Assembly: GCF_001613305.1 (NCBI RefSeq)
Contig: NZ_BDCC01000007.1
Location: 62,001 to 126,000, forward strand
Length of the DNA: 64,000 bases
Reading direction: 5' to 3'
From: Nocardia vaccinii NBRC 15922
GTDB taxonomy: Bacteria; Actinomycetota; Actinomycetes; Mycobacteriales; Mycobacteriaceae
Every line of letters begins with the position of its first letter. Within the stretch, counting starts at the first letter, position 1. Made by a program: the position numbers and the translations under genes. Shown piece by piece: positions 1-64,000 of the stretch. The notes below the pieces were generated by a model, which saw only the letters and a list, made by a program, of their open reading frames with translations, ran no database searches and had not been told where the DNA came from.

Positions 1-1
1 G

Positions 2-811
2 ACTCGCTTCTACCAGGATTCGGTGGTGGCGGTTACCGGGGCGGGCTCGGGGATCGGACGGGCTTTGGCTCTGGAGTTGAGTCGGCGGGGTGCACTCTTG
101 GCATTGGCCGACATCGACATGGCGAGGGTTCGTGAGACGCGGGAGATGTGTTCGACCTCCGACGATGTCGAGGTCTTCCAGGTCGACGTTCGAGACCATG
201 ACTCGGTCGCAGCCTTCGCCTCGGACACCATCGAGCGGTTCGGTCACTGCGACGTGCTGATCGCCAACGCCGGCGTGCTGCACGTCGGATCCGTGGAATC
301 CACCAGCTACAGCGAATTCGACGATGTCATGGCCATCAACTACTTCGGAACGGTGAACTGCGTCAAGGCATTCCTGCCACATTTGCGCGCTACCGGCCGA
401 GCTGCCCGCATCGCCACCATCTCCTCAGCTGTGGGTCTTGTCGGAATGCCGGAGCATGCCGCTTACAGTGCGAGCAAGTTCGCGGTCCGAGGGTTCGCTG
501 AAAGCCTGCGCGCGGAACTCGCCGACACGAATATCGCGGTAACCGCCGTCTACCCGGGAGGAATCCGCACATCGATCGCGCGGACCGCACTGCTGGCCGC
601 GTCCGTCGACCGGGACGAAGTGGTCGAGCGGTTCGAGAACCGGGTTGCGCGTACCGACGCGGACACCGCGGCCGGGGTCGTCCTTGCAGGGGTTGAGGCG
701 GGGCGCGGGCGAGTGCTGATCGGTGCCGACGCTTGGCTGGCGGAGATCGCGGCGAGGCTCGCTGGCCCGCACTTCGATCGGATCGTCAAAGCAGTCGCAA
801 GGATGGCGTGA
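2..811 (+). CDS. SDR-family NAD(P)-dependent oxidoreductase, 5' end outside window
   Basis: Classical short-chain dehydrogenase/reductase. The nucleotide-binding motif TGAGSGIG lies a few residues into the visible protein, followed by LIANAGV and the catalytic pair in YSASK, preceded by the Ser of ISSAVG. The family reduces or oxidises carbonyl/hydroxyl substrates with NAD(P)H in the cytosol; the substrate cannot be read from sequence. The frame stays open to base 2 and encodes TRFYQDSVVAVTGAG, so the true start is just upstream of the window. A GTG at 23 would remove the first strand of the Rossmann fold and is unlikely. The gene converges on the CPT-like gene. Confidence 0.9.
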   Translation, partial: TRFYQDSVVAVTGAGSGIGRALALELSRRGALLALADIDMARVRETREMCSTSDDVEVFQVDVRDHDSVAAFASDTIERFGHCDVLIANAGVLHVGSVESTSYSEFDDVMAINYFGTVNCVKAFLPHLRATGRAARIATISSAVGLVGMPEHAAYSASKFAVRGFAESLRAELADTNIAVTAVYPGGIRTSIARTALLAASVDRDEVVERFENRVARTDADTAAGVVLAGVEAGRGRVLIGADAWLAEIAARLAGPHFDRIVKAVARMA

Positions 812-902
812 TCGCCTCTGACGCAACGCAACTCGTTGATTGATGATGATTATCCGTTGCCAGTTGAGGTGACGCAGTCTGTGGTTCGTGAGCAGGGCTG
901 CG

Positions 903-1574
903 TCAGGTGTGTGGCAGATTCCGGTGGTGGTGCTCTGCCGGATTGTTGACGCAGGTCAGTGCTTCGGTGGTGGTACGTAGACGGTCGAAGGCTCGGCGGG
1001 TTGGCTTTTGGTCGAGGAATGTTCTGATCCGGACGGAGCAGGTTTCGATGGTGTCGGTGCTGGTGTCGATTTCGAGGTCATAGATGCGGTGGGCGTGGAC
1101 CCGTTCGATCTGTTTGGCTGCCGTTCCGATCGGGCGGTCGCCGCGCTGTTGTTCTCTGCGTTGTAGTTCGTCGATCGAGCAGTGGACGCCAACGAATATG
1201 ACGTCGATTCCGGTCAGGACGGTCAGGCAGTCCTGCAGCCGCCAGGGCTCGCTGAGGACGTGATCCATGATGATGTCGTTGCCCGCCAACGCCATTGCGG
1301 CGACCGCTCGATGGAACCCGGCGCGGGTTCGCCGCAGGACCTCGGTGAGCACGGTCGGGTCGAGTTCGTTGGTGCGGGTTTCCGAGCGCATCGCGCCGAT
1401 CATGTCGACGCCGATGTGGAAGAACGGCCGCTCGAGATCGATTTGGAGTTGACGGGCGATGCTCGACCTGCCCGAACTCGACGCGCCGTTGAGCAGAATG
1501 ATCTGACCGGGCGCGACTTCGCCGGGAACGTCGAGGTCGTCGGCGGTGTCGGAGAGGCTGTGCATGTCTTCCAT
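903..1574 (-). CDS. Chloramphenicol phosphotransferase-like (CPT) P-loop protein
   Basis: Small P-loop kinase-like protein of about 223 aa resembling the chloramphenicol 3-O-phosphotransferase family, seen in FFHIGVDMIGAMRSE and DIIMDHVLSEPWRLQDC after the P-loop. Members phosphorylate chloramphenicol or have unknown substrates, and annotation as resistance from similarity alone is unsafe. The Walker A is LNGASSSGRSS: the invariant Lys is Arg, encoded AGG, one base from AAG. This could impair nucleotide binding. Start ATG 1574 was chosen; a GTG at 1595 is in frame and neither has a clear ribosome site. Confidence 0.7.
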   Translation of the reverse strand: MEDMHSLSDTADDLDVPGEVAPGQIILLNGASSSGRSSIARQLQIDLERPFFHIGVDMIGAMRSETRTNELDPTVLTEVLRRTRAGFHRAVAAMALAGNDIIMDHVLSEPWRLQDCLTVLTGIDVIFVGVHCSIDELQRREQQRGDRPIGTAAKQIERVHAHRIYDLEIDTSTDTIETCSVRIRTFLDQKPTRRAFDRLRTTTEALTCVNNPAEHHHRNLPHT

Positions 1575-1660
1575 GATGGTGCAACGGCCGGTCACCAGCG
1601 ATACCGAGTGGCGGGAAAACCAGTCGATACTTCATATGGAGGCTGGCAGAATGCTCCCGC

Positions 1661-2416
1661 ATGGAACGGGCTTTCGAGGAGCTCCTGGACGAAGCGGCAG
1701 CGGCACCCGTGGAAGGCTGGGACTTCTCCTGGCTCGACGGGCGGGCCAGCGAGCAGCGGCCATCGTGGGGCTACCAGCGGCTGATGAGCGCCCGGCTGAA
1801 GACCGCGACCGCTGCCCTGGACATCCAGACCGGTGGCGGCGAAGTCCTCGCCGAGGCCGAGGTGTTTCCGCCGACCATGGCCGCAACCGAGTCGTGGCCC
1901 CCCAACCTGGCCAAGGCCACCGCGCTACTGCACCCGCGGGGCGTGGTCGTCGTTGCCGATCCGGACGATCCGCCGCTACCGTTCGCCGACGCCGCGTTCG
2001 ACCTGGTGACCAGCAGACACCCGGTCACCATCTGGTGGGACGAAATCGCCCGAGTCCTGCGACCGGGCGGAACCTATCTGGCTCAACATGTGGGTCCTGC
2101 CAGCGTGTTCGAACTGGTCGAGTACTTCCTCGGCTCACAGCCCGAGGCACGGCGCGGACGCCACCCCGACGACGAAGCCGCCGACGCCGAGACCGCCGCC
2201 CTGCAGATCCTCGATTTACGCACCGAGCGACTCCGCATCGAGTTCCACGACATCGGCGCGGTCGTGTACTTCCTACGAAAGGTCATCTGGATGGTCCCCG
2301 GCTTCACCGTCGACGAGCATCTGGACCGACTTCGCCTGCTCCACAACCAGATCCAGCAGCAAGGCCCGTTCATCGCCCACTCCGCCCGCACCCTGATCGA
2401 AGCCATAAAGCTCTGA
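1661..2416 (+). CDS. Class I SAM-dependent methyltransferase
   Basis: 251 aa with a Rossmann methyltransferase core: LDIQTGGGEVLAE is motif I, VVVADPDDPPLPFADAAFDLV covers the acidic strand-2 region and motif II, and EIARVLRPGGTYL is the conserved strand-4/5 motif of the Methyltransf_11 type. The C-terminal third is helical and probably binds the substrate, which is unknown. It diverges from the CPT-like gene with about 85 bases between, so the two probably share a promoter region. The ATG at 1661 begins MERAFEELLDEA, a usual length for the family. Confidence 0.85.
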   Translation: MERAFEELLDEAAAAPVEGWDFSWLDGRASEQRPSWGYQRLMSARLKTATAALDIQTGGGEVLAEAEVFPPTMAATESWPPNLAKATALLHPRGVVVVADPDDPPLPFADAAFDLVTSRHPVTIWWDEIARVLRPGGTYLAQHVGPASVFELVEYFLGSQPEARRGRHPDDEAADAETAALQILDLRTERLRIEFHDIGAVVYFLRKVIWMVPGFTVDEHLDRLRLLHNQIQQQGPFIAHSARTLIEAIKL

Positions 2417-2520
2417 CGGGGCACACCTGGCAAGGTCCGATCGGATCGTGCTCGACGCGCACGAGACACCGTTACCGCGCTATGCCCCTTCGGGGATGCC
2501 AGCGGTGCGAAGATCGGCAG

Positions 2521-2991
2521 GTGACCGAACTCCGACGAACCGGTGAGGTGATCGTGCCTGCGACGATGCGGGATTACCGGGAGGTGCTCGACAACCATGC
2601 TCGCTTCTGGGGTGAGCGTGACCTGCGGTCCTTGCATGTGGCCGCGCTGGTGCACGAGTTCCCCGAGACGAATCTTGCGGCAGCCGCCGACGACGGAATC
2701 CGTGGATATGTCTTCGGATTCGTCACCCCGGAGCGAATGGCCTACGCACACTTGATCGCCACTCGTGACGACGCGCGTGGGACCGGGCTCGGCCGCCGTC
2801 TGTACGAGGCGTTCTCTGCGGCCGCGGCGGCACAGGGCGCGGTCGGCCTCAAGGCCATCACCTCACCGAACAATCGGAGCTCGATCGCATTTCACGAGCG
2901 CCTCGGCTTCGAAGCCCGCGTGGTCGCTGACTACAACGGGCCGGGAGTGGATCGAGTCGTCTTCACCAAGGACCTACACCGCAACTCGTGA
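2521..2991 (+). CDS. GNAT-family N-acetyltransferase
   Basis: 156-aa acetyltransferase. The acetyl-CoA loop is visible as DARGTGLGRRLYEAF (R/QxxGxG/A), followed by the C-terminal motif NNRSSIAFHERLGFE typical of GNAT proteins. It transfers acetyl from acetyl-CoA to an unidentified amine. The reading frame extends much further upstream, but that part is the shadow of the methyltransferase gene. The protein proper starts at GTG 2521 (VTELRRTGE) or GTG 2548. It lies about 100 bases after the methyltransferase on the same strand. Confidence 0.85.
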   Translation: MTELRRTGEVIVPATMRDYREVLDNHARFWGERDLRSLHVAALVHEFPETNLAAAADDGIRGYVFGFVTPERMAYAHLIATRDDARGTGLGRRLYEAFSAAAAAQGAVGLKAITSPNNRSSIAFHERLGFEARVVADYNGPGVDRVVFTKDLHRNS

Positions 2992-3181
2992 CCGGCAAGG
3001 TCATCGCAGGACGGTCGCCGATGGTGTCGGATTTCGCCGATATCAACAGCTCTCGCGCCCTTCGACGCTGGAGTTCACCGAAAGCCGCCGTCGGAATTAC
3101 CAGCCTAGCCATAGCCGTTCGTCCCGCTCAGGTGACGAGACTGCTGGACCGGCCTGTATCCGGGCGTCGGAGAGTTGTGAC

Positions 3182-3760
3182 TCAACCCGCTCGGCGTTCG
3201 AGGTCGCGCAGGCTGTGCTCCAGATTTGACGCGATTTTGTCCAGAACCCTTGGGGCGTAAGCCGCGACTTCCTCGAACGTCGACTCGGCTGACACATCCC
3301 CGTCGTGGTAGTAGCGTAGGTACTGCGCGATGTCTTCGCGTTCCTCCCAAGGCAGGCCACGAAACGGGTCGCGGGCGTGGTAGTCGTGCATGTTCGACAG
3401 GTGGATGAAGCGGCAACCGAAGCGATATACCCGTTCGGTCCACCCCTCGTGAATCCTCTGTGCGAGATCGACCATGTCGCGGTCGGTCACTCGCCGCGGC
3501 CGGCCGTTGCTCGTGGGCAGCGTCCAGATCTCGCCGGCGACAGCTTGGTGTAGAAGTTGCCTGCGGAGTCCGGTGTCGACCTGCTCCAAAAGAAAAATGA
3601 CGCGGACCATAGAGTCCAATTCCTGGCGCAAGGTACCGACGGCGGTGGATAACCATCCTCGCTGAGCCGCTACCGACATGACTTCTCGGTGCTCATTCGA
3701 CCGTGCCCGTACCTGTCGGCAAAACCAAACCACATCATCTTGCGACGCGACCTCGCTCAT
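3182..3760 (-). CDS. Hypothetical protein, 192 aa
   Basis: No family recognised. The sequence has normal protein character: helical, charged, with conserved-looking stretches such as RFIHLSNMHDYHARDPF and WEEREDIAQYLRYYH. No signal peptide or membrane segment is visible. The His/Asp-rich central stretch might bind metal but no known motif is met. Start ATG 3760 (MSEVASQDD) is preferred over the longer frame because the upstream part is low complexity and unconserved in character. It stands alone between convergent and divergent neighbours. Confidence 0.6.
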   Translation of the reverse strand: MSEVASQDDVVWFCRQVRARSNEHREVMSVAAQRGWLSTAVGTLRQELDSMVRVIFLLEQVDTGLRRQLLHQAVAGEIWTLPTSNGRPRRVTDRDMVDLAQRIHEGWTERVYRFGCRFIHLSNMHDYHARDPFRGLPWEEREDIAQYLRYYHDGDVSAESTFEEVAAYAPRVLDKIASNLEHSLRDLERRAG

Positions 3761-3987
3761 GTGGTGACCATAGGTGCTTTGCCGTTCGGAAGAGAAACGT
3801 GACCTCCCGAACTGCTGCCAGGTGACGCACACTCCCACGTGCTCAGTACGGATGAGCTCGACGGGCTGAGCCAGATGACCGGTGCCGGCACCTCCTTCCG
3901 CGGACCGGCGGGGTGGCGGCCCTGCGGTTCATGGTCGACGGAATGCGCGCGTTGACCGCTGCCGCGCCCGATACGGCGTGGGTCCGC

Positions 3988-4893
3988 TCAGACGCCGGGA
4001 GTCGATTGCTTGCGAGCCCGTTCGACGCGGCGTTCGACACCCTCCAGATGTTTCTGCGCACGCCGCATGGCCTCGCGAGCCGAACGCTCGGTGGCGGCCG
4101 TGAATCGGCGGCGGTGTTCGGCTTCGGTCAGCTCAGCACGCAGGGCTTGGATGCGGCCGTCGAGATCAGCGAGATCGGCGGCCGCGGTGTCATGGTCTGA
4201 TCGTGCGGAAGTCACAGCGGCGCGGGCGGATTCGACTTCGGCGAGCATCTCCTCGAGCTCGCGCCGCGCCTCGGCCTGGGGATCGGGGGCGGGCCCGTCG
4301 GCAGCCGTGGGATCGGCGCGGCGACGAGTCCGCGCGGCCGATTTCTCAGTGCGATCCTCGGTGGGATCGGCTGTCGGCGAGCGCGTTCCGCGGCTGCGGT
4401 GCCCAGCGCCGGGAACCGCGGCGGGGCCGAATCCCTCGTAAGTGGCTGCGGCGGTGAGGGTTCCGGTGCGCAGCCTGTCGGCGACCGACTGATCCGCCAG
4501 TGCCGCCTGCAGGCTCGCGCCGATATCCCGGAGGACGGGTTCGGACAGCCGCTGGCCCCGGCCCGTGGCCAGCTCGGCGGCCTTGTGGGTGAGGGCGTTG
4601 ACCACTTTTTGCCGCTGCGGGGTGAGGGCCCGCAGCTGTTCGGCCGATAGTCGGCGCTGGGCATCACCGAGGGCGTCGCCCACCTCCAGTAGTGCGCGGA
4701 CGTCATCGCTCGCCTCACGAGACAGCAGATTCAGCGCCCACGCGGCGACCGTCGGCCGCCGGAGCTTGCCGATGGCGGCGGCCAGGGCCTTGTCCCCGGC
4801 GTCGCGGGCTTGGCGCGCCCGCTCGGTACGGGCGGCCACGAACTCGGCGGGCGGGAGCCCGTAGAGTTCGGCCACGACCTGGTCGAGCGTCAT
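3988..4893 (-). CDS. Conserved actinobacterial hypothetical protein with C-terminal coiled coil
   Basis: 301 aa, cytosolic. The N-terminal half (YGLPPAEFVAARTERARQAR, IGKLRRPTVAAWALNLL) matches the kind of conserved protein of unknown function common in actinomycetes. A Pro/Ala/Arg-rich linker follows, then about 110 residues of heptad-like Ala/Glu/Arg sequence predicting a long coiled coil. Start ATG 4893 (MTLDQVVAELYG) is preferred over the ATG ten codons upstream. The function is unknown. Confidence 0.7.
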   Translation of the reverse strand: MTLDQVVAELYGLPPAEFVAARTERARQARDAGDKALAAAIGKLRRPTVAAWALNLLSREASDDVRALLEVGDALGDAQRRLSAEQLRALTPQRQKVVNALTHKAAELATGRGQRLSEPVLRDIGASLQAALADQSVADRLRTGTLTAAATYEGFGPAAVPGAGHRSRGTRSPTADPTEDRTEKSAARTRRRADPTAADGPAPDPQAEARRELEEMLAEVESARAAVTSARSDHDTAAADLADLDGRIQALRAELTEAEHRRRFTAATERSAREAMRRAQKHLEGVERRVERARKQSTPGV

Positions 4894-5096
4894 GCCGCCC
4901 CAGCCTACGGGCACGCGCGCCATCCGCCCCGTGGGATGCCATGGTCAGCGATTGGCCGGCCCGGAAAGGGACCGCGACGATCCAGCCGTGCGCACCGCTC
5001 GGATCGAGCGAGAACCAACTGCCGTGCAGCAGTGCACATCGCGCGGGTAGCGGCATGATGGTGTGTTGAAACGATCGTTCAGGAGCTGGACCTGCC

Positions 5097-5567
5097 CTAT
5101 TCATCGTGCCTAGTGGTGAGAGTCCGGACGGCGCTGTCGTACTGGTCGCGGTCGAATAGAAACGGCCCGAAGGTTCCATAGTCACGGGTAGGGCGGTAAG
5201 GCTGCTGGAAACGATCCCATACGACCAGATCGCCGGTCAGGGTGATCCGGGTCAGCATCGGCCAACAGGCCAACTCCCCGCATTCGCAGGCGAGTACGGG
5301 TGTCTTCTGTTCGCTGGTGAGGCGTGTGGTTCCGTGGAAATGACTTATCGCCGACCCGAACTTCACGAACCGAGGGACGATGCCGCCATAGGCGCCGCCC
5401 GCCGGCTGCATGCCGACGTTGAGTTCGAAGCTGTCGACGAGATCGAGCAAGGGGACGGTATCGATGCAGGGAATGATCCGATGCACATCGGTGCGTCCGG
5501 GCGGTCCCGGACGGTAGTCGAAACTGATCTCGCTGATGGAAGCCCGCGGCCGGCGCCGCACCGGCAC
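5097..5567 (-). CDS. Hypothetical protein, about 156 aa
   Basis: Unknown protein. The C-terminal part VVWDRFQQPYRPTRDYGTFGPFLFDRDQYD and the CECGELACWP cysteine cluster resemble small actinobacterial proteins of unknown function. The three cysteines could bind a metal. The frame extends to 5639 but begins with Arg-rich, unstructured sequence; GTG 5567 or 5561 gives a more normal start. No neighbour suggests a role. Confidence 0.55.
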   Translation of the reverse strand: MPVRRRPRASISEISFDYRPGPPGRTDVHRIIPCIDTVPLLDLVDSFELNVGMQPAGGAYGGIVPRFVKFGSAISHFHGTTRLTSEQKTPVLACECGELACWPMLTRITLTGDLVVWDRFQQPYRPTRDYGTFGPFLFDRDQYDSAVRTLTTRHDE

Positions 5568-5757
5568 CTGATCTCGAGATCTCCTGCGCCTGGCCGCACG
5601 ACGATCGGTGTCGGTCGTCCAGGCCTTGCCGGGGTTCACCGGCGAAGGCGCACGGCGCCCTTCTCATCCGAAACAATCACGCCACCACCATAACCAGGAA
5701 CCACTTATCTGCAAGCCTTCCGGCGTTCCTATTGGTCAAGGTCGAAATTTTCAGCTG

Positions 5758-6525
5758 TCAGCACCAGGGCAGGCGCAGTGCCTCGACATCGGGTGCCGCC
5801 TGGAGTAGATCGATCAGCTCGGTCGGGCCAGCCACTTTCGTGCCACACAGGTCCCAATCGGACCAGGTGATCCAGGACCGGTCGGCAGCCCACATATTCG
5901 AGGGTGAGCCGACTCCGCTGGGATGGTCGTACAGGTCTGCGGCGTCGCCGAGAAGGCCGCAGACAGTGACTCCGGTGTCGAACTCACCGCTGACTGCCGG
6001 GCCGAAATAGGCCACGCACGGGGTATCCGCACCACCCCGGCACCAGGCGATCAGAACGTCGATCAGCGTTTGCCACGACTCGCGATCGAGAGAGCCCTCG
6101 GCAGGCGGGCGGATACTCACCGGCCAGCTCCCGCTCGGGTGTGCGTCGGACAGACTGCGGAAACTGGGGTATTGCCCCTCGGCAACTGCTGGCTGGCCGA
6201 GCCGGGGCGCAAGTTCGGTCCAGCGCAACCTTTTCCAACCTGGTCCAGGATGCACGGAGCGGCCTAGCTCGTTTCCGATCAAGACCGACCTGTCGTCGAG
6301 ATCGAATCCGGGGATTGTCGACCGCTGCTCGAGTCCGGCGGCCAGTCGCTGCCGCTGCTGCTGGTCGTAGGTGAGTTCCGCTTGGCCCGACTCGTGCTCG
6401 TACATCGCATGCAACAGCCACGTCGCATCGGGTTGTGAGTCGATCTTGTACCCACACCACCCGAGATCAGTTTTGGGCGCGCCGAGCCACGAAACCAGTT
6501 CTCGATCAGCGACATTCCAGTTCAC
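5758..6525 (-). CDS. Hypothetical protein, about 255 aa
   Basis: No family recognised. The protein is acidic and Trp-rich (WNVADRELVSWLG, GWCGYKID, DRSWITWSDWDLCG), has no signal peptide or membrane segment, and looks like a folded cytosolic protein of the SMI1/KNR4-like or immunity-protein style, though that is only an impression. GTG 6525 starts at VNWNVADRE; an ATG at 6645 would add 40 low-quality residues. It follows another unknown gene on the same strand. Confidence 0.55.
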   Translation of the reverse strand: MNWNVADRELVSWLGAPKTDLGWCGYKIDSQPDATWLLHAMYEHESGQAELTYDQQQRQRLAAGLEQRSTIPGFDLDDRSVLIGNELGRSVHPGPGWKRLRWTELAPRLGQPAVAEGQYPSFRSLSDAHPSGSWPVSIRPPAEGSLDRESWQTLIDVLIAWCRGGADTPCVAYFGPAVSGEFDTGVTVCGLLGDAADLYDHPSGVGSPSNMWAADRSWITWSDWDLCGTKVAGPTELIDLLQAAPDVEALRLPWC

Positions 6526-6814
6526 GACCGGAATCGTACAGAGCGTTGTCGACCAATTCTCTGTCGCGATGCTTGCACGCAGCAACGGTCCACGTGCTCC
6601 GAAGCGGAAGAGCGGCTGCCCGCCGTTCCTGCACGAACCGGCCACTCGAACACTCGCTCATCGGCAGACGCGTGCGGTCGGCCGGACTGGCTACTTTGTC
6701 GGACAGCGGATCCGACGCCCTTGGTAGAACTCACGAGAATCAGCGGATTGCGACTGCTCGCACCCGTGCCGGTTTCGGCGTACGTCCACGGTCACCGAAT
6801 GCATCTTCCGGTGG

Positions 6815-7234
6815 TCATGAACACGATCCGGTGCCGGGTGCAGCGAGGTAGGTGTTGTCGTCGACGTGTGCGCGCCAGTAAGCGTCGACACCGTCGTCGT
6901 CGGCCTCTTGCATGGCGATGTGGGTCATGAAAGAGCCGGGCGCGGCACCGTGCCAGTGGTACTCGCCGGGTCGGGTGACGATGGTGTCGCCGGCGCGGAT
7001 CTCTTGGAGCGCACCGCCTTCGGCTTGGACGCGGCCCACACCCTCGACGACGTGCAGGATCTGCCCGAAGGGGTGGGAATGCCAGGCCGAGCGGGCGCCG
7101 GGGGCGAAGTGGACCGAAAACGCGCGCAGCCGGGAAGGCTTGTCGGCGATTGCGAGTTCGTCGACGAAGACGTCGCCGGTGAACCGTTGCGCGGGTGCTG
7201 GTGTGCTGTCGGGGTGTGTGCGGATGACGATCAC
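6815..7234 (-). CDS. Cupin-domain protein
   Basis: 139-aa single-domain cupin. Motif 1 is WHSHPFGQILHVVEG and motif 2 is PGEYHWHGA, providing the two-His plus Glu/His metal site of small cupins, including those annotated as carboxymuconolactone-decarboxylase-associated or mandelonitrile-lyase-like cupins. The reaction cannot be deduced. GTG 7234 (VIVIRTHPDS) is the start that keeps a normal length. It lies 85 bases downstream of the MerR gene on the same strand, so the pair is probably one unit controlled by that regulator. Confidence 0.8.
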   Translation of the reverse strand: MIVIRTHPDSTPAPAQRFTGDVFVDELAIADKPSRLRAFSVHFAPGARSAWHSHPFGQILHVVEGVGRVQAEGGALQEIRAGDTIVTRPGEYHWHGAAPGSFMTHIAMQEADDDGVDAYWRAHVDDNTYLAAPGTGSCS

Positions 7235-7319
7235 GGCGTCGACCTCCAGGCTTTCACTGAAATTCGGTGCCGGCGGCTGCCGGTCCCGGGCGACGCTAGG
7301 TGCTCGAGTGGGCTCGAGG

Positions 7320-7709
7320 TCAAACCTGCGGTGCACCAGGCCCTTGGCCGGTGCGGGCCAGGCCGGTGTACTTGACGATCTTGGCCTCGACCGTAGCCAG
7401 ACACTCGTCGAGCTCGGCACGAGCGGTAAGCATGGCGTTCCGGTGCTCGCCGAGCACGCGCAGGACACCCGCGACGCCGTCTGCGCCCGATTCGCGGTGG
7501 GTGATGTAGCCGCGGAGCCGATCCAGCGGCATCCCGGTGGCCCGCATCTGCCGCAGAAACACCAGCCAGCGCACCGCGTCATCGTTGAACAGGCGCCTGC
7601 CCGCGCTGTCTCGATCGGCGTGGCAGAGCAGCCCCAAAGAGTCGTAGTAGCGAATCGTGCCGACATTGAGCCCCGACCGCGTCGCAGCCTCACCGATATA
7701 GATCGCCAT
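7320..7709 (-). CDS. MerR-family transcriptional regulator
   Basis: 129 aa. The N-terminal winged HTH reads IGEAATRSGLNVGTIRYYDSLGLL, the hallmark of MerR proteins, followed by RRLFNDDAVRWLVFLRQMRATGMPLDRLRGY and a C-terminal dimerisation helix. There is no cysteine cluster for metal binding in the C-terminus, so it senses something else. It probably controls itself and the downstream cupin gene. ATG 7709 (MAIYIGEAA) is preferred to the codon at 7730. Confidence 0.88.
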   Translation of the reverse strand: MAIYIGEAATRSGLNVGTIRYYDSLGLLCHADRDSAGRRLFNDDAVRWLVFLRQMRATGMPLDRLRGYITHRESGADGVAGVLRVLGEHRNAMLTARAELDECLATVEAKIVKYTGLARTGQGPGAPQV

Positions 7710-7776
7710 GCCGCCGACCCTATCGACCATCGACGCGCTACCGGCGCGCGCTCATCGGCATGTGAGTGTTGAGTTG

Positions 7777-8687
7777 TCATGTGCCCGAAGCCATGTAGGC
7801 AGCGAGGATGTAGTTCGCGTGCCGGTCGAGGTTGGTTCGAGCTCGGTCGTAGCGCATCGTCGTGCGCGGGTCGGCATGGCGAGCGGCGATCTGAACATCA
7901 CGCAGGTCGACGCCGGCGTCGAGCATGGTCGTGACGAAGGTGTGGCGCAGCATGTGCGGGTGCATGTGGGGAAGCCGGACCACCGAAACCTCGACCAGGG
8001 CGCGCAGGCGCCGGGTGGCGCAGTGGCGATCCATCCGCCGACCGCGGGTGTTGAGCAGGATCGGCCCGAGGTCACGGTCGGCGATGGCGCGGTCGATGCC
8101 GCGTCCGACTGCGGGCGGTAAGGGGATCAGCACGATCTTGGCGCCTTTACCGACCACGCGCAGGACTCGGTGGCCGTGTTCTTCGCCGATGTCGGCAATG
8201 TCGGTGTGGCAGGCTTCGAAGATCCGCAACCCGAGCATTCCGAGCATGACCACCAGCGCGAAGTCGAACGGGTTGGCCGAGTCGCGTGCAGCGCTCAGCA
8301 GCGCTTCGAACTGCAGATGTGAAAGTTTAAGCGTCGGTGACTCGTTCGACACCCGCGGTCGGCGAACGTACTCGGCTGGGGAGTGTTCCAGGACACCGTC
8401 GATGACGCAGGTGCGGTAGAAACCGGTAACCACCGCCATGCGCCTGGCGACGGTGGCGGGTTTGAATCGGCGGACTTCACGCAGCCGACATAGCGTTCGA
8501 CCTCGACCCGGTTCATCGCCAGCGGGCTGGCCTGATGCTCGAGGCACCAAGCGAAATACAGGCGCAGGTCCGAGGTGCAGTGGATGCGAGAGGTTCCGGA
8601 GAACCGAGCGAGGTAGGCCGCTGAGGCCAGCCGCAACACGAGATCGTCACCGGCGAAGGCGACATCGATGTCAGCTGAAGTGCTCAT
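7777..8687 (-). pseudogene. Tyrosine recombinase/integrase (XerC/D-like), frameshifted
   Basis: The catalytic half is intact in one frame (7777 to about 8490): Arg in LGLRIFEACH, the box II motif HPHMLRHTF, ARHADPRTTMRYDRA, and the nucleophile Tyr in MRYDRA. The N-terminal SAM-like DNA-binding half, beginning MSTSADID at 8687, is in another frame. The two join near 8470-8490 between ERYVGC and EVRRFKPATVARR. One indel therefore separates an otherwise complete site-specific recombinase of about 300 aa. It may be the relic of the integrase that brought in part of this region, or a single-base sequencing error. Confidence 0.8.
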
Positions 8688-8792
8688 ACACCACGATGCG
8701 CCCGGACCCGGGGTCACCGGAATCCGTTACGGCTCGGACCAGCGCGGGTCGCGGCATGACAGGACGATTCGACCTGGATGTAAAGCCGCCAG

Positions 8793-9332
8793 TTATCGGG
8801 GCGCGTCGTTGCCTTCGTACTCACCGAGATTGATGAGCGAGACCCGCTCGGACCAGCTATCCCAGGCCACATGTTTCAGGCAGGTCCGGTAGTAGTTGTC
8901 GTAGCCCATCAGGTCGCCGTAGGCCACTTGCTCCTGCGCGAGGTCGGGTGGGCCGAAGTAGTCCAGAAACTCGCGGTAGTTGCGAAGAAAGTTGAAGTGT
9001 TCGAGGTGGCTGTTCCTGCCGTACAACGCGAATCCGGCCACCCTGCCGCTCTTGACCAGATAGCTGGTTCCGCCTGCGAAGTGAACCATTGCCCTCTCGC
9101 CTAGCGCGTTGGAGATCAACTCGTCACGCGAGACCCATCGGCCGTCGCTGTCGTAGCACCCGGTTGGGGAGTCGACAGTCCGATACATGAGCGGGTACGA
9201 AAGCTCTGTAATCCTGTCCGGCTGGATAACTTCCGCAGCTATCGCCCCGTATGGCACGCCAGCGCAACACAGCCAGGACAGCTGGAGGTCCGGCCTCGCG
9301 AGCATGTCCAGTTGATCCAAGATCTCGATCAT
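8793..9332 (-). CDS. Hypothetical protein, about 179 aa
   Basis: No family recognised. The protein is tyrosine- and aromatic-rich (RTVDSPTGCYDSDGRWVSRDEL, GYDNYYRTCLKHVAWDSW), has no membrane segment, and appears cytosolic. ATG 9332 (MIEILDQLDM) has GTAGGG upstream and is preferred to the codon at 9410. It lies between the broken recombinase and the large STAND NTPase, divergent from the latter, so it may belong to the same accessory insertion. Confidence 0.55.
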   Translation of the reverse strand: MIEILDQLDMLARPDLQLSWLCCAGVPYGAIAAEVIQPDRITELSYPLMYRTVDSPTGCYDSDGRWVSRDELISNALGERAMVHFAGGTSYLVKSGRVAGFALYGRNSHLEHFNFLRNYREFLDYFGPPDLAQEQVAYGDLMGYDNYYRTCLKHVAWDSWSERVSLINLGEYEGNDAPR

Positions 9333-9387
9333 CTGGCAGACCCTACCCGGGCCGGTGTCGTAGGCGGCCTGCAGCGTGGTGCGGGCG

Positions 9388-9571
9388 TCAGCGCTGCCCT
9401 TGCAGGACAAACAGCCTTGTAAGCGGCATTTGCGGATGTTCGGTGACCTGTCGAGCCGCCTGGATGGCGTCGGCCGTCGAATGGGACTGCTGCAGGATCA
9501 GGTGACCGAGCGAGACCAGTAGGGCGCGGTCCGACCGTCCGCGCCAGCTTGCCGCTGCGCTCGATCATCAA
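9388..9571 (-). pseudogene. Possible frameshifted small gene
   Basis: An ATG at 9571 gives MIERSGKLARTVG. After a one-base shift the reading continues as a helical stretch containing LGHLILQQSHSTADAIQAAR and ending TRLFVLQGQR with a stop at 9388. Together this would be a protein of roughly 60 aa with a single extra base. No homologue is recognised. It is given only because the second frame looks like protein; chance is possible. Confidence 0.25.
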
Positions 9572-9848
9572 AGCGTGTCAGTGACGATGACCGCCGCCCC
9601 GGCCCCTCTGGCAATGAGACAAGCCACCCTCCCTGAACTCGTTGACGGGGACAGTATCCGAGCCGTGCGACACGGAGACCGCCGCGGCCACCCTGCAGCG
9701 CGCTTCAGCCGCGCGAGCACCAGCCGACAGGTTCGGGCGAGCCGATGTGGGGTTAGCAACGGACCGCCTGGTGAAGCTGGACCTCCACCACGGTGTCGGC
9801 GCGGGAATCGGTGTCCTGGCGAATGATTGGAGCTGACAGCTGAATGTC

Positions 9849-12800
9849 ATGAGCAACTGTCATGATGGGGAGATCGAGAAATACGAACAGTCGAGCAGCA
9901 CGGCACCTGCCACGCCAAAGCATTTGGCACCGTCCCGAATGGCCGGCGCCAGTGGTGGCGTCGCGGACAAGCTAGGCAATAAATACGAGTTGGCTTGGGC
10001 CATCCGTCACGCTCTGCTCTGCATCCAGGACGGGCGCCGCAGTCTCACGCTCGAGGAGATCGACCCTGAGCTGGCTGACGGCTCGGAGTTCACCTACGTC
10101 AACGAGCACGGCGACATCGCGGTGACCCAGGTGAAGCGCCAGAACAACATCACCGATCACTGGACGATCGCAGCCCTAAGAGGTCGCGGAGTCTTGGCGG
10201 CAGCTGCTCGCCACGTTGCTGCTGGGCGTGAGTTCCACTTCAGTTCGATGACTCCGAGTGGGGCACTTCGGGTCATGGCTGGCTTGTCACGGCAATCGGC
10301 GGACGCACAGCAGTTCGTTGCGCATCAGCTCACGCGCGAGTTGAGACCAAGCTTCGATGAGCTGACCGCGGCGAATGTTTTCGGAAGCTCTGAGGCGGCC
10401 TGGCAGACCCTGCGCGGTATGTGGATTGAGATTGAAGTCGAAGAGCAGATGGTCATCACCAACGCCATGCTCGCCGACGTGAGTTTGGAGGGCGCGACCG
10501 GCGACCTCATGGCGGTGGCCATAGGTGCGGTACTGCTCGACAACCTGCGCACGCGGATGACGCAACGCGAGCTGCTCGACGCTCTTGCTCGAAAGGGCAT
10601 CACAAGGCGCGGCTCCCAGACCACGCGAACGTCCCATGAGCAGGTGGTGGCAACGACCCAGAGCTGGCGCGGCACGATCGAGCGCGAACTGCTCTCGCCA
10701 CCGATCGAGAGGCAAGAAGCTGTAGCTCTCGTCGACCTCATGACTACGACCCGGCTTGCACTTGTCGTCGGGGCTGGCGGTGGTGGAAAGAGTACTGTGC
10801 TTTACCAGGCTGCCCGTGAGTTCGAGGCGCAGGACGCCGAGGTATTGGCGTTCCGGCTCGACCGCCGTGGCGCCTTCGGTTCGACCGTCGAACTGGGCAT
10901 TCAGCTGGGCTTCTCGATCTCGCCGGTTGCGGCGTTGCGACAGGCGGCAGACGGCCGCGACGCATTCCTGATCATCGACCAACTCGACGCCGTGTCGCTA
11001 GTGTCTGGGCGCCTCTCAGAGCGCTACGACGTCATTGCCGATCTCATTCGAGAAGCAACGGCGGTTGACGGGGTGCGCGTCATCTTGGCCTGCCGACTAT
11101 TCGACGTCGAGAACGACCACCGCATCCGCAAACTCGATGCGCGGAACGATGTCGAGCGCCTGACCGTCGAGCCGCTACCTGACGAAGCAGCGGCAGGCGC
11201 TGTCGCAGCCATGGGTCTCGATCCAGAATTGCTCACTGCTACGCAACGTGCACTCCTCCGGTCACCGCTTAACCTTGTCCTGCTGGAGACGATCGCCGAC
11301 CAGCCAGGTGCCTTGAACTTCACCTCCCGAGGGTCGTTGTTCGAAGCCTTCTGGCTGCGCAAAGAACAGACCTCCGAGGAGCGACGGCCCGGAACGTTGT
11401 TCAACGACGTGCTGGCCCGGATCGCTCACACCGCGAGCGACAACCAGACGTTGTCCGTCCCTGTCGAGATCCTCGGTCCTGGCGACTTCATCAAACACGC
11501 ACGGGTCCTCGCCTCCGAACAGGTCATCGCGATCGAAGACGACCGGGTCTCCTTCTTTCACGAGACGTTCTTCGACTTCACATTCGCCCGCCAGTGGCTG
11601 TCACGACACCAGTCGATGGTCGAATTCCTTTGCGCCCAAGAGCAAGAACTGTTCCGACGCGCACAGGTGCGGCAGATCCTCGAGCTTCTCCGTGAGCGAG
11701 ATCCCGATCGGTTCCGGACGGAGGTCGAGGCGGTCCTAAGCAGCGCAGATATTCGCTTCCACATCAAGGAGACAGTGGTTGCCGTCTTCGCGAACGTCAG
11801 TGCTCCGACACTCGAGGATGTCGAACTTGTGCTGCGCCTTGCCGACAGGGGATCCACGCTCACGAAACGGCTTTTGTTGCAGCTCGCACGCCCTACGTGG
11901 TTCGGCCCCTTCTACGCCCAGGGTCACATTGAAAGGTGGCTCGACGGCGGCGACGCCGCACTACGCGATAGGAGCGTCAACTGGATGGGCAGCGCCGGAG
12001 CCGAGCATGGCGCCGAGGTGGCTGACCTCTTGATGGCGCGGAAGCAGTCACCCGACTATGTGATGTGGCTCCGTTGGGTGACGCAACGCGCCGACCTGCA
12101 CCTCCACCGGCGGCTGTTCGAGCTGTTGCTAGACGCAATCCGTGCCGGCCAGATCGACCCAGCCGATCAGAACCACTGGCTGTCGGTACACAAGCTGGCG
12201 GAACACCAGCCACTTTGGGCAATCGAGATGCTCAAGGCCTGCTTCGTGGAGAGCCCATCTGCTCTGGCGCTCGGTGGCGACGGCAAAGTAACGCTCCTCG
12301 GCATTCATGAGTACGGCGCCACTCAGATGATCGAGACAGCGTGCAAAGCAGAACCGCAAGCGTTCGCCGAGGCGTTCGTTCCGCACCTGCTGGCAATCAT
12401 GGAGGCCACGCACTACGACCGTCTCGAGCAGGATCTTCTTCGCGACCGGCACTTCAGTCTGAGGCTTCGAATGGAGCCAAGGTATGGCGACGTCGGTGAC
12501 GCGTTGTACAACGGCGCGGCGGACGCGCTCGGGAAGTGTGCGCAGACGTCGCCGGAAGCCATCGAGTCGATGCTGCAGCTCCTGGCCGCTAACGAACACG
12601 ACGCAGCGCAGTCGTTGTTGTATCGCGCACTGATTGCTGGGGCCGTGACCTTTGCCTCGTGGGCAGCCGAGCTGATTCTCCAAGGTGGCAACCGCCTGAA
12701 AGCGGGCTACTTGTCCGATTCGCACTGGCTCTCGCGTGAGGTCGTTGAGGCCATAGCGCCGATTGTCAGCGACGAGGTCCACCTTCAGCTCGAAGAGCAG

Positions 12801-14414
12801 CTCCGAGACCTTCCCGCGACATACCAATCTTCCGACCTCCACTACAGGCTTCGGTCGTTCGGCTACACCGCCTTCAAGTTCCTATCAGCGCTCGACCCCG
12901 GGCGGCTAACACCGCTGGGACTTCGACGACTACAGGAGTACCAGCGCAAGTTCGACCGCGATTTGCCCGAGCCACCGACCGGCATCATCGAGTACACGGT
13001 CGGGTCGCCGATTGGTGGCTCAGCCACAGGCAAGATGAGCAACGCACAGTGGCTGCAGGCCATGGCAAAGCACGGCAACGACGACCGTGACTTCGGCAGC
13101 GAGATAGGCGGTGCTCGCGAGTTGGCGCAGCAGCTGAAGGCGCGCACGGCTGAGGATCCTCTTCGATTCGCTGGATTGGCCATGCAATTGACGCCCGAGG
13201 TCAACGCGGCCTATCCCGGTGCGATCCTGTGGGGCTTCGGAGAAGCATCAATTCCGGAGGGAGCGCAGCACGCTGTCTTCGACGCGATCCGTTACGTCAT
13301 GAGCCTCGGCCTCGATAACTGTGACCGCTGGCTTGGCTGGGCGGTCCGTCACGTCTATGACGAGGCACCTTTGGACATCGTTGAGATGGTCCTGGACCGA
13401 GCGCTGCACGCTCCTGACCCTGTCGACAACTCGCCCGTCTTCGTACGCCGAGACGACCACCAACCCGGACGTGACATGTTCCAGAACGGATACAACACCT
13501 CGCGAGGAAGCTTGGCTAAGTCGCTCGGCGACCTCCTGGTCCACGACCTTGATGGCACGCGCACGGAACTCGTGGCCCCGCGCCTCGCCGAGCTGGCGAG
13601 CGACCCAGTACTGAATGTCCGCGCCTGTGTCGCCCACACCATCGCTGCCTGCCTACGGCATGCACGGCCAACGGCCTACACAGCCTTCGAACGCCTCATC
13701 GATGCCGACGATCTCCTACTTGCCTCGGACAGGTTGGACGACCTGATGATCTATATCGGCAACGCCGATCCAGAGGTGATCGATCCGGTTATCAATCGCA
13801 TGCTCGGCTCAACAGATGCCGAGGTTCGGAGGGCAGGGGGTTGCCTGGCGGCATTTGCTGCGCTGCAATGGGGGCGTCCAGCGCTAATGGAGCGAGCTCT
13901 GGCCAGCGATGTGGAAGTTCGACGCGGCCTGGCTGAGGTCTGCGCCGCAAGGGTTGATCGATCCGCCGATTCAGAACTCGTGCTGTCCACTCTGCGCCAG
14001 CTGATGCATGACGAGGACGATGAGGTTCGGAAAAAGGTCGGCACCCTGGCCGGTCACCTGCGTGGAGACGACCTGCGCCCTTACACCGAGTTCTTGGCTG
14101 ACTTGATCGCGTCACCAAGCTACGTACACGCGGCCCGGCAACTGCTCATCACGCTGCAGGAAGCGCCGGACAAGGTCGACGATCTCATCGACCTCGCTGT
14201 ACACCACTTTCTGAACATCCATAGTGAAGACGTGGCCGACATCAGGACTGGTGCTGCCGGGGATGCTCATTACGTCTCGGATCTGGTGGTCCGTGGGTTG
14301 GCGCAGACTCGCGACCGACAGCGCATCACGGCGCTACTCGATATCCTTGATCGCCTGCTCGAACTCGGTGTCTACGGAGTCGATCGAGCAATTGATGGAG
14401 CCGTGCGCACCTAG
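9849..14414 (+). CDS. Avs-like STAND NTPase with N-terminal Cap4/DUF4297-type nuclease
   Basis: 1521 aa in three parts. Residues 35-130 look like the dsDNA endonuclease domain of Cap4/DUF4297: GVADKLGNKYELAW, then acidic residues near 69-72, then TQVKRQ (QxK at 94-96). Residues 300-400 hold a P-loop NTPase: Walker A GAGGGGKST around K314 and Walker B AFLIIDQLD around D377, as in STAND ATPases. The last third is helical and contains HEAT-like units such as DAEVRRAGGCLAAF and DDEVRKKVGTLAGH. In Avs-type defence proteins the C-terminus senses a phage protein, the NTPase oligomerises and the nuclease degrades DNA. By analogy this is a stand-alone antiphage protein; sensing by HEAT rather than TPR repeats is inference. 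The ribosome site is weak. It stands alone, divergent from its left neighbours. Confidence 0.82.
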   Translation: MSNCHDGEIEKYEQSSSTAPATPKHLAPSRMAGASGGVADKLGNKYELAWAIRHALLCIQDGRRSLTLEEIDPELADGSEFTYVNEHGDIAVTQVKRQNNITDHWTIAALRGRGVLAAAARHVAAGREFHFSSMTPSGALRVMAGLSRQSADAQQFVAHQLTRELRPSFDELTAANVFGSSEAAWQTLRGMWIEIEVEEQMVITNAMLADVSLEGATGDLMAVAIGAVLLDNLRTRMTQRELLDALARKGITRRGSQTTRTSHEQVVATTQSWRGTIERELLSPPIERQEAVALVDLMTTTRLALVVGAGGGGKSTVLYQAAREFEAQDAEVLAFRLDRRGAFGSTVELGIQLGFSISPVAALRQAADGRDAFLIIDQLDAVSLVSGRLSERYDVIADLIREATAVDGVRVILACRLFDVENDHRIRKLDARNDVERLTVEPLPDEAAAGAVAAMGLDPELLTATQRALLRSPLNLVLLETIADQPGALNFTSRGSLFEAFWLRKEQTSEERRPGTLFNDVLARIAHTASDNQTLSVPVEILGPGDFIKHARVLASEQVIAIEDDRVSFFHETFFDFTFARQWLSRHQSMVEFLCAQEQELFRRAQVRQILELLRERDPDRFRTEVEAVLSSADIRFHIKETVVAVFANVSAPTLEDVELVLRLADRGSTLTKRLLLQLARPTWFGPFYAQGHIERWLDGGDAALRDRSVNWMGSAGAEHGAEVADLLMARKQSPDYVMWLRWVTQRADLHLHRRLFELLLDAIRAGQIDPADQNHWLSVHKLAEHQPLWAIEMLKACFVESPSALALGGDGKVTLLGIHEYGATQMIETACKAEPQAFAEAFVPHLLAIMEATHYDRLEQDLLRDRHFSLRLRMEPRYGDVGDALYNGAADALGKCAQTSPEAIESMLQLLAANEHDAAQSLLYRALIAGAVTFASWAAELILQGGNRLKAGYLSDSHWLSREVVEAIAPIVSDEVHLQLEEQLRDLPATYQSSDLHYRLRSFGYTAFKFLSALDPGRLTPLGLRRLQEYQRKFDRDLPEPPTGIIEYTVGSPIGGSATGKMSNAQWLQAMAKHGNDDRDFGSEIGGARELAQQLKARTAEDPLRFAGLAMQLTPEVNAAYPGAILWGFGEASIPEGAQHAVFDAIRYVMSLGLDNCDRWLGWAVRHVYDEAPLDIVEMVLDRALHAPDPVDNSPVFVRRDDHQPGRDMFQNGYNTSRGSLAKSLGDLLVHDLDGTRTELVAPRLAELASDPVLNVRACVAHTIAACLRHARPTAYTAFERLIDADDLLLASDRLDDLMIYIGNADPEVIDPVINRMLGSTDAEVRRAGGCLAAFAALQWGRPALMERALASDVEVRRGLAEVCAARVDRSADSELVLSTLRQLMHDEDDEVRKKVGTLAGHLRGDDLRPYTEFLADLIASPSYVHAARQLLITLQEAPDKVDDLIDLAVHHFLNIHSEDVADIRTGAAGDAHYVSDLVVRGLAQTRDRQRITALLDILDRLLELGVYGVDRAIDGAVRT

Positions 14415-14689
14415 CTAGGAACTGGTGTTTGACAAGGCGTCCCTCCGACATGCATTTCTCGGGGTCAAGGTCAACATCCCGCACCAGCGGGCACTTCCAC
14501 CCGGAGTTGATCAACTTCGCCGTGGTCAGAAGCTATCTGGACACCGCGGCGACGTGGGGGAAGGACCAATCCTCGTTCTCGGCAAAAAGTTTCGATTAGC
14601 GACCACGCCAGAATCGTGAGGATCAGTTCCCTAGCAGTCGCCCCCGCTACACCACAGAACGTCCGCTCATCGGCTACTTAAGACTGGCG

Positions 14690-14880
14690 CCTGGGTCTGA
14701 TCCCGGCCAGGATCGGGCCCAGGTACCCGGTGGGAGGCTCCCTCAGCGGCTGCCCGCCGATCGTTGGTGTGGCTCACTCATGGCTTGTGTCCCACCGGGT
14801 TACCGTGCGGGCGTGGCTGGAAAGGGGTTTGCCCTGGCTCGAAGTAGCGGTGCCTTCCTGCACGGACACCTGTTCGTTCG
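14690..14880 (+). ncRNA. Candidate IS110 bridge RNA
   Basis: Noncoding DNA just before the IS110 transposase forms two clean hairpins in order. The first pairs CCTGGG 14690-14695 with CCCAGG 14718-14723 and, inside, GATCC with GGATC. The second pairs ACCCGGTGGGA (14725-14735) with TCCCACCGGGT (14790-14800) around a 54-base loop. IS110-group elements are known to express a structured bridge RNA from the noncoding end upstream of the recombinase gene, with loops that pair with target and donor DNA. Position and shape fit; loop pairings were not verified. Confidence 0.45.
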
Positions 14881-14898
14881 GACTCTCGGAAGGAAACC

Positions 14899-16062
14899 GT
14901 GACGGTCATCATCGGGATGGACCCGCACAAACGCTCGGCCACCATCGAAATCATCGACCCGTCCGCCACCGTAGTGGCGACCGGCCGCTATAGCACCGAC
15001 AATGCCGGCTACCAGGAAATGCTCATTGCGGCACAGCAATTCCCGGAGCGGGTATGGGCTATCGAGGGCTGCAACGGTGTCGGCCGGCACCTGGCACACC
15101 GGCTGATCCACGACGGTGAAACGGTGGTCGACGTCCCGGCCAAGCTGTCGGCGCAGGTGCGGGTATTCGCTACCGGCAATGGACGCAAAACCGATCCGGT
15201 CGACGCCCATTCGGTCGCGCTGGCCGCGCTGCGGTCGCCGAATTTGCGGCGAGTGCAAGCAGATCCGGAACTGGTCGCGCTCGGCCTGCTGGTCGATCGT
15301 CGTGACGAGTTGGGCCGCGCTCGCACCGAACTGTTGAACCGGATCCATCGGTTGCTGCTGGAACTGGTGCCCGGCGGTGCCAAGAGGTTCCTGTCCGCGA
15401 TGCAGGCCCGCGCTCTGGCTGACACCATCGCACCGGCCGACCCGGCCGCCAGGGTACGGTTGCGGCTGGTGTTGGAGTTGATCGATGATCTCGAGGTCGT
15501 CGACCGCAAGACCAAAGCCGCGGACAAGGAACTCAAGCAACTAGTCCTGGACCGCGGATCAACGCTGATGGATTTGTATGGGATCGGCCCGTCCAGCGCA
15601 GCCCGGCTGCTCGCGGACGCCGATGACATCCACCGCTTCGCCAGCCGGGACCGGTTCGCGTCCTGGAATGGCACCGCTCCCTTGGATGCTTCATCCGGGC
15701 AGCAGCAGCGGCATCGGCTCTCCCGCGCCGGTAACCGGAGAATCAATCGAGTCCTGCATGTCATGGCGATCGTTCAACTGCGATACCAGACCGCCGGCCG
15801 CGTCTACTACGACGGCAAACGCGCCGCTGGAAAGACCTCGATGGAATCGATGCGGGCGCTCAAACGGCGCCTGTCGAACGTGGTCTACAACCGGATGCTC
15901 GCCGACCAGCGGCGACGAGACACGGCAGGCCCGGGAGGGCACTCGGGAACGACTATCGAATCCAGCGCGACCGGCCTGACCCCGCACACCGATCCTTCGG
16001 ACAAGCCACAACCCGGACCTACCAGCATCCAGCCTAACGCCCAACTAACCACTGCCCCTTGA
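14899..16062 (+). CDS. IS110-family transposase (DEDD/serine recombinase)
   Basis: 387 aa. The N-terminal RuvC-like DEDD domain is visible as IGMDPHKRSATIEI, WAIEGCNGVGRHL and KTDPVDAHSVALAAL. The C-terminal Transposase_20 domain begins LMDLYGIGPSSAARLLAD and holds the conserved serine region APLDASSGQQQRHRLSRAGN followed by RRINRVLHVMA. Full length for the family and apparently intact. Start GTG 14899 follows GGAAGGAAACC. The Pro/Ser/Thr-rich tail after about residue 340 is poorly conserved in type. Guided by a bridge RNA, such enzymes insert the element into a specific target. Confidence 0.93.
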   Translation: MTVIIGMDPHKRSATIEIIDPSATVVATGRYSTDNAGYQEMLIAAQQFPERVWAIEGCNGVGRHLAHRLIHDGETVVDVPAKLSAQVRVFATGNGRKTDPVDAHSVALAALRSPNLRRVQADPELVALGLLVDRRDELGRARTELLNRIHRLLLELVPGGAKRFLSAMQARALADTIAPADPAARVRLRLVLELIDDLEVVDRKTKAADKELKQLVLDRGSTLMDLYGIGPSSAARLLADADDIHRFASRDRFASWNGTAPLDASSGQQQRHRLSRAGNRRINRVLHVMAIVQLRYQTAGRVYYDGKRAAGKTSMESMRALKRRLSNVVYNRMLADQRRRDTAGPGGHSGTTIESSATGLTPHTDPSDKPQPGPTSIQPNAQLTTAP

Positions 16063-16223
16063 CATAAAGGGGAGCCATGAGAGTGCGTCCGCGGACGTCA
16101 AGTCGCCGGTACGCTTGCGGATGAGTCCTATTTCGCCGATGCCAAAAGATCCCGGCCATGCCGACGTCAGGATTCACCAGCGTAGCCAATCAGGATCTCG
16201 TACAGCGTTGTTACAGTGGGGCA

Positions 16224-17246
16224 TCATGGCTGGATCGATTCGGCGAGCTTGACGGTGACCAGCGCGGCGGTGGTGCTCTGGTCCAGCGGCATCAATACTG
16301 ACCTGGCGTCCAGTGCGGTCCAACTGCCGTCGAGTGCACGGACACGCACTTGGCCGGCTGTCCGGCCTTCGCGGAGGCCGTGGGACATTGCGCGAGCGAT
16401 GGGCATGTCGTCGGGGTGAATTGCCGGCGTCGGTTCGCCTTGTAGAGCCTCCCATGCGATGCCCGGCATCGGTGGGCCCATCCATCGCAGCATCTGGAGG
16501 GTTCTGGTGTTGAAGATGACGCGGAATTCGCCCTCGTCGGCAGAGGTTTCGAGAACACGGTGCTCGAGGATGGTCGGGGGCGGTGCGATGGGTGTGGCGG
16601 TCGCCGGACCGATGTCGTGTGTGATGCCCCGCACCAGTTTATGGATAGTGCCGTCGGGTCCGGGTTCGTGACTGATCCGGCAGGAGTAGTGGGCTGCCCG
16701 AAGTTCGCCATCTTGGCGTCGAACTGTCCACACCTGTTGGACTTCGTGACCTTCTTCTGCGCCGACGAGTGGGGCCAACGCGTTGCCCTGTTCGTTGTAG
16801 TTCGGTGTAAGCGGGTCACCGAACACGGCGGCTATCGAGTGCTCGCGGATCGCGTCGAATTGTTCCGGTGGATAGCCCATCAGGTCCAGCAGATCGTCGC
16901 TTCGGGTAGAGGTCCCTGCCGTGATATCGAAGTACCAGGCTCCGACGGCGTCCCGCGGTGGCAGGGATTCGCTCGGCGGCCCTGACCAGAGCATGATGCC
17001 GTGCAGGCGTTGCGGCGAGATCAAAAGCGGCACAGTGACTGTGCGGCGCGTTCCGTCGGCGGAGATCCGGTCGACCGGCAAGTAGGTGGCCGCCGTCTGT
17101 GCGATCGCGGACCTGGCTTCGGTCAATGTGGTCCGGCTGATGATGCGATCAAGGGGCAGAAAGGTCTTCGGACTGCTGCCTACTGCGATCACGGTGGGCT
17201 TCCGCCCCTGAAACACTTCGAGCACAAGCCATCTCGTCGCTGCCAT
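16224..17246 (-). CDS. PAS-like sensory protein
   Basis: 340 aa with no catalytic output domain. Two PAS-like stretches are suggested: GAWYFDITAGTSTRSDDLLDLMGYPPEQF with the following VWTVRRQDGELRAAHYSCRI, and FRVIFNTRTLQMLRWMG with RVRALDGSWTALDARSVLMP. Such proteins bind small ligands or cofactors and pass signals to partners. The N-terminal 100 residues may be a further GAF/PAS-like domain seen in actinobacteria. Start ATG 17246 is supported by GAGGGGGCG upstream. No kinase or regulator is adjacent, so its partner is unknown. Confidence 0.65.
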   Translation of the reverse strand: MAATRWLVLEVFQGRKPTVIAVGSSPKTFLPLDRIISRTTLTEARSAIAQTAATYLPVDRISADGTRRTVTVPLLISPQRLHGIMLWSGPPSESLPPRDAVGAWYFDITAGTSTRSDDLLDLMGYPPEQFDAIREHSIAAVFGDPLTPNYNEQGNALAPLVGAEEGHEVQQVWTVRRQDGELRAAHYSCRISHEPGPDGTIHKLVRGITHDIGPATATPIAPPPTILEHRVLETSADEGEFRVIFNTRTLQMLRWMGPPMPGIAWEALQGEPTPAIHPDDMPIARAMSHGLREGRTAGQVRVRALDGSWTALDARSVLMPLDQSTTAALVTVKLAESIQP

Positions 17247-18404
17247 ATCGCCCCCTCGATGGTTGTAAGTGGTGATCCGCTGCTCGTCGGTCGCGATACG
17301 AGCTCAACTGCAGCGCCAGCTGCCAGCTGACCCCCCAAGCCTGCCTCCCGTCACGGCTACGAAACGCGCACGGGAGGAATTCTTGTTTCCCGCCCACTTC
17401 TAGCAGCCTACGGCCGCGGCGGGATCGTCGCACGGTAGCCAGGCTCGAGTGCTGGCGGATTACCTTGTCCATCAGCGTAATAGACGCTGCTGAAACCGAG
17501 ATCGGCGCTGCAGCCCCCTGTTCCGTTGCCGATGGGAGAAACGGCAAAGTGACGACAGTCCAGCATGTGATGTTCGACGATCCCTACTTTTCCTCCCCGG
17601 CCGAGGTCGTTCGTCAGCTCGCTCCTGAGTGTCCGATCCATAAAATCACTGCCCCCCGCATCGGGTCAGCGGCTGGATGGTCACAGGGTACGAGCTGGCC
17701 AAGGAGACGCTGACCATCCGGCCGTGATCGTTGCGATGAACCACCGGTCCGACAGCGCGGACTGCATCGGTGGGCTGCCGTCCGCGTCCCGCGTATAGCG
17801 ATCGAGTAACACCTTTCGCTCTGGGCCGCGATCGGGAACGGGCTTGGGGCAACGGCTTTCGACCTTCTCGGGCCTGGAGCGCCGCTTCGAAACTCGAAGG
17901 TCGAGCCGGAGCGCCGCGTGCAAACGCAATCTTGCGTTCTGAACCGTTAGCGAGATAGGGTCGGCGAAGCGCTCCCGGTTTGCCGGGACTCCTGTCGGCA
18001 TTCGATGTGTCGCTTGCAGCGCGTCCAGAACTTCTGGTGAACCACGTCTCGTGGCATCACGGGGAGTCTATTTGACGTGAGGCGACGACAGATGACGTGT
18101 AGCCAGAAAGGCACGCCGGGCAGGTCTTGCCGGCCCACGTATGCGCTGGCTCACAGCGGTTGTCGCGATTCAGCGCGCAGGGCGGCGAATCCTCGGCGCT
18201 TTCAGTTCTTTGTCATCTTGGCCGAGGAGATGGCGGGTCGCCAAGCCGTTCATTCTGGGGGCTACCGACAGCTGGAGACGTTCGGCCGCAGTCGCGGTCC
18301 GCCGCTTCGCAGAGCGGACAAAGACGTTCGGTAGCGGTCTTACTTTCGAGATCAAGTCAGCAGTGTCGACACATGTATCGGGTGCTCGGGGGAGAGGAAC
18401 GGTC
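17247..18404. other. Intergenic stretch with one gene fragment
   Basis: About 1.15 kb between the PAS-like gene and the metallopeptidase gene. Apart from the cytochrome P450 stub at 17549-17727 I see no convincing coding sequence. Frames on the minus strand around 17408-18001 lack family resemblance and start signals. The promoter of the metallopeptidase gene should lie near 18300-18390. Confidence 0.5.
17549..17727 (+). pseudogene. Cytochrome P450 N-terminal fragment, frameshifted
   Basis: From GTG 17549 the frame reads VMFDDPYFSSPAEVVRQL followed by APECPIHKITAPR. After a one-base shift it continues GWMVTGYELAKETLT and stops at 17727. This is the characteristic opening of actinobacterial P450s (DP...PYPVYARLR-ECPVHRV, then WLVTRYEDVRAAL-DPRLS). 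Nothing of the I-helix or heme-Cys region follows, so only about 55 of 400 residues remain. It marks a deletion or recombination junction. Confidence 0.6.
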
Positions 18405-19508
18405 ATGTTCATCAGCGATGGAGATGGCAAGGGGCCGCAGCGGCGGCAGCGCGATGATCGGCCTGGGGACCAGTGCCGTGGGCGGCCTGGGCGGCCCAGG
18501 GGTGATGCCGCCTGCAGATCGGTTCCGTCGGGTGGCAAGAGCGTGCCCTCGCTCGGCGGACCTTTCGATAATTGGGACTTGGGGCGCGAGACGGGAGGCC
18601 GGCCCGGCGTCGGCCAGGAATCTGTAGCGCCTGTTATCGGGGAGTCCGCACCATGGCCATCCGTAAACCTCGAGTGCTATTCGAGGGAGATTGTGCGAGC
18701 CATCTTCGCCGCGGTGCCGCTGGCGGCGCCGTGGACGATCGCTCAGTTCTGCGGTTGGTTCGGTGCGGCGACAGGGCTGGAGGTCCGAGTAGCGCCATGG
18801 CGCGTGGACGGTGCCGCACCACCGAAGTGCGCGGCCTTGGTGGTGGTCGGTGGTCGAGTGATCGTGCGGTTCGACGAGCGACGTTCGGACCGGCACAAGT
18901 CGCAGCAGATCATGCACGAGTTCGCGCACCTGCTCTGTGATCATCTGGGCGACAACAAATTCGCCGTCGGCACCGGCCTCTTCACGCGCGGGCTGGACTT
19001 GGCCAAGATCGGTGCGGTTGTACAGCGGCAGGCGCTGGACTCCGAGTCCGAGGTGCAGGCCGAGATCGTCGGGACGCACCTGGCGGTGATGAGTCACGAG
19101 GTGATTCGCCTCTGGCCGGCCGGGGCTTCGTGTGTTCCCGCGGCGATTGTGCGGCGGGGCGCGAAACGACGAGTGCAGGTCCTGGCACCGCTGTGGGAGG
19201 CATTGACTCAAGCGGCTCCCGCGGTCCGGCTGTGTGACGCCCTGTCGCTGCGGTCGCCGGCGGTTGCGGTGCACAGGATGCTCATCGAGATGGAGGATGC
19301 GGTGATGACGCTCGCTTCGGTGCTCATTCCCCCGGGGGACGGCAGCGTCGAGGGCTGGGTGACGTCGATTGCTGACGCCCTCGTCGGTGGTGGAGTCGAG
19401 GCCCCGGCTTCGGCATTGGGGTTCAGCCCGCAGTGGCCGAGTGACGAGCGCGTGGTCCTGGATATCGCGAGAGCCTGGATGCGCAAGGGGCGGAAGGGCG
19501 TTCGTTAA
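18405..19508 (+). CDS. ImmA/IrrE-like zinc metallopeptidase
   Basis: Up to 367 aa. The zinc motif HEFAH sits in QQIMHEFAHLLCDHLG, with a downstream Glu in SESEVQAEIVGTHLA as third ligand, the pattern of ImmA/IrrE proteases that cleave XRE-type repressors. The C-terminal part (VLAPLWEALTQAAPAV, MLIEMEDAVMTLASVL) resembles the DUF6545-type domain often linked with these proteases in actinobacteria. ATG 18405 has GGAGAGGAACGG upstream, but the first 85 residues are low complexity and a later start is possible. It converges on the EspR-like/XRE regulator pair, its most likely targets. Confidence 0.72.
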   Translation: MFISDGDGKGPQRRQRDDRPGDQCRGRPGRPRGDAACRSVPSGGKSVPSLGGPFDNWDLGRETGGRPGVGQESVAPVIGESAPWPSVNLECYSREIVRAIFAAVPLAAPWTIAQFCGWFGAATGLEVRVAPWRVDGAAPPKCAALVVVGGRVIVRFDERRSDRHKSQQIMHEFAHLLCDHLGDNKFAVGTGLFTRGLDLAKIGAVVQRQALDSESEVQAEIVGTHLAVMSHEVIRLWPAGASCVPAAIVRRGAKRRVQVLAPLWEALTQAAPAVRLCDALSLRSPAVAVHRMLIEMEDAVMTLASVLIPPGDGSVEGWVTSIADALVGGGVEAPASALGFSPQWPSDERVVLDIARAWMRKGRKGVR

Positions 19509-19540
19509 CCCGGTAGCGGCGGCTACGCTCCGGCGGAATG

Positions 19541-19960
19541 TCAGGCACTTTCCGCCGGAGCAGCCGAGATGGATTCGCCGTTCTCGATCATGGCGATCAT
19601 CGCTTCGATGGTCTCGATGTCCAAGTCGTGAACACCACGGGCAGCCAGATGCCCATCCCGGTCCCGGATCAAGATCCATAGCTGGACCAGCAGATCGAGC
19701 CGGGTGACCTCCGAACTGTCGCTCTCCGAGGAGGACAGATAAAGGCCCGGAACTCCGAACTCCGCGCAAAGCGCTGCGGCGACCTCTGGGGCGAGCGAAA
19801 GTCGTTGCCCGGCACGCGCTTCGGCGATAACGAGTGGATCGATGAACTCGTCTGTTCGCTGCGACACCGCAGTCGCTACCTCGTCGACTGACCGCTCCGG
19901 CTGATCGCGATTGTGCCCCAACTCGAACAATCTGTTGATCTTGACTTCAAGCGTCAGCAT
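19541..19960 (-). CDS. EspR-like HTH regulator
   Basis: 139 aa. The first 70 residues (KINRLFELGHNRD, VDEVATAVSQRT, EARAGQRLSLAPEVAAALCAEFGVPGLYL) follow the HTH layout of mycobacterial EspR, a nucleoid-associated regulator, in which the helix is followed by a 'gap, then A-L-A-x-F-x-V' pattern. A short acidic C-terminal helical domain may dimerise. ATG 19960 is preceded by AAAGGAG at good spacing and overlaps the end of the XRE gene by 14 bases, so the two are translationally linked. Confidence 0.68.
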   Translation of the reverse strand: MLTLEVKINRLFELGHNRDQPERSVDEVATAVSQRTDEFIDPLVIAEARAGQRLSLAPEVAAALCAEFGVPGLYLSSSESDSSEVTRLDLLVQLWILIRDRDGHLAARGVHDLDIETIEAMIAMIENGESISAAPAESA

Positions 19961-20747
19961 TCGGTCTCCTTTGGGCAATGCGCGTGGTGAACAACTCTGA
20001 AAAGCGGGTTTGGTCCTCGGCGGACAGATCGTTTTCGTGTCCGAGTAACCAGCGCAGGTATGTCAGTTCTTCCATGTCGTGCTCGTCCGGCGCGATCGGT
20101 TTGCGAGCAAGCTGAACGGCGAGCAGCGTCGCGACGAAGGGGTCGGCGACGACTCCGGCCGCTCGTCGGCCCTCGACCTGGGCCAATGTCCAGGCGCGCA
20201 GCAGGCGATCGGTGCAGCGACCGATCGTCTCCCGCACTGCCAGGAGTTCGGGATCGTCAATGTTCTGAACCTTGGCCGCCAAGGCTTGGTCGGCCTGGAT
20301 GAGGTCGAGCATGCTCTGCAGCGGCAGCAGGACTGGGAATACGTCGGTGGGAACGCGGGGCGGATCCTTAAGAACACCAGGTTGATCCGCTGGAGCTATG
20401 GTCTCGATCGGCGTCGGCGCCTGTCCGCTCTGGTACAGGCCCTTCACGGAGTCATCGGTGTATCCGTAGGCGCGATCGAGTTGTCGGTAGTTGCTGGCCC
20501 GCGGAACCGAAGCACCGGACTCGATGCGGCTCAGGCTCGGATGTGTCATCCCGGCGAGCTTGGCGGCCGCCCGCAGTGTGAGCCCTCGCTGCTCTCGGCG
20601 ATCTTTCAAGATCTGGCCGTTGCGGTGGGCTTCGTCCTCCGGAATCGCCGGCGTGCTGGCCGAGCCACCGTCACCCGGCGGCGACGATAAACCTCCGGAA
20701 GGTTGTGGTGCGTTGTCGGCAGCGTTCTGATCCCCACGCTTGTCCAT
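19947..20747 (-). CDS. XRE-family transcriptional regulator
   Basis: 266 aa. After a Gly/Ser/Pro-rich N-terminal tail, a canonical HTH_XRE reads LKDRREQRGLTLRAAAKLAGMTHPSLSRIESGA. The remainder is a helical effector or dimerisation region without known motif. The regulator heads the minus-strand pair with the EspR-like gene and is divergent from a 34-aa peptide gene and the cutinase operon, so it probably binds the AT-richer 20750-20946 region. Start ATG 20747 (MDKRGDQNAAD) is chosen because codons upstream encode implausible sequence; the ribosome site is weak. Confidence 0.8.
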   Translation of the reverse strand: MDKRGDQNAADNAPQPSGGLSSPPGDGGSASTPAIPEDEAHRNGQILKDRREQRGLTLRAAAKLAGMTHPSLSRIESGASVPRASNYRQLDRAYGYTDDSVKGLYQSGQAPTPIETIAPADQPGVLKDPPRVPTDVFPVLLPLQSMLDLIQADQALAAKVQNIDDPELLAVRETIGRCTDRLLRAWTLAQVEGRRAAGVVADPFVATLLAVQLARKPIAPDEHDMEELTYLRWLLGHENDLSAEDQTRFSELFTTRIAQRRPNADA

Positions 20748-20946
20748 CTCGCAACTGTAGCAGCCAAAGCATCCACGACCTACCCGGCCAAAGCACCAAA
20801 CTGCCGCTATAAACTTACCAATCTGGTTGTGTGTGGATAGTTTTATGGTTAGTATTCGTCTCGTCGAACGTACGCAGCCGGAGATTGCCCGGCGTCGAAC
20901 CGACAGCGGTCCGTATCCGGCACTGACACCCGAAGGGAGGGGAACC

Positions 20947-21051
20947 GTGGACCCTGCGACCATCGTCTGGCTAGGGGAAACTGTTGTGGATGCGCTGATC
21001 AGTGTCGTCCATGTCGGCGAACTCGTCCTGTCGTATATTCCGATTCCGTAA
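20947..21051 (+). CDS. 34-aa hydrophobic peptide
   Basis: GTG 20947 is preceded by a near-ideal ribosome site (GAAGGGAGGGGAACC). The peptide reads VDPATIVWLGETVVDALISV and ends VHVGELVLSYIPIP: one amphipathic or membrane-associating segment. It is the first possible gene on the plus strand of the divergent region and is followed after about 30 bases by a perfect hairpin. It could be a leader peptide, a small membrane peptide or a signal; no family is recognised. Confidence 0.45.
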   Translation: MDPATIVWLGETVVDALISVVHVGELVLSYIPIP

Positions 21052-21081
21052 CCCCCTGCGGAACTGCGACAGGTTCGGAGA

Positions 21082-21125
21082 CCGGCCCTCGTGGTGTCCT
21101 TCCCCCCACGCGCCGCGAGGGCCGG
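21082..21125 (+). terminator. Perfect 10-bp hairpin after the small peptide gene
   Basis: CCGGCCCTCG at 21082-21091 pairs with CGAGGGCCGG at 21116-21125, loop 24 bases, C-rich. No T-run follows, as is common for actinobacterial terminators. It may end the peptide transcript or act as an attenuator before the cutinase gene. Confidence 0.5.
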
Positions 21126-21308
21126 ATCTCAATTTCGCGGGTATTGACCTGCACTCTCTTTCCGAGCGTGTGCTTCATCACGTTTGATCCTCTGAAAATC
21201 CTTGGTGCCCAGTGATTTTGCCGACAAGGTGACGCTGGTGTGGGCCGGATTCTGGCAGCAGCAGCAACGAGCGAGCATCGCCTGGGCACGCCTATCCAGT
21301 GAGGACAC

Positions 21309-22610
21309 GTGTTGCCACGCTCCGCCGTCACCGACGAACTGTCTCAGCGCAACGTCGCAAAGTGTCGTCGCCGAAGGTCTCTTCGTACAGTATGGGGCGC
21401 CGCGGCCTGCACCGCGGCGGTCATGGCAGTGGCAGGAACCGCCGCGGCCGAAGAAGACGCCGTCCCCATCCCGCCCGGCCCTTGCCCGGGGCTGTACGTG
21501 CTCGGTGTTCCGGGAACTACCGAATCTAGCTCTAGCGCAGACCCTTTCGCCGATACAGGGATGCTCGGTCGGGTATACGGCCCGCTCGCGCAAGGTGTAA
21601 ATGTCCAGCACCTCACGATCCCGTATCCCGCGGCTTTCGGCGGAGCGCCGGGGACCGGACCTGGCATCGAAACCTTCGCCCAGTCAGCGACCAACGCCCA
21701 GAACCGCCTGAACGCGACCGCCGGCGAGATCGCAACACGCTGCCCTCACACCAAGATTGGCGTTGTTGGGTTTTCCCAAGGCGGAGGCGTCGCTACTGAG
21801 TTCGCACGGCAGGTCGGGGCGGGGAACGGGCCGGTAGACCCGAACCGGATTGCCGGAGTCGCCGCATTGTCGGACTGGACGAGACCACATGGCGCAGAAG
21901 CCTTTCCGGGACGTCCCGGCCAAATAGTTCCGGACCCGGCACCGAGTACCGACGGTGCCGCGACCTCTCGCATTCGCCTGGCTCCGGTTCCCGGAAGCGG
22001 TGGAATAGACCCGGACACAGCAGGATTCGGTCAGCTCGCTGGGAGAGTCGGCGAATTCTGCTCGCCCGGTGACCTCAGTTGCGATGCACCGGACCATGCC
22101 GAAGCGTTACGAACGGCCGCAGAGTTGGCCGCACGATCGGATCTGCGCGATCCGATCGCTGCGGTGCAGTCTCTCGGAGCATCCTGGGCGACAACCGCGG
22201 CCACGACGAGCACCCACGTCGTGCTCGACGACATACAGATCGACAACACCGGCCAGGTCAATTATCGCCCCGGACAAACAGTCTCTCAACGATTGGCCGA
22301 GGCTGCAGACCCACGCACGCCGGTCCCCACGACACAACAGGCACAGCAGGCATCGGACAAAATAGCCCGAGCCGGGGCAGCGATTGCCGCCGACCCGCTT
22401 CGCCAGATTCCGGCGTTGGTTGCGCAGGTCGGCTCGGCGGTCGGCGCCAATCTGGCAGCTAACGCAGACCTCCTCAACCCCGTGGTTCTGGCCCGCTACG
22501 CAGGTGTCGTGGGCACCCACACCGGATACGGCACCGACGGCGCTGCGCAACAGGCTGGAAACTGGTTCGCCGCGATCTCCCACGACATCACCCCGGGCGC
22601 ACACCGATGA
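21309..22610 (+). CDS. Secreted cutinase-family serine hydrolase
   Basis: 433 aa. A basic N-region (KCRRRRSLR) and hydrophobic core (AAACTAAVMAVAGTAAA) form a Sec-type signal peptide. The nucleophile motif is GFSQGG with Ser156, and CSPGDLSCDAPDH carries the catalytic Asp and His as in Cutinase-family esterases. About 150 residues beyond the usual cutinase core form an Ala-rich helical C-terminus. Actinobacterial cutinase-like proteins hydrolyse lipids or esters at the cell envelope. Genes of this type often accompany mycolata conjugation clusters, and one follows here 3 kb later. GTG 21309 follows GTGAGGAC. Confidence 0.85.
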   Translation: MLPRSAVTDELSQRNVAKCRRRRSLRTVWGAAACTAAVMAVAGTAAAEEDAVPIPPGPCPGLYVLGVPGTTESSSSADPFADTGMLGRVYGPLAQGVNVQHLTIPYPAAFGGAPGTGPGIETFAQSATNAQNRLNATAGEIATRCPHTKIGVVGFSQGGGVATEFARQVGAGNGPVDPNRIAGVAALSDWTRPHGAEAFPGRPGQIVPDPAPSTDGAATSRIRLAPVPGSGGIDPDTAGFGQLAGRVGEFCSPGDLSCDAPDHAEALRTAAELAARSDLRDPIAAVQSLGASWATTAATTSTHVVLDDIQIDNTGQVNYRPGQTVSQRLAEAADPRTPVPTTQQAQQASDKIARAGAAIAADPLRQIPALVAQVGSAVGANLAANADLLNPVVLARYAGVVGTHTGYGTDGAAQQAGNWFAAISHDITPGAHR

Positions 22611-22734
22611 GGGCCGTCCGCACGCTGGTGGCCCGATGCATTATCGCCTGCACACCACAGTTTGGGTCCACAGCAAAGTCACAAGCCCCACAACGACTTT
22701 CGGATACGCCGCATGGCCTGACCGGAGGTCAGCG

Positions 22735-24663
22735 ATGACCCCGACGAACAGACCGCCGACAGCACGCCCGCTTCCCGAGCTGCCGAGCACCGGGGTGATG
22801 GTGGTAAACATCATCAGCGGACCGGCGTCCCTCGCGACGTGGATCAGGGACTCCTTCCGCGCCGCGCTCAGCACACTCGACGGAGTCGCCGGGCTACGAG
22901 AATTCCAGCTCGTACGGGTCGCGAGCTCGGAACCTGCGGTGTTCGCCTCGATCACCGTGTGGAACGCGATCGAAGACTTTCGAGCATGGCGCGCCAGTCC
23001 CGCCTTCCGTGAGGCACATCCTGATCGGGCTCTCTACCAAAAGGAATTCGGCGAGCTCCTCGCGGTACAGGAGGAGTATCCGATCGACCCACGCACTGTC
23101 GGCGTCGATCCTGGTGCCGCAACCATGCGCCGACTGTCCGCCGAACATCCGGAGCTGATCCCTGCAGATGGGCAGCTGGTGTACGAGGTGCTCTGGTCGC
23201 GTAGTGCAAACCGGACGCGAACGCCGCGCAAAGCCGGGATTCTGGCGATCGCCTGTGTCGCAACGTTTATGGGCTTTCTGGACACAGCGATCGTGAACAT
23301 GACCTACAGCTCGATGGCCGCGCAGTTTCCCTCGCCGGGTTCTCAACTGACGTGGGTTATCAGCGGATACGCAGTGGCCTTCGCCGCTCTACTCACCGCC
23401 GCTGGACGATGGGCTGACACCTTCGGTCATAGGCGGGTGCTGCTGTGGGGGGTCACCGGATTCGCCGTTACGTCGCTGGTGTGTGCGCTCGCACCGACCG
23501 CCGATGTGCTGATTGCGGGAAGGATCGGACAGGGCGCAACGGCCGCGTTGGTGCTGCCCGCCGCGTTGGGCGCGTTGCTGGCGAGCGTCCCCGCGGACCG
23601 TGCCGCGAGCGCGATCGGCGCCTGGGCGGCCACCGGCGCATTGGCAGCCGCGATTGGTCCGGCGGTCGGCGCGGCACTCGTCTCATTGTCGGGATGGCGA
23701 GCAATCTTCCTGATCAACGTGCCGGTGAGCGTGGTTCTGCTCCCGCTCGGTGTGATGGTCCTGCCGCGCGCTCCTGGCCGGCGGCGCGGGCAACCTGACT
23801 TGATCGGGGTCGCGGCATTGTGCGCTGGCATCGCCGCGCTGGTGGCGGCGCTTACGCAAGGGCACGAGTGGGGAGGGATGACCAGCCTGCCCGTCATCGT
23901 GCTGATCGTTGCCGGAGTGGCGGGCTGCGGGCTTGCCTGCTCGCGCGGCCACACTCATGCGCGGCCCGCGCTGCCAGTGCGACTGTGGAGATCGGCGCCG
24001 TACGCCCTGTCGACCGTGGTCAACACCGGGTTGGGATTCGTGATGGGTGTTTTCCTTCTCGCGATTCCCGTTTTCTTGCAACAGATTTGGCGGCTGACAT
24101 TGCTACAGACCGCAGGTTGCATCGGCGTAATCGGGTTCGTCGCGATGGCCTCCGCGGGGATATGCGGGCGCGGCGCAGTCGCACGCCGGGCCGGATGGAT
24201 GTGCGCAGGCGGGATGGTAGCGGTTGCTGCGGTTTGCGCTGTCTGTGCGAGCCAAACATTCAGCACAACAAGGGATCTGCCGCTGTGGTGGCCGCTCGCT
24301 GCTGTATTGGGAGTTGGAGTCGGAGTCACCGTCACCGCGCTCTCGATCATCACGGCAGCGACCGTGCCCACGTCCGACATCAGCACCGGCCTGGGTATGG
24401 GACTGGCCAGCCGCCAAGCCGGTTCAGCGCTCGGCGTCGCGGTTCTTGCGGCCATGCTCGCCTCTGACGCCAATCATCTCGAGTACGTCGAGTCGATCCA
24501 TCGACTGTTCGCGGTGACCGCCGTGGTGGTGCTCGTCGCAGCACTCCTCGCGGTGGCCATCCGGCTCCCGACATCTTCGCAAGTCCGGCCGGCGAAACAT
24601 GATCGGCCACCCCGCGGCCCGCATCCCGTCGCACCGCCCTCGCCTGCCAGATCGGAGAAGTGA
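22735..24663 (+). CDS. MFS drug/metabolite exporter with N-terminal ABM-like domain
   Basis: 642 aa. The first 150 residues form a ferredoxin-like stress-responsive domain of the antibiotic-biosynthesis-monooxygenase (ABM) type (VMVVNIISGPAS, VAGLREFQLVRV, FASITVWNAIEDFRAWRASP). The rest is a DHA2-like major facilitator of about 14 membrane segments, with FLDTAIVNMTYSSM, the motif A region GRWADTFGHRRVLL, and SRQAGSALGVAVLAAML. It probably exports a toxic compound by proton antiport. ATG 22735 has GGAGGT at ideal spacing. It is followed three bases later by the thioesterase gene, so the two are one operon. Confidence 0.85.
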   Translation: MTPTNRPPTARPLPELPSTGVMVVNIISGPASLATWIRDSFRAALSTLDGVAGLREFQLVRVASSEPAVFASITVWNAIEDFRAWRASPAFREAHPDRALYQKEFGELLAVQEEYPIDPRTVGVDPGAATMRRLSAEHPELIPADGQLVYEVLWSRSANRTRTPRKAGILAIACVATFMGFLDTAIVNMTYSSMAAQFPSPGSQLTWVISGYAVAFAALLTAAGRWADTFGHRRVLLWGVTGFAVTSLVCALAPTADVLIAGRIGQGATAALVLPAALGALLASVPADRAASAIGAWAATGALAAAIGPAVGAALVSLSGWRAIFLINVPVSVVLLPLGVMVLPRAPGRRRGQPDLIGVAALCAGIAALVAALTQGHEWGGMTSLPVIVLIVAGVAGCGLACSRGHTHARPALPVRLWRSAPYALSTVVNTGLGFVMGVFLLAIPVFLQQIWRLTLLQTAGCIGVIGFVAMASAGICGRGAVARRAGWMCAGGMVAVAAVCAVCASQTFSTTRDLPLWWPLAAVLGVGVGVTVTALSIITAATVPTSDISTGLGMGLASRQAGSALGVAVLAAMLASDANHLEYVESIHRLFAVTAVVVLVAALLAVAIRLPTSSQVRPAKHDRPPRGPHPVAPPSPARSEK

Positions 24664-24666
24664 AGA

Positions 24667-25734
24667 GTGCCGCAACTACCCAGCAGTACAACCGATTTCG
24701 AAGCCATGCTCGATGTCCTGAACCTTGACGTGGTCGGTGACGACACCTTCGTAGGCGGACACCCGCACAAAGTCTGGCAGCGCACTTTCGGCGGCCAACT
24801 GCTCGCGCAGGCCGCCGTCGCAGCCGGGCGCACCGTCATCCCCTATCGCAAGCGGCCGCTGCATGCGCTCCACATCCAGTTCATTCGGCCCGGAGATGTT
24901 CACACGCCGATCAAGTACGTCGTCGAGCGGTTACGTGATGAGCGCACTCTCGCCGATCGGCTCGTTACCGCCCGCCAGGGCGAGGATGTCCTCGCTGTGG
25001 TGCTTGCCGGATTCCAGTCCTTTCGTCAAGGGCTTGAACACTCGGTGGTGATGCCGCCCGTGCCGCCTCCGGAAGACCTGGAGCGGGTGACCGAATCGTT
25101 TGCCGGGCGCGAAGAACGGCTGCAGATGTTCGTCAAGAGCTTGCATCCGATCGACATCCGCTACACCGATGCGACACCCTGGGAACTGCAGCGGCAAGGC
25201 CGCAAAACCGACGTTTGTCGTGCGTGGATGCGTGCCGATGGCCCGTTGCCGGACGACCCGCTCACTCATGCCGCCGTGCTGGCGTGGGCCAGTGACATGA
25301 CACCGCTGGATTCGATCATCACCACCCACGGGCTCGCATGGGGTGTGGACCGTATCGTGCCGGCAACCCTGAACCACTCCCTGTGGATCCATCGGCCGCC
25401 GCGACTGGACGACTGGACTCTCTACACGACGACATCGCCGACCGCGGCTGGTAGTCGTGCGCTGGTCACCGGGTGGTTCCATAGCCGCAGCGGGGATCAG
25501 GTCGCCAGCATCAGCCAGGAAGACGTAGTGCTGGCCTACCCCCAACGCGACAAGGTTGTGAGCGCCGCCCGCGATACTCGTGGCGGCGTCTCGGCCAGCG
25601 AACAGGACTCTCGGAAAGTTGATGCCTGGGGTATCGCGAGTCTGCGGAGGCACCTGGACGGCTTACCTGGCGCGACGATCGCCGACCGGAGTGAGAGCGA
25701 ACAGGGCGCCACCGCCACAGGCGAGAACCTGTGA
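24667..25734 (+). CDS. Acyl-CoA thioesterase II (TesB-like)
   Basis: 355 aa with two hot-dog repeats. The N-terminal repeat has RTFGGQLLAQAAVAAGRTV and HIQFIRPGD; the C-terminal repeat has AVLAWASDMTPLDSI, NHSLWIHRP and TGWFHSRSGDQVASISQEDVV, both typical of TesB. It hydrolyses acyl-CoA in the cytosol. The tail of about 60 residues after QRDKV is extra. GTG 24667 lies three bases after the exporter stop. Its stop overlaps the next small gene (GTGA at 25731), so transcription probably runs on into the conjugation cluster. Confidence 0.9.
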   Translation: MPQLPSSTTDFEAMLDVLNLDVVGDDTFVGGHPHKVWQRTFGGQLLAQAAVAAGRTVIPYRKRPLHALHIQFIRPGDVHTPIKYVVERLRDERTLADRLVTARQGEDVLAVVLAGFQSFRQGLEHSVVMPPVPPPEDLERVTESFAGREERLQMFVKSLHPIDIRYTDATPWELQRQGRKTDVCRAWMRADGPLPDDPLTHAAVLAWASDMTPLDSIITTHGLAWGVDRIVPATLNHSLWIHRPPRLDDWTLYTTTSPTAAGSRALVTGWFHSRSGDQVASISQEDVVLAYPQRDKVVSAARDTRGGVSASEQDSRKVDAWGIASLRRHLDGLPGATIADRSESEQGATATGENL

Positions 25735-25958
25735 ACCACAACATGTTCGCGGCGCTTACTGCGATGGTCGGGCCGATTGCGACGGTCACGACCGGCGTCG
25801 GGATCTACCGCCTCCACCACGGACTACTGCCTCGTCAGCACGGTGAGCATGCAAGCGGTTGCGATCCTAATTATGTTGCAGAACAAGGACTTTCAATATT
25901 CCATCCGTGGCTCCGGCCGTCTTTTGACCGTTGCGTGGACAGGCGGTGGCCGCGGTGA
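25731..25958 (+). CDS. Small hypothetical protein, 75 aa
   Basis: GTG 25731 overlaps the thioesterase stop (GTGA), and this gene's stop overlaps the next start (GTGA at 25955). Such linked overlaps on both sides support translation despite no homology. The N-terminus MFAALTAMVGPIATVTTGVG could be a membrane segment; the C-terminus is polar with two cysteines. Function unknown. Confidence 0.45.
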   Translation: MNHNMFAALTAMVGPIATVTTGVGIYRLHHGLLPRQHGEHASGCDPNYVAEQGLSIFHPWLRPSFDRCVDRRWPR

Positions 25959-26341
25959 GCAACGAACGCGCGCTACCGATCTCGGTGCAGGCCGCCCGTG
26001 TGCTCGCTTCGGCGGGAAGGGGGCTGGTGCTGGTGCTGTTGCGGGAGCAGCAAGTGGTGGGCGTGCTTCACCTGGACGTTGACAATGCCGGTGCTGCCGG
26101 TGCTGCCGCTGCGGCGGCGCAGGCTGATCAAGCGGTATTGATCATAGTCGGATCATTCAAGGTCGCCGGTCGTCTGATCCTAAAGGCGGACGAGACGCGA
26201 AAAGTGTTGGCCGCCAATGGCGTCATCGTCAGCAGCGTTGTCCATGTGACCGCCCTCAACGATGGGCGGCGGTGGATCGACCTGTCGCTGACCGGCCCTC
26301 GCGACGGCATCGTTGGTCGCTTCATGGGACGGCTCCGATGA
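25955..26341 (+). CDS. Hypothetical protein of the conjugation cluster, 128 aa
   Basis: Begins VSNERALPISVQAARVLAS at GTG 25955, overlapping the preceding stop; a GTG at 25931 is also in frame. An Ala-rich segment (NAGAAGAAAAAAQAD) separates two alpha/beta-like parts, the second with HVTALNDGRRWIDLSLTG. No known domain. Its stop overlaps the ATG of the next gene (ATGA), placing it in the same operon. Confidence 0.6.
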   Translation: MSNERALPISVQAARVLASAGRGLVLVLLREQQVVGVLHLDVDNAGAAGAAAAAAQADQAVLIIVGSFKVAGRLILKADETRKVLAANGVIVSSVVHVTALNDGRRWIDLSLTGPRDGIVGRFMGRLR

Positions 26342-26544
26342 CAGCGCAGCCTCAGGTTGTGGTCGGAGCCAAGTTCGGCGAACTCAACACGACCGCTGAG
26401 CTGCGATCGGCAGATATCGAGGAATTCATGTTCGGCCGTGTCTCTGCACGGACCTCCGGGATGCAACTCCCCAACTGCTCCACATCGTCGCAGATCGCGG
26501 CGTCAACAGCGAGGGGCGCGACCAGAACAGGGCGAGGGAAGTAG
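26338..26544 (+). CDS. Small hypothetical protein, 68 aa
   Basis: ATG 26338 overlaps the previous stop (ATGA). The protein MTAQPQVVVGAKFGELNTTA then EELRSADIEEF-like acidic sequence and a Ser/Thr/Arg-rich tail has no known family. It ends two bases before the next gene, consistent with a true operon member. Confidence 0.5.
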   Translation: MTAQPQVVVGAKFGELNTTAELRSADIEEFMFGRVSARTSGMQLPNCSTSSQIAASTARGATRTGRGK

Positions 26545-26546
26545 AC

Positions 26547-27794
26547 ATGACCCGACTTCGCAGGACAGCGGTGTGCGTGCTGGCAGTGGCCTTACCGGCG
26601 ACAGCAGCCCTCGGGAGCGGTCCGGCCTCTGCCGTGACCGACCAGCCAGGGGTGTCCGGAAGTACGCAGCAGCCGGGGGTGACTCCGGCGCTGCAGGAGC
26701 AGCCTGGAGTGTCCACACCAGCTCCGGCACCACCACCGCGGCCGCCGGACCACACTCTGGCGGGTGACTCCGTGCCCGATCCGCCGACCTATGCGCCGAC
26801 GGACTACCGAACGCCGCCCACGCCGTCGAGCCGACCGAAAACGACACTGGGTGAGGATCTTTCGCGATTGCACGCGCCCGCGTCGGTGCCGCCTTCGAAG
26901 GTGGTCGTGCCGCCGCCAGCGGATTACATCGGCGTCGGTGCGGTGCGGTTCCCACGGCCACCACAGATTCCTGCGGATCTGGCTTGGAAGATCAACTCGT
27001 ATCTGGCCTCATGGCAGCGCAATACCAACACGTTCTTCGATTCAGTCGGCTTCGATCCGTCGAGGTCGGATCGCATGGCAACAGCCGGCGTGCTGTGCGC
27101 CGGTGCAGGATTCGGTGCTGGCGCACTGGTGATGGGCATCCCAGCGGCCATCGCCGGGGCACTGATCGGCAGCACGATCGGCGGCATCGTGGGCGCCGGG
27201 CTCGGCACCCTCGTGCCGGTGCCGGTGCTGGGAACGGTGACCTCCGGGGTCGCCGGAACCGCGATCGGCGCGGTCGCCGGCGCGGTCGTGGCCGGAATCC
27301 CCGTAGCCGTAATCGGCGGCACCACCACCGCCATCGTCACCGGGGGCGCAGCAGTACTGGCTACCGCCGGTGACGGCTCCGACACCCCACCGCCCCCGCG
27401 TCCGGCACCCGCTCCGCGCCCAGCTCCGGCACCGGACGTGCACGCCCAGGTGCAGCAGGTCACTGATAACGGTGTGGACGCGGCAGAACAGGCCGTGCAC
27501 TGGGTACAGACACAGCCCGGTGGGGAGCAGGTACTCGATACTGTCGCGAGCGCCGGCGCGGCAGCCGGAGCTGCACTCGGAGCCGTACCCGGTGCCGCGC
27601 AGGTCAGTGCGGCAGTCGGCACAGCGGCCCACAACGTAGTGGCCGCAGCGAAGACGGCACCCGCCACCGCCGCGGTAACCAACGCGGTCGCGGATGTCGT
27701 TGGCCACCACCCGCCCTTCACGCCCCAAGAGTTGGGTCCACTGGCTGGTGCGGCCAACAACGCGCTGGCCGCCGCCCAGGCGGTGTTGGGGTGA
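26547..27794 (+). CDS. Secreted Pro-rich/Gly-Ala-rich protein
   Basis: 415 aa. A Sec signal peptide (RLRRTAVCVLAVALPATAALG ending ASA) is followed by three short repeats of the type DQPGVSG/QQPGVTP/EQPGVST, a Pro-rich linker, a unique part with NSYLASWQRNTNTFFDSVGF, then a long Gly/Ala/Val hydrophobic stretch of GAGFGAGALVMG type (residues about 185-280), a PAPAPRPAPAP linker and an Ala-rich helical tail. The layout matches proteins annotated as 'insoluble domain protein' next to mycolata conjugation genes. It may insert into the mycolate outer layer or coat the channel; that is inference. Confidence 0.65.
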   Translation: MTRLRRTAVCVLAVALPATAALGSGPASAVTDQPGVSGSTQQPGVTPALQEQPGVSTPAPAPPPRPPDHTLAGDSVPDPPTYAPTDYRTPPTPSSRPKTTLGEDLSRLHAPASVPPSKVVVPPPADYIGVGAVRFPRPPQIPADLAWKINSYLASWQRNTNTFFDSVGFDPSRSDRMATAGVLCAGAGFGAGALVMGIPAAIAGALIGSTIGGIVGAGLGTLVPVPVLGTVTSGVAGTAIGAVAGAVVAGIPVAVIGGTTTAIVTGGAAVLATAGDGSDTPPPPRPAPAPRPAPAPDVHAQVQQVTDNGVDAAEQAVHWVQTQPGGEQVLDTVASAGAAAGAALGAVPGAAQVSAAVGTAAHNVVAAAKTAPATAAVTNAVADVVGHHPPFTPQELGPLAGAANNALAAAQAVLG

Positions 27795-27958
27795 GTCCGG
27801 CTGTCCTGGCCCGAGACGTCCCGAGGCAGGTCGGACTGCTGTTCGTGGCGGCGGCCACATCCCAGAACCGAGCGGCGCATCAGCCAGCGGTCAGCGCACT
27901 GACGCCGCGGATTCGATTGTTCGCGACCTCGGGCGGCGATACCGCGGATCGAACGTAG
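27791..27958 (+). CDS. Possible 55-aa translationally coupled peptide
   Basis: GTG 27791 overlaps the stop of the secreted protein (GTGA) and opens a frame VSPAVLARDVPRQVGLLFVA through to TAG at 27958. Coupling is the only support; it may instead be the leader region of the next gene, whose own start is unclear. Confidence 0.3.
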   Translation: MSPAVLARDVPRQVGLLFVAAATSQNRAAHQPAVSALTPRIRLFATSGGDTADRT

Positions 27959-27978
27959 GCGGGGACGGTGGCCTCGCG

Positions 27979-29025
27979 GTGCGGATGTGGATGGTTGGCC
28001 CGGGTGCGGTCCTGGCTGTCGTGGTGGTGGTCCCAGTGCTGGTTCTGATGTTCATGCTCTCCGGAGCCACCGGCACAGGAACGTCCGGGCAGAGCACATT
28101 GGCGCCCCATAGTGTCCCGCCGCAGTACGAGCGATGGGTCCGCCAGGCCGCCACGGTGTGCCCGCAGGTATCCGCGCCACTGATCGCCGCACAGATCGAG
28201 CAGGAGTCCAACTGGAACCCCGACGCGGTATCGAAAGCCGGGGCGCAGGGATTGAGCCAATTCATGCCCGGGAACTGGCCCTCGGTCGCAGTCGACGCCG
28301 ACGGCAACGGCACGGCCTCGCCGTTCGACCCCGCCGACGCGATCATGGCACAGGCGACCTACGACTGCCGCACCGCCGCCCGCGCCGAGCAAGACTTGGC
28401 GTCCGGCCGCATCCACGGCGACATCACCGACATCATCCTGGCGGCCTACAACTGCGGCTACGGCTGTGTACTGGCCGCGGGCGGCCCGCAAGTCGGCAAC
28501 GGCGAGACCGACGACTACGTACCGGCCGTGAAGGCGCGCATGTCCAAATACACCGACCTGACACTGTCGGCCGATGTCAGCGACTGGGGCGCAACAGGTT
28601 TCGGGTCCACAGTCGTCGCGGCAGCCTCGGCGCAGCAAGGCGAGCCCTATGCCTGGGGCGGCGGCGACGCATCCGGCCCGACACAAGGACACCGCGACGG
28701 CGGTGTCGCCGACTCCTACGGCGACTACAACAAAATCGGTTTCGACTGCTCCGGATTGGCCGTCTACGCGGTCGCGGAGGCCTCCGGCGGCCGGATCGTG
28801 CTGCCGCACTACACCGTCGACCAGCTCAACGACCCACGCGGCCAAACAATCCCGCTCGACCAGATACAGCCGGGGGACATCGTGTTCCCCGCCGGTGGAA
28901 ACCCTGACCATGAGGCGATTTACATCGGCGGCGGACAGATTGTTCAGGCACCCGAGTCCGGCGGTGTGGTCTCGCGGGCCCCGCTGGCGTCAATGGGCGC
29001 GGTCGATGTGCGGAGGTTCGGATGA
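27979..29025 (+). CDS. Bifunctional lytic transglycosylase / NlpC-P60 peptidoglycan hydrolase
   Basis: 348 aa. One membrane anchor (GAVLAVVVVVPVLVLMFML) is followed by a soluble lytic-transglycosylase domain with the catalytic Glu in AQIEQESNWNPDAVSKAGAQ and the GLSQFMP motif, then an NlpC/P60 peptidase with Cys in FDCSGLAVYA and His in DHEAIYIGGG. It cuts both glycan strands and stem peptides to let the mating channel pass the wall, the VirB1/TcpG role. GTG 27979 is chosen since the upstream frame is a shadow; ATG 27985 is an alternative. Its stop overlaps the next ATG. Confidence 0.88.
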   Translation: MRMWMVGPGAVLAVVVVVPVLVLMFMLSGATGTGTSGQSTLAPHSVPPQYERWVRQAATVCPQVSAPLIAAQIEQESNWNPDAVSKAGAQGLSQFMPGNWPSVAVDADGNGTASPFDPADAIMAQATYDCRTAARAEQDLASGRIHGDITDIILAAYNCGYGCVLAAGGPQVGNGETDDYVPAVKARMSKYTDLTLSADVSDWGATGFGSTVVAAASAQQGEPYAWGGGDASGPTQGHRDGGVADSYGDYNKIGFDCSGLAVYAVAEASGGRIVLPHYTVDQLNDPRGQTIPLDQIQPGDIVFPAGGNPDHEAIYIGGGQIVQAPESGGVVSRAPLASMGAVDVRRFG

Positions 29026-29648
29026 GTCCATTCTCCGTAGTCGGCGCCGCACCCGTGCGGTGGGCCGCTGTTGTGTCTCTGGTTGCGGCCGCGATCACGG
29101 TTAGTGCCGGGTGTGCGTCACCAGCAGCTCGGGTGCCCGGTGTCGAAACATCGTTCACAACCCCTCCGACAGCCAGTCGCGTGGGGTTCGGATCGACCTC
29201 GCTACCGACTCCCAGCACCTTGCCGCCGGACATGGCTGAGGTCAACCGATCCGATGCGTCGGCCGTAGCCGCGGTAGCAGTCCGTATCTGGTTCACCGCC
29301 GACACCAGAGTCGATTCGTCACAACACGATGCGCGACTTCGAGCGTGCCCGCTACTCACCCCGCCTTACTGCCTGGCCATCCGGGACTTCCCGCCGATGA
29401 CGGGACCCGGGGCGGACTGGCTGGCGCTGACTGCCCAGCGGGCCGCGATCACTGTCGAGGCCGCCGATGTGCGCCCGGCCGCCGAGACTGGCCCGCCTGA
29501 CAGCGCGACGCGGGCCGATCGGCTGTTGGAGGTGACCGAACACCTGGTCACGCCGAACGGGGTGCTGCCGGACAGACGACTCGTGGTAGCGGTCGGCCTG
29601 ACCCGCGACGGCGCCCGGTGGGAGGTCGCGGATGTGAGAGCACGATGA
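29022..29648 (+). CDS. Conjugation-associated lipoprotein
   Basis: 208 aa. A signal peptide ends in the lipobox VSAGC, so the protein is predicted to be lipid-anchored outside the membrane. A Ser/Thr/Pro linker precedes a globular domain (ASAVAAVAVRIWFTADTR, RLRACPLLTPPYCL, ARWEVADVRAR) with the outline of an NTF2-like fold, as in VirB8/TcpC-type channel components. Start and stop overlap both neighbours as ATGA. Confidence 0.68.
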   Translation: MSPFSVVGAAPVRWAAVVSLVAAAITVSAGCASPAARVPGVETSFTTPPTASRVGFGSTSLPTPSTLPPDMAEVNRSDASAVAAVAVRIWFTADTRVDSSQHDARLRACPLLTPPYCLAIRDFPPMTGPGADWLALTAQRAAITVEAADVRPAAETGPPDSATRADRLLEVTEHLVTPNGVLPDRRLVVAVGLTRDGARWEVADVRAR

Positions 29649-30160
29649 GCGCGCCCGAAATGCAGTGGCGAACGCCAGAGGTCGGCGGGATCTGTGGCGG
29701 CGCGGGTACAACCACGGTGGCCTACCTGATCGGCGGTCGCGACGTCGGAGTTATCGCGGCCGACGGCTCGCAGCAGGTCGACGTGTTGGTGACCCGCACG
29801 ACAGCGGTGGCGGTGGGGTGGGCGATCGGTACCGCAGGCCGAATGGCCGATGTCCCGGTGCTGGCGGCGGTAGCCGACAGCGGCGACCGATGGCCCGCAG
29901 CGGTGCGGCAGCGGCTGGCGATGGCCCGGGCCAATCTCGACGTGCCGGTCCTGGAGCTGGCGTGGTGCCCGCCGCTGGCGGCCAGCGACAACCCCTGGGA
30001 GCTGCTGGCCACCAGCGTTGTGGCCGGCGAGAAGTGGGCTGCGGCCGCGCGGCGATTCCGCCAGGACCTGATCACCGCGCTCATTGAGGCGATGTCGGCG
30101 CGACGCGGCGACTCACATTCCACGACCCCACACAGCCCGACTAGGAGGACGGAGTCGTGA
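29645..30160 (+). CDS. Conjugation-cluster protein with degenerate P-loop
   Basis: 171 aa. The opening VGGICGGAGTTTVAYLIGG resembles the beginning of ParA/MinD-like or CpaE-like NTPases, but the P-loop Lys is missing (GGAGTTT), so ATP hydrolysis is unlikely. Regular alpha/beta alternation continues (VGVIAADGSQQVDVLVTRT, VPVLAAVADSGD). ATG 29645 overlaps the lipoprotein stop. It may act as a scaffold or localisation factor; that is inference. Confidence 0.6.
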   Translation: MSAPEMQWRTPEVGGICGGAGTTTVAYLIGGRDVGVIAADGSQQVDVLVTRTTAVAVGWAIGTAGRMADVPVLAAVADSGDRWPAAVRQRLAMARANLDVPVLELAWCPPLAASDNPWELLATSVVAGEKWAAAARRFRQDLITALIEAMSARRGDSHSTTPHSPTRRTES

Positions 30161-30187
30161 CTGGATCGACAACGAAGGAGAATCCCC

Positions 30188-30484
30188 ATGTCGATGCTGT
30201 GGCATCTGGTCGACACTCTGGCCCAACAGGTATCAGTGCCAGATCCCCCGCCCAAGCCACTGCCCGGCAAGCTCGGCGACCGGCTCGACGACGTGATCAG
30301 CTGGGCCAAGACCCTGGCATTGGGCTTAGCCGTGCTCGGAACCCTGGCCGTCGCCGGAATGCTGTTCATCGGCCTGCGCGGACGGTCAGACACCGCCAAG
30401 AACGCGCTCGGGCACTTGCCATTCGTTGTGCTCGGAGTCGTGCTCACTGGCGGCGCGGCCGCCCTGATCCAGGCATTCCAGTGA
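30188..30484 (+). CDS. VirB2/TrbC-like two-helix membrane protein A
   Basis: 98 aa with two hydrophobic helices (TLALGLAVLGTLAVAGMLFIG and FVVLGVVLTGGAAALIQAF) joined by a short basic loop GRSDTAKNALGHLP, the topology of VirB2/TrbC pilin-like or channel proteins. ATG 30188 has AAGGAGAA upstream. Its stop overlaps the start of a second, related protein (GTGA at 30481). Confidence 0.7.
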   Translation: MSMLWHLVDTLAQQVSVPDPPPKPLPGKLGDRLDDVISWAKTLALGLAVLGTLAVAGMLFIGLRGRSDTAKNALGHLPFVVLGVVLTGGAAALIQAFQ

Positions 30485-30999
30485 CCGCGCGACAGATGGC
30501 CGCGGTCATGTTGGCGACGGGGTTGACCGCGATCGCGACAGTTGGTGCAGCGCAGGCACAGCCGACGCTGCCTCCGGTGCCAGGGATTACCCCACCAGCG
30601 ATCCCACGGCCAGGGATTACACCACCGGGTAGCGTGCTGCCGACGTCACATGCGCAACTGCCATCTCCGCAGCTGCCTGACAACAAAACCGGAAGCGGTG
30701 CGAGCGAGGTGCCGATAAAACCGGCGAAAACCGGTGCACCGGACTGGAATCGGTTCGGTGGTGATCCTGCAGACGCGCCATCCGACATGGACTCGTTCGT
30801 CACCGACGTCCTTGGGTGGATGCGCACCGCGGCCATCATCGCCGGAGTCCTGGGGCTGCTGACTATCGCGGCAATGCTCATGGTCGGGTTGCGCTGGCGC
30901 AGCGAACAATCCCGCCGCGCGTTGGAGTCGCTGCCGGCCGTGTTGTTGGCGACCGTCATCTCTGGCAGCGCCGCCACCATCCTGTCGATGGTGTTGTGA
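30481..30999 (+). CDS. VirB2/TrbC-like membrane protein B with signal peptide
   Basis: 172 aa. An N-terminal signal peptide (MAAVMLATGLTAIATVGAAQA), a Pro-rich segment with the repeat PGITPPAIPRPGITPP, then a C-terminal two-helix unit (TAAIIAGVLGLLTIAAMLMVG, loop RSEQSRRALESLP, then AVLLATVISGSAATILSM). That unit clearly matches the whole of the preceding 98-aa protein, so the two are tandem paralogues. GTG 30481 overlaps the previous stop. Confidence 0.7.
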   Translation: MTARQMAAVMLATGLTAIATVGAAQAQPTLPPVPGITPPAIPRPGITPPGSVLPTSHAQLPSPQLPDNKTGSGASEVPIKPAKTGAPDWNRFGGDPADAPSDMDSFVTDVLGWMRTAAIIAGVLGLLTIAAMLMVGLRWRSEQSRRALESLPAVLLATVISGSAATILSMVL

Positions 31000-31185
31000 C
31001 GGGAGATAGGGTCATGACCGACAGTACGAATTCCACGGCGCGAGTGCTCTTTTCGGCTGCCAACGCGTGTCGGGGTGGGAAGTCGCGAGAGTGGTCGACC
31101 GCACTGACCGACCGCCTCGAAATGAGAGTCGATAGCGACGTTCCCGAATCGGGGTGTCGCACCACGCACGGAGGGGAGACCGGCG

Positions 31186-31869
31186 ATGTCCAAGAATCGC
31201 GAGTTCCGGGATCAGCGGCCGCGACGGCGCGTGTGGCTGATGGTCGCGATTGTGGGTGGTGTGATCGTGATCGGGCTGATCGCATGGACGGTGTCGGGTG
31301 GACGGACCTCCAGCCTGTCGAGCGTCGGCGGCGTGCGGTCCTCTTCGATTCCGACGAGTTCGACCACGCGCCCGACGCAGCAGGCTCCGGCGGGTTTGGA
31401 GTGGAAGCTGGTCAACGGGGTTCGATTGCCGTTCAGTGCATCCGACGGACCGACCGGTATGGACGGGCCGCAGCCGATCGGGTTTTCCGACACTCCGCAG
31501 GGAGCAGTGTTGGCGGCCTGGCAGCTGTCGACACGGCTGCTGACCGACCCAGACACCGAGGACTTGCTCTCGCGGGTGCATGCCCCGCTCGACGTGCAGC
31601 AGCAGATTCGCGGCGACATCGCTCAGGTTCGCCAGTTCAGCGCAGACCAGCTGGCTGCGGCGTTCGCCCCGCCGGTGGCTTACCGATTCGACTACTGGGC
31701 ACCGACATTCGCGGCGATCTACTTCGCGGTCCCCTCAAGCCAGGGTGGCTACGACTTCCAGGCCCGCGCCGTGGTGTGGACTCAGGACGGCTGGCAGTAC
31801 CAGCCGCAGTCTGGGCTGGATCCGTTGCCGAACTCCACCAGCCTGAGCGGGTTCACCCCTTTGCAGTAG
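31186..31869 (+). CDS. Bitopic transfer protein, DUF8175/VirB8-like
   Basis: 227 aa. A short basic cytoplasmic tail, one transmembrane helix (VWLMVAIVGGVIVIGLIAWTV), a Ser/Thr linker, then an extracytoplasmic domain with GLEWKLVNGVRLPFSASDGP, GFSDTPQGAVLAAWQLS and YDFQARAVVWTQDGWQY. This matches the DUF8175-type proteins of actinobacterial conjugation loci and the topology of VirB8/TcpC. It likely bridges membrane and wall parts of the channel. ATG 31186 has GGAGGGGA upstream. Confidence 0.75.
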   Translation: MSKNREFRDQRPRRRVWLMVAIVGGVIVIGLIAWTVSGGRTSSLSSVGGVRSSSIPTSSTTRPTQQAPAGLEWKLVNGVRLPFSASDGPTGMDGPQPIGFSDTPQGAVLAAWQLSTRLLTDPDTEDLLSRVHAPLDVQQQIRGDIAQVRQFSADQLAAAFAPPVAYRFDYWAPTFAAIYFAVPSSQGGYDFQARAVVWTQDGWQYQPQSGLDPLPNSTSLSGFTPLQ

Positions 31870-31892
31870 CCCTGCACCGCACCGCCTGCACC

Positions 31893-33413
31893 GTGCTGGT
31901 CGGGCTGGTGCTGGCTGTCCTCGCGGTGACCGGCGCGGCCGGATCAGCGCACGCCGGACCTCCGGCACCGCCGTCCGCGCCCCCGCGGCCAGCACCGACA
32001 CGACTGTCGGACCTGACACCCGAACAGCGGTCATGGCGCGACAGCGACGGCGTCATCTCCTGCTCCGCCCACCCCACATTCCCCACGTGCTCGACGACCC
32101 CCGATGCGGCAGGCGTCCGCTATCCCGATGACAACTCGCCCTTCCTGGTGCAGATGCGGGGCAAGACTTACACCGACCTCAACCCGTTGCACGCGGTGGG
32201 TGACGAGGTTGGCAGCTCGGTCTCTACAGCGTTCGCGCAAGCGGCCGAGTCGATTGGCAAGTTCGCGGGCGACCTGCTGACGCAATCGATGACCTGGTGG
32301 ATCAAACAGGACTCCATCTCGTTGTCCTACGCGCAGTCCATGGCGGGTAAGGAACCGGTGCAACAGGTGGTCGGGTTGATCATGATGGCTGGAATCTTGG
32401 GCTCTTCGATCGCGATGATGATCTCGCGGCGCACCCAGCCCGCCGCCGAGATGGTCATGTACGGGGTGCGGTATCTGCTGATCTCGTCGCTGGCTCTGGT
32501 GGTACTCACCGGCGCGGTCCACGCCGGTGACGATTTCGCCCGCCAGATGGTGACCGGCGGCGCGGAGCAGTTCGGGCAACGAATGCAGTCGATGCTTGGG
32601 GTGGAAACGATCGGCAACCCGGGCGGGGTGCTGATGATCGGGCTGATCGCGGTGGTCCTCGGCTTCATCCAGTGGGTCATGGGATTCATGCGCCAGGCCG
32701 GGTTGGTCGTGCTCTATGCGATGATCTTGATCGCCGCGGCCGGGCAGCTCAGCAGTTGGGGACGGCAGTGGTTCCCGCGCGTGGCGAGCATGTGCATCGC
32801 GTTGGTGCTCTACAAGCCGCTGGCGGCATTCATCTATTCGCTGGGCTTCACTCTCATCGGACAAGACCAGTCGCTGACGTCGCTGATCGTCGGGCTGATG
32901 GTGGTCGCGATGGCGGTGATCGCCCTTCCGACGCTGATGAAGTTCTTCAGCTTCCTGGGGTTCCAGGTGACCGGCGGGACCGGTGCGCTGGGGGCGGCCG
33001 CAGGCATGATCGGCAGCGGCGCACTGCTGGCGTCGTCACTGGGTGGAGGTGGCGGCGGTGGTGGTGATCCAGCGACCCCGGCCAGCTTCGCCGCGGCGAA
33101 CGGCAGTGGCGGACAGGCAGAACCCGACCCGTCGCCGGGTAACACTCCCCAATTGACCGGTGGCGATGGCACGGCTGTGAACCCGCCGCCGCAGAAGGAA
33201 CTCGGCGGTGGTGAGCCTGCCGCGTTGGAGAACGGATCACCGTCGTCGGCGGCCGCTGGAGCGGCCGATGCGGAGATGGCCGCTGGAGCGGCCACGGGTG
33301 GGGTCGGGTTAGCGGCGATCAGGGCTCAAAAGGCGATCGCTGCGGCACCGGAGGCCGCTGAGTCGGTCGGCGACGAGATGACCGGCGGCGACACCGGCCC
33401 GGACATGCCATGA
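31893..33413 (+). CDS. VirB6/TrbL-like polytopic channel protein
   Basis: About 506 aa. A hydrophobic leader ending SAHAG, an extracytoplasmic region with four cysteines (ISCSAHPTFPTCST), then about six membrane helices (for example VVGLIMMAGILGSSIAMMIS, VRYLLISSLALVVLTGAVHA, VVLYAMILIAAAGQLSSWG). The C-terminus is a soluble Gly/Ala/Pro-rich tail with repeats of AAGAADAEMAAGAATGG type. It is the expected inner-membrane channel component of the conjugative secretion system. The start is uncertain: GTG 31893 lacks basic residues, and a GTG near 31773 would overlap the previous gene. Confidence 0.75.
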   Translation: MLVGLVLAVLAVTGAAGSAHAGPPAPPSAPPRPAPTRLSDLTPEQRSWRDSDGVISCSAHPTFPTCSTTPDAAGVRYPDDNSPFLVQMRGKTYTDLNPLHAVGDEVGSSVSTAFAQAAESIGKFAGDLLTQSMTWWIKQDSISLSYAQSMAGKEPVQQVVGLIMMAGILGSSIAMMISRRTQPAAEMVMYGVRYLLISSLALVVLTGAVHAGDDFARQMVTGGAEQFGQRMQSMLGVETIGNPGGVLMIGLIAVVLGFIQWVMGFMRQAGLVVLYAMILIAAAGQLSSWGRQWFPRVASMCIALVLYKPLAAFIYSLGFTLIGQDQSLTSLIVGLMVVAMAVIALPTLMKFFSFLGFQVTGGTGALGAAAGMIGSGALLASSLGGGGGGGGDPATPASFAAANGSGGQAEPDPSPGNTPQLTGGDGTAVNPPPQKELGGGEPAALENGSPSSAAAGAADAEMAAGAATGGVGLAAIRAQKAIAAAPEAAESVGDEMTGGDTGPDMP

Positions 33414-33429
33414 GCGAGAGGAGGATTCG

Positions 33430-34917
33430 GTGAGCAGTGACATACCTGCCTACGGCGGGTTTCGGGAAGTCCGCGGCTATGGTCTGGGACGGCTGGGGCC
33501 ATGGGGAACCGGCGTAGTAGCCGTGGTCGCGGGCGCGCTGGCATTCTCCACGGCGATCTCCCTGTGGGCAGCGCTCTACGGACTTGTCGCCGCGGTGCCG
33601 ATTGTGGCGATGTCGGTGATTCCAGTTGGGACGTCGCGGCGCACCGTGGCCGGCCACGCCGCCTGGGGGGTGCGAGCCTGGCGGGGTCGGCGTTCAGGCA
33701 CCGACGCATGGGTGGCCGATGTGTTCGAGGAGGTTCCCCGCGGGGACAACTTGCCGGGGGTGCTGGCCCCGCTGATGCCACTGGATGTGGAGGACGGTCG
33801 CGGAGGAAAGCAATGCCTGATCTGGAACCGGCGCACCGGTGTGTTGTCGGCGATCCTGTTGGTGTCCCCGACCGGGATCACCCTGTCCGATCAGGACGAC
33901 GCGAACTCGTGGGTCGCCGCCTACGGTGATTGGCTTGCCGATCTGGGATTTTCCCCGATCATCAGCTCCGTTGCGTTCACTACGGAGTCCTCGCCGAGCG
34001 GCGGAGTAGACCAACGCTCCTACATCATGGGGCGAATCGCACCGACCGCGCCGCCGGTTGCGCGGTCGATCATGGAGTCCATCGCCGCCCAAACACGTTC
34101 GACGACAGCCGATGTCGTGTGCCGAGTGACCATCAACTTCGACATGGCCCACGCCTCACCGGTGCCCAAGTCGCTGGCCGAAGGGTGCACCGAGGTCGTG
34201 CGATGGATGCCGAGATGCGAATCCGCGCTCGCAGCCGCAGGCATCACGGTGACCGGGCGCGCGTCGACTACACAGGTGATCCGGTTGCTGCGCCGCGCGT
34301 TCGACCCGGCGATCACCGCGTGGAGCGGCCACGACGATGCGGCGGGAGAGGCGCTGACCTGGCGGGATGCGGGACCGATCCGCACCGAACCGAATTTCGA
34401 TGTGTATCGCCACGACAGCGGATTCAGCGTGACATGGGCGTTCGCGCAGCCGCCCGCAGGGGTGGTGCGACAGCACATTCTGTTGCCGCTGGTCTCACCG
34501 GGCCGCTACGTCCGCAGGTTTTCCCTGGTGTATCGACCGTACCGAGCTGCGGAAGCAGGACGGATCGTCGAACGCGAGATCCAAGCCGGGACGCTACGCC
34601 GGGCTTGGAACCAAAAGACGAAAAAGGATGAGACCCAACGCGAATACGACGACCGGGTCCGGGCCCGCCGCGCCGCGCAGGAGGAGTCCCTCGGCGCAGG
34701 CCTGGGCCGCTTCACCGCCTACGTCACCACGACCACCCGCAACGAGTCCACGCTCGCAGCAGCATGCGCAGATGTGGAACAACGCTACGGCGCGGCCAAA
34801 TTGCGGTTCCGGCGCGCCCGCGGCGCGCAGGCCTCGGCGTTCGCTGCAGGCCTCGGCGTAGGCATCGAACCGACTTCCGGGCTGTCCAAACGCGCGACCG
34901 ACCGGTGGCTGGGATGA
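33430..34917 (+). CDS. SCO6880-family conjugation protein
   Basis: 495 aa. The N-terminus has two membrane helices (TGVVAVVAGALAFSTAISLW, LYGLVAAVPIVAMSVI), as in PrgI-type proteins. The remainder is a large cytosolic domain similar to the N-terminal half of VirB4 ATPases but with no Walker motifs, including a long basic helical region (NQKTKKDETQREYDDRVRAR). This is the layout of SCO6880-type proteins of actinomycete conjugative elements. GTG 33430 follows GAGAGGAG; its stop overlaps the VirB4-like start (ATGA). Confidence 0.78.
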   Translation: MSSDIPAYGGFREVRGYGLGRLGPWGTGVVAVVAGALAFSTAISLWAALYGLVAAVPIVAMSVIPVGTSRRTVAGHAAWGVRAWRGRRSGTDAWVADVFEEVPRGDNLPGVLAPLMPLDVEDGRGGKQCLIWNRRTGVLSAILLVSPTGITLSDQDDANSWVAAYGDWLADLGFSPIISSVAFTTESSPSGGVDQRSYIMGRIAPTAPPVARSIMESIAAQTRSTTADVVCRVTINFDMAHASPVPKSLAEGCTEVVRWMPRCESALAAAGITVTGRASTTQVIRLLRRAFDPAITAWSGHDDAAGEALTWRDAGPIRTEPNFDVYRHDSGFSVTWAFAQPPAGVVRQHILLPLVSPGRYVRRFSLVYRPYRAAEAGRIVEREIQAGTLRRAWNQKTKKDETQREYDDRVRARRAAQEESLGAGLGRFTAYVTTTTRNESTLAAACADVEQRYGAAKLRFRRARGAQASAFAAGLGVGIEPTSGLSKRATDRWLG

Positions 34918-36485
34918 CCGACGACCAGAGCCTCCGGCGCGCCGCGGCCGACGCCGGGTTGGCCGAGCGGTGGTTGAGTAAGCTCGGTCTGACTCCGGCC
35001 TACCGCCGCCCTGAGACCTCGGACGAGCAGTCTTTCGACCCGTTCGCCATGGTGCTGGATCTGCTGCCGATGCCGCCGGCGCGCGGCGAACGCCGACGAT
35101 GGGGCGGGCACACAGCAAACATCGAGACAGGGCGGCTGTGGGCCGCGACCACCGCCCAGACCCAAGGGCTATACCCGTTTCCGGCACCGGCAGGAACGAC
35201 CGTGCGAGGTGTCCCGTTCGGGCGACACATTTTCACCAACGAACCGATCGGGCTCGATCCGGCGCAATGGCTGCGCGACGGCCTGGTGACCAACACGGGC
35301 ATCTGGGTGCAGGGCCAACCCGGCGTCGGGAAGTCCAGTGCCGCCAAGCGACTCCTGGTCGGGTTGGTGGCATACGGGTTCGTCGGTGTAATCCCCGGAG
35401 ACCTGAAAGACGAGTACACGCCGGTGGTGAACGCCCTGGGCGGACAGGTGTTCCGGGTGGGCCGCGGCCTTCACGCACTCAATCCGCTAGACCTGGGCCC
35501 ACTGCGGTCAGCCATCGCGGCCGCGATGGGCACCAATCGTGACCAACTCGTCGCGGCATCACGCGGGCGACGCCTGGACCTGGTGGAATCGCTGATCGCG
35601 ATCGTCGGCGGACAGGCATCGACCGCAACCGAGCGGTTGATCCTGGCCAAGGCACTCGACATCGCCGAGACCGCCCACACCAGACACCGATTGGGTGACC
35701 CCACCATTCCCGAACTCGTGGCCGTGATCGAACAGGGTGGTGACGAACTACGCAAGGTCGTGGCCGCCGACAATGACCGCGACTACGCCCACGCGATTCA
35801 CGAATTCCGGAACACATTGGTGCTGATGGTCGAAGGCCCGATCCGGGGAATGTTCGACCGGGCATCGAGCTTCAGCGTGGACGCCGACACCCCCGCGGTA
35901 TCGCTATCCCTGCGAGCCATCCGCGACGACGGCGATGACGTGGTCGCGGCATCGATGATGTGCGCCTGGGCATGGTCGGCCGCCCTAATCGAGGCCGCGC
36001 ACGCGAGCGGCATGCGCCGCAACGTTTTCCAGATCCAAGACGAACTCTGGCGCGCATTGCGAGTGGCGCCCGGCCTGGTGGAGAAGTCGGACCGGATAAC
36101 GAGGCTGAACCGAGACGAGGGAACCGTCAGCCTCCAGTCGACACACTCCCTCACAGATTTGGAAGCGTTGCCCACCGAGGCGGACCGCGCGAAGGCCCGT
36201 GGCATGGCCGCTCGCAACGCAATCCAGCTGTTCGGCGGCCTCGACAACGCCGAACTCGAGCGGCTGCACCAGATCTTCCCGTTCAGCAGTCGCGAACGCG
36301 ACCTGCTGTCGCGGTGGTCCGCGCCGCCGACATGGGTTCGGGGCCAACGCCATCCCGGCCGCGGTCGCTACCTGATCAAGAGCGGGGGACGGATGGGACT
36401 ACCGGTTGCGGTCGACCTGATTCCCGAGGAGCTGGCGCTCTACGACACCGACACGGCCTTCGCTGATATCACCCCGAAGGGGTAA
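34914..36485 (+). CDS. VirB4-like conjugation ATPase
   Basis: 523 aa, the ATPase half of VirB4/TraC-type proteins. Walker A is GQPGVGKSS around K140, Walker B is FQIQDELW, and the C-terminal Arg/Gln motif SLQSTHSLTDLEALPTEAD follows. With the preceding SCO6880 protein it forms a split VirB4 (membrane/N-domain plus motor). It powers substrate transfer or channel assembly on the cytosolic face. ATG 34914 overlaps the previous stop. Confidence 0.88.
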   Translation: MTDDQSLRRAAADAGLAERWLSKLGLTPAYRRPETSDEQSFDPFAMVLDLLPMPPARGERRRWGGHTANIETGRLWAATTAQTQGLYPFPAPAGTTVRGVPFGRHIFTNEPIGLDPAQWLRDGLVTNTGIWVQGQPGVGKSSAAKRLLVGLVAYGFVGVIPGDLKDEYTPVVNALGGQVFRVGRGLHALNPLDLGPLRSAIAAAMGTNRDQLVAASRGRRLDLVESLIAIVGGQASTATERLILAKALDIAETAHTRHRLGDPTIPELVAVIEQGGDELRKVVAADNDRDYAHAIHEFRNTLVLMVEGPIRGMFDRASSFSVDADTPAVSLSLRAIRDDGDDVVAASMMCAWAWSAALIEAAHASGMRRNVFQIQDELWRALRVAPGLVEKSDRITRLNRDEGTVSLQSTHSLTDLEALPTEADRAKARGMAARNAIQLFGGLDNAELERLHQIFPFSSRERDLLSRWSAPPTWVRGQRHPGRGRYLIKSGGRMGLPVAVDLIPEELALYDTDTAFADITPKG

Positions 36486-36490
36486 GAACA

Positions 36491-37201
36491 TTGAAAAGCA
36501 TTGCTGGAAAGAATATTTCGAATTCATTCGCGCGGAAAACCCGTGTCACGCTGGATGATGACAGCGGGGGCTCGACGCTGGTGTGGAATCCCGACGCGGA
36601 GCCCGGCGAGCTTGGCACGGTTGGATGGGATGTGTTGAGCGGGGCTGACACAGTCCTTGCAGCCGACCGCATCAGCGAGGGCCTTCTATCGATCATCGAC
36701 GACCCGCCGAGCCTTTTCCATCGCCCCGAAGCTGAACTGCTGTGCGCCGATCTGCTGGTGGCCGCCAGACGAGGCGGGTATCCGCTTCAGGCGGTGCTCG
36801 AGTGGGTCGGCGCAAGGGATCTCGCGCCCGCACACGGCTTGCTCGCCGACACGGGAGACGGAAGCCCGGCCGATGACATCACCTGGTTCCGTCGGACCTC
36901 GGCCACCGAGCAACGCGGCGTATGGAAGATCCTGGCCCGCGCGCTCGATCCGCTGCTCGATCCACGATTGCTGGCGAACCTGCAACCCTCGATGGAGAGC
37001 ACGCATCTGCTGGGTGTGCTGCGCACCCTGTTCACCCACGGAGGCAAGCCGATCCAGCGGCCGCGGCAGTTGCTGGTAGTAGCCGAACCACACACACGGG
37101 GAGTCGCCGCGGCCCTCGTGGACCAGCTGCTGTGGGCTGGCTACGAACAAGGCGTGCGGGTCGACACCCGCCCGGCGTCGGGACCCCACGATGTTCGGTG
37201 A
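36491..37201 (+). CDS. Hypothetical conjugation protein, 236 aa
   Basis: Soluble helical protein located between the two ATPases. No family known with certainty. The stretch LLCADLLVAARRGGYPLQAVLEWV and the later RQLLVVAEPHTRGVAAALVDQ suggest the accessory or all-alpha domain of coupling proteins, which here could be a separate subunit. The only start that keeps full length is TTG 36491 with AAGGGG upstream. It overlaps the coupling-protein gene by 11 bases. Confidence 0.55.
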   Translation: MKSIAGKNISNSFARKTRVTLDDDSGGSTLVWNPDAEPGELGTVGWDVLSGADTVLAADRISEGLLSIIDDPPSLFHRPEAELLCADLLVAARRGGYPLQAVLEWVGARDLAPAHGLLADTGDGSPADDITWFRRTSATEQRGVWKILARALDPLLDPRLLANLQPSMESTHLLGVLRTLFTHGGKPIQRPRQLLVVAEPHTRGVAAALVDQLLWAGYEQGVRVDTRPASGPHDVR

Positions 37202-38900
37202 AGCGGGAGCGGCCGCTGCCTGGGCCGGGGTGCTCGTGGCAGCGCTGGTTGGGTTGGCGGTGTGGCGACTGCATGCACGCGGCGTCCCATGGTGGGTCAT
37301 CGTCGCGGTGACGGTGCTGGTGCTAGGTGCGTTGGCGGGTCTGGCGTGGGCGCTGCGCGCGGCCTGGTCGGGGAACCCAGCCCGCCGCACGATGCGCTCC
37401 ACCGGCGAGATCCGCGACATGATCGACAAAGATGCCGCGCGCCGCGGCGCAGGCCTGCGCGCGTCGATCACCTCGCCCAAGGGCACCGACATGCGGCAGC
37501 TGGCGGTACAGATCGGGCGCATCGGACGGCAGAAGGTCTACAAGAGCTTTGAGGACTTCACCCTCGTGTTCATGGGACCGAGGAGCAACAAAACCAGCGC
37601 CGTGGCGGTGCCGCGCATCCTGTCGGCCCCCGGTGCAGTCGTCGCCACCTCGAACAAGCCCGACCTGTGGATATTGACGGCTCAGCTTCGTGCCAAGGTC
37701 GGGCCGGTTTACGTATTCGACCCCTCACGCATCGCCTATCAGCCGCAGACCTGGTGGTGGAACCTGCTCGCCGACATCCGAACCGTCGCCGACGCTCGAC
37801 GGGTCGCCGGGCATTTCGTGGATTCGGCTCGTGCGAACGGCGGTAGCGACCGTGAAGACCCCTTCTTCGCGCCGACCGGGAAAAACGTGCTGTCGATGTC
37901 GCTGCTGGCCGCAGCGTTGGGCGGCTACACGATGCGCGACGTGCTGCACTGGGTCGATACCTACAGCAACGCCGCGGTGACAATCCTGGAGATGCACGGC
38001 CAACAGCGTGCCGCCGATGCATTGTCGGCGCTGCTGGACCTGCCCGGCGAAACTCGCGGCGGAGTCTGGGGAGAGGCGCAGACCGCGCTGGCCACCGTCC
38101 AAGACGAGTCCACCCTCACCTGGGTTACTCCACCGAACACCTGGGAGACCCCGCCGCACAGCACGATTCGCGAGCTGAACCTGTGGGAGCTGTTCGCCTA
38201 CGAGGCGGGCCGGGCGCCAACCCTGTATCTGATGACGCAGGAGGGCGAGGGTAGCGCCGGCCCGGTCATCGCTGCCCTGGTCTCGCGTATCTTCGAGGTC
38301 GGTGACCTTGTTGCGTCTGCACAGGGCGGCCGCGTCGATCCACCAATGACCGTGGTCTTGGACGAGTGCGCCAATATCTGCAAGATCGACCGATTACCGC
38401 AGTTGGCCAGTCATCTTGGCAGCAAGTCGATTTGCGTAGACGCCATCTTTCAGAGCGAGGCCCAAACCGTGGCGGTCTGGGGGCCGGATCGGGCGCGGGC
38501 GCTGTGGGGCGCGGCGACGGTGCGCATTCTCGGCGCGGGATTGCAGGACTATGACTTCCTGACCAAGATCAGCGGTCTGATAGGGACGCACAAGGTCCGA
38601 GAACGCAGCTACAGCTGGTCTTCCCAGGGCAACACCACCAGCGTGCAGTGTGTGCGCGAGCCGATCATGCCGGTCGAGGACATCGGACGATTGAAGAAGA
38701 CCAACGCCCTGCTGATCCGCCAGGAAGCTCGACCGGTACTGATTGACTTGGTGCCGTGGTACACCGAGCCCGACCGCGGCGACATCACCGAGTGCCGCGA
38801 TCAGGCAACCCGCGAGGTACAAGATGCCGCAGTCGCCAACCTCGGGACGGACAATCCCATCGCGAAGGCCCTCCGTCCATCCGCTGCCGAGTCGTCGTGA
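37191..38900 (+). CDS. VirD4/TraG-family type IV coupling protein
   Basis: 569 aa. Two N-terminal membrane helices (residues about 11-60), then the coupling ATPase: Walker A-like MGPRSNKTSA around K134 and Walker B MTVVLDECANI. Further TraG motifs are PFFAPTGKNVLSMSLLAAAL, STIRELNLWELFAYEAG and SICVDAIFQSEAQ. The P-loop (GPRSNKT) departs from GxxxxGKT because the Gly before Lys is Asn; this variant is seen in actinobacterial coupling proteins. It hands the relaxase-DNA complex to the channel. Confidence 0.9.
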   Translation: MFGEAGAAAAWAGVLVAALVGLAVWRLHARGVPWWVIVAVTVLVLGALAGLAWALRAAWSGNPARRTMRSTGEIRDMIDKDAARRGAGLRASITSPKGTDMRQLAVQIGRIGRQKVYKSFEDFTLVFMGPRSNKTSAVAVPRILSAPGAVVATSNKPDLWILTAQLRAKVGPVYVFDPSRIAYQPQTWWWNLLADIRTVADARRVAGHFVDSARANGGSDREDPFFAPTGKNVLSMSLLAAALGGYTMRDVLHWVDTYSNAAVTILEMHGQQRAADALSALLDLPGETRGGVWGEAQTALATVQDESTLTWVTPPNTWETPPHSTIRELNLWELFAYEAGRAPTLYLMTQEGEGSAGPVIAALVSRIFEVGDLVASAQGGRVDPPMTVVLDECANICKIDRLPQLASHLGSKSICVDAIFQSEAQTVAVWGPDRARALWGAATVRILGAGLQDYDFLTKISGLIGTHKVRERSYSWSSQGNTTSVQCVREPIMPVEDIGRLKKTNALLIRQEARPVLIDLVPWYTEPDRGDITECRDQATREVQDAAVANLGTDNPIAKALRPSAAESS

Positions 38901-39466
38901 CCGAGCCTGTAGACGATCCGCACCTCACTGAGCTGACCGCGCTTCGGGCCGAAGTCGCAGAGCTCAGCATCCGTCTGTCGAACGCCGAGCACGCCACACA
39001 ACATCTCGGCGAATCCCTGGACGGCATCGAAACCCAACTGTTGCTGGCCCTCGAAAATGCCGCCGCGAGCGTCGAGGAGACCTCGCCACAGCCCGCGGCG
39101 CCAGCAGCTCCAATCCCGCCTGACCGGATGGATATTGACGTTCTCATCGAATGGGTGGATGCCAACATCGGGCGGTGGGCGCAACGTAAACTCGCGCGCC
39201 ATCCCGGACAAGCCGGGTTCGTATGGTGCTCGCGCTGGCGCGACCACCCGGAGGCCATCACACTGCTGTGGGCCCTCCGCCGCACCTGGCTCGACCGGGT
39301 TAACCAGCCGGGCCCGGCGATGCTCGAGTACTTCCTGCACTACTTCTACCCAGCCCTGAGCGCGCTCACTGATCCTATCGGCCCCTTCCACGCCTGCGCC
39401 GCGAACCAGCACACCGATTCGCCGACATTGCTGTCGAGGCATTCTCGGCATCCCGGTGTTAGCTAG
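38897..39466 (+). CDS. DUF4913-containing protein
   Basis: 189 aa. An N-terminal coiled coil (LTALRAEVAELSIRLSNAEH) and an Ala/Pro linker are followed by the DUF4913 signature: WVDANIGRWAQRKL, WCSRWRDHPEAITLLWALRRTW, then a PAMLEYFLHYF and GPFHAC ending. DUF4913 genes commonly close actinobacterial conjugation operons; function unknown. GTG 38897 overlaps the coupling-protein stop (GTGA). Confidence 0.78.
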   Translation: MTEPVDDPHLTELTALRAEVAELSIRLSNAEHATQHLGESLDGIETQLLLALENAAASVEETSPQPAAPAAPIPPDRMDIDVLIEWVDANIGRWAQRKLARHPGQAGFVWCSRWRDHPEAITLLWALRRTWLDRVNQPGPAMLEYFLHYFYPALSALTDPIGPFHACAANQHTDSPTLLSRHSRHPGVS

Positions 39467-39543
39467 TCGTAGGTGATCCGCGGTCCATAGCCCGCGTAGT
39501 CAAATCCGTTGACGCCGCCGGGTTGTCCCACAACGATGCCTTC

Positions 39544-40113
39544 ATGACGAACACCGCCGCCACATCGGACTGGTCGCCGGCCCACCATCCCGAGGCTATC
39601 GCCGTGTCGGAGGCGAATCGCTGGTTCTTGATCATCAAGCTTCAGCTCTTGCGTCTGCGCGACGACCCGGATCGCCGGCTACCGGCTGACTCTCACCAGC
39701 TCGACGCCCGGCTGCTGGTACTGGCGCTCATGGCGCTCACCAACGCCGCGATGCTCATGAGACAGGCGAGCAAGCGAGCCGCGAACACCAGGGTTTCAGC
39801 CGGGATGACCAAAGCGAGAAAGCGCTTCTGCAAGGCTCTGCCAGGCATTGAAGACATCCGGAACGGCCTGACACACTACGACTACTGGGCGCTCGGGATG
39901 GGCGGCGGCCCGCAGGGAGTCCGTCGAGAGAAGGGGCACGATCCTTCCGACATCGCGAGAGACTTCTGGTATTTCGGCTTCGATCGCAGGGCTGGAACGG
40001 TGACGTTTGGCCCATACAGCTTCGGCATCGACGAAGCCGAGCGGGCAGCCCGCGATCTGTATCGCAAGATCTGCCAGGCCGGTCAGGCGCTGGATGCTCA
40101 GACTTCACCGTAG
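39544..40113 (+). CDS. Hypothetical protein, 189 aa
   Basis: No family recognised. Helical cytosolic protein with LALMALTNAAMLMRQASKRA, then ALPGIEDIRNGLTHYDYWAL and a Gly-rich loop, then FWYFGFDRRAGTVTFGPYSF. The R-N-x-x-x-H in IRNGLTHYDYW resembles the Rx4-6H signature of HEPN/MAE_28990-type proteins, which is weak support for an RNase or a structural HEPN fold. ATG 39544 is preferred; TTG 39523 is also possible. It is separated from the operon by 77 bases. Confidence 0.5.
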   Translation: MTNTAATSDWSPAHHPEAIAVSEANRWFLIIKLQLLRLRDDPDRRLPADSHQLDARLLVLALMALTNAAMLMRQASKRAANTRVSAGMTKARKRFCKALPGIEDIRNGLTHYDYWALGMGGGPQGVRREKGHDPSDIARDFWYFGFDRRAGTVTFGPYSFGIDEAERAARDLYRKICQAGQALDAQTSP

Positions 40114-40482
40114 GGCAGTTGCAGACGACTACTCCGCAGTCGTCCGATGCTGGCACGCCGTATCTCGCCAGCAGGTCATCGGACCGGTATAACGGCGGAC
40201 GCCCTCGGCGCTGCCCGTTCATCGCGCGCACCGCGCGGATGCCGTGTTGGTGCCGCCGGAATTTACCGATCTCGGTTAGGTTCGGTTGGCTGGTCGGTGC
40301 GGTCCAGTAGTCAGATGACCGCCACCAGTGTTCGCCATCCTAACCATCGTCGGCAGGATCACCAGCCCAGGTGCGAACTCTTGTGCTGACTGATACCGCG
40401 CTGCACCACCCCGCGGCTGCCTTGGCGATGATGTGGGAAGGCCGATCGAGCCGGGCTCGCGCCCGGCTCGCGGAACAGTGCG
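40114..40482. other. Convergent intergenic region
   Basis: About 370 bases between two converging genes. No coding sequence is supported. It contains one strong hairpin at 40447-40470; the rest shows nothing recognisable. Confidence 0.5.
40447..40470 (-). terminator. Perfect 9-bp hairpin between convergent genes
   Basis: CGAGCCGGG (40447-40455) pairs with CCCGGCTCG (40462-40470) around a 6-base loop, just after the stop of the minus-strand HTH gene. Placement fits a terminator for that gene and possibly for its convergent neighbour. No T-run. Confidence 0.6.
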
Positions 40483-40923
40483 CTATGGCCGTTCGGGCTC
40501 AGTGGCATTCTGAGCTGTCGTGTTCGGTCGGAAGGCGATGTCCAAGCCGACCTTATCCTCGACAAGGGAAAGCCCACCCTCGTCGTAGGCTTCTGGGGCG
40601 ATTTCAGTCTTGCGGACGTCCTTGGCATCGGTCAGTTCGCGCCAGTTCCGCAGAACTGCTGCGACCTGCGCATCGTCCTGCAGCGCCTTACATCCCGTGA
40701 GGAAGGCGCGGACCTGGTCCTCGTTCTTCGGCAGCGCGGTGTTCTTCTGGCTGGTGAAGTGGTACACGGTGCTGCGCGGAAGTCCGGACATCGCTGCGAT
40801 CTGGCCGCGGCTGCGCGGGGACTCCTCGGCGAAGCGGCGCAGATTAGCAAGGAACTCGGCGGCGTCCGCCGCGATGAGGTGTGCGTATCTGGTGCTGGTC
40901 ACCGGCCCGCTCCGCCGTGCCAT
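40483..40923 (-). CDS. HTH protein with KorA/XRE-like character
   Basis: 146 aa. The segment LANLRRFAEESPRSRGQIAAMSGLPRSTVYHFTSQKNTALP has the helix-turn-helix pattern of small DNA-binding proteins, with the recognition helix around RSTVYHF. The second half (VRAFLTGCKALQDDAQVAAVLRNW) resembles the tail found in actinobacterial proteins paired with transfer genes. A role in regulating the conjugation genes is inference. It overlaps the upstream membrane-protein gene by 25 bases and ends at a strong hairpin. Confidence 0.62.
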   Translation of the reverse strand: MARRSGPVTSTRYAHLIAADAAEFLANLRRFAEESPRSRGQIAAMSGLPRSTVYHFTSQKNTALPKNEDQVRAFLTGCKALQDDAQVAAVLRNWRELTDAKDVRKTEIAPEAYDEGGLSLVEDKVGLDIAFRPNTTAQNATEPERP

Positions 40924-41363
40924 GCATCAAGGATCCGGACCAGCTTGGCAGCCAGGCTGTCTCCGGATCGACCTGGTGCGACGACACCGACGATGGCGGC
41001 CACCATCACGACGGCGATCAAGGCGGACAGGCGCGGATCCACTCCCAGGCATACCAGCCCGAATGCGAACAGCAGGCTAACCGGCACCAGGATAACCAGC
41101 ACCACAGTGGTGTTCACTGGCGACGGAGGCTCCTGGCCGTCCGCGGCCGGCGTCGCAGTCGAACGCGTCGACGGCGGTGGTGCCTTGGTATCGGATACCG
41201 GGTTTCCGGTGCCGGGAACCCGGGGTGCGACTACCTCCGGAATCGTCGGCGATGCCAGCGATACGGCAGTCGGCACCACAGCCGCCGAATCGGTGTTGTG
41301 GCGCTTTCCAGTGCTTTTCGGCACTAGCCTCGAACTTCTGCCGTCGTCGAACGGCTCGGTCAT
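40899..41363 (-). CDS. Small membrane protein with polar N-terminus
   Basis: 154 aa. About 80 residues of Pro/Ser/Thr-rich sequence lead into two transmembrane helices (TTVVLVILVPVSLLFAFGLV and LSALIAVVMVAAIVGVVA). ATG 41363 has GGAAGGGACG upstream. Co-transcribed with the HTH gene (25-base overlap). No family recognised; a membrane anchor or sensor for the HTH protein is possible. Confidence 0.6.
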   Translation of the reverse strand: MTEPFDDGRSSRLVPKSTGKRHNTDSAAVVPTAVSLASPTIPEVVAPRVPGTGNPVSDTKAPPPSTRSTATPAADGQEPPSPVNTTVVLVILVPVSLLFAFGLVCLGVDPRLSALIAVVMVAAIVGVVAPGRSGDSLAAKLVRILDAWHGGAGR

Positions 41364-41757
41364 TCTCGTCCCTTCCGCAGGTCAGGCTGGACAAGCGCGC
41401 CCGGGGAAATGACCTGGTGACACCGCTCGAATTCCGATGTGGACAGACGAGTATTCGTGCTGCCACATCGGTCTTCGAGCGGGCCGGGGGTCGTGCACCG
41501 GACTCCGCTGGGTGGGTTGCAGTCGCGAGCAGATCACTACTCGATACTCGAGGTATGCGCGAGTTGGCGCCCACGCATACCCAGCTCGATCTCGTGCGAA
41601 ACCGAGGCCCCCTAATCATGCACAAAAGTTGCGGCGCCGCGTAGCCCGGGTAACGAATCCCTGTCCAACGCCAAGCGCCGAAACCCTTGCGCTGGCTAAC
41701 TATCCGCCGGGCACCGCCAGACTGGTAGGACGCCATATATTTTGTGATCCGAATACC
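41364..41757. other. Intergenic region up to the IS3 element
   Basis: About 390 bases with no supported gene. The promoter of the minus-strand membrane-protein/HTH pair should lie near 41370-41450. The last three bases (ACC) form one copy of the IS3 target duplication. Confidence 0.5.
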
Positions 41758-41787
41758 TGAGGTTCCCCCGCTGAGCCGGAGAGCGGA

Positions 41788-42681
41788 TTATCTGGTTCCG
41801 GCTGGAACCCGTTGATGGTAGCTGGCCTCGTACTCGTCCGGTGAGCGCCAATCCAGCTTCTTTTGGATACGTTGGTTGTTGTACCAGCCGTCGATGTAGG
41901 CGAATAGCGCATTCTCGGCGTCTTCCCTTGTGCGCCAAGAGTTCCGGTACACCAACTCGGTCTTCAGTGTGGAGAAGAAATTCTCCATGAGCGCGTTATC
42001 GTAGCTGTCCCCGACCGAGTCCATCGATTGGGCAATCCCGTTGTCGGCCAACCTGTTTGCGAAACGAATCGCCGTGTAGGTCGACCCACGATCGGAATGA
42101 TGGACCAGCTGCCCCTCGCGCACATCTCGCGCCCACACCGCGTACTCCAGGGCCCCGAGCACCAGCTCGGTGTCGCAGCGATCAGAGCATTTCCAGCCCA
42201 CGATCCGGTTGGAGAACGCATCACGCACCGCGGCCAGCCAGAACACGCCCTCGCCGGTCGGAATCCGCGTCGCATCAGCCACCCACAACCTGTCCGGCGC
42301 TGCCGCGGTGAAGTCGCGGTTGACCAGATCCGGTGCCGGCGTGGCCCGCCGATCCTGCCGAGTCGAGGCAATACGCCACTTGCGGCGCAGGAATGCACCC
42401 TGCAACCCCGCCAGCCGCATCAGTCGTTCCACTCGTTTACGACCCACACCGATACCGCGACGGCGCAGCATCGCGTGCACCCGCGGCGACCCGTAGGTGC
42501 CGCCGGAACTGGTGTGGATGTCGACGATCTCAGACAGCAACTCCTCATCGGCCAGCCGCCGCTGCGACGGCGCTTTCGCCTGCTGCAGCCACCCGTAGAA
42601 GGTCGAGGACGCGATGCCCAGGACCCGCAATACGAGCTCGACCGGGTGCTGCGGGTGATCCTTCACGAACCGCACGATCAC
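41788..42681 (-). CDS. IS3-family transposase OrfB (DDE integrase)
   Basis: 297 aa. The rve integrase core is intact: first Asp in LWVADATRIPT, second in LVHHSDRGSTY, and the Glu in NALMENFFSTLKTEL, with the family ending WYNNQRIQKKLDWRSPDEYE. The N-terminal HTH_21 segment HTSSGGTYGSPRVHAMLRRRG is present. GTG 42681 overlaps the orfA stop as GTGA. In IS3 elements the active protein is an OrfAB fusion made by -1 frameshifting; here orfA is interrupted. Confidence 0.93.
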   Translation of the reverse strand: MIVRFVKDHPQHPVELVLRVLGIASSTFYGWLQQAKAPSQRRLADEELLSEIVDIHTSSGGTYGSPRVHAMLRRRGIGVGRKRVERLMRLAGLQGAFLRRKWRIASTRQDRRATPAPDLVNRDFTAAAPDRLWVADATRIPTGEGVFWLAAVRDAFSNRIVGWKCSDRCDTELVLGALEYAVWARDVREGQLVHHSDRGSTYTAIRFANRLADNGIAQSMDSVGDSYDNALMENFFSTLKTELVYRNSWRTREDAENALFAYIDGWYNNQRIQKKLDWRSPDEYEASYHQRVPAGTR

Positions 42682-42969
42682 CTCCGGGTCTGGCCGAGCT
42701 CCGAGGCGAAATACGCACTCGCATCACGCAATACAGCGTTGACCCGCTCGAGTTCGGCCACTCGCTTACACAGCTGCTTGTTCTCCTCGATCATGTCGGT
42801 CGTCGGCCGATCGCTCCGCTCACCGGCGTCGGCCTCGGCCTGGCGGATCCAGTTCCGCAACGCTTCGTGATGCACCCCGAGCTGCTGGGCCAGCTTCCGG
42901 ATCGTCGGCTTCGGGTCCGAATCCCGATACAACCGGACCGCCCGCGCCTTCAACTCGTCGGGATACTTC

Positions 42970-44752
42970 CAAGGCCACGTAGTTAACGTGAAGACCGTTG
43001 TGTCAATAGGGTTTTCGGGGTTTGCTGCTGGTCGGGTCCGATCCAGTCGGGGTGCAGGGAGTAGGTTCCCCGGGCTGGTCTGTTGAGCATGCCTTCCTTG
43101 ACCCATCTGCCGAGCTCAGCGGTCAGTCCGCGGTAGTCGGCAATGCCCAGCCGCGTAGCGATCTGTGTGGCATGCCATGCGCGGTGCGGGTCGGTGCGCA
43201 GGAGTTGCAGGGTGCGGTCCCGGCGTCCTTCGCGGACCAGAGCGGATGTTTGGTCCACGGAGATACTGATGTCGACGATGCTGGTCGTGCCGGAGAAGCG
43301 CAGTTGGTCTGGCGGACAGGTGTAGCGGGCGATGGGGCATTTGACCTTGCGCGGGGCAATGCGCGGCCGACGAGCGGGTAGCAGGTTGTTCAGCACGGCC
43401 GTCCCGATCCGGCCCTTACCGGCCCGCTGGATCTGGTCGGGTGTTACACCTGCCGCGGCGATGACCTGGTCCCTGGCGGTCTCCAAGGCGACGGTGAAGC
43501 TGGCGCGGTCGGGATCGATATCGGGCACCGACTCCACTGCCTCGACCATCGCGCGGCGAAGCGCTTGGTAGACCGTCAGCTGCGCCCAGATCTCCTGCTG
43601 AACGCCAGCGGGGTCTTGCGAGCGCAGGACCAGGCCGCGCAGCAGGGTGTGACGCAGCGAGTAGAAAGCCGATTCGATCTCCCATCGCTCATGGTAGAGG
43701 GCCACGAGTTCGGCCGCGGGATGCCGGCGGTGATCGAGCAGGGTGGTCGCCAGCCGATACTGCCCCTGCGTGCGCAGCCCCTTGCTGGTGGTCGCGGTGA
43801 CCTGTGCGTCGATGACGCGCAGCGACACCCCATTGATCCTCGTCAGATACGACCCGTCGGGCAGACAGGCCCATTTCGCCGGAGTCCGGCGGGAATTCAG
43901 GCGCACCAGCAACTGGGCTCCGGTGGCGGAGATCCCGCCCAGAAAGCAGTCGGCGTCGAAACCCCGGTCGTTGAGCAGCAACATTGTGTCGTCCAGCAAC
44001 GCGAGCAACCGCTCGGCGTAGCTGGTCTCGCTCACAGCCACCGGCCCGACGACGGCGCCGAGCAGGGCGCGGGTACCGGTCTCGCACAAGGCCACGATCC
44101 TGAGCATCGGATAGCCCTCCTGGCCGTAGCGATGTTTGATCTTGCCGAGCCAGGCACAGATCCGAGGCTGGTCAGGGGCCTTGGCCGAGCTGCAACCGTC
44201 GAAAGCGACTGTCCGCCAACGTCGATAGCACACGCCCCGTGTCCGTGGGCGAGCCACCGGTCCGGCCAGAGTCTCGAACAAGAGCTTCAGCGGGGCCGGC
44301 CCCACACGGCGGCGCAGGTCCCTCAACGCTTTCTCCGACGGCCGCTGCAGGCCGAGCCCGCCCAAGCCCGCGGTCAGCTTGTCCCATACCCGCACATATC
44401 CCAGGGCCGGGAACAACACCAAGGCCAGCGTGAAGTACACGCCGACCGAGAGGGCAGCATCCGCAGTCTCGCCTGCGTGGTCCGTGTCCGCTCCAGAACG
44501 TCATCGACGAGGTCGAACGGCACATGCTGGGTCAGCTCACCCAGATGCCCGGGCGCATACCGGCCCCCGGCAACGGCGATGCTGTGCGTGAGCGTGGCGA
44601 TGCCACACCGGTCGGACAACGAGACTCCTTCGAAGCGGGAAGACATGATCTGCTCCGCTTCTACCAGCAGGCCCACCGCCATCATCGACAGCCACCCAGA
44701 TTCGTCAAAACGCTATTGACACAACGGTCTTCACGTTAACTACGTGGCCTTG
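42970..44752 (-). mobile_element. IS4-type insertion sequence nested in IS3 orfA
   Basis: 1783 bp with perfect 40-bp terminal inverted repeats (outer 20 bases CAAGGCCACGTAGTTAACGT at 42970, mirrored at 44713-44752) and a 9-bp target duplication GGATACTTC (42961-42969 and 44753-44761). Long perfect repeats suggest recent insertion. It holds one transposase gene that runs into the left repeat (its TAA lies inside it). Confidence 0.88.
42983..44685 (-). pseudogene. IS4-family transposase, one frameshift near 44450
   Basis: The main part (42983 to about 44440, over 480 aa) has the IS4 DDE core: the first Asp region TVAFDGCSSAKAPD, LLLNDRGFDADCF, and the YREK-type motif LYHERWEIESAFYSLRHTLL. The N-terminal domain APGHLGELTQHVPFDLVDDVLERT continues in another frame as RLRMLPSR. 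One missing base would join LPSR to VGVYFTLALVLFPALGY. This may be a true one-base deletion, a sequencing error or, less likely, recoding. Confidence 0.85.
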
Positions 44753-44870
44753 GGATACTTCTTCGGTGCTGCCACTGATGAACTCCTTCCAGGCCCAATA
44801 GGACCACGTCAGAGCTCTCCGTGAAAGCGGGGGAACCTCAACCTGAAGGCCTAACGTAGTCATGAAAAGG

Positions 44871-44915
44871 CGTCGGCGGGGCGCCGACGAACCGGCCGCC
44901 TGCAGTGGCGGCCGG
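44871..44915. repeat. Two adjacent perfect hairpins beside the IS3 end
   Basis: CGTCGGCG (44871-44878) pairs with CGCCGACG (44882-44889) around a 3-base loop. Directly after, CCGGCCGCC (44892-44900) pairs with GGCGGCCGG (44907-44915) around a 6-base loop. Tandem GC-rich hairpins suggest a terminator, a structured RNA or a recombination/replication site at the edge of the gene-poor tract. Confidence 0.6.
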
Positions 44916-47520
44916 GCGGTTCGATCCAGAGTCAGCTGATGCCTGATGTCATCGGGTGGTAGCTATGTGGTGGACGTTGTATTCGGTTGGTGGTGGATAG
45001 CCCGGCACCGAATTTCGCTGTCGCCGTTGGATCATCCAAGGAATCGGCGATCGTCCCCCGTGCTCCGGAAGGCTCGTCTATGGATTGTGGTTGAGGCACT
45101 AGGTGCTCAATGGATGTCGTAGCGCCGACACGGGGTCATCTTCGGCCCATTGTTCATGCGCGCCGCCTCTGCCCGCTGCGAGCAGCGAACGCCATGCGCA
45201 GTTTGGTGCCTACTCCCTCGGCTAGTGAACGATGGTTCCACTAGGTGCAGAAGCGGCTTGTGGATGCGCTCCTCGACCATCGACGAAACCTTCCGGCCCG
45301 CTGGTCGGTTGTGGTCAACTAGAACTGGAAAACCTACGCCACAACATCTTCGGGGGCATCCTCGATCAGCAGCACCGATGAGGCGCCGACTCGGTTGCGC
45401 GTATGGTGCTCGCGCACCGGCGGTCTCTTCTCGCCGGCTCCGGTGCACTTTTTTGATGTTCGCCGATGTCCCTCTCGTCGAACCGCAGCACAGCCCTGGC
45501 AAGCCAAGGACCCTCGCGGCGTGAGTGTCCCCGCGGCGTGAGTGTCCCGTCGGATAGGAGCGCAGGTAGGCCCGCACAACGGGAGTCCGGATTAGCTGTG
45601 GTCGCCTCGGCCCGCAGCCGCCGATAGTGGAGTACTGAGACCCAGCCATCTTGCACGTGAATCGTTCTGGCACACCCTTCACCTGCGCGAGCAGTCGGCG
45701 GCACGGTGCTTGGTCGCTGGGTTGTCGAATTTTCCAGACATGATGAACTCCGGTCGCCGCACCAACCGGAGTCGTGGGGATGGCCTGGCGTTCCTGTCCC
45801 TAGCAAGAGGCGGCTGCGCTATCACCTGTGAACTGCTGTCAGTCTGCGCTGCATGGCTCCCCAACCCCACTCACTGCGTCGACCCCATTCGGACACAGAC
45901 TCGCGTTGCCACCGCTGGCCGTCCAGTTAGACAGATTGCAGGATCTTGCCGACCAGCTCAGTGATACCTACAGAGCTGCTTGAGCAGGTCGTGCCAGATA
46001 CCGCGGTAGGTTTGCACTCGACGTCCGGATGGTGCTGCAGCAGTGAAGATTTCGATGATGACAAGCCCGACCGCATACCCGTGAGACCGCCTTCGCTCGC
46101 CTCTGTGGCGCCGCTCCGATACCTGCCTTTTCCGGAATGACCAGTTCGCCACAGCGAAAGTTGGTGATTGACAAGCTAATCAGCCCCTGCTGTCCGCGCG
46201 GTTGCTACGACCAGTGCACTAAAGGCTGTGGAGTACTCAGCTTCAACCGAGCGCTCTGTTCCCGCAGCTTTTGAAGCTTGTTCGCCGCGTCGGGGTCAGT
46301 CCCGCCGCAGTGGCAGTCCCTCGCCAATCGTGCAGCGTCGTGTCAGCGCTCGTCAGCGATCTCCTCTGGGCAGCCACAGGCCACCAGTACAGGCACCCAA
46401 AGACGGATCGGGCACCTATCGACTTGGGGATTTGTCACGTCCCTTAGCGGCCTGCCCAGCCTTACCAGGGTCAAGGCCTTATTCGCTGAGGGCAGCTAGT
46501 GCCCAGCCTTGGTGTCAAGTTGCCCTTTGGGGCGCCAAGTTTTGGCCGGAGTAGGACTGACACGGTCCAAGGCACTCGATGGACTGCTGTGTCTCAGAGC
46601 TTGCCGTTTGGCACGTCAACCCAGGTCGATCCTGCCACCAGCGGGTTTGCTCATGTGTTGTGTCTAACGAGACTGGCTCTACGCAGCTCTATGACCTACT
46701 CTTCCATTCGTAGGGCAGTCCACGTAGGTCTGCTCTCCACCCGGACTCAACGCAGTGGGTTGCAGTCGAGATAAACCGGGAGCGGTGGCAATCCGTTGGC
46801 GCGGACCCACCAATATTCAGATGGCCTCGCGACTCATCCGAGCGCGGGGCCATCTGACGGTCTTGAGCAGCTGTGGGGAGCCGTTCCGGTTCTTCACGAT
46901 GCCTGACAAAGCCAAGTTCCGAAGGATCCGCGCCGTGATCTCCTGCCAGGCAGGCGAACAGGGCTTATCCCATACCGAAGCTGCACAGTCAGCTTGCCCA
47001 ACACTCAGTCAGCAGGATCACGAACTGTAATGGTTTGCCTTAAGCAGAGGGAAGACTCGGTGTTGCGCACACAAGATGCCCGGGCTAGCCAAGAGACCTT
47101 GATCGTCACTAGCCATCCGCTCCGCAACTACTTAGATTGCCTTCGGCTTGACCTCTTGCCTCTGGATCGTTTGGCCGGTGCGGAACCAATCAGGCAGAAC
47201 AAGCCTTGGGGCTGCTGCACGGAAGGGGGGCACGTCAACTGAGATGGTTTGCCGGTAGGTGGGGCCTGAGAGGATGTCACTATGCCCAAGCCGTATCTGC
47301 AGGAGTTCCCTTCACGGCCGCAGATGGTCTATTGGCACAGGTAACACATCCATCAGTCAGCCGATGTCGTTCCAGCCCCGCAGCGACCTTCATGCTCGAT
47401 GTTGGTGCGATGTAACCAATACTCTTGTGGCACATCCGGTTTCGATTGAGCGATGCGGGTGCTTCGTATTCAGCTCGAGCTCGGTTGTCGAACACATCCG
47501 GTTCCTCTGCGGGAGTGAAA
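44916..47520. other. 2.6-kb gene-poor tract
   Basis: No frame here has a recognisable family, and stops are frequent in all frames; base composition looks less GC-rich than the flanking genes. It contains a 17-bp tandem repeat, possible remnants of transposase reading frames (for example MPKPYLQEFPSR at 47283, like an IS3 OrfA start that stops at once), and lies between the conjugation operon and the mobilisation module. It could be accumulated IS debris or contain a replication or partition site. I cannot assign it. Confidence 0.4.
45515..45548 (+). repeat. 17-bp perfect tandem repeat, two copies
   Basis: CGCGGCGTGAGTGTCCC occurs at 45515-45531 and again at 45532-45548 with no mismatch. Iteron-like in form but with only two copies; it could also be replication slippage. 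Confidence 0.6.
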
Positions 47521-50004
47521 TCAGGGGGTGCGGCGGCGCTGGGACGGCTTGAGCTTGCGAGTGCTTGTCATTCCAGCTGGGCGCGGCTGGCGGAGGGTTG
47601 GCTTGGGCGTCGCAACGGTCTCGTCGATGGGCGGGGTCAGTGGTGCCTCGGCGCGGCTGAGCGTGTCGTCGTTGACGTCGGTGGGCTCGGCTGGTGGCGT
47701 GGCGTTTTGTGGTTCGTCGGGTTCGGGACTGCGATACGCGATCTGGGTGGGGTTGTCGGCGATGAACGTCCGGTCAACCGCGGTGAGCATGTTGGTGCGA
47801 CCCCGAGCGTCGACAGCGAGGATGTGGTCCGCAGTGCGGAAGGCCGGTTGGACGGTGCCCTCGGTGTCGGCGACGAAGACGCGCCTGGTCGCGTTCAGCA
47901 GCGTTGTGTCAGGGTGATCGTCGTAGTGGGAGTGGTGGTGGGCGTCGCCGTCGAGAATGCCAGGGAAGGCGCGGGCGATGTCGGCATCAAAAGCAGCGTC
48001 GAATTCGCCGACGAGTTGGGCGGCGAGGCTGCGGTTGATGGGGTTGGTCGGGTCGGCGTCGGCCAGCCACTCGGCGACCAGACGTCGGCGGTCGGCGTCG
48101 CTGCCGGGATCGGGGACGGTGGCTTTCGCGGTGTCGCGCATCAGCCATGCCGCGTAGCCACTAGGGGCACGGATACCACCGCGGTCGAAGTCCACGGCGG
48201 CTACGGCGTCGGCGAGACTGTCCGCTTGCGCGCCTCGCTCCACCAGGCCCGCAAAGGCCTCTTCCGCGACAGACCATCGCGGGTGGTCGAGCACCCGGTC
48301 GGGGACGCGGCCGCGGAGCAGTTGCGCGAGAGTCGGGGTGGGCTCGGTGTGGAAGAAGTTGTCGGCCCGGAAGCTGTGTGCAGGATGCCAATGTTGGATC
48401 AGCTGGCGGTCGAATTCGTGGCGCGCGGTTGGGGTTGTCGCAGCGTCGCGGTCTTCGCGCCATCGACGTAAGGCGTCGGGGTCGTTGTTGGCGGCCTGGT
48501 AGCGGGCAGCGGCGAGGTCGGCGCTGAAGGTCAGGTCGTGGCCAGTGAGCTGCGCCCAGAGCTTTGCGAGCTGGCGCTGACTGCGGAACTGGTCGCGAGC
48601 GGTGGCGAGCTCGGCGCTCCATTGCCGGAAGTAATCGGGGTCATGGGTACGGAACCACTCGGCGATGTCCTCGCCCGAGGAAGGGGTTTGCGTGGGAGTG
48701 GGAGAGGTCGGCTGGGTGGGGTTGTTGGGGTAGAGCTTGGCGACGGCGTCCGCGATGGCGCGGTCGGCGGCTTCGTCGCTGAGGCCGTGCTCGCGCAGCC
48801 ACTCTCCTGCTTTCTCCCCGCGGGGTGTGCCGCGTATTTCGTCGATGAGCAGTGAGGCTTCGACCCAGGTGAGTCCTGGATCGGGTTGTCGGCCAGCGTC
48901 AGTGAGGATGGCGGCCTGCACTGGAGTCATCGGGGTGCGGCCGGGATCGTTGCTGGCGTTGTCCGCGGGCGGGCTGACGGTGTCGCGCCGTCGCCACCGC
49001 GATAGCAACTCGTCCTCCAACGCGCGCAGCCCGTCGTGGGTGTCAGCCCAGCTGTAGTGGGCCGACCAGAGGTCGTACCACGTCGGATCGGTGGCACGCG
49101 CCCAGGCCCGTGCTTGCTCGAAGCCTGCCGGGCCGGTTGTCGGGGCCGCCTGTTCGTCGGGCGAGGTTCGGTCATCGGCCGAGCCCTGTGGTGGTACGGA
49201 CGAGTCATCTGGGGGCCGATGACGGTCGGCGTCCTCGGCAGCTGTCGAGGACGGGTCCGCTCGGTTAACAGTGCGGCCGTGGCGGCGGATGATCTCGAAT
49301 TCGGCAAGGTGCCGCGCGCCGGGTGTGGGTGCGTCGCTGTGGCGGAGCCACCAACCCCGATACCAGTCGGGGTCGGCAGCCGCCGCGTTGGCGCGGGCGG
49401 CGGCCAGGTCTGCGTTGAACGCCGGATCGCGGCCGGTGGCCTGCCGCCACGCGCGCACCAGGTCCTCGGGCGTGCGCCAGTGGGTGAGCCAGAGCGGATC
49501 GTGGCGTCGACCCCATGCCTGGGCTGAGGCGGCGCGGTCGGCGGATGGGCGGCGGACCCGGGGGTCCAGAGCGTTGCGGAGTTCGTCGAGCCGGTCGACG
49601 GTGGGATCGGCCATCAACCATTCGGCGAGCTGCCTGGCGAGGTGTTGGTCGCCGACGACAGTTTCGACGTGGTTCTCGTCCCATCCTGCCTGTACGCCGT
49701 AGCGGCCGCGCGAGAGTTCGGTGACGCGGACGGTCATGCCGGTGTGGGGATGGGCTGCACCGCGCACTCGGTTGTCGCGGTCGGCGCTGTTCCATTCGCG
49801 GATGGTGGCGGAGTCGAAGGACAGCAGTGCATTTCGCGCGGCGACGGCGCGGAGTCGGGCGGCGTGCTCGGGGTCGGAGAACGCGGCGCGGCCGCGGCGT
49901 TCGCGCACGGTGCGGATCGCGGCGGCCACCGTGCGGATCGCCGCGGCCCCGCGCATCAGGTCGTCGCGAGGCAGGTCGAAAGCGGGGGCGTCGGGATAGG
50001 TCAT
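47521..50004 (-). CDS. Large relaxase-linked protein with internal repeats
   Basis: 827 aa, acidic and Trp-rich, with no membrane segment or nucleotide-binding motif. A unit is repeated: FNADLAAARANAAAADPDWY with TPGARHLAEFEIIRRH near residues 190-245, and FSADLAAARYQAANNDPDAL with TPTARHEFDRQLIQHW in the second half, each preceded by a Trp-x-x-x-T-G-x-D motif. A third, weaker copy (ATDPTWYDLWSAHYS) lies between. ATG 50004 overlaps the relaxase stop (ATGA), so it is made with the relaxase. A helper binding DNA or relaxase is likely; function otherwise unknown. Confidence 0.7.
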   Translation of the reverse strand: MTYPDAPAFDLPRDDLMRGAAAIRTVAAAIRTVRERRGRAAFSDPEHAARLRAVAARNALLSFDSATIREWNSADRDNRVRGAAHPHTGMTVRVTELSRGRYGVQAGWDENHVETVVGDQHLARQLAEWLMADPTVDRLDELRNALDPRVRRPSADRAASAQAWGRRHDPLWLTHWRTPEDLVRAWRQATGRDPAFNADLAAARANAAAADPDWYRGWWLRHSDAPTPGARHLAEFEIIRRHGRTVNRADPSSTAAEDADRHRPPDDSSVPPQGSADDRTSPDEQAAPTTGPAGFEQARAWARATDPTWYDLWSAHYSWADTHDGLRALEDELLSRWRRRDTVSPPADNASNDPGRTPMTPVQAAILTDAGRQPDPGLTWVEASLLIDEIRGTPRGEKAGEWLREHGLSDEAADRAIADAVAKLYPNNPTQPTSPTPTQTPSSGEDIAEWFRTHDPDYFRQWSAELATARDQFRSQRQLAKLWAQLTGHDLTFSADLAAARYQAANNDPDALRRWREDRDAATTPTARHEFDRQLIQHWHPAHSFRADNFFHTEPTPTLAQLLRGRVPDRVLDHPRWSVAEEAFAGLVERGAQADSLADAVAAVDFDRGGIRAPSGYAAWLMRDTAKATVPDPGSDADRRRLVAEWLADADPTNPINRSLAAQLVGEFDAAFDADIARAFPGILDGDAHHHSHYDDHPDTTLLNATRRVFVADTEGTVQPAFRTADHILAVDARGRTNMLTAVDRTFIADNPTQIAYRSPEPDEPQNATPPAEPTDVNDDTLSRAEAPLTPPIDETVATPKPTLRQPRPAGMTSTRKLKPSQRRRTP

Positions 50005-51512
50005 TGTCGGGTGCTCCTGGTGGTCGAAGGATGCGGTGGGGCGGTTGTGGCGCGAAGGGTGGACTCGGTCGGGTGGGGTTGCCGACGGGCGGTGTTCGCT
50101 GCCGGGGCACGGCGTGGCGGTCCGGATGCGGTGCCGGTGAGCGCGGCAGCGATGGCGCGGGCCCTGTCGGCGTGGTGAGGGCGTTCTCGGGTCTGATGCC
50201 AGTGGGCGACCTCGATCGCGAGCGCAGCCAGGGCGGCTGCGAGTTCGAGTACCGGGTCTCGGCGTACGCCGATCAGGGTGCGCAACGCGGCGAGGTCGGC
50301 GGCCACCTGCCGCAGCCGTCGCGCGGCCAACGCGGGGGGCGGCTCCGGGGCCAGGACGATGTGTTCGTAGTCGTGCAGCAGCTCGCGCAGTGTCCTGCCC
50401 GGGGCGACGGCCGTGTAGGCGGCGAGGACGGTGTGCAGCTCGTAGGCGATGTGCTCGGCGGCTGGCGAGTCCGGGTCGGTGTGAAGGCGTGACGCGGCGT
50501 CACGCAGGATGGTGGCAGCCCCGCCGAGGGTTTCGCCTGCTGCGCGGGGTCCGGTCGTGGTGGTGGTGGTCCATCGGCTGATCAGTCGTGGCCACGACAG
50601 GTCGGCGGAGATGTCGCGGCCGACCGACCACCAGATCGGCTCGCCGGTGCGGGCGGACACATCGCCCGCTGCGGCCACTGCCCAACCGGTGATGCGGCCG
50701 CGGGAATCGCGGCGCAACTGAACGAGCACGCCGAGGTCGCGCAGCCGCGCGAGCAGTTCGTCGGGTCCGCTCGCGAGGGCGGCCGACTCGCGGATCACCT
50801 GGCGCAACTGCACTCGTGCCGCCGTTCCCGGCTGGGCGGTGCGCACGCCGGGGCGCCCTTTGGCGGCGCGGCGGGCTGCCTTTTCCTGCTCGCCACGCGT
50901 GGCTTGCGGGGTGGAGCCCGAGCGGCGGGGCGCGGCGGTGGCTCGCAGACCGAGCTTGGTCTCCCAGCGCCGCACGACCGCGCGAACGCGGGCGTAGTCG
51001 TTCTGTGGATAGAAGCGGCGGCCGGTGTCCTGGCGTACCAGCACGGCCGCGATGTGGATGTGGTCCGACCCTGCCCGGTTCGTGCCGTGGTGCACGGCGA
51101 TCCAGCGACAACCGCCGGCGTCTTCTGCCGGGGCGATGCCGGTGGCAGCCATTATTTCGGCGGCGAGGGCAGCCCAGGTGTCGAAGTCGAGAACACCGTC
51201 AACGGGGTCGAGGGTGACCGAGGCGTGCCACACGTAGCCGTGTTTGGTGTAGTCCAGTTCGCCGGGTAGCGGCTGAACGTAAGGTAGGCCGGCCGCGTCG
51301 GCGGCCGCGTTGACGTGGGCGCCGAGTTTGCGGACTTCGCCTGGGGCGTAGTCGAAGTCACCCGGACCGATGCGGGTCGGTTGCAGTGCTTGGGGGTCGT
51401 TTTGCCATGCCGCGATCACGGTCGGTCGGGTGTGTTCGTTGTGGCGGCCGGGCCCCACCAAGTAGCTGACCAGCTTGGGTGCGTTCCAGCCCTTGCGGAT
51501 TTTGCCGATCAC
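50001..51512 (-). CDS. Relaxase (MobA/VirD2-like mobilisation nuclease)
   Basis: 503 aa. The N-terminal relaxase domain starts VIGKIRKGWNAPKLVSYLVG; YVWHASVTLDP (H96) and the three-histidine metal motif in RWIAVHHGTNRAGSDHIHIA (H142, H151, H153) are typical of Relaxase (PF03432) proteins. The catalytic Tyr is probably in the first 60 residues (Y17 or Y55). The C-terminal half is helical. It nicks oriT and is carried through the T4SS via the coupling protein. GTG 51512 overlaps the MobC-like stop. Confidence 0.88.
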   Translation of the reverse strand: MIGKIRKGWNAPKLVSYLVGPGRHNEHTRPTVIAAWQNDPQALQPTRIGPGDFDYAPGEVRKLGAHVNAAADAAGLPYVQPLPGELDYTKHGYVWHASVTLDPVDGVLDFDTWAALAAEIMAATGIAPAEDAGGCRWIAVHHGTNRAGSDHIHIAAVLVRQDTGRRFYPQNDYARVRAVVRRWETKLGLRATAAPRRSGSTPQATRGEQEKAARRAAKGRPGVRTAQPGTAARVQLRQVIRESAALASGPDELLARLRDLGVLVQLRRDSRGRITGWAVAAAGDVSARTGEPIWWSVGRDISADLSWPRLISRWTTTTTTGPRAAGETLGGAATILRDAASRLHTDPDSPAAEHIAYELHTVLAAYTAVAPGRTLRELLHDYEHIVLAPEPPPALAARRLRQVAADLAALRTLIGVRRDPVLELAAALAALAIEVAHWHQTRERPHHADRARAIAAALTGTASGPPRRAPAANTARRQPHPTESTLRATTAPPHPSTTRSTRQ

Positions 51513-51919
51513 GGCCGGTCCTCCCGCAGCCGCGTCATCAGCCAGTCGTCGATGCGCGTGACGACACGGCGGGTGAACGACAGGGCGGCGGTGATGTCGC
51601 CGACGGGTTCGCCGGTGGCGTTGGCACGGGCGGCGATCTGGTTGAGGTTTCCACCGGCCAGGCCGAGCAAGCGCCGTAGTTCGCGGACCTCGGCGCGCAG
51701 GCCGAGTACCTCGGCGCCGGTGCGCGGCGCGGTCGGAGGTCGTGGCAGTACGCGAGCTTTCGCCGCGGCGACCGCGGCGGACGCGGCGAAGGCCCCGGGT
51801 TCGAGACCGGCGGCAGCCGAGGCTTGTTCGACAAGGGCGAGTTCGTCGGGGGTGTAACGGACCCGGCGGTGAATGTCGCGCTTCGCCGCGGCATGGGACC
51901 GCCGGGCTCTGCCATCCAC
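51509..51919 (-). CDS. MobC-like relaxosome accessory protein
   Basis: 136 aa. A basic N-terminus and ribbon-helix-helix pattern (VRYTPDELALVEQASAAAG) are followed by the MobC motif LRRLLGLAGGNLNQIAARAN and a helical C-terminus. Such proteins bind oriT and help the relaxase melt it. GTG 51919 with GGAAGG upstream is preferred; the frame runs further up but into the inverted-repeat region. Confidence 0.8.
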   Translation of the reverse strand: MDGRARRSHAAAKRDIHRRVRYTPDELALVEQASAAAGLEPGAFAASAAVAAAKARVLPRPPTAPRTGAEVLGLRAEVRELRRLLGLAGGNLNQIAARANATGEPVGDITAALSFTRRVVTRIDDWLMTRLREDRP

Positions 51920-51937
51920 GCGACCACCGACCTTCCT

Positions 51938-52053
51938 GTTGTTCCAGTTGCTTGTGCTTCTGAGCAAACAACTGGAACAACTAGACACACTCGAATCACT
52001 TCCGAGTGTGTCCGCGCCCGTCGCCGGGCGCAACGAAAAGGCCCCCCTTTTCG
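51938..52053. other. Candidate oriT: three successive inverted repeats
   Basis: Just upstream of mobC lie three perfect inverted repeats: GTTGTTCCAGTTG (51938-51950) with CAACTGGAACAAC (51969-51981); GACACACTCG (51984-51993) with CGAGTGTGTC (52003-52012); and CGAAAAGG (52034-52041) with CCTTTTCG (52046-52053). This density and the position before mobC-relaxase are typical of mobilisation oriT regions. The nic site is not identifiable by eye. Confidence 0.6.
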
Positions 52054-52303
52054 GATATCTTGCTCACCTCTATGGCGTAAGTTCACGGTGGCTGAAGCGA
52101 TTTCAGTGGGAACCCGAGGCGCTTCACGCTGTCGTGCGCGAAACAGCATCGGGTTCCAGTGAATCGGCACCGCAACGAAGGCTCAGGACGAGCGGAGGCC
52201 GCGCAGCTGCTCTCGCATCTGTCGATATGTGTCGGTGTGGCTGCTCATACTGGGGGTGCTTAGCCGCGTGGTGTGCGCGGCTTCTGAGTCGTTATGGGGA
52301 GTT

Positions 52304-53278
52304 GTGGCGAAGGACGATGTGGTGGCTTTGCCCAGTGCTGTGGATCGTCAGGCGTGGCTTGTGATGTCGAAGGCGGCGTATCGCCGGTTGGGGGGCGGTG
52401 AGAAGTACGATGACGATCCTTCCCGCCGCTACAGTTGGGACAGTACGGTTCCGAATCATCGCAATGTCCGTCCGGGCGACATCGTGGTGTTGTGGGACGA
52501 AGTCGAGTCATTGGGCGCATCGGTCGTCGAGCGGATCACGACCGGACATGCTGTGAAGCGCCGCGGTCGCTGTACGAACCCGGCTTGTCGAACGACGAAT
52601 TATGAACCGCGGAAGACGATCAGGCCCATTTACCGCTGCTACGACTGTGGCGCCGAGTTCGATGACCCTGTCTTCGAGGACGTTGATGTCGAGACCTATC
52701 GTTCCGACCACGGTCAAGCCTGGGTGGATCTAGCCGGGGATTTCAGCGCCAAGGAACTGCGGGCGTTCTGCGAGAAACCGAAGTCACAGAACAGCTTCCG
52801 GGCACTAAACTGGGATGCCTTCCGAGCCGCGGCGAAGGGAACGACGGGGGCGGACATGTTTGGTCCGCTCGATGCGGTGACGAAGCAGATCCAAGGAGGT
52901 CACACCACTCGACCAACTCGGGTGCGGCTCGGGCAGAAGGAATTCCGCAAGAGTCTGCTGGCCAGGTACAAGACGCGGTGCGCGTTCACCGGGGACCTTC
53001 CCGAGACGGTGTTGGACGCCTGCCACCTCTACAGCTACGCGAAGGTCGGCAAGCATCATGAGCACGGCGGGATCCTGCTACGCCGGGACCTGCATACCCT
53101 GTTCGACCGCGGAGAGATCGCGGTCGACACCAATGACCTGATCGATGTGTCCGACCACTACCGCGGGTTCGCGACTTACGGTGAGTTGCACGGCAAACCA
53201 CTGACCATCACGGTCACCCCGGAACAGCGGACGTGGTTCGAGCTGCACTGGACTACACATCGCAAAGGGGACAGCTAG
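52304..53278 (+). CDS. HNH endonuclease with N-terminal PUA/EVE-like and zinc-ribbon module
   Basis: 324 aa. The first part (RRYSWDSTVPNHRNVRPGDIVVLW) looks like a PUA/EVE-type beta-barrel. A zinc ribbon follows (CTNPAC ... YRCYDCGAEF), then an HNH_2-type nuclease: CAFTGDLPETVLDACHLYSY, HGGILLRRDLHTLFDRG. EVE-like domains recognise modified bases, so a modification-dependent restriction function is the best guess. GTG 52304 (VAKDDVVALP) has GGGGAG upstream and is preferred to 52229. The N-terminal module is homologous to that of the nuclease at 59774. Divergent from mobC across the candidate oriT. Confidence 0.78.
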   Translation: MAKDDVVALPSAVDRQAWLVMSKAAYRRLGGGEKYDDDPSRRYSWDSTVPNHRNVRPGDIVVLWDEVESLGASVVERITTGHAVKRRGRCTNPACRTTNYEPRKTIRPIYRCYDCGAEFDDPVFEDVDVETYRSDHGQAWVDLAGDFSAKELRAFCEKPKSQNSFRALNWDAFRAAAKGTTGADMFGPLDAVTKQIQGGHTTRPTRVRLGQKEFRKSLLARYKTRCAFTGDLPETVLDACHLYSYAKVGKHHEHGGILLRRDLHTLFDRGEIAVDTNDLIDVSDHYRGFATYGELHGKPLTITVTPEQRTWFELHWTTHRKGDS

Positions 53279-53279
53279 C

Positions 53280-53585
53280 GTGAGCTCGTCGCAACCGGTG
53301 CCAGTCGGCGATCCCCGCGGCCTGACCCCGCTTCAGCGGCGAGTCCTCGATTGCCTCGAAAGCGACAACGTCATGATGCCGGTATGGGAGATCGCGCAGG
53401 AGGTTTTCGGCCGTGAGGATGCCCCGTTGGCTTCGGAGAAGAAGTCGGTCTACGGGTGCTTGAAACGACTTGAGAAGCGTGGACTGATCCGCGGTCGGCC
53501 GTCGTGGCTTCGAGATATCGGGCCGGCGACTGTGTGGCGCTCGTTGATAGATCCGAGCCACAGGGTGCTCGACCCAGGCGGGTAG
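53280..53585 (+). CDS. Small winged-helix protein downstream of the HNH nuclease
   Basis: 101 aa. LTPLQRRVLDCLESDNVMMP then VWEIAQEVFG and KKSVYGCLKRLEKRGLI form a winged helix. GTG 53280 follows the HNH stop by one base, so they are co-transcribed and probably act together, perhaps as its regulator. Confidence 0.65.
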   Translation: MSSSQPVPVGDPRGLTPLQRRVLDCLESDNVMMPVWEIAQEVFGREDAPLASEKKSVYGCLKRLEKRGLIRGRPSWLRDIGPATVWRSLIDPSHRVLDPGG

Positions 53586-53709
53586 TTCGCGGGCTGTCGA
53601 TCTATAGATGAGCTCATTCGGCCGCACATGAAGGACGCCGCGCGGGGGGCCTCGTGTGTGCGGCCTGCGACCTTTCGAACTTCTGTCCGCTCGGCCTGCC
53701 GCATTCCTG

Positions 53710-55944
53710 TCACAGCAGGCCAACGATTCTCAAAGCCGCATCGAGTCCAGGGTCCTCAGCGATATGGCCATGTTCAAGGCTCTTTAAAGTGGCGATGCCC
53801 CGCTTAACCCGGTCGACGTGAAACGTTGACCAGGCGCGGCAGATCGGGCAGTCAAGCCCAATGAGAAACGGCCTCAACAGATGGAGTCGACCCTCGTGGC
53901 CGCGCAAGTAGAGGCTGTCTACCTCCAACTCGTTGTCTCGCTCGGTAGCGGTTCTGGTAGGGACTATCGGATGGTCACCCATGAGCTCGCGGTATTCGAT
54001 CCGCGATGACGACGTCAGCGAATCCCGGCGCACCGACGTCACCTGCAGCAGCGGCCAATCCGTCAGGAAACGCGCGGACGAGAGCAGAAGGGTCAAGTCT
54101 CCCATGGCCTCTGAGACAGCGCTCGGAAGGTCGATCGGGTCAATTCGACGCAGGTGTGCCTGGTCATTACGTCGCGCGGTGAGACGTTGTCGGGCGGCTT
54201 CCGCTCGATCATCAGCGAGCAAAGACTTGAGATCCGCAATTGGATGCGTCAGCGGTACTGAGCGAAGCCGCTTACTCGTGGATGCCTCTCTCAGTACTGC
54301 TGCCCATTCCCCCAGCCCGGGCCCACCACGACCGGCGGCAAGTTTGGAGCGGATCTCCTTCGCCGAGCCGAGCTCCACCCCCAGGTCGCGTGCTAGGGCC
54401 ATTATGAGCAGTGCGCAGTAACACAGCAGGATCTCCGCAGCGTCAAGTAACGAGCCATACGCTTCTGCGGACGGGCCTGAACTGTTGAGTGCTTCTGCCA
54501 CGCGCCATCGCAGTGCAATCGGGTACGGGAAGCGAGTCCTTACCGTATACGCCAGATCGTCCAGCAGCGAAGCTGTTTCAGCCCTGAGTCGCAGTATTCG
54601 CCCTGATTCGATTGCCAATGTGCGGGCTGCCCGAGGCGAGTCGCCAAGGAAAACCGACTCGAGAAGTTGGTCCGCGTCCGCCAACCAGCGCTCGAACCGA
54701 GCCTTCGCGCTGTCGATACCCGTCAGAGCGTCGGCGAGGTCTTGGTCTGGTACGGGGACAGGCAATTCCGCCATTGCCTGCGCTGACACTCTGTACAGCG
54801 CCATCCGGCCTGTGACGAGCGCCAACGCCAGCGGTGTTCGCAAGTACCGGAGTACGAAATCGCGTTCACTCTCGAGACTTTCGACCCGCGGGCGAAGAAC
54901 GAGTAGCCCGTCGTCGGCCAAGGCGGGAGTGTCGGCTGGGGTCACCGGAGCGAAGACGAGTCCGCCTGACTCGCCGCGTCTGTACATCGCTCGAACTATC
55001 AAGTCACCGGGCATCAGGTGCTGTTCCGACGGAGCTCGAGCAAAACGCGACTTATCAGAAATTGCACCGATCGTTCCCGCTCGAGTTACGTCGCGGCCGG
55101 CGAGGATTCTGACTGCCTCTGGTTCCTCTGGCGATGCGAGCAGTCCCCTTCGGAGGGCACCAAGAAGGTAGATGCCGCTTCGAATCTCGAAGAAGTGTCC
55201 CAGCTTCAGAACCTCGCCGAACTCCGATAACTCCTCTCGACGGGCCGCCAGCGCCGGATGATCGCGGTCGAAATGAACCCCTGCCTTCCCATCCGGTTTG
55301 GCACGCAGCACGTACCCATACTCGCTTCGGCCGCCACTCTGCTTCAGCAGGCGTTCAAAGTCCGACCGCACCCTATTGGGTGGGATTTCTTTGGGGATCC
55401 TGAACATCTTGATCGGAATCGCTCCGGTCGCCTTCGCGCGCAGAACGACCGCAGTGAGCTCGAACGTGCGATGGACTTCGGGCAGAAGAGGCTGGACCTC
55501 GACCACCGCTGCGATGTCCCAGTGCAGGGCAATGCCTACCCGCATGGATATTACCGGCGTCACGCGGCTCGACAACACGTGCGCCGGAAGAAGAACCACC
55601 AGTATGGATTCCGACGATACAGGTGCGATCTCCGGTAGCAGCTGTTCGAACGGAGCACGGCCAGAGGATTTTGAATGTGCAGGCCCTTGAGAACCAGCTG
55701 ATCGCTGTATCCATGACGGAACAAGCACCACGGCAGTATGGACGCCCAGCTGTGACGACACCTCTTCGCCAACACCACTGCTCTCCACGACGGTGGCGGT
55801 AGCTATCCAGTCCGGCGGGAAGACGTCAGCCATGTCTTGGTCGACAACTACGGCCGGTTGAGTGGCGCTTCCGGCGCCGACCGCAATCCGGATCAGCTGT
55901 GTGAGCAACCCAAAAGGCGTGTCGTCGTCATTCTCTGCGGTCAT
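53710..55944 (-). CDS. Methylase-like/specificity-domain/HEPN fusion protein
   Basis: 744 aa. Residues 1-240 resemble the Rossmann half of N6-adenine methylases of type I/BREX type but lack a clear SAM loop and NPPY, so are probably inactive. Residues about 248-430 resemble a type I S-subunit target-recognition domain: LGHFFEIRSG, LMPGDLIVRAM, VLRPRVESLESERDFVLRYLRTPLAL, AMAELPVPVPDQDLADAL. A helical C-terminal region contains RNDQAH (about 592-597), an Rx4H signature of HEPN ribonucleases, and near the end a CPIC pair. A DNA-recognising sensor coupled to an RNase is the attractive reading. It stands alone on the minus strand. ATG 55944 is the clear start. Confidence 0.65.
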   Translation of the reverse strand: MTAENDDDTPFGLLTQLIRIAVGAGSATQPAVVVDQDMADVFPPDWIATATVVESSGVGEEVSSQLGVHTAVVLVPSWIQRSAGSQGPAHSKSSGRAPFEQLLPEIAPVSSESILVVLLPAHVLSSRVTPVISMRVGIALHWDIAAVVEVQPLLPEVHRTFELTAVVLRAKATGAIPIKMFRIPKEIPPNRVRSDFERLLKQSGGRSEYGYVLRAKPDGKAGVHFDRDHPALAARREELSEFGEVLKLGHFFEIRSGIYLLGALRRGLLASPEEPEAVRILAGRDVTRAGTIGAISDKSRFARAPSEQHLMPGDLIVRAMYRRGESGGLVFAPVTPADTPALADDGLLVLRPRVESLESERDFVLRYLRTPLALALVTGRMALYRVSAQAMAELPVPVPDQDLADALTGIDSAKARFERWLADADQLLESVFLGDSPRAARTLAIESGRILRLRAETASLLDDLAYTVRTRFPYPIALRWRVAEALNSSGPSAEAYGSLLDAAEILLCYCALLIMALARDLGVELGSAKEIRSKLAAGRGGPGLGEWAAVLREASTSKRLRSVPLTHPIADLKSLLADDRAEAARQRLTARRNDQAHLRRIDPIDLPSAVSEAMGDLTLLLSSARFLTDWPLLQVTSVRRDSLTSSSRIEYRELMGDHPIVPTRTATERDNELEVDSLYLRGHEGRLHLLRPFLIGLDCPICRAWSTFHVDRVKRGIATLKSLEHGHIAEDPGLDAALRIVGLL

Positions 55945-56429
55945 GACAGGTCCCCTTCCCGCCCCTCTCTATCAGCAATCTGTGATCTAACCAGTCGTTC
56001 GATACCGTCGCTGACGAACGGCACCGACCTGTCGAAGGTAGAACGTTCTGTAGTGGGCCCTGCTCGCGCTGACCGACGCGGACAACGCCGGGTAGTTGAA
56101 GATCAACCGGCCGTACCGATCTGAGGCCGGCGACCGTCTGCTCGTGCCGGATAGCGCGCTGACCAGAACGGTCGAATCTGCTTGCCTTCGAGACGGCTGC
56201 ACCCCACCCGGACAACCGGATGGGGTGCAGCGGAGTGTCTACGAGCAGTGATGCGCGCGCCGCCTACTTATTCGCAGAGGCTAATCCGCTACGGAACTCG
56301 ACCATCTTGACGTCGATCACGGGACCTGGCGGCGAACGACTGAGCGACGATCACTGAGAAGTCAGCAGAGAGTTAAAAGTCTTGCTGCGCAGTAGATCCC
56401 ATGGCCATTGCTCCAGCGTCAGCGGTCAT
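55945..56429. other. Intergenic region with one strong hairpin
   Basis: About 490 bases between the 744-aa gene and the phage remnants. No gene is supported. It should contain the promoter of the 744-aa gene (near 55950-56030) and holds an 11-bp hairpin at 56196-56231. Confidence 0.5.
56196..56231. terminator. Perfect 11-bp hairpin
   Basis: GCTGCACCCCA (56196-56206) pairs with TGGGGTGCAGC (56221-56231), loop of 14 bases containing CCGG twice. No T-run. Terminator-like; the gene it ended may have been phage and is now lost. Confidence 0.6.
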
Positions 56430-56870
56430 CTAATTCCCCCAGGTGAGGGCGTTTTCCGTCATGAAGTCACCAGCGTCACGATCGACGGCGCGCAGATCAC
56501 AGCATCGCCTATGTCCTCGAGGGCAATCGCCTCTATACCCGCCTGGGCCGTTGGCCTGCACAGGATTTGCGCGTCCCGGCGGGTCGCCGGGCACATGGTC
56601 GGTGGAATACCTGCAAGGCGTGCCGCCCCCGGCGGGCGCGGATCAGAGGGTGGGGTTGCTGGCGCGGGAGTCTGGAACGCCTGCACCGGCGAAGGGAAAA
56701 TGCCGCCTACCAAAGCGCGTGGAATCGGTGCCCCGGCAGGGGTTTCGATGAGGCTGTCCAACCCGGCCGCGCTGTTCGACAAGCAGCAGACCGGGATACC
56801 GGAGATCGACATGTGGGTGGCTGGAGTGAACCCGCACCACCGGTCCGCGCCGTCTGCGGTGTCCTCACCG
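56430..56870 (+). pseudogene. Phage head-tail adaptor fragment
   Basis: Read across frames: FRHEVTSVTIDGAQI, YVLEGNRLYTRLGRWPAQDL, GTWSVEYLQGVPPPAGADQ, GKCRLPKRVESV, then SMRLSNPAALFDKQQTGIPE and IDMWVAGVNPH. This is the order of motifs in actinophage head-to-tail connector proteins ('GTWxVxYLxGxPPP', 'CRLPxRVxSVxR', 'TGLxEVDLWLAAVNP'). At least three frame changes separate them. Confidence 0.65.
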
Positions 56871-56891
56871 GACTATCGGTCTGCATTCTGA

Positions 56892-57410
56892 TGGACAAGG
56901 CAGCGACCGTGATCGGGTTGACCGTGACCCAGGTGCGGCAATTCTTCTCCCCGGACCAGCACGTGCCGCCACTGGGCGGTGGCACCGACGCCGTGAACAT
57001 CGTGGCCGGGGAGATCATCACCCTGTCACCATGGGTCGGGGTCAGCGACGATGACACCGCGTGCGACGGCGCGGCCCGTATGTGTGGGTTCGGCTCGTGC
57101 GTCGCTGGCGCACAGAGGAATTCCCCACCGAAGCCGTCGCGGGCAACTGCCGCCTGCAGGAGGCGATCACCGTGGAGGCCGGCATCGCGCGCTGCCATCC
57201 CGTGGACCCATGCCCGGCCGAACTTGAGGAAATTGCGATGGTGCAGCTGGACGACTCATGGCGAATCGATCGGGCGTTGTGCGCGGCGATGCGAGACGCG
57301 GAATCCAAAGGCGTCGCCGCGGTTACGGGGCTGGGTGGGGTGAGCCGTTCGACCCTGAAGGGCTGGTTATCGCGTGGGGCAGGCCGCGCACGCGCAACTG
57401 TAGGAGGACG
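56892..57410 (+). pseudogene. Phage connector-like protein, frameshifted
   Basis: PLGGGTDAVNIVAGEIITLS and VGVSDDDTACDG, then in another frame YVWVRLVRRWRTEEFPTEAV, AITVEAGIARCHPVDPCPAE and QLDDSWRIDRALCAAM, then EPFDPEGLVIAWG in a third. The middle is the recognisable core of actinophage head-tail connector proteins (WVRVVRRYRTxxFP, EVGVARC, LDDAWRLDKALCCA). Confidence 0.6.
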
Positions 57411-57411
57411 T

Positions 57412-57606
57412 ATGGCCAAGGTGACCATCGAGGGCGCAATCAACTCGGACGTGTGCAAGCGGGGCGAACAACACACGGTCGAATGGACTTCCCGTCTGAA
57501 CGGGCTGGTGCGGTCGCGGATCGTCAAGGTGATCGAATGGCACACCGACACACCGAAACCCAAACGCGGCAGACGGTCCCGGCACGCTGGCGCGCAGCGA
57601 CGCTGA
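57412..57606 (+). CDS. Small phage structural protein, 64 aa
   Basis: ATG 57412 with TAGGAGGAC upstream. MAKVTIEGAINSDVCKRGEQ followed by HTVEWTSRLNGLVRSRIVKV is of the type found between connector and gp10-like genes in actinophages. The only intact gene of the remnant; likely no longer functional in isolation. Confidence 0.5.
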   Translation: MAKVTIEGAINSDVCKRGEQHTVEWTSRLNGLVRSRIVKVIEWHTDTPKPKRGRRSRHAGAQRR

Positions 57607-58030
57607 AGATTCGAGCCAGCACTGAGTGGAGCCCGCCGCCGCGATCGGGTGAGCTGGCGGCGCAGCGGGCGGCGCCGACGGTGCGGCGGCTGGGCCGGTC
57701 GATCACCACGACGGCCAATCGGCGAGTGAATGTGCGGTCCGGGCACCTGCGGTCCACGATCGGTGACCGGACCACGGTGGCGGGCGCGCAGGTGGTGACG
57801 GAGGTGTACGCGACGCGGTTCGTGCACGATCCGGCTCGGCCGCATGAGATCCGGACTCGCCGGGCGCGGATGCTGCGGTTCACGGTCGGCGGCCGGTGGT
57901 GTTCGCACGCCGGGTGTGGCATCCCGGCTACAAGGACAATCCGTTCCTGGCCTCGGTGGTCCGCGACGAACTTGCGCGCGCAAATCTATGACGAAACGTT
58001 TGCCACCGCTGGGCAACTTGTGGAAATTCT
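57600..58030 (+). pseudogene. HK97 gp10-like phage protein, frameshifted
   Basis: TVRRLGRSITTTANRRVNVR, SGHLRSTIGDRTTVAGAQVV and FVHDPARPHEIRTRRARMLR, followed in another frame by VFARRVWHPGYKDNPFLAS and VVRDELA. Conserved features of gp10-like minor head-tail proteins (V-x-T-GxLRxSI, HPG...PFL). One shift near 57895. Confidence 0.65.
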
Positions 58031-58164
58031 GGCGTTAATCCGCTGTTGAATCGCGGTTTCCAACTTGCCAAATAGCAGGCATATTTTCCCGCCGAGAATG
58101 ATAGCTTGATATCATGCTGGCATCCGATCATGCGAGCATTCGTGATCGGAGCGCAGAAACGCGA

Positions 58165-58195
58165 AGGGTGGCCGCTGCTGCAACAGGGCCACCCT
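58165..58195 (-). terminator. Perfect 9-bp hairpin after the 45-aa peptide gene
   Basis: AGGGTGGCC (58165-58173) pairs with GGCCACCCT (58187-58195), 13-base loop. It begins six bases past the stop of the minus-strand peptide gene, a natural terminator position. Confidence 0.55.
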
Positions 58196-58200
58196 CCAGG

Positions 58201-58338
58201 TCAAAGCAGGCTATGCAGCACTATCGCTAGCACGGCCCATCTGACCAGCATTTCTGTGTACTGCGCGGGGATCTCGGCGGTCACACTCAGTACCGCCGAG
58301 GTTCTCCGCTTGGCTCGTCGCCTCCTTCGCTTCGACAT
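58201..58338 (-). CDS. 45-aa Arg-rich peptide with C-terminal hydrophobic helix
   Basis: ATG 58338 is preceded by GGAGGTGATGTCAG, an excellent ribosome site. The peptide starts MSKRRRRRAKRRTSAV and ends in MLVRWAVLAIVLHSLL. A hairpin follows its stop, and a perfect inverted repeat precedes it, so all parts of a small transcription unit are present. A longer overlapping frame (MSDVEAKEA) starts six bases upstream and competes for the same site. The composition recalls small membrane-active or toxin-like peptides; no family recognised. Confidence 0.45.
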   Translation of the reverse strand: MSKRRRRRAKRRTSAVLSVTAEIPAQYTEMLVRWAVLAIVLHSLL

Positions 58339-58366
58339 CTGACATCACCTCCTCTCCGAGGACACA

Positions 58367-58398
58367 GTTATCCACAGCGCGAAACTGCTGTGGATAAC
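58367..58398. promoter_or_regulatory. Inverted pair of DnaA-box sequences
   Basis: GTTATCCACAG (58367-58377) and CTGTGGATAAC (58388-58398) form a perfect inverted repeat with 10-base spacing. Each arm contains TTATCCACA, the consensus DnaA box. It lies about 30 bases upstream of the 45-aa peptide gene and could be an operator, a DnaA titration site, or an origin element. Confidence 0.55.
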
Positions 58399-58586
58399 CC
58401 CTTTGAGAATGCGCCGGAAGGCATTCGGTATCCGGCTGTAAGAACGATAGTCGAAACCGGGCCTGTGATGTAGAGCGCAGCAGCATAATTCGGGTCACGA
58501 CCAGTTACCGCACGTCGTTTGCTCAGCAAACCGCCGGTGTGTGGCGGCGTCCAGAGCTCTGCACCCCACTTTGACAGCGTGCGCGC

Positions 58587-58880
58587 GTGACTGCGCCCGG
58601 CGGAATCCGTATCCCGATCACTGCTGACGGCCGCCGGGTTCGATGCCGAGCTGACCCGCGTCGTCATTGCGGCCATACGGAACGTCCAAATCCGTTTGGA
58701 CGCACAGCCGTTGACCATCGGCATCGATGTCGATCTGGACGCGGACGCGGCCACCACGCATATGCGCACGCTGCGGGAACAGCTCGAACGCGAAGCGAAA
58801 CCTATCACTTAGAAGATCGACGTGCGGGTGAATCTCGACCGGGCAGGCACCCCGGAAGAGTTGCGGGCGCTGCGGGAAGA
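58587..58880 (+). pseudogene. Phage tape-measure N-terminal fragment
   Basis: GTG 58587 reads GGIRIPITADGRR, then after a one-base shift FDAELTRVVIAAIRNVQIRL, TIGIDVDLDADAATTHM and LREQLEREAKPIT, stopping at 58812. A second piece, KIDVRVNLDRAGTPEELRAL, follows. The repeated short amphipathic stretches are typical of the start of actinophage tape-measure proteins; the long remainder is missing. Confidence 0.55.
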
Positions 58881-58904
58881 GTCGCAGTGAGAGGCCTGCC
58901 CGAT

Positions 58905-59452
58905 CGTGCAACAGGTGCGGGTCCAGACCGACCGCACCGGCATATCGGTGCCGAAGTTCGACACCAGCTCGTCGGCCAGCGTGCAGCAGCTCGGCCGCAA
59001 CGCGGACACCGCTGGTGCCGCAGAATGCGACGCTGACACCCGACGCGCCGGTGAAGCTCGACATGTTGGTGCCGGGGATCAACATCACGGCCAACTGCGC
59101 CGGGCAAGTCCGGCTCAATGCGGGCGACAACGTGAGCTTGGTCGCGGTTGCGACTGGTGTACCCGCAATGTCGGTGCTGCAACGGTTTTCACCACACCTG
59201 TCGCGACGTTGATGTTCCTTTCCTTCATCGTAAGGACCTGAGATGGCACCGTGGGTATGCACGGATCGGAACCTTCGAATCACCTCCGGCACACTGGGGT
59301 TGGAGAAGTGGTCCACGCCCCGGATGGTGTCGCAGGTGTCGGCGGCGTCGACCGCTGACGGGGCGATTACCGGGGCAGGGTTCACCACGACACCGGGGAA
59401 GCTGCTGGTCGATGCCTCGATGTCGTGGACATCGGATCCCCGTTGCCGTTGA
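58905..59452 (+). pseudogene. Phage tail-protein fragments
   Basis: Fragments VRVQTDRTGISVPKFDTSSS, TPDAPVKLDMLVPGINITAN with CAGQVRLNAGDNVSLVAVA, and RITSGTLGLEKWSTPRMVSQ lie in different frames. They have the Thr/Val/Gly-rich character of minor tail proteins. None is complete; assignment rests on context after the tape-measure fragment. Confidence 0.4.
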
Positions 59453-59773
59453 TGATGCGGTAGCAGGTGATCCGGTCGTATCGCACGATCATCTGCTCGA
59501 ACCCGAACGCCATCCAGATCTGGAACTCGTGGACCACCGGTATCGACCAGGCCGCCCGCACCCCTGCCACCGCCAGTCCGCGACAGCTGAACGGTAGTGA
59601 GGCACATACTGCCACCGCTCTTCTCACCGCTGCCGCCCGGATCTTTGCTGGACGAACGCCGAAACCGTACCTGCCTATCGCGTGAGCGGATCGTTGTCGG
59701 TGGTGTTCCGTAGGGTTGGCGCAGCGGTCGAAACTGCCTTGGCTGCAACGAGTTCACCGGATGGAGGGTGTCG

Positions 59774-61642
59774 ATGCCTGCATGGGCTTGTAAGTCGGTG
59801 GGTGAGGATCGGGACTGGCACAGCAACGATGGTTACGACGATATTCCGGGCGTGCAGTACGTCTACACCAACACCGTCGGCAACTGCCGGCGTGTGGAGG
59901 TGGGGGACACGGTGGTGGTGCACGATCGCGAGCGTGCGCATGGTGTTTCCGTCATAGACGCCATCAACGTCCAGGACGATGTGCCGGTGCAGATCAAGCG
60001 GTGCCGCTCCTGCAACAGAGCTGCTGTGGAGAGGCGCAAGCGTCGCAGGCCTGAGTATCGGTGCAGCAAATGCAAAGACGAGTTCGATTCCCCGGTGATC
60101 AGCGATGAGACGAGGACGGTTTTCACTGCGCATATCGCCCAGCACTGGCAACCGATCCGCGGGGCATTGACTGCCGAGTCGTTACTGTCGACGAGAGTTA
60201 ACGGTGACCGTCAGAGCTCGATCCGGGCCTTGGATGCTGATCAGCTTGACGAGCTGCTTCGGCGGATCGAGGTCGGGAGGTCTGTTTTCCCGGACGGTGG
60301 AGAAGCCAGCCAGCCGGATAAGACATCTGAGCTACAGGCTGTAAATCTGAATCTGGTGACGCGTGATGCGGTGCTGTCGGCGATCGGGGAGTTCGACCGA
60401 CTCGGCAGGGACGAATTCCTGGCCGGCCATGGTTTTGGTGAGGCGCGCGCCTTCTATATCGACTTCGAGGGCCAGCGATACGACTCGAAAGCGATCGTCG
60501 GCGTTGCCTACGGTTATCTACCAGGCCGAGAGGTGCTGCGGCCCAGTCGTTTCAGCGGCGGCGAAGCGACAGTCGCGCGCCTGCTGCGGCGGTTGGGGTT
60601 TCGACTCGTACCTGCTGCGGGCGGCTCACCTGCAGCAGGCGAGGTCACCTCCGTTCCAGCGTATTGGTGGACGAGCGATTCCAGCGAGAACTGTTGGGTC
60701 GAAATCCGCCAGCTTGATGGGCTGGGGACATCCCTACTCTGCCCAGATCATCGCCAGAACGGTCGACGCGACCCGTGGTACGACCTGGTCCGGGAAGTGC
60801 GTGAAGGCGACATCGTCTATCACTACAGTGCGCCCGAGCGGCGGTTCGTAGGTCGGTCGGTCGCGGCCGACGACGCGGTGCACGACACTACCGAGCGCAC
60901 CTATTCGGTTCAGCTGGTCGACTTCACTCCGTTCACCGAGGAGGTGAGCCTGGCGAGCCTACGCAGCAAAGCCGACGCCATCTACGGCGAGCGCGAACGA
61001 CTGGAACAAATGTATCCCGGACAGCGACTTCATCTTCCGTTCCAGTTCAAACAGGACCGGTCGCAGCTGGCGCTGATGTCGAACTACTTCGCCAAGCTCC
61101 CGCAATCAATCATCAAAGTGCTGTTCGAGACTGAACCCGCCGCTTCGACCATCTCGGGTGACGACTCGGGAACGTTGCTGCCGCCTGTCCGTACCGGCTA
61201 CCTCAAACCATTCGAACCGAAGGCTGACACCGCGTACGTCTCCAACATCGCACCGAGGTCGGCCACCCGCACCCGCAGTCACGAGACGCTGGTGAACTCC
61301 TTCGCTCGGTGGCTGACCGGTCGCGGGCGGGATCCCTTGCGTAACGCAGCGATCGATCTCGGCACACACACTCCGCCGACGATTATCGAAGCCAAACATG
61401 TCGACAACGACCGATGGGCCGATGCTGTCCGCGCCGCGGTCGGTCAGCTGTACGAATACCGCTACTTCCAGATCGTCGATCCAGCATCCGGACTCATTTT
61501 TCTCGCGGACATGCCCGTTCCCGCGCTCTGGTGTGACTATCTTCAGGAGGACCGCGATATCGGCGTGGCGTGGCCTGAGCTCGACGGTCAGGGATTCCAC
61601 CTCAGCCCTTTGGCGCAGCGGCTACTTGGATTCACAGACTGA
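59774..61642 (+). CDS. Putative modification-dependent restriction enzyme (zinc ribbon, ScoMcrA-head-like, EVE-like, PD-(D/E)xK)
   Basis: 622 aa, four parts. Residues 1-110: a PUA/EVE-like barrel with a zinc ribbon (Cys 77, 80, 97, 100 in RCRSCN ... YRCSKCKDEF), shared with the HNH protein at 52304. Residues about 185-260: VLSAIGEFDRLGRDEFLAGH with YDSKAIVGVAYGYLPG, like the N-terminal head of ScoMcrA. Residues about 290-440: EVE-like (AYWWTSDSSENCWVEI, VREGDIVYHYSA). C-terminus: PD-(D/E)xK nuclease with D528, E539 and K541 (AIDLGTHTPPTIIEAKHV). It probably cuts DNA carrying foreign base modification. ATG 59774 has GGAGGG upstream; a GTG two codons earlier is possible. Confidence 0.78.
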   Translation: MPAWACKSVGEDRDWHSNDGYDDIPGVQYVYTNTVGNCRRVEVGDTVVVHDRERAHGVSVIDAINVQDDVPVQIKRCRSCNRAAVERRKRRRPEYRCSKCKDEFDSPVISDETRTVFTAHIAQHWQPIRGALTAESLLSTRVNGDRQSSIRALDADQLDELLRRIEVGRSVFPDGGEASQPDKTSELQAVNLNLVTRDAVLSAIGEFDRLGRDEFLAGHGFGEARAFYIDFEGQRYDSKAIVGVAYGYLPGREVLRPSRFSGGEATVARLLRRLGFRLVPAAGGSPAAGEVTSVPAYWWTSDSSENCWVEIRQLDGLGTSLLCPDHRQNGRRDPWYDLVREVREGDIVYHYSAPERRFVGRSVAADDAVHDTTERTYSVQLVDFTPFTEEVSLASLRSKADAIYGERERLEQMYPGQRLHLPFQFKQDRSQLALMSNYFAKLPQSIIKVLFETEPAASTISGDDSGTLLPPVRTGYLKPFEPKADTAYVSNIAPRSATRTRSHETLVNSFARWLTGRGRDPLRNAAIDLGTHTPPTIIEAKHVDNDRWADAVRAAVGQLYEYRYFQIVDPASGLIFLADMPVPALWCDYLQEDRDIGVAWPELDGQGFHLSPLAQRLLGFTD

Positions 61643-61669
61643 CTTCTGCAGGCTGAGCCGGCGCTCTGG

Positions 61670-61731
61670 AGCTAGCGGAGGCCCAGATCAAATCGGGAAG
61701 ATCGTGTCACCGGTGGCCAGTTCCGCTAGCT
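61670..61731. repeat. Perfect 10-bp inverted repeat with 42-base spacer
   Basis: AGCTAGCGGA (61670-61679) and TCCGCTAGCT (61722-61731), just after the restriction-like gene. Could end its transcript or serve as a protein-binding or recombination site. Confidence 0.45.
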
Positions 61732-61874
61732 TGAGGCCGCTCGTTGTTTGGCATCATTAGAATAAGCAGTGCGCGTGGCGCTTCCCTGCGGTACCTCGGG
61801 ACGTATCGCTGATCCGGCGTACACCCGTCGGGTGATTGATAGGGGAGGAACTCATTGGCGAAAGGGACGTGGCG

Positions 61875-62273
61875 ATGGCGCGAAAAGAAGATCCGGCGTC
61901 TGCCGGACTTGAGGCGTATCAGAAGGTGATGATCGGCTCGCGGATCGAGCAGGCCGTGCGGGAGTTGGCGGTGCGTATCGGCGAGCATCAGAAGTGCGTG
62001 CGCACTCGCGAGGAGGAGACCGAGCGGCTGCTCGCCGAAGAGCGCGCAGCAGAGGAAGCGGCTTATGCGGCTTATGAAGCCGCGAAAGAGGCCGGCGCGA
62101 AGGTCGGCGACCTCGACCGCGCCGGGCTTAAACCGAAACCGACGACGACCAGCCGGCCGCGCCGGGCCCGCCCTGACACTCCGCCGGAGGCCGCTGCCAG
62201 AGTCCCACTCACACCTCCTACCGCAGGCCCAGATGAGACGGCTGGCAGCTCTGCGGCGTGCGATGTCCTGTAG
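61875..62273 (+). CDS. Small coiled-coil protein, 132 aa
   Basis: ATG 61875 (MARKEDPASAGLEAYQKVM) with AAAGGGA upstream; TTG 61836 and GTG 61869 are in frame. A central Glu/Ala helix (REEETERLLAEERAAEEAAY) predicts a coiled coil, and the tail is Pro/Thr/Arg-rich. No family recognised. Located between the restriction-like gene and the GHKL ATPase on the same strand. Confidence 0.55.
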   Translation: MARKEDPASAGLEAYQKVMIGSRIEQAVRELAVRIGEHQKCVRTREEETERLLAEERAAEEAAYAAYEAAKEAGAKVGDLDRAGLKPKPTTTSRPRRARPDTPPEAAARVPLTPPTAGPDETAGSSAACDVL

Positions 62274-62577
62274 CAGGTGGGTCCGAGGCGCCCGCCAACT
62301 TTGACGTGCGGAGAGGCCTAAGCCTCTCGAATGTCGGTGCTGCCGCATAGGTTTGACCGCCTTGGATGAAACAAGTCCTCGAGATGTGACGATTGAGATC
62401 TGGTACCGCTGACGCGCGGATCAATCCAGGTCTCGCGGGGTTGGCGGTGATTAACAGGAAGTCTGTGCGGGAGAAGAGTATTCGGCACTCGCTCTGCTTC
62501 GGCCAGAGCGTTGCGTGCATGGTGTAGGAGGACAGCCGCGTGTTCGGATTCGACGTCTGCCAGTTCGAGGATGCCCA
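62274..62577. other. Intergenic region before the GHKL ATPase
   Basis: About 300 bases. No gene is supported. It probably carries the promoter of the ATPase gene; no repeat or operator stands out. Confidence 0.45.
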
Positions 62578-64000
62578 GTGGTAGCCGACACCGATGTCGT
62601 CGACATCATCCGGCTTGAGCCCGATGCTGGCCTGGTGAAGAGCCTTGGCGCCCACCACACTTTCGAGTCGGCGATCGCCGACCTCGTTGACAACTGTTTG
62701 GATGCAGAAGCTACCCGGATCTCGATCCGGCTGCTTACCAAGGACGACCGGCTTGTCCAGGTCGAGGTGGTCGACAACGGCAAAGGAATGGACGGTGCTG
62801 CCGCCGACAAGGCCATGACCCTCGGTCTGCAGCGGGAGTACAGCGATAACGACTTGGGACACTTCGGCGTAGGCCTCAAGGCCGCGTCCTTCAGCCGCAG
62901 TGATGTGCTGACTGTGTGGTCGAGCAAGCGCGGCGCCGTTCCCGTCGGACGACGGATTCGTAAGGCGGACTTCTCTAAGGATTTTTCGTGCGAGCGTCTG
63001 TCGGAGGAGGCAGCGACACTCGCACAGGAGAAGCGCAGTCTGACCATCGACTACCTGTGGGGGACGACAATCGTCTGGTCCGGGCTCCGCAGCACATACC
63101 GCGGAGCCAACGTCGAGGAAGCCCGTGCCTGGATGGCCGAGACCGAACGGAAGCTTCGCTCGCACCTCGGCGTCACGTTCCACAGGCTCATCGAGAAGAA
63201 CCTCCTCGAGATCGACATCGTGGTCGATGAACTCGAGTACGCGAACGAGGCCATCGGCACACCGGTCAAGGCCATCGACCCGTTCGGGTATCCCAGCTCG
63301 GGGCGCCCCGGGTACCCCAAGCTCATCGTGGCCAGCGCCGGCGATCACCGCGTCGCGCTTCGGTGTCATATCTGGCCGGTCAAGACCGATATTCCGGGCT
63401 TCCGTATCCAGGGCACTTCAGGCGAAAAGTTCCAGGGCTTCTACATCTACAGAAGAGATCGGTTGCTTCAGGTGGGTGGCTGGTCGGACGTGGCAAACCA
63501 ATCACGCCAGCGCCAACTGGCACGGGTCGTCATCGATGACGCGTCAGCGATCGGCGGCCTGCTGACGATGAACCCAGAGAAAGCGGGCCTGCGCTTCGAG
63601 CCACGGTTCCGAGATGCGTTGGGACGAGCCGAAGCAACGGACGGTACGACGTTCGATCAGTTCCTTGCCGATGCCGAGGACACCTACAAGACCGGCAACA
63701 AGAGGGTGAGCAAGCGTCAGCCAGTCATTACCCCGGGCCGAGGCTTTGCGCCGGCGGTTCGTAAGCAGGTAATGATCGAGCTGGGTGTGAAAAAGTTTGA
63801 ACGCCTGGATGTCCGCTGGACCCGCATGGCCGAGGGACAGTTGTTCGACATCGACTTCAACGACAGCACGCTGTTGCTGAACCAGCACTACCGCTCTCTC
63901 TTCGCTCCGGGTGGGGGCAGCCTGAACGATGCCCCCGTCCTCAAGGCGTTGATTTTCCTACTCACCCATCAGATATTCGAGGGTTCCTACCTCGGTGCGA
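62578..64000 (+). CDS. GHKL (Hsp90/MORC-like) ATPase, 3' end outside window
   Basis: 474 codons are visible from GTG 62578, with no stop before the window end. The Bergerat ATP fold is complete: N-box ESAIADLVDNCLDAEA (N39), G1 motif EVVDNGKGMD (66-71), and G2 motif GHFGVGLKAASF (94-105), as in HATPase_c_3 proteins. The S5-like and later domains follow (QGFYIYRRDRLLQVGGW is typical of this group). Prokaryotic MORC-like ATPases often occur in restriction/defence operons with Z1, PD-(D/E)xK, AIPR, methylase or Vsr genes. Those would lie beyond the window if present. Confidence 0.85.
   Translation, partial: MVADTDVVDIIRLEPDAGLVKSLGAHHTFESAIADLVDNCLDAEATRISIRLLTKDDRLVQVEVVDNGKGMDGAAADKAMTLGLQREYSDNDLGHFGVGLKAASFSRSDVLTVWSSKRGAVPVGRRIRKADFSKDFSCERLSEEAATLAQEKRSLTIDYLWGTTIVWSGLRSTYRGANVEEARAWMAETERKLRSHLGVTFHRLIEKNLLEIDIVVDELEYANEAIGTPVKAIDPFGYPSSGRPGYPKLIVASAGDHRVALRCHIWPVKTDIPGFRIQGTSGEKFQGFYIYRRDRLLQVGGWSDVANQSRQRQLARVVIDDASAIGGLLTMNPEKAGLRFEPRFRDALGRAEATDGTTFDQFLADAEDTYKTGNKRVSKRQPVITPGRGFAPAVRKQVMIELGVKKFERLDVRWTRMAEGQLFDIDFNDSTLLLNQHYRSLFAPGGGSLNDAPVLKALIFLLTHQIFEGSYLGA

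Follow-up and report, generated by a model that had tools for sequence, protein, structure and literature searches.

A gene on the reverse strand of a 64,000-nucleotide stretch of Nocardia vaccinii DNA (the window) encodes a single 744-residue chain that joins a predicted methylase fold lacking its catalytic motifs to a target-recognition domain (TRD) and a HEPN-like domain with an invariant RNxxxH motif. We put the chance that this protein is a DNA-triggered HEPN RNase of abortive defence at somewhat better than even (roughly 0.55). The open reading frame (window positions 53710–55944, minus strand) is exact and intact, with an ATG start, and its product matches no family in Pfam, PADLOC or NCBIfam at E values up to 1. 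An earlier note on this DNA had described a methylase-like part, an S-subunit-like part and a helical carboxy terminus in one chain; alignments and an AlphaFold model of the whole protein computed with 40 aligned family members (mean pLDDT 89, pTM 0.67; alignment A2 holds 40 rows of the family) confirm this three-part architecture, and the interpretation given with it is partly supported. No description of a methylase/TRD/HEPN chain was found in the open-licence PMC literature, a coverage outside which preprints fall. The family would be a new form of coupling between HEPN domains and restriction–modification (R-M) components.

Table 1. Features of the gene and its protein product (window coordinates).
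Feature	Position	Strand	Basis
Whole gene, 744 aa: pseudo-methylase, TRD, spacer helix, HEPN-like domain, beta-rich tail	53710..55944	-	ORF, model, 40-row alignment
Residues 1-235, N6-adenine methylase fold without motif I or (N/D/S)PP(Y/F)	55240..55944	-	VIA, motif check
Residues 236-400, single HsdS-type TRD	54745..55239	-	hhalign, VIA, family TRD profile
Residues 401-432, long spacer helix behind TRD	54649..54744	-	Helix 401-430 in model
Residues 433-628, HEPN-like helical domain	54061..54648	-	C-terminal model, topology compared with PMC3710099
RNDQAH, R592-H597, predicted HEPN active site	54154..54171	-	R, N, H in 43/43 aligned C-termini
Residues 629-744, beta-rich tail with H658, C699, C702, H727	53713..54060	-	Alignment, weak Zn_ribbon_LapB match

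The amino-terminal part is most similar in predicted structure to N6-adenine methylases. VIA aligned model residues 9–399 with M.TaqI (2np6) at Z 18.9 (rmsd 4.7, 334 residues aligned) and the same model with HsdM proteins at Z 10–12, and the 50 Foldseek matches listed for the model are N6-adenine methylases or enzymes containing one (E 5.9e-11 to 2.6e-7). A motif check of the window protein found no match to methylase motif I or motif IV, and residues 75–78 read VPSW where longer relatives carry NPPF or HPPF. Across 20 proteins of group A (dead methylase, TRD, HEPN and tail; about 720–820 residues), this xPxx site opens at residue 75 with V, L, A, I, M, F or C and never with N, D or S (20 of 20); its second position is always P, and its fourth is W in 16. 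A complete, active methylase is rejected for the window protein on this motif evidence, and the earlier description of a methylase-like part with no catalytic motif is borne out by the alignment and by the fold match to 2np6. Judging from sequence and model, this part looks catalytically dead. Sequence profiles of group A are weak: hhalign of the group-A profile against the longer-methylase relatives gave a probability of 1.2 (E 0.046), and a PDB profile search with the group-A alignment A3 found no HsdM, so that the HsdM matches obtained with alignment A2 were probably driven by the longer proteins of group B. The methylase assignment thus rests on predicted structure and on alignment to the longer relatives.

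The segment that follows has the fold of an HsdS-type TRD. Its alignment with four neighbouring HsdS proteins gave an hhalign probability of 94.5, and VIA matched residues ~236 to 439 to S subunits or related proteins (7vru, Z 14.3; 1yf2, Z 11.5; 3okg, Z 10.3), which agrees with the S-subunit-like recognition region proposed before. The family TRD profile also matches an HsdS in locus L068 (E 2e-13). Model and alignments reveal one TRD region, compared with the two TRDs of type I HsdS. A search for TRD swapping, which covered 15 close pairs within a single six-member Streptomyces clade, found no sharp drop in TRD identity.

A model of residues 429–744 alone (pLDDT 92, pTM 0.90) shows helices up to residue 629 and then the beta-rich tail. 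The helical carboxy terminus reported earlier does carry RNDQAH at residues 592–597, but the helical part ends near residue 628 and a separate domain follows it. Only eight columns are invariant among 43 aligned C-termini, namely R592, N593, H597, G656, H658, P692, C699 and C702, and the expectation that R592 and H597 would be conserved among homologues is thus borne out in 43 of 43. An Rx4H pattern taken alone carries little weight because it is expected by chance (one seen in the window protein, against a shuffle mean of 1.66); what counts is the invariance of RNxxxH, for which the shuffle mean is 0.0135. In the numbering of the C-terminal model, R164 lies in helix 151–168 with H169 just behind it, which places RNxxxH where the third core helix ends. 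Helix 65–92 holds the acidic residue E504, present in 42 of 43 rows and gapped in the other, and an insert of three helices (100–109, 116–128 and 140–148) separates that helix from the motif helix. This arrangement of motif helix, acidic residue and insert matches the HEPN RNase layout given in passages of PMC3710099, which also report that catalysis by RNase L, PrrC and RloC depends on R, N and H.

Direct comparisons with known HEPN proteins gave less. The best HEPN model in Pfam, HEPN_RiboL-PSP, matched one of the 43 members (E 0.08); Foldseek searches of the C-terminal model against the PDB and against viral models returned no match at E 0.001; and a PDB profile search with a five-row C-terminal alignment (A1) returned nothing, with a best E of 0.089. 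The top VIA match of the C-terminal model is 2jpu (Z 8.3, rmsd 3.8, 129 of 129 residues), a score within the range that unrelated helical bundles can reach, followed by two designed helical proteins (Z 7.2–7.4); VIA itself cautions that a Z of this size can reflect no more than a shared arrangement. We take 2jpu to be a PaREP1-type HEPN protein like 2q00, and apart from 2jpu no HEPN RNase appears by name among the 50 matches listed. The assignment of 2q00 itself to the PaREP1-type HEPN proteins is given in PMC3710099. Motif, topology and one middling fold match thus favour the HEPN fold suggested at the outset, but no significant HEPN profile or Foldseek match does; we regard the helical domain as very probably HEPN.

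The tail carries H658, C699 and C702 in all 43 C-termini and H727 in 42, with one gap, and these residues form a possible zinc site. Zn_ribbon_LapB matches the tail weakly in 10 of the 43 (best E 0.026), and VIA gave middling scores (Z about 5) against small barrels from eIF5A and from ribosomal proteins.

The family takes three architectures. In addition to group A, group B has a longer methylase part followed by TRD, HEPN and tail (about 930–1120 residues), and group C consists of TRD, HEPN and tail without a methylase part (L067, L068, L071, L086 and plasmid loci L093, L094 and L096); L035, L066 and L088 were not confidently placed. Matches to N6_Mtase reach E 3e-36 in L016 and 2e-43 in L017, with HsdM_N above the cut-off in the former and below it in the latter. 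Among 11 group-B rows that include the motif region, four (L017, L074, L090 and L091) keep DPxCGTG and NPP(F/Y), and the rest have HPPF, DPPF, NPPL, CGMG, CGTA or CGGA; from these sequences, the methylase motifs are apparently eroding in most group-B proteins. In a quick tree of 50 C-termini, group B takes one change (support 76), group C one change inside group A (support 45) and group A two, with branches so long that gains and losses have no firm order. The best HsdM model is PDLC03029 for L090 and PDLC03021 for L016 and L017, a difference that makes a second fusion possible.

Conservation is lowest in the methylase part and highest in HEPN and tail. Across 190 group-A pairs, identity averages 32% in residues 1–235, 39% in the TRD, 53% in HEPN and 57% in the tail; across 66 group-B pairs the averages are 45% in the N terminus, 50% in the TRD and 57% in both HEPN and tail. 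For six Streptomyces pairs, dN/dS is 0.27–0.64 in the N terminus, 0.19–0.37 in the TRD, 0.04–0.14 in HEPN and 0–0.21 in the tail, values below 1 in every domain and hence a mark of purifying selection in these sampled relatives. Together, the identity and dN/dS figures indicate that the dead methylase is retained loosely and the HEPN part is held tightly.

The same C-terminal module, recognized by profile, ends long proteins in another class of the phylum (L117:5936-9907, L120:244-4230 and L121:3453-7328). L117 is a ResIII helicase by Pfam, beside or downstream of two N6_N4_Mtase frames, with L120 and L121 similar to it by eye; the module also ends L118:8631-10409 and L119:9044-10483, there behind what look by eye like membrane segments. 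The motif arginine is replaced by lysine in L117, L119, L120 and L122 (KNDYKH or KNDFKH), all of which stand outside the 43-row alignment, and L118 keeps RNDYHH. Apparently the module moves between proteins of restriction type.

Members are sparse and nearly all actinobacterial. At E values up to 0.001, and with N. vaccinii included, matches were found in 7 of 150 genomes sampled for the genus (five of them family members on inspection), 6 of 301 for the family, 9 of 394 for the class and 12 of 396 for the phylum, tallies that include weak matches in G271, not recovered on re-search, and G455 (E 6e-4), neither counted as a family member. Frames in G055 and G081, by eye ATP-grasp-like and HsdS-like, were likewise not counted. 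A contig scan with the window protein alone as query found no relative, and an alignment-based scan yielded 36 loci, some on the same contigs as the genome-search matches. Nine plasmid records match (eight Streptomyces and one [Kitasatospora]), one of them over 10% of the query, and no relatives were found among phages or among viral contigs searched with one pattern. In all, 50 loci with a member were listed, which reduce to 48 since L085 repeats L069 and L020/L021 were taken as one gene; L073, a partial match, is not among the 48. Two of the 48 come from metagenome-assembled genomes labelled Bacillota and Hydrogenedentota, and may be transfers or binning errors.

Three of the loci belong to N. 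vaccinii, whose genome holds two further copies, one with a broken frame (contig C60) and one spread over contigs C35 and C24 that seems to be split by the contig ends. Copies broken by frame shifts or gaps occur at L015:9746-12648 (N. vaccinii), L072:4244-7296, L087:6097-11493 and L089:9080-10243, and may reflect toxicity, turnover or draft-assembly errors. The protein beside the broken N. vaccinii copy, at L015:7999-8946, is possibly a CBASS-type cyclase: it matches a nucleotidyltransferase family weakly (PF01909, E 0.0031, below cut-off).

Defence-type genes lie near 16 of the 48 loci, a raw count from a scanned subset of neighbours and without a background control, and they include Druantia/DISARM-like, type I R-M, Wadjet, Zac and STAND genes. 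DruE-like, DpdE/DrmD-like and DrmMI-like genes line up with the family gene at L032, L033 and L057, as a DrmMI-like gene does at L070, where the contig ends; family scans identified the DruE-like gene on L057 and the other two on L033. The resulting four-gene set of DruE-like and DpdE/DrmD-like helicases, DrmMI-like methylase and family member (L033:1421-10666, L057:8696-20952, L032 and L070) is possibly a defence system of its own. Type I R-M genes are found near L017, L050, L068, L071 and L080 (one protein per cluster scanned), Wadjet JetC two genes upstream at L065, and ZacB and ZacC preceding the family gene at L088. STAND/NACHT/NB-ARC proteins are close by in L016, L054, L060, L061 and L081 (L054 and L060 by their cluster with L061). 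The earlier remark that the protein has no methylase or HsdR partner thus applies at the window locus, but not to the four relatives in line with DruE/DpdE/DrmMI-like genes or the five near type I R-M genes.

On the 431-kb contig that holds the window (C7), neither N6_Mtase (PF02384) nor HSDR_N (PF04313) has a match. HSDR_N matches occur elsewhere in N. vaccinii, on contigs C38, C96 and C88 with HsdM there, and an HsdR partner may act in trans. The window gene is flanked by an HNH_2 nuclease (E 2e-9) and by a protein with a partial mREase_IV match (E 6.8e-13, residues 197–281). The neighbours had been called two modification-sensing nucleases; one has a clear nuclease match, and the other has the partial type IV match. 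Both are on the opposite strand and therefore do not form one operon with the window gene, which is not in an operon with any known defence gene at this locus.

The two flanking proteins (52229–53278 and 59768–61642, both plus strand) have related N termini, with 34% identity over residues 4–160 (E 5.7e-17), and the shared region looks EVE-like by eye, with a zinc ribbon. The HNH gene is followed immediately by a 101-residue frame (53280–53585, plus strand) with weak winged-helix matches (LexA_DNA_bind, E 0.011). The roughly 3.8 kb that separates the family gene from the nuclease-like gene at 59768 (55945–59767) holds no convincing long gene or Rfam match; Rfam gave nothing in 44400–64000, and the window contains no tRNAs. 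On the other side, a relaxase (PF03432, E 1.2e-7) at 50001–51980, a large protein beside it and a by-eye transposase-like frame at 42983–44440 fall within a region (42983–52033) that looks mobile, and G+C jumps to 0.71 at 48–52 kb.

In the mechanism that we propose, the dead methylase domain and single TRD would hold a short DNA sequence and sense whether that DNA is foreign, unmethylated or chemically changed. The signal would pass through the spacer helix to the C-terminal HEPN RNase, which would then cut cellular or phage RNA and stop the infected cell. We infer the DNA binding, the RNase activity, their coupling, the trigger and the role in phage defence. The earlier note had proposed that unmodified or altered phage DNA is detected and translation then arrested, which is likewise conjectural. 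A DNA-triggered RNase is favoured because RNxxxH is invariant within a HEPN-like layout and the same chain has methylase and TRD folds, because HEPN and tail vary least among relatives and the methylase part most, and because dN/dS is below 1, TRD–HEPN proteins exist without a methylase and some relatives have defence neighbours. Counted against it are the lack of a significant HEPN profile or Foldseek match, the VIA score of 8.3, the lysine for arginine in distant relatives and the position of the window gene outside any operon with a known defence gene.

A bolder reading, to which we give a little less than even odds, is that the family is a restriction-like system that cuts RNA, not DNA. 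The pseudo-methylase and TRD would read foreign or wrongly modified DNA and fire the HEPN RNase of the same chain, with neither DNA cleavage nor methylation; across the family the methylase would erode, and in one branch be lost, as reader and RNase stay. If true, the protein would be a simple DNA-to-RNA sensor, possibly a one-gene abortive defence, in which a methylase has turned into a sensor. Recognition of a DNA sequence and cutting of RNA would then share a single chain of 744 residues, which would permit a direct test of which DNA switches on which RNA cleavage.

The same parts could be wired differently. As a guard resembling PrrC, the HEPN RNase would be silenced by docking of its HsdM/HsdS-like part on a resident R-M complex or the methylated sites of that complex, and freed when a phage inhibits the complex, the trigger then being loss of the host system and not foreign DNA. 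PrrC is a known precedent (PMC3710099), type I genes occur near 5 of the 48 loci, and N. vaccinii has HsdM with HsdR matches on the three other contigs named above; yet neighbourhood clustering recognized no type I genes at 43 of the 48 loci, and no conserved partner gene is common to most of them, which leaves this account unlikely.

We think it less likely still that the protein is a regulator or accessory subunit of restriction complexes and that its HEPN-like domain binds RNA or acts as a scaffold without catalytic activity. The missing profile and Foldseek matches to HEPN RNases and the resemblance of the tail to ribosomal-protein barrels and eIF5A would fit such a role, and non-catalytic HEPN domains are reported, but these typically lack the motif (PMC3710099), whereas here the residues on which RNase L, PrrC and RloC are reported to depend for catalysis are invariant in 43 of 43. 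Least probable of all is a selfish mobile-element toxin with no phage trigger: its DNA-reading part would tie the RNase to the element that encodes it, and loss of that element would set the RNase free (addiction). The nine plasmid records and the nearby relaxase and transposase-like genes point that way; most sampled loci, however, are on chromosomal-size or unassigned contigs, and no antitoxin gene recurs beside the family gene.

To our knowledge, the HEPN RNases that serve as back-up weapons of restriction are separate proteins or are fused to cutting or ATPase machinery. PrrC, which accompanies the EcoprrI type Ic R-M system, and RloC likewise couple a HEPN RNase to type I R-M recognition, as passages of PMC3710099 describe, but their chains include an ABC ATPase and are distinct from HsdM/HsdS, whereas the window protein is one chain with no ATPase family (no Pfam match at E up to 1). 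With type I HsdM/HsdS and the M.TaqI-type N6-adenine methylases it shares the methylase fold and HsdS-type TRD; unlike them, it lacks motifs I and IV, has one TRD and no HsdR on its contig, and has gained a HEPN-like domain. The DUF499-HEPN systems related to BREX also place HEPN in a restriction-like defence, according to PMC12839542, but there HEPN is fused to an ATPase and here to a methylase/TRD part. BrxX/PglX has an N6 methylase, a TRD and a C-terminal region (VIA Z 10.6 to PglX 8c45), yet the window protein matches no PADLOC model, PglX included, at E up to 1, and the consulted sections of PMC12839542 describe no HEPN in BrxX. Finally, the helicase-nucleases at L117, L120 and L121 end in the same C-terminal module by profile, but with the module fused to a ResIII helicase (Pfam, L117) and with lysine in place of the motif arginine in L117 and L120.
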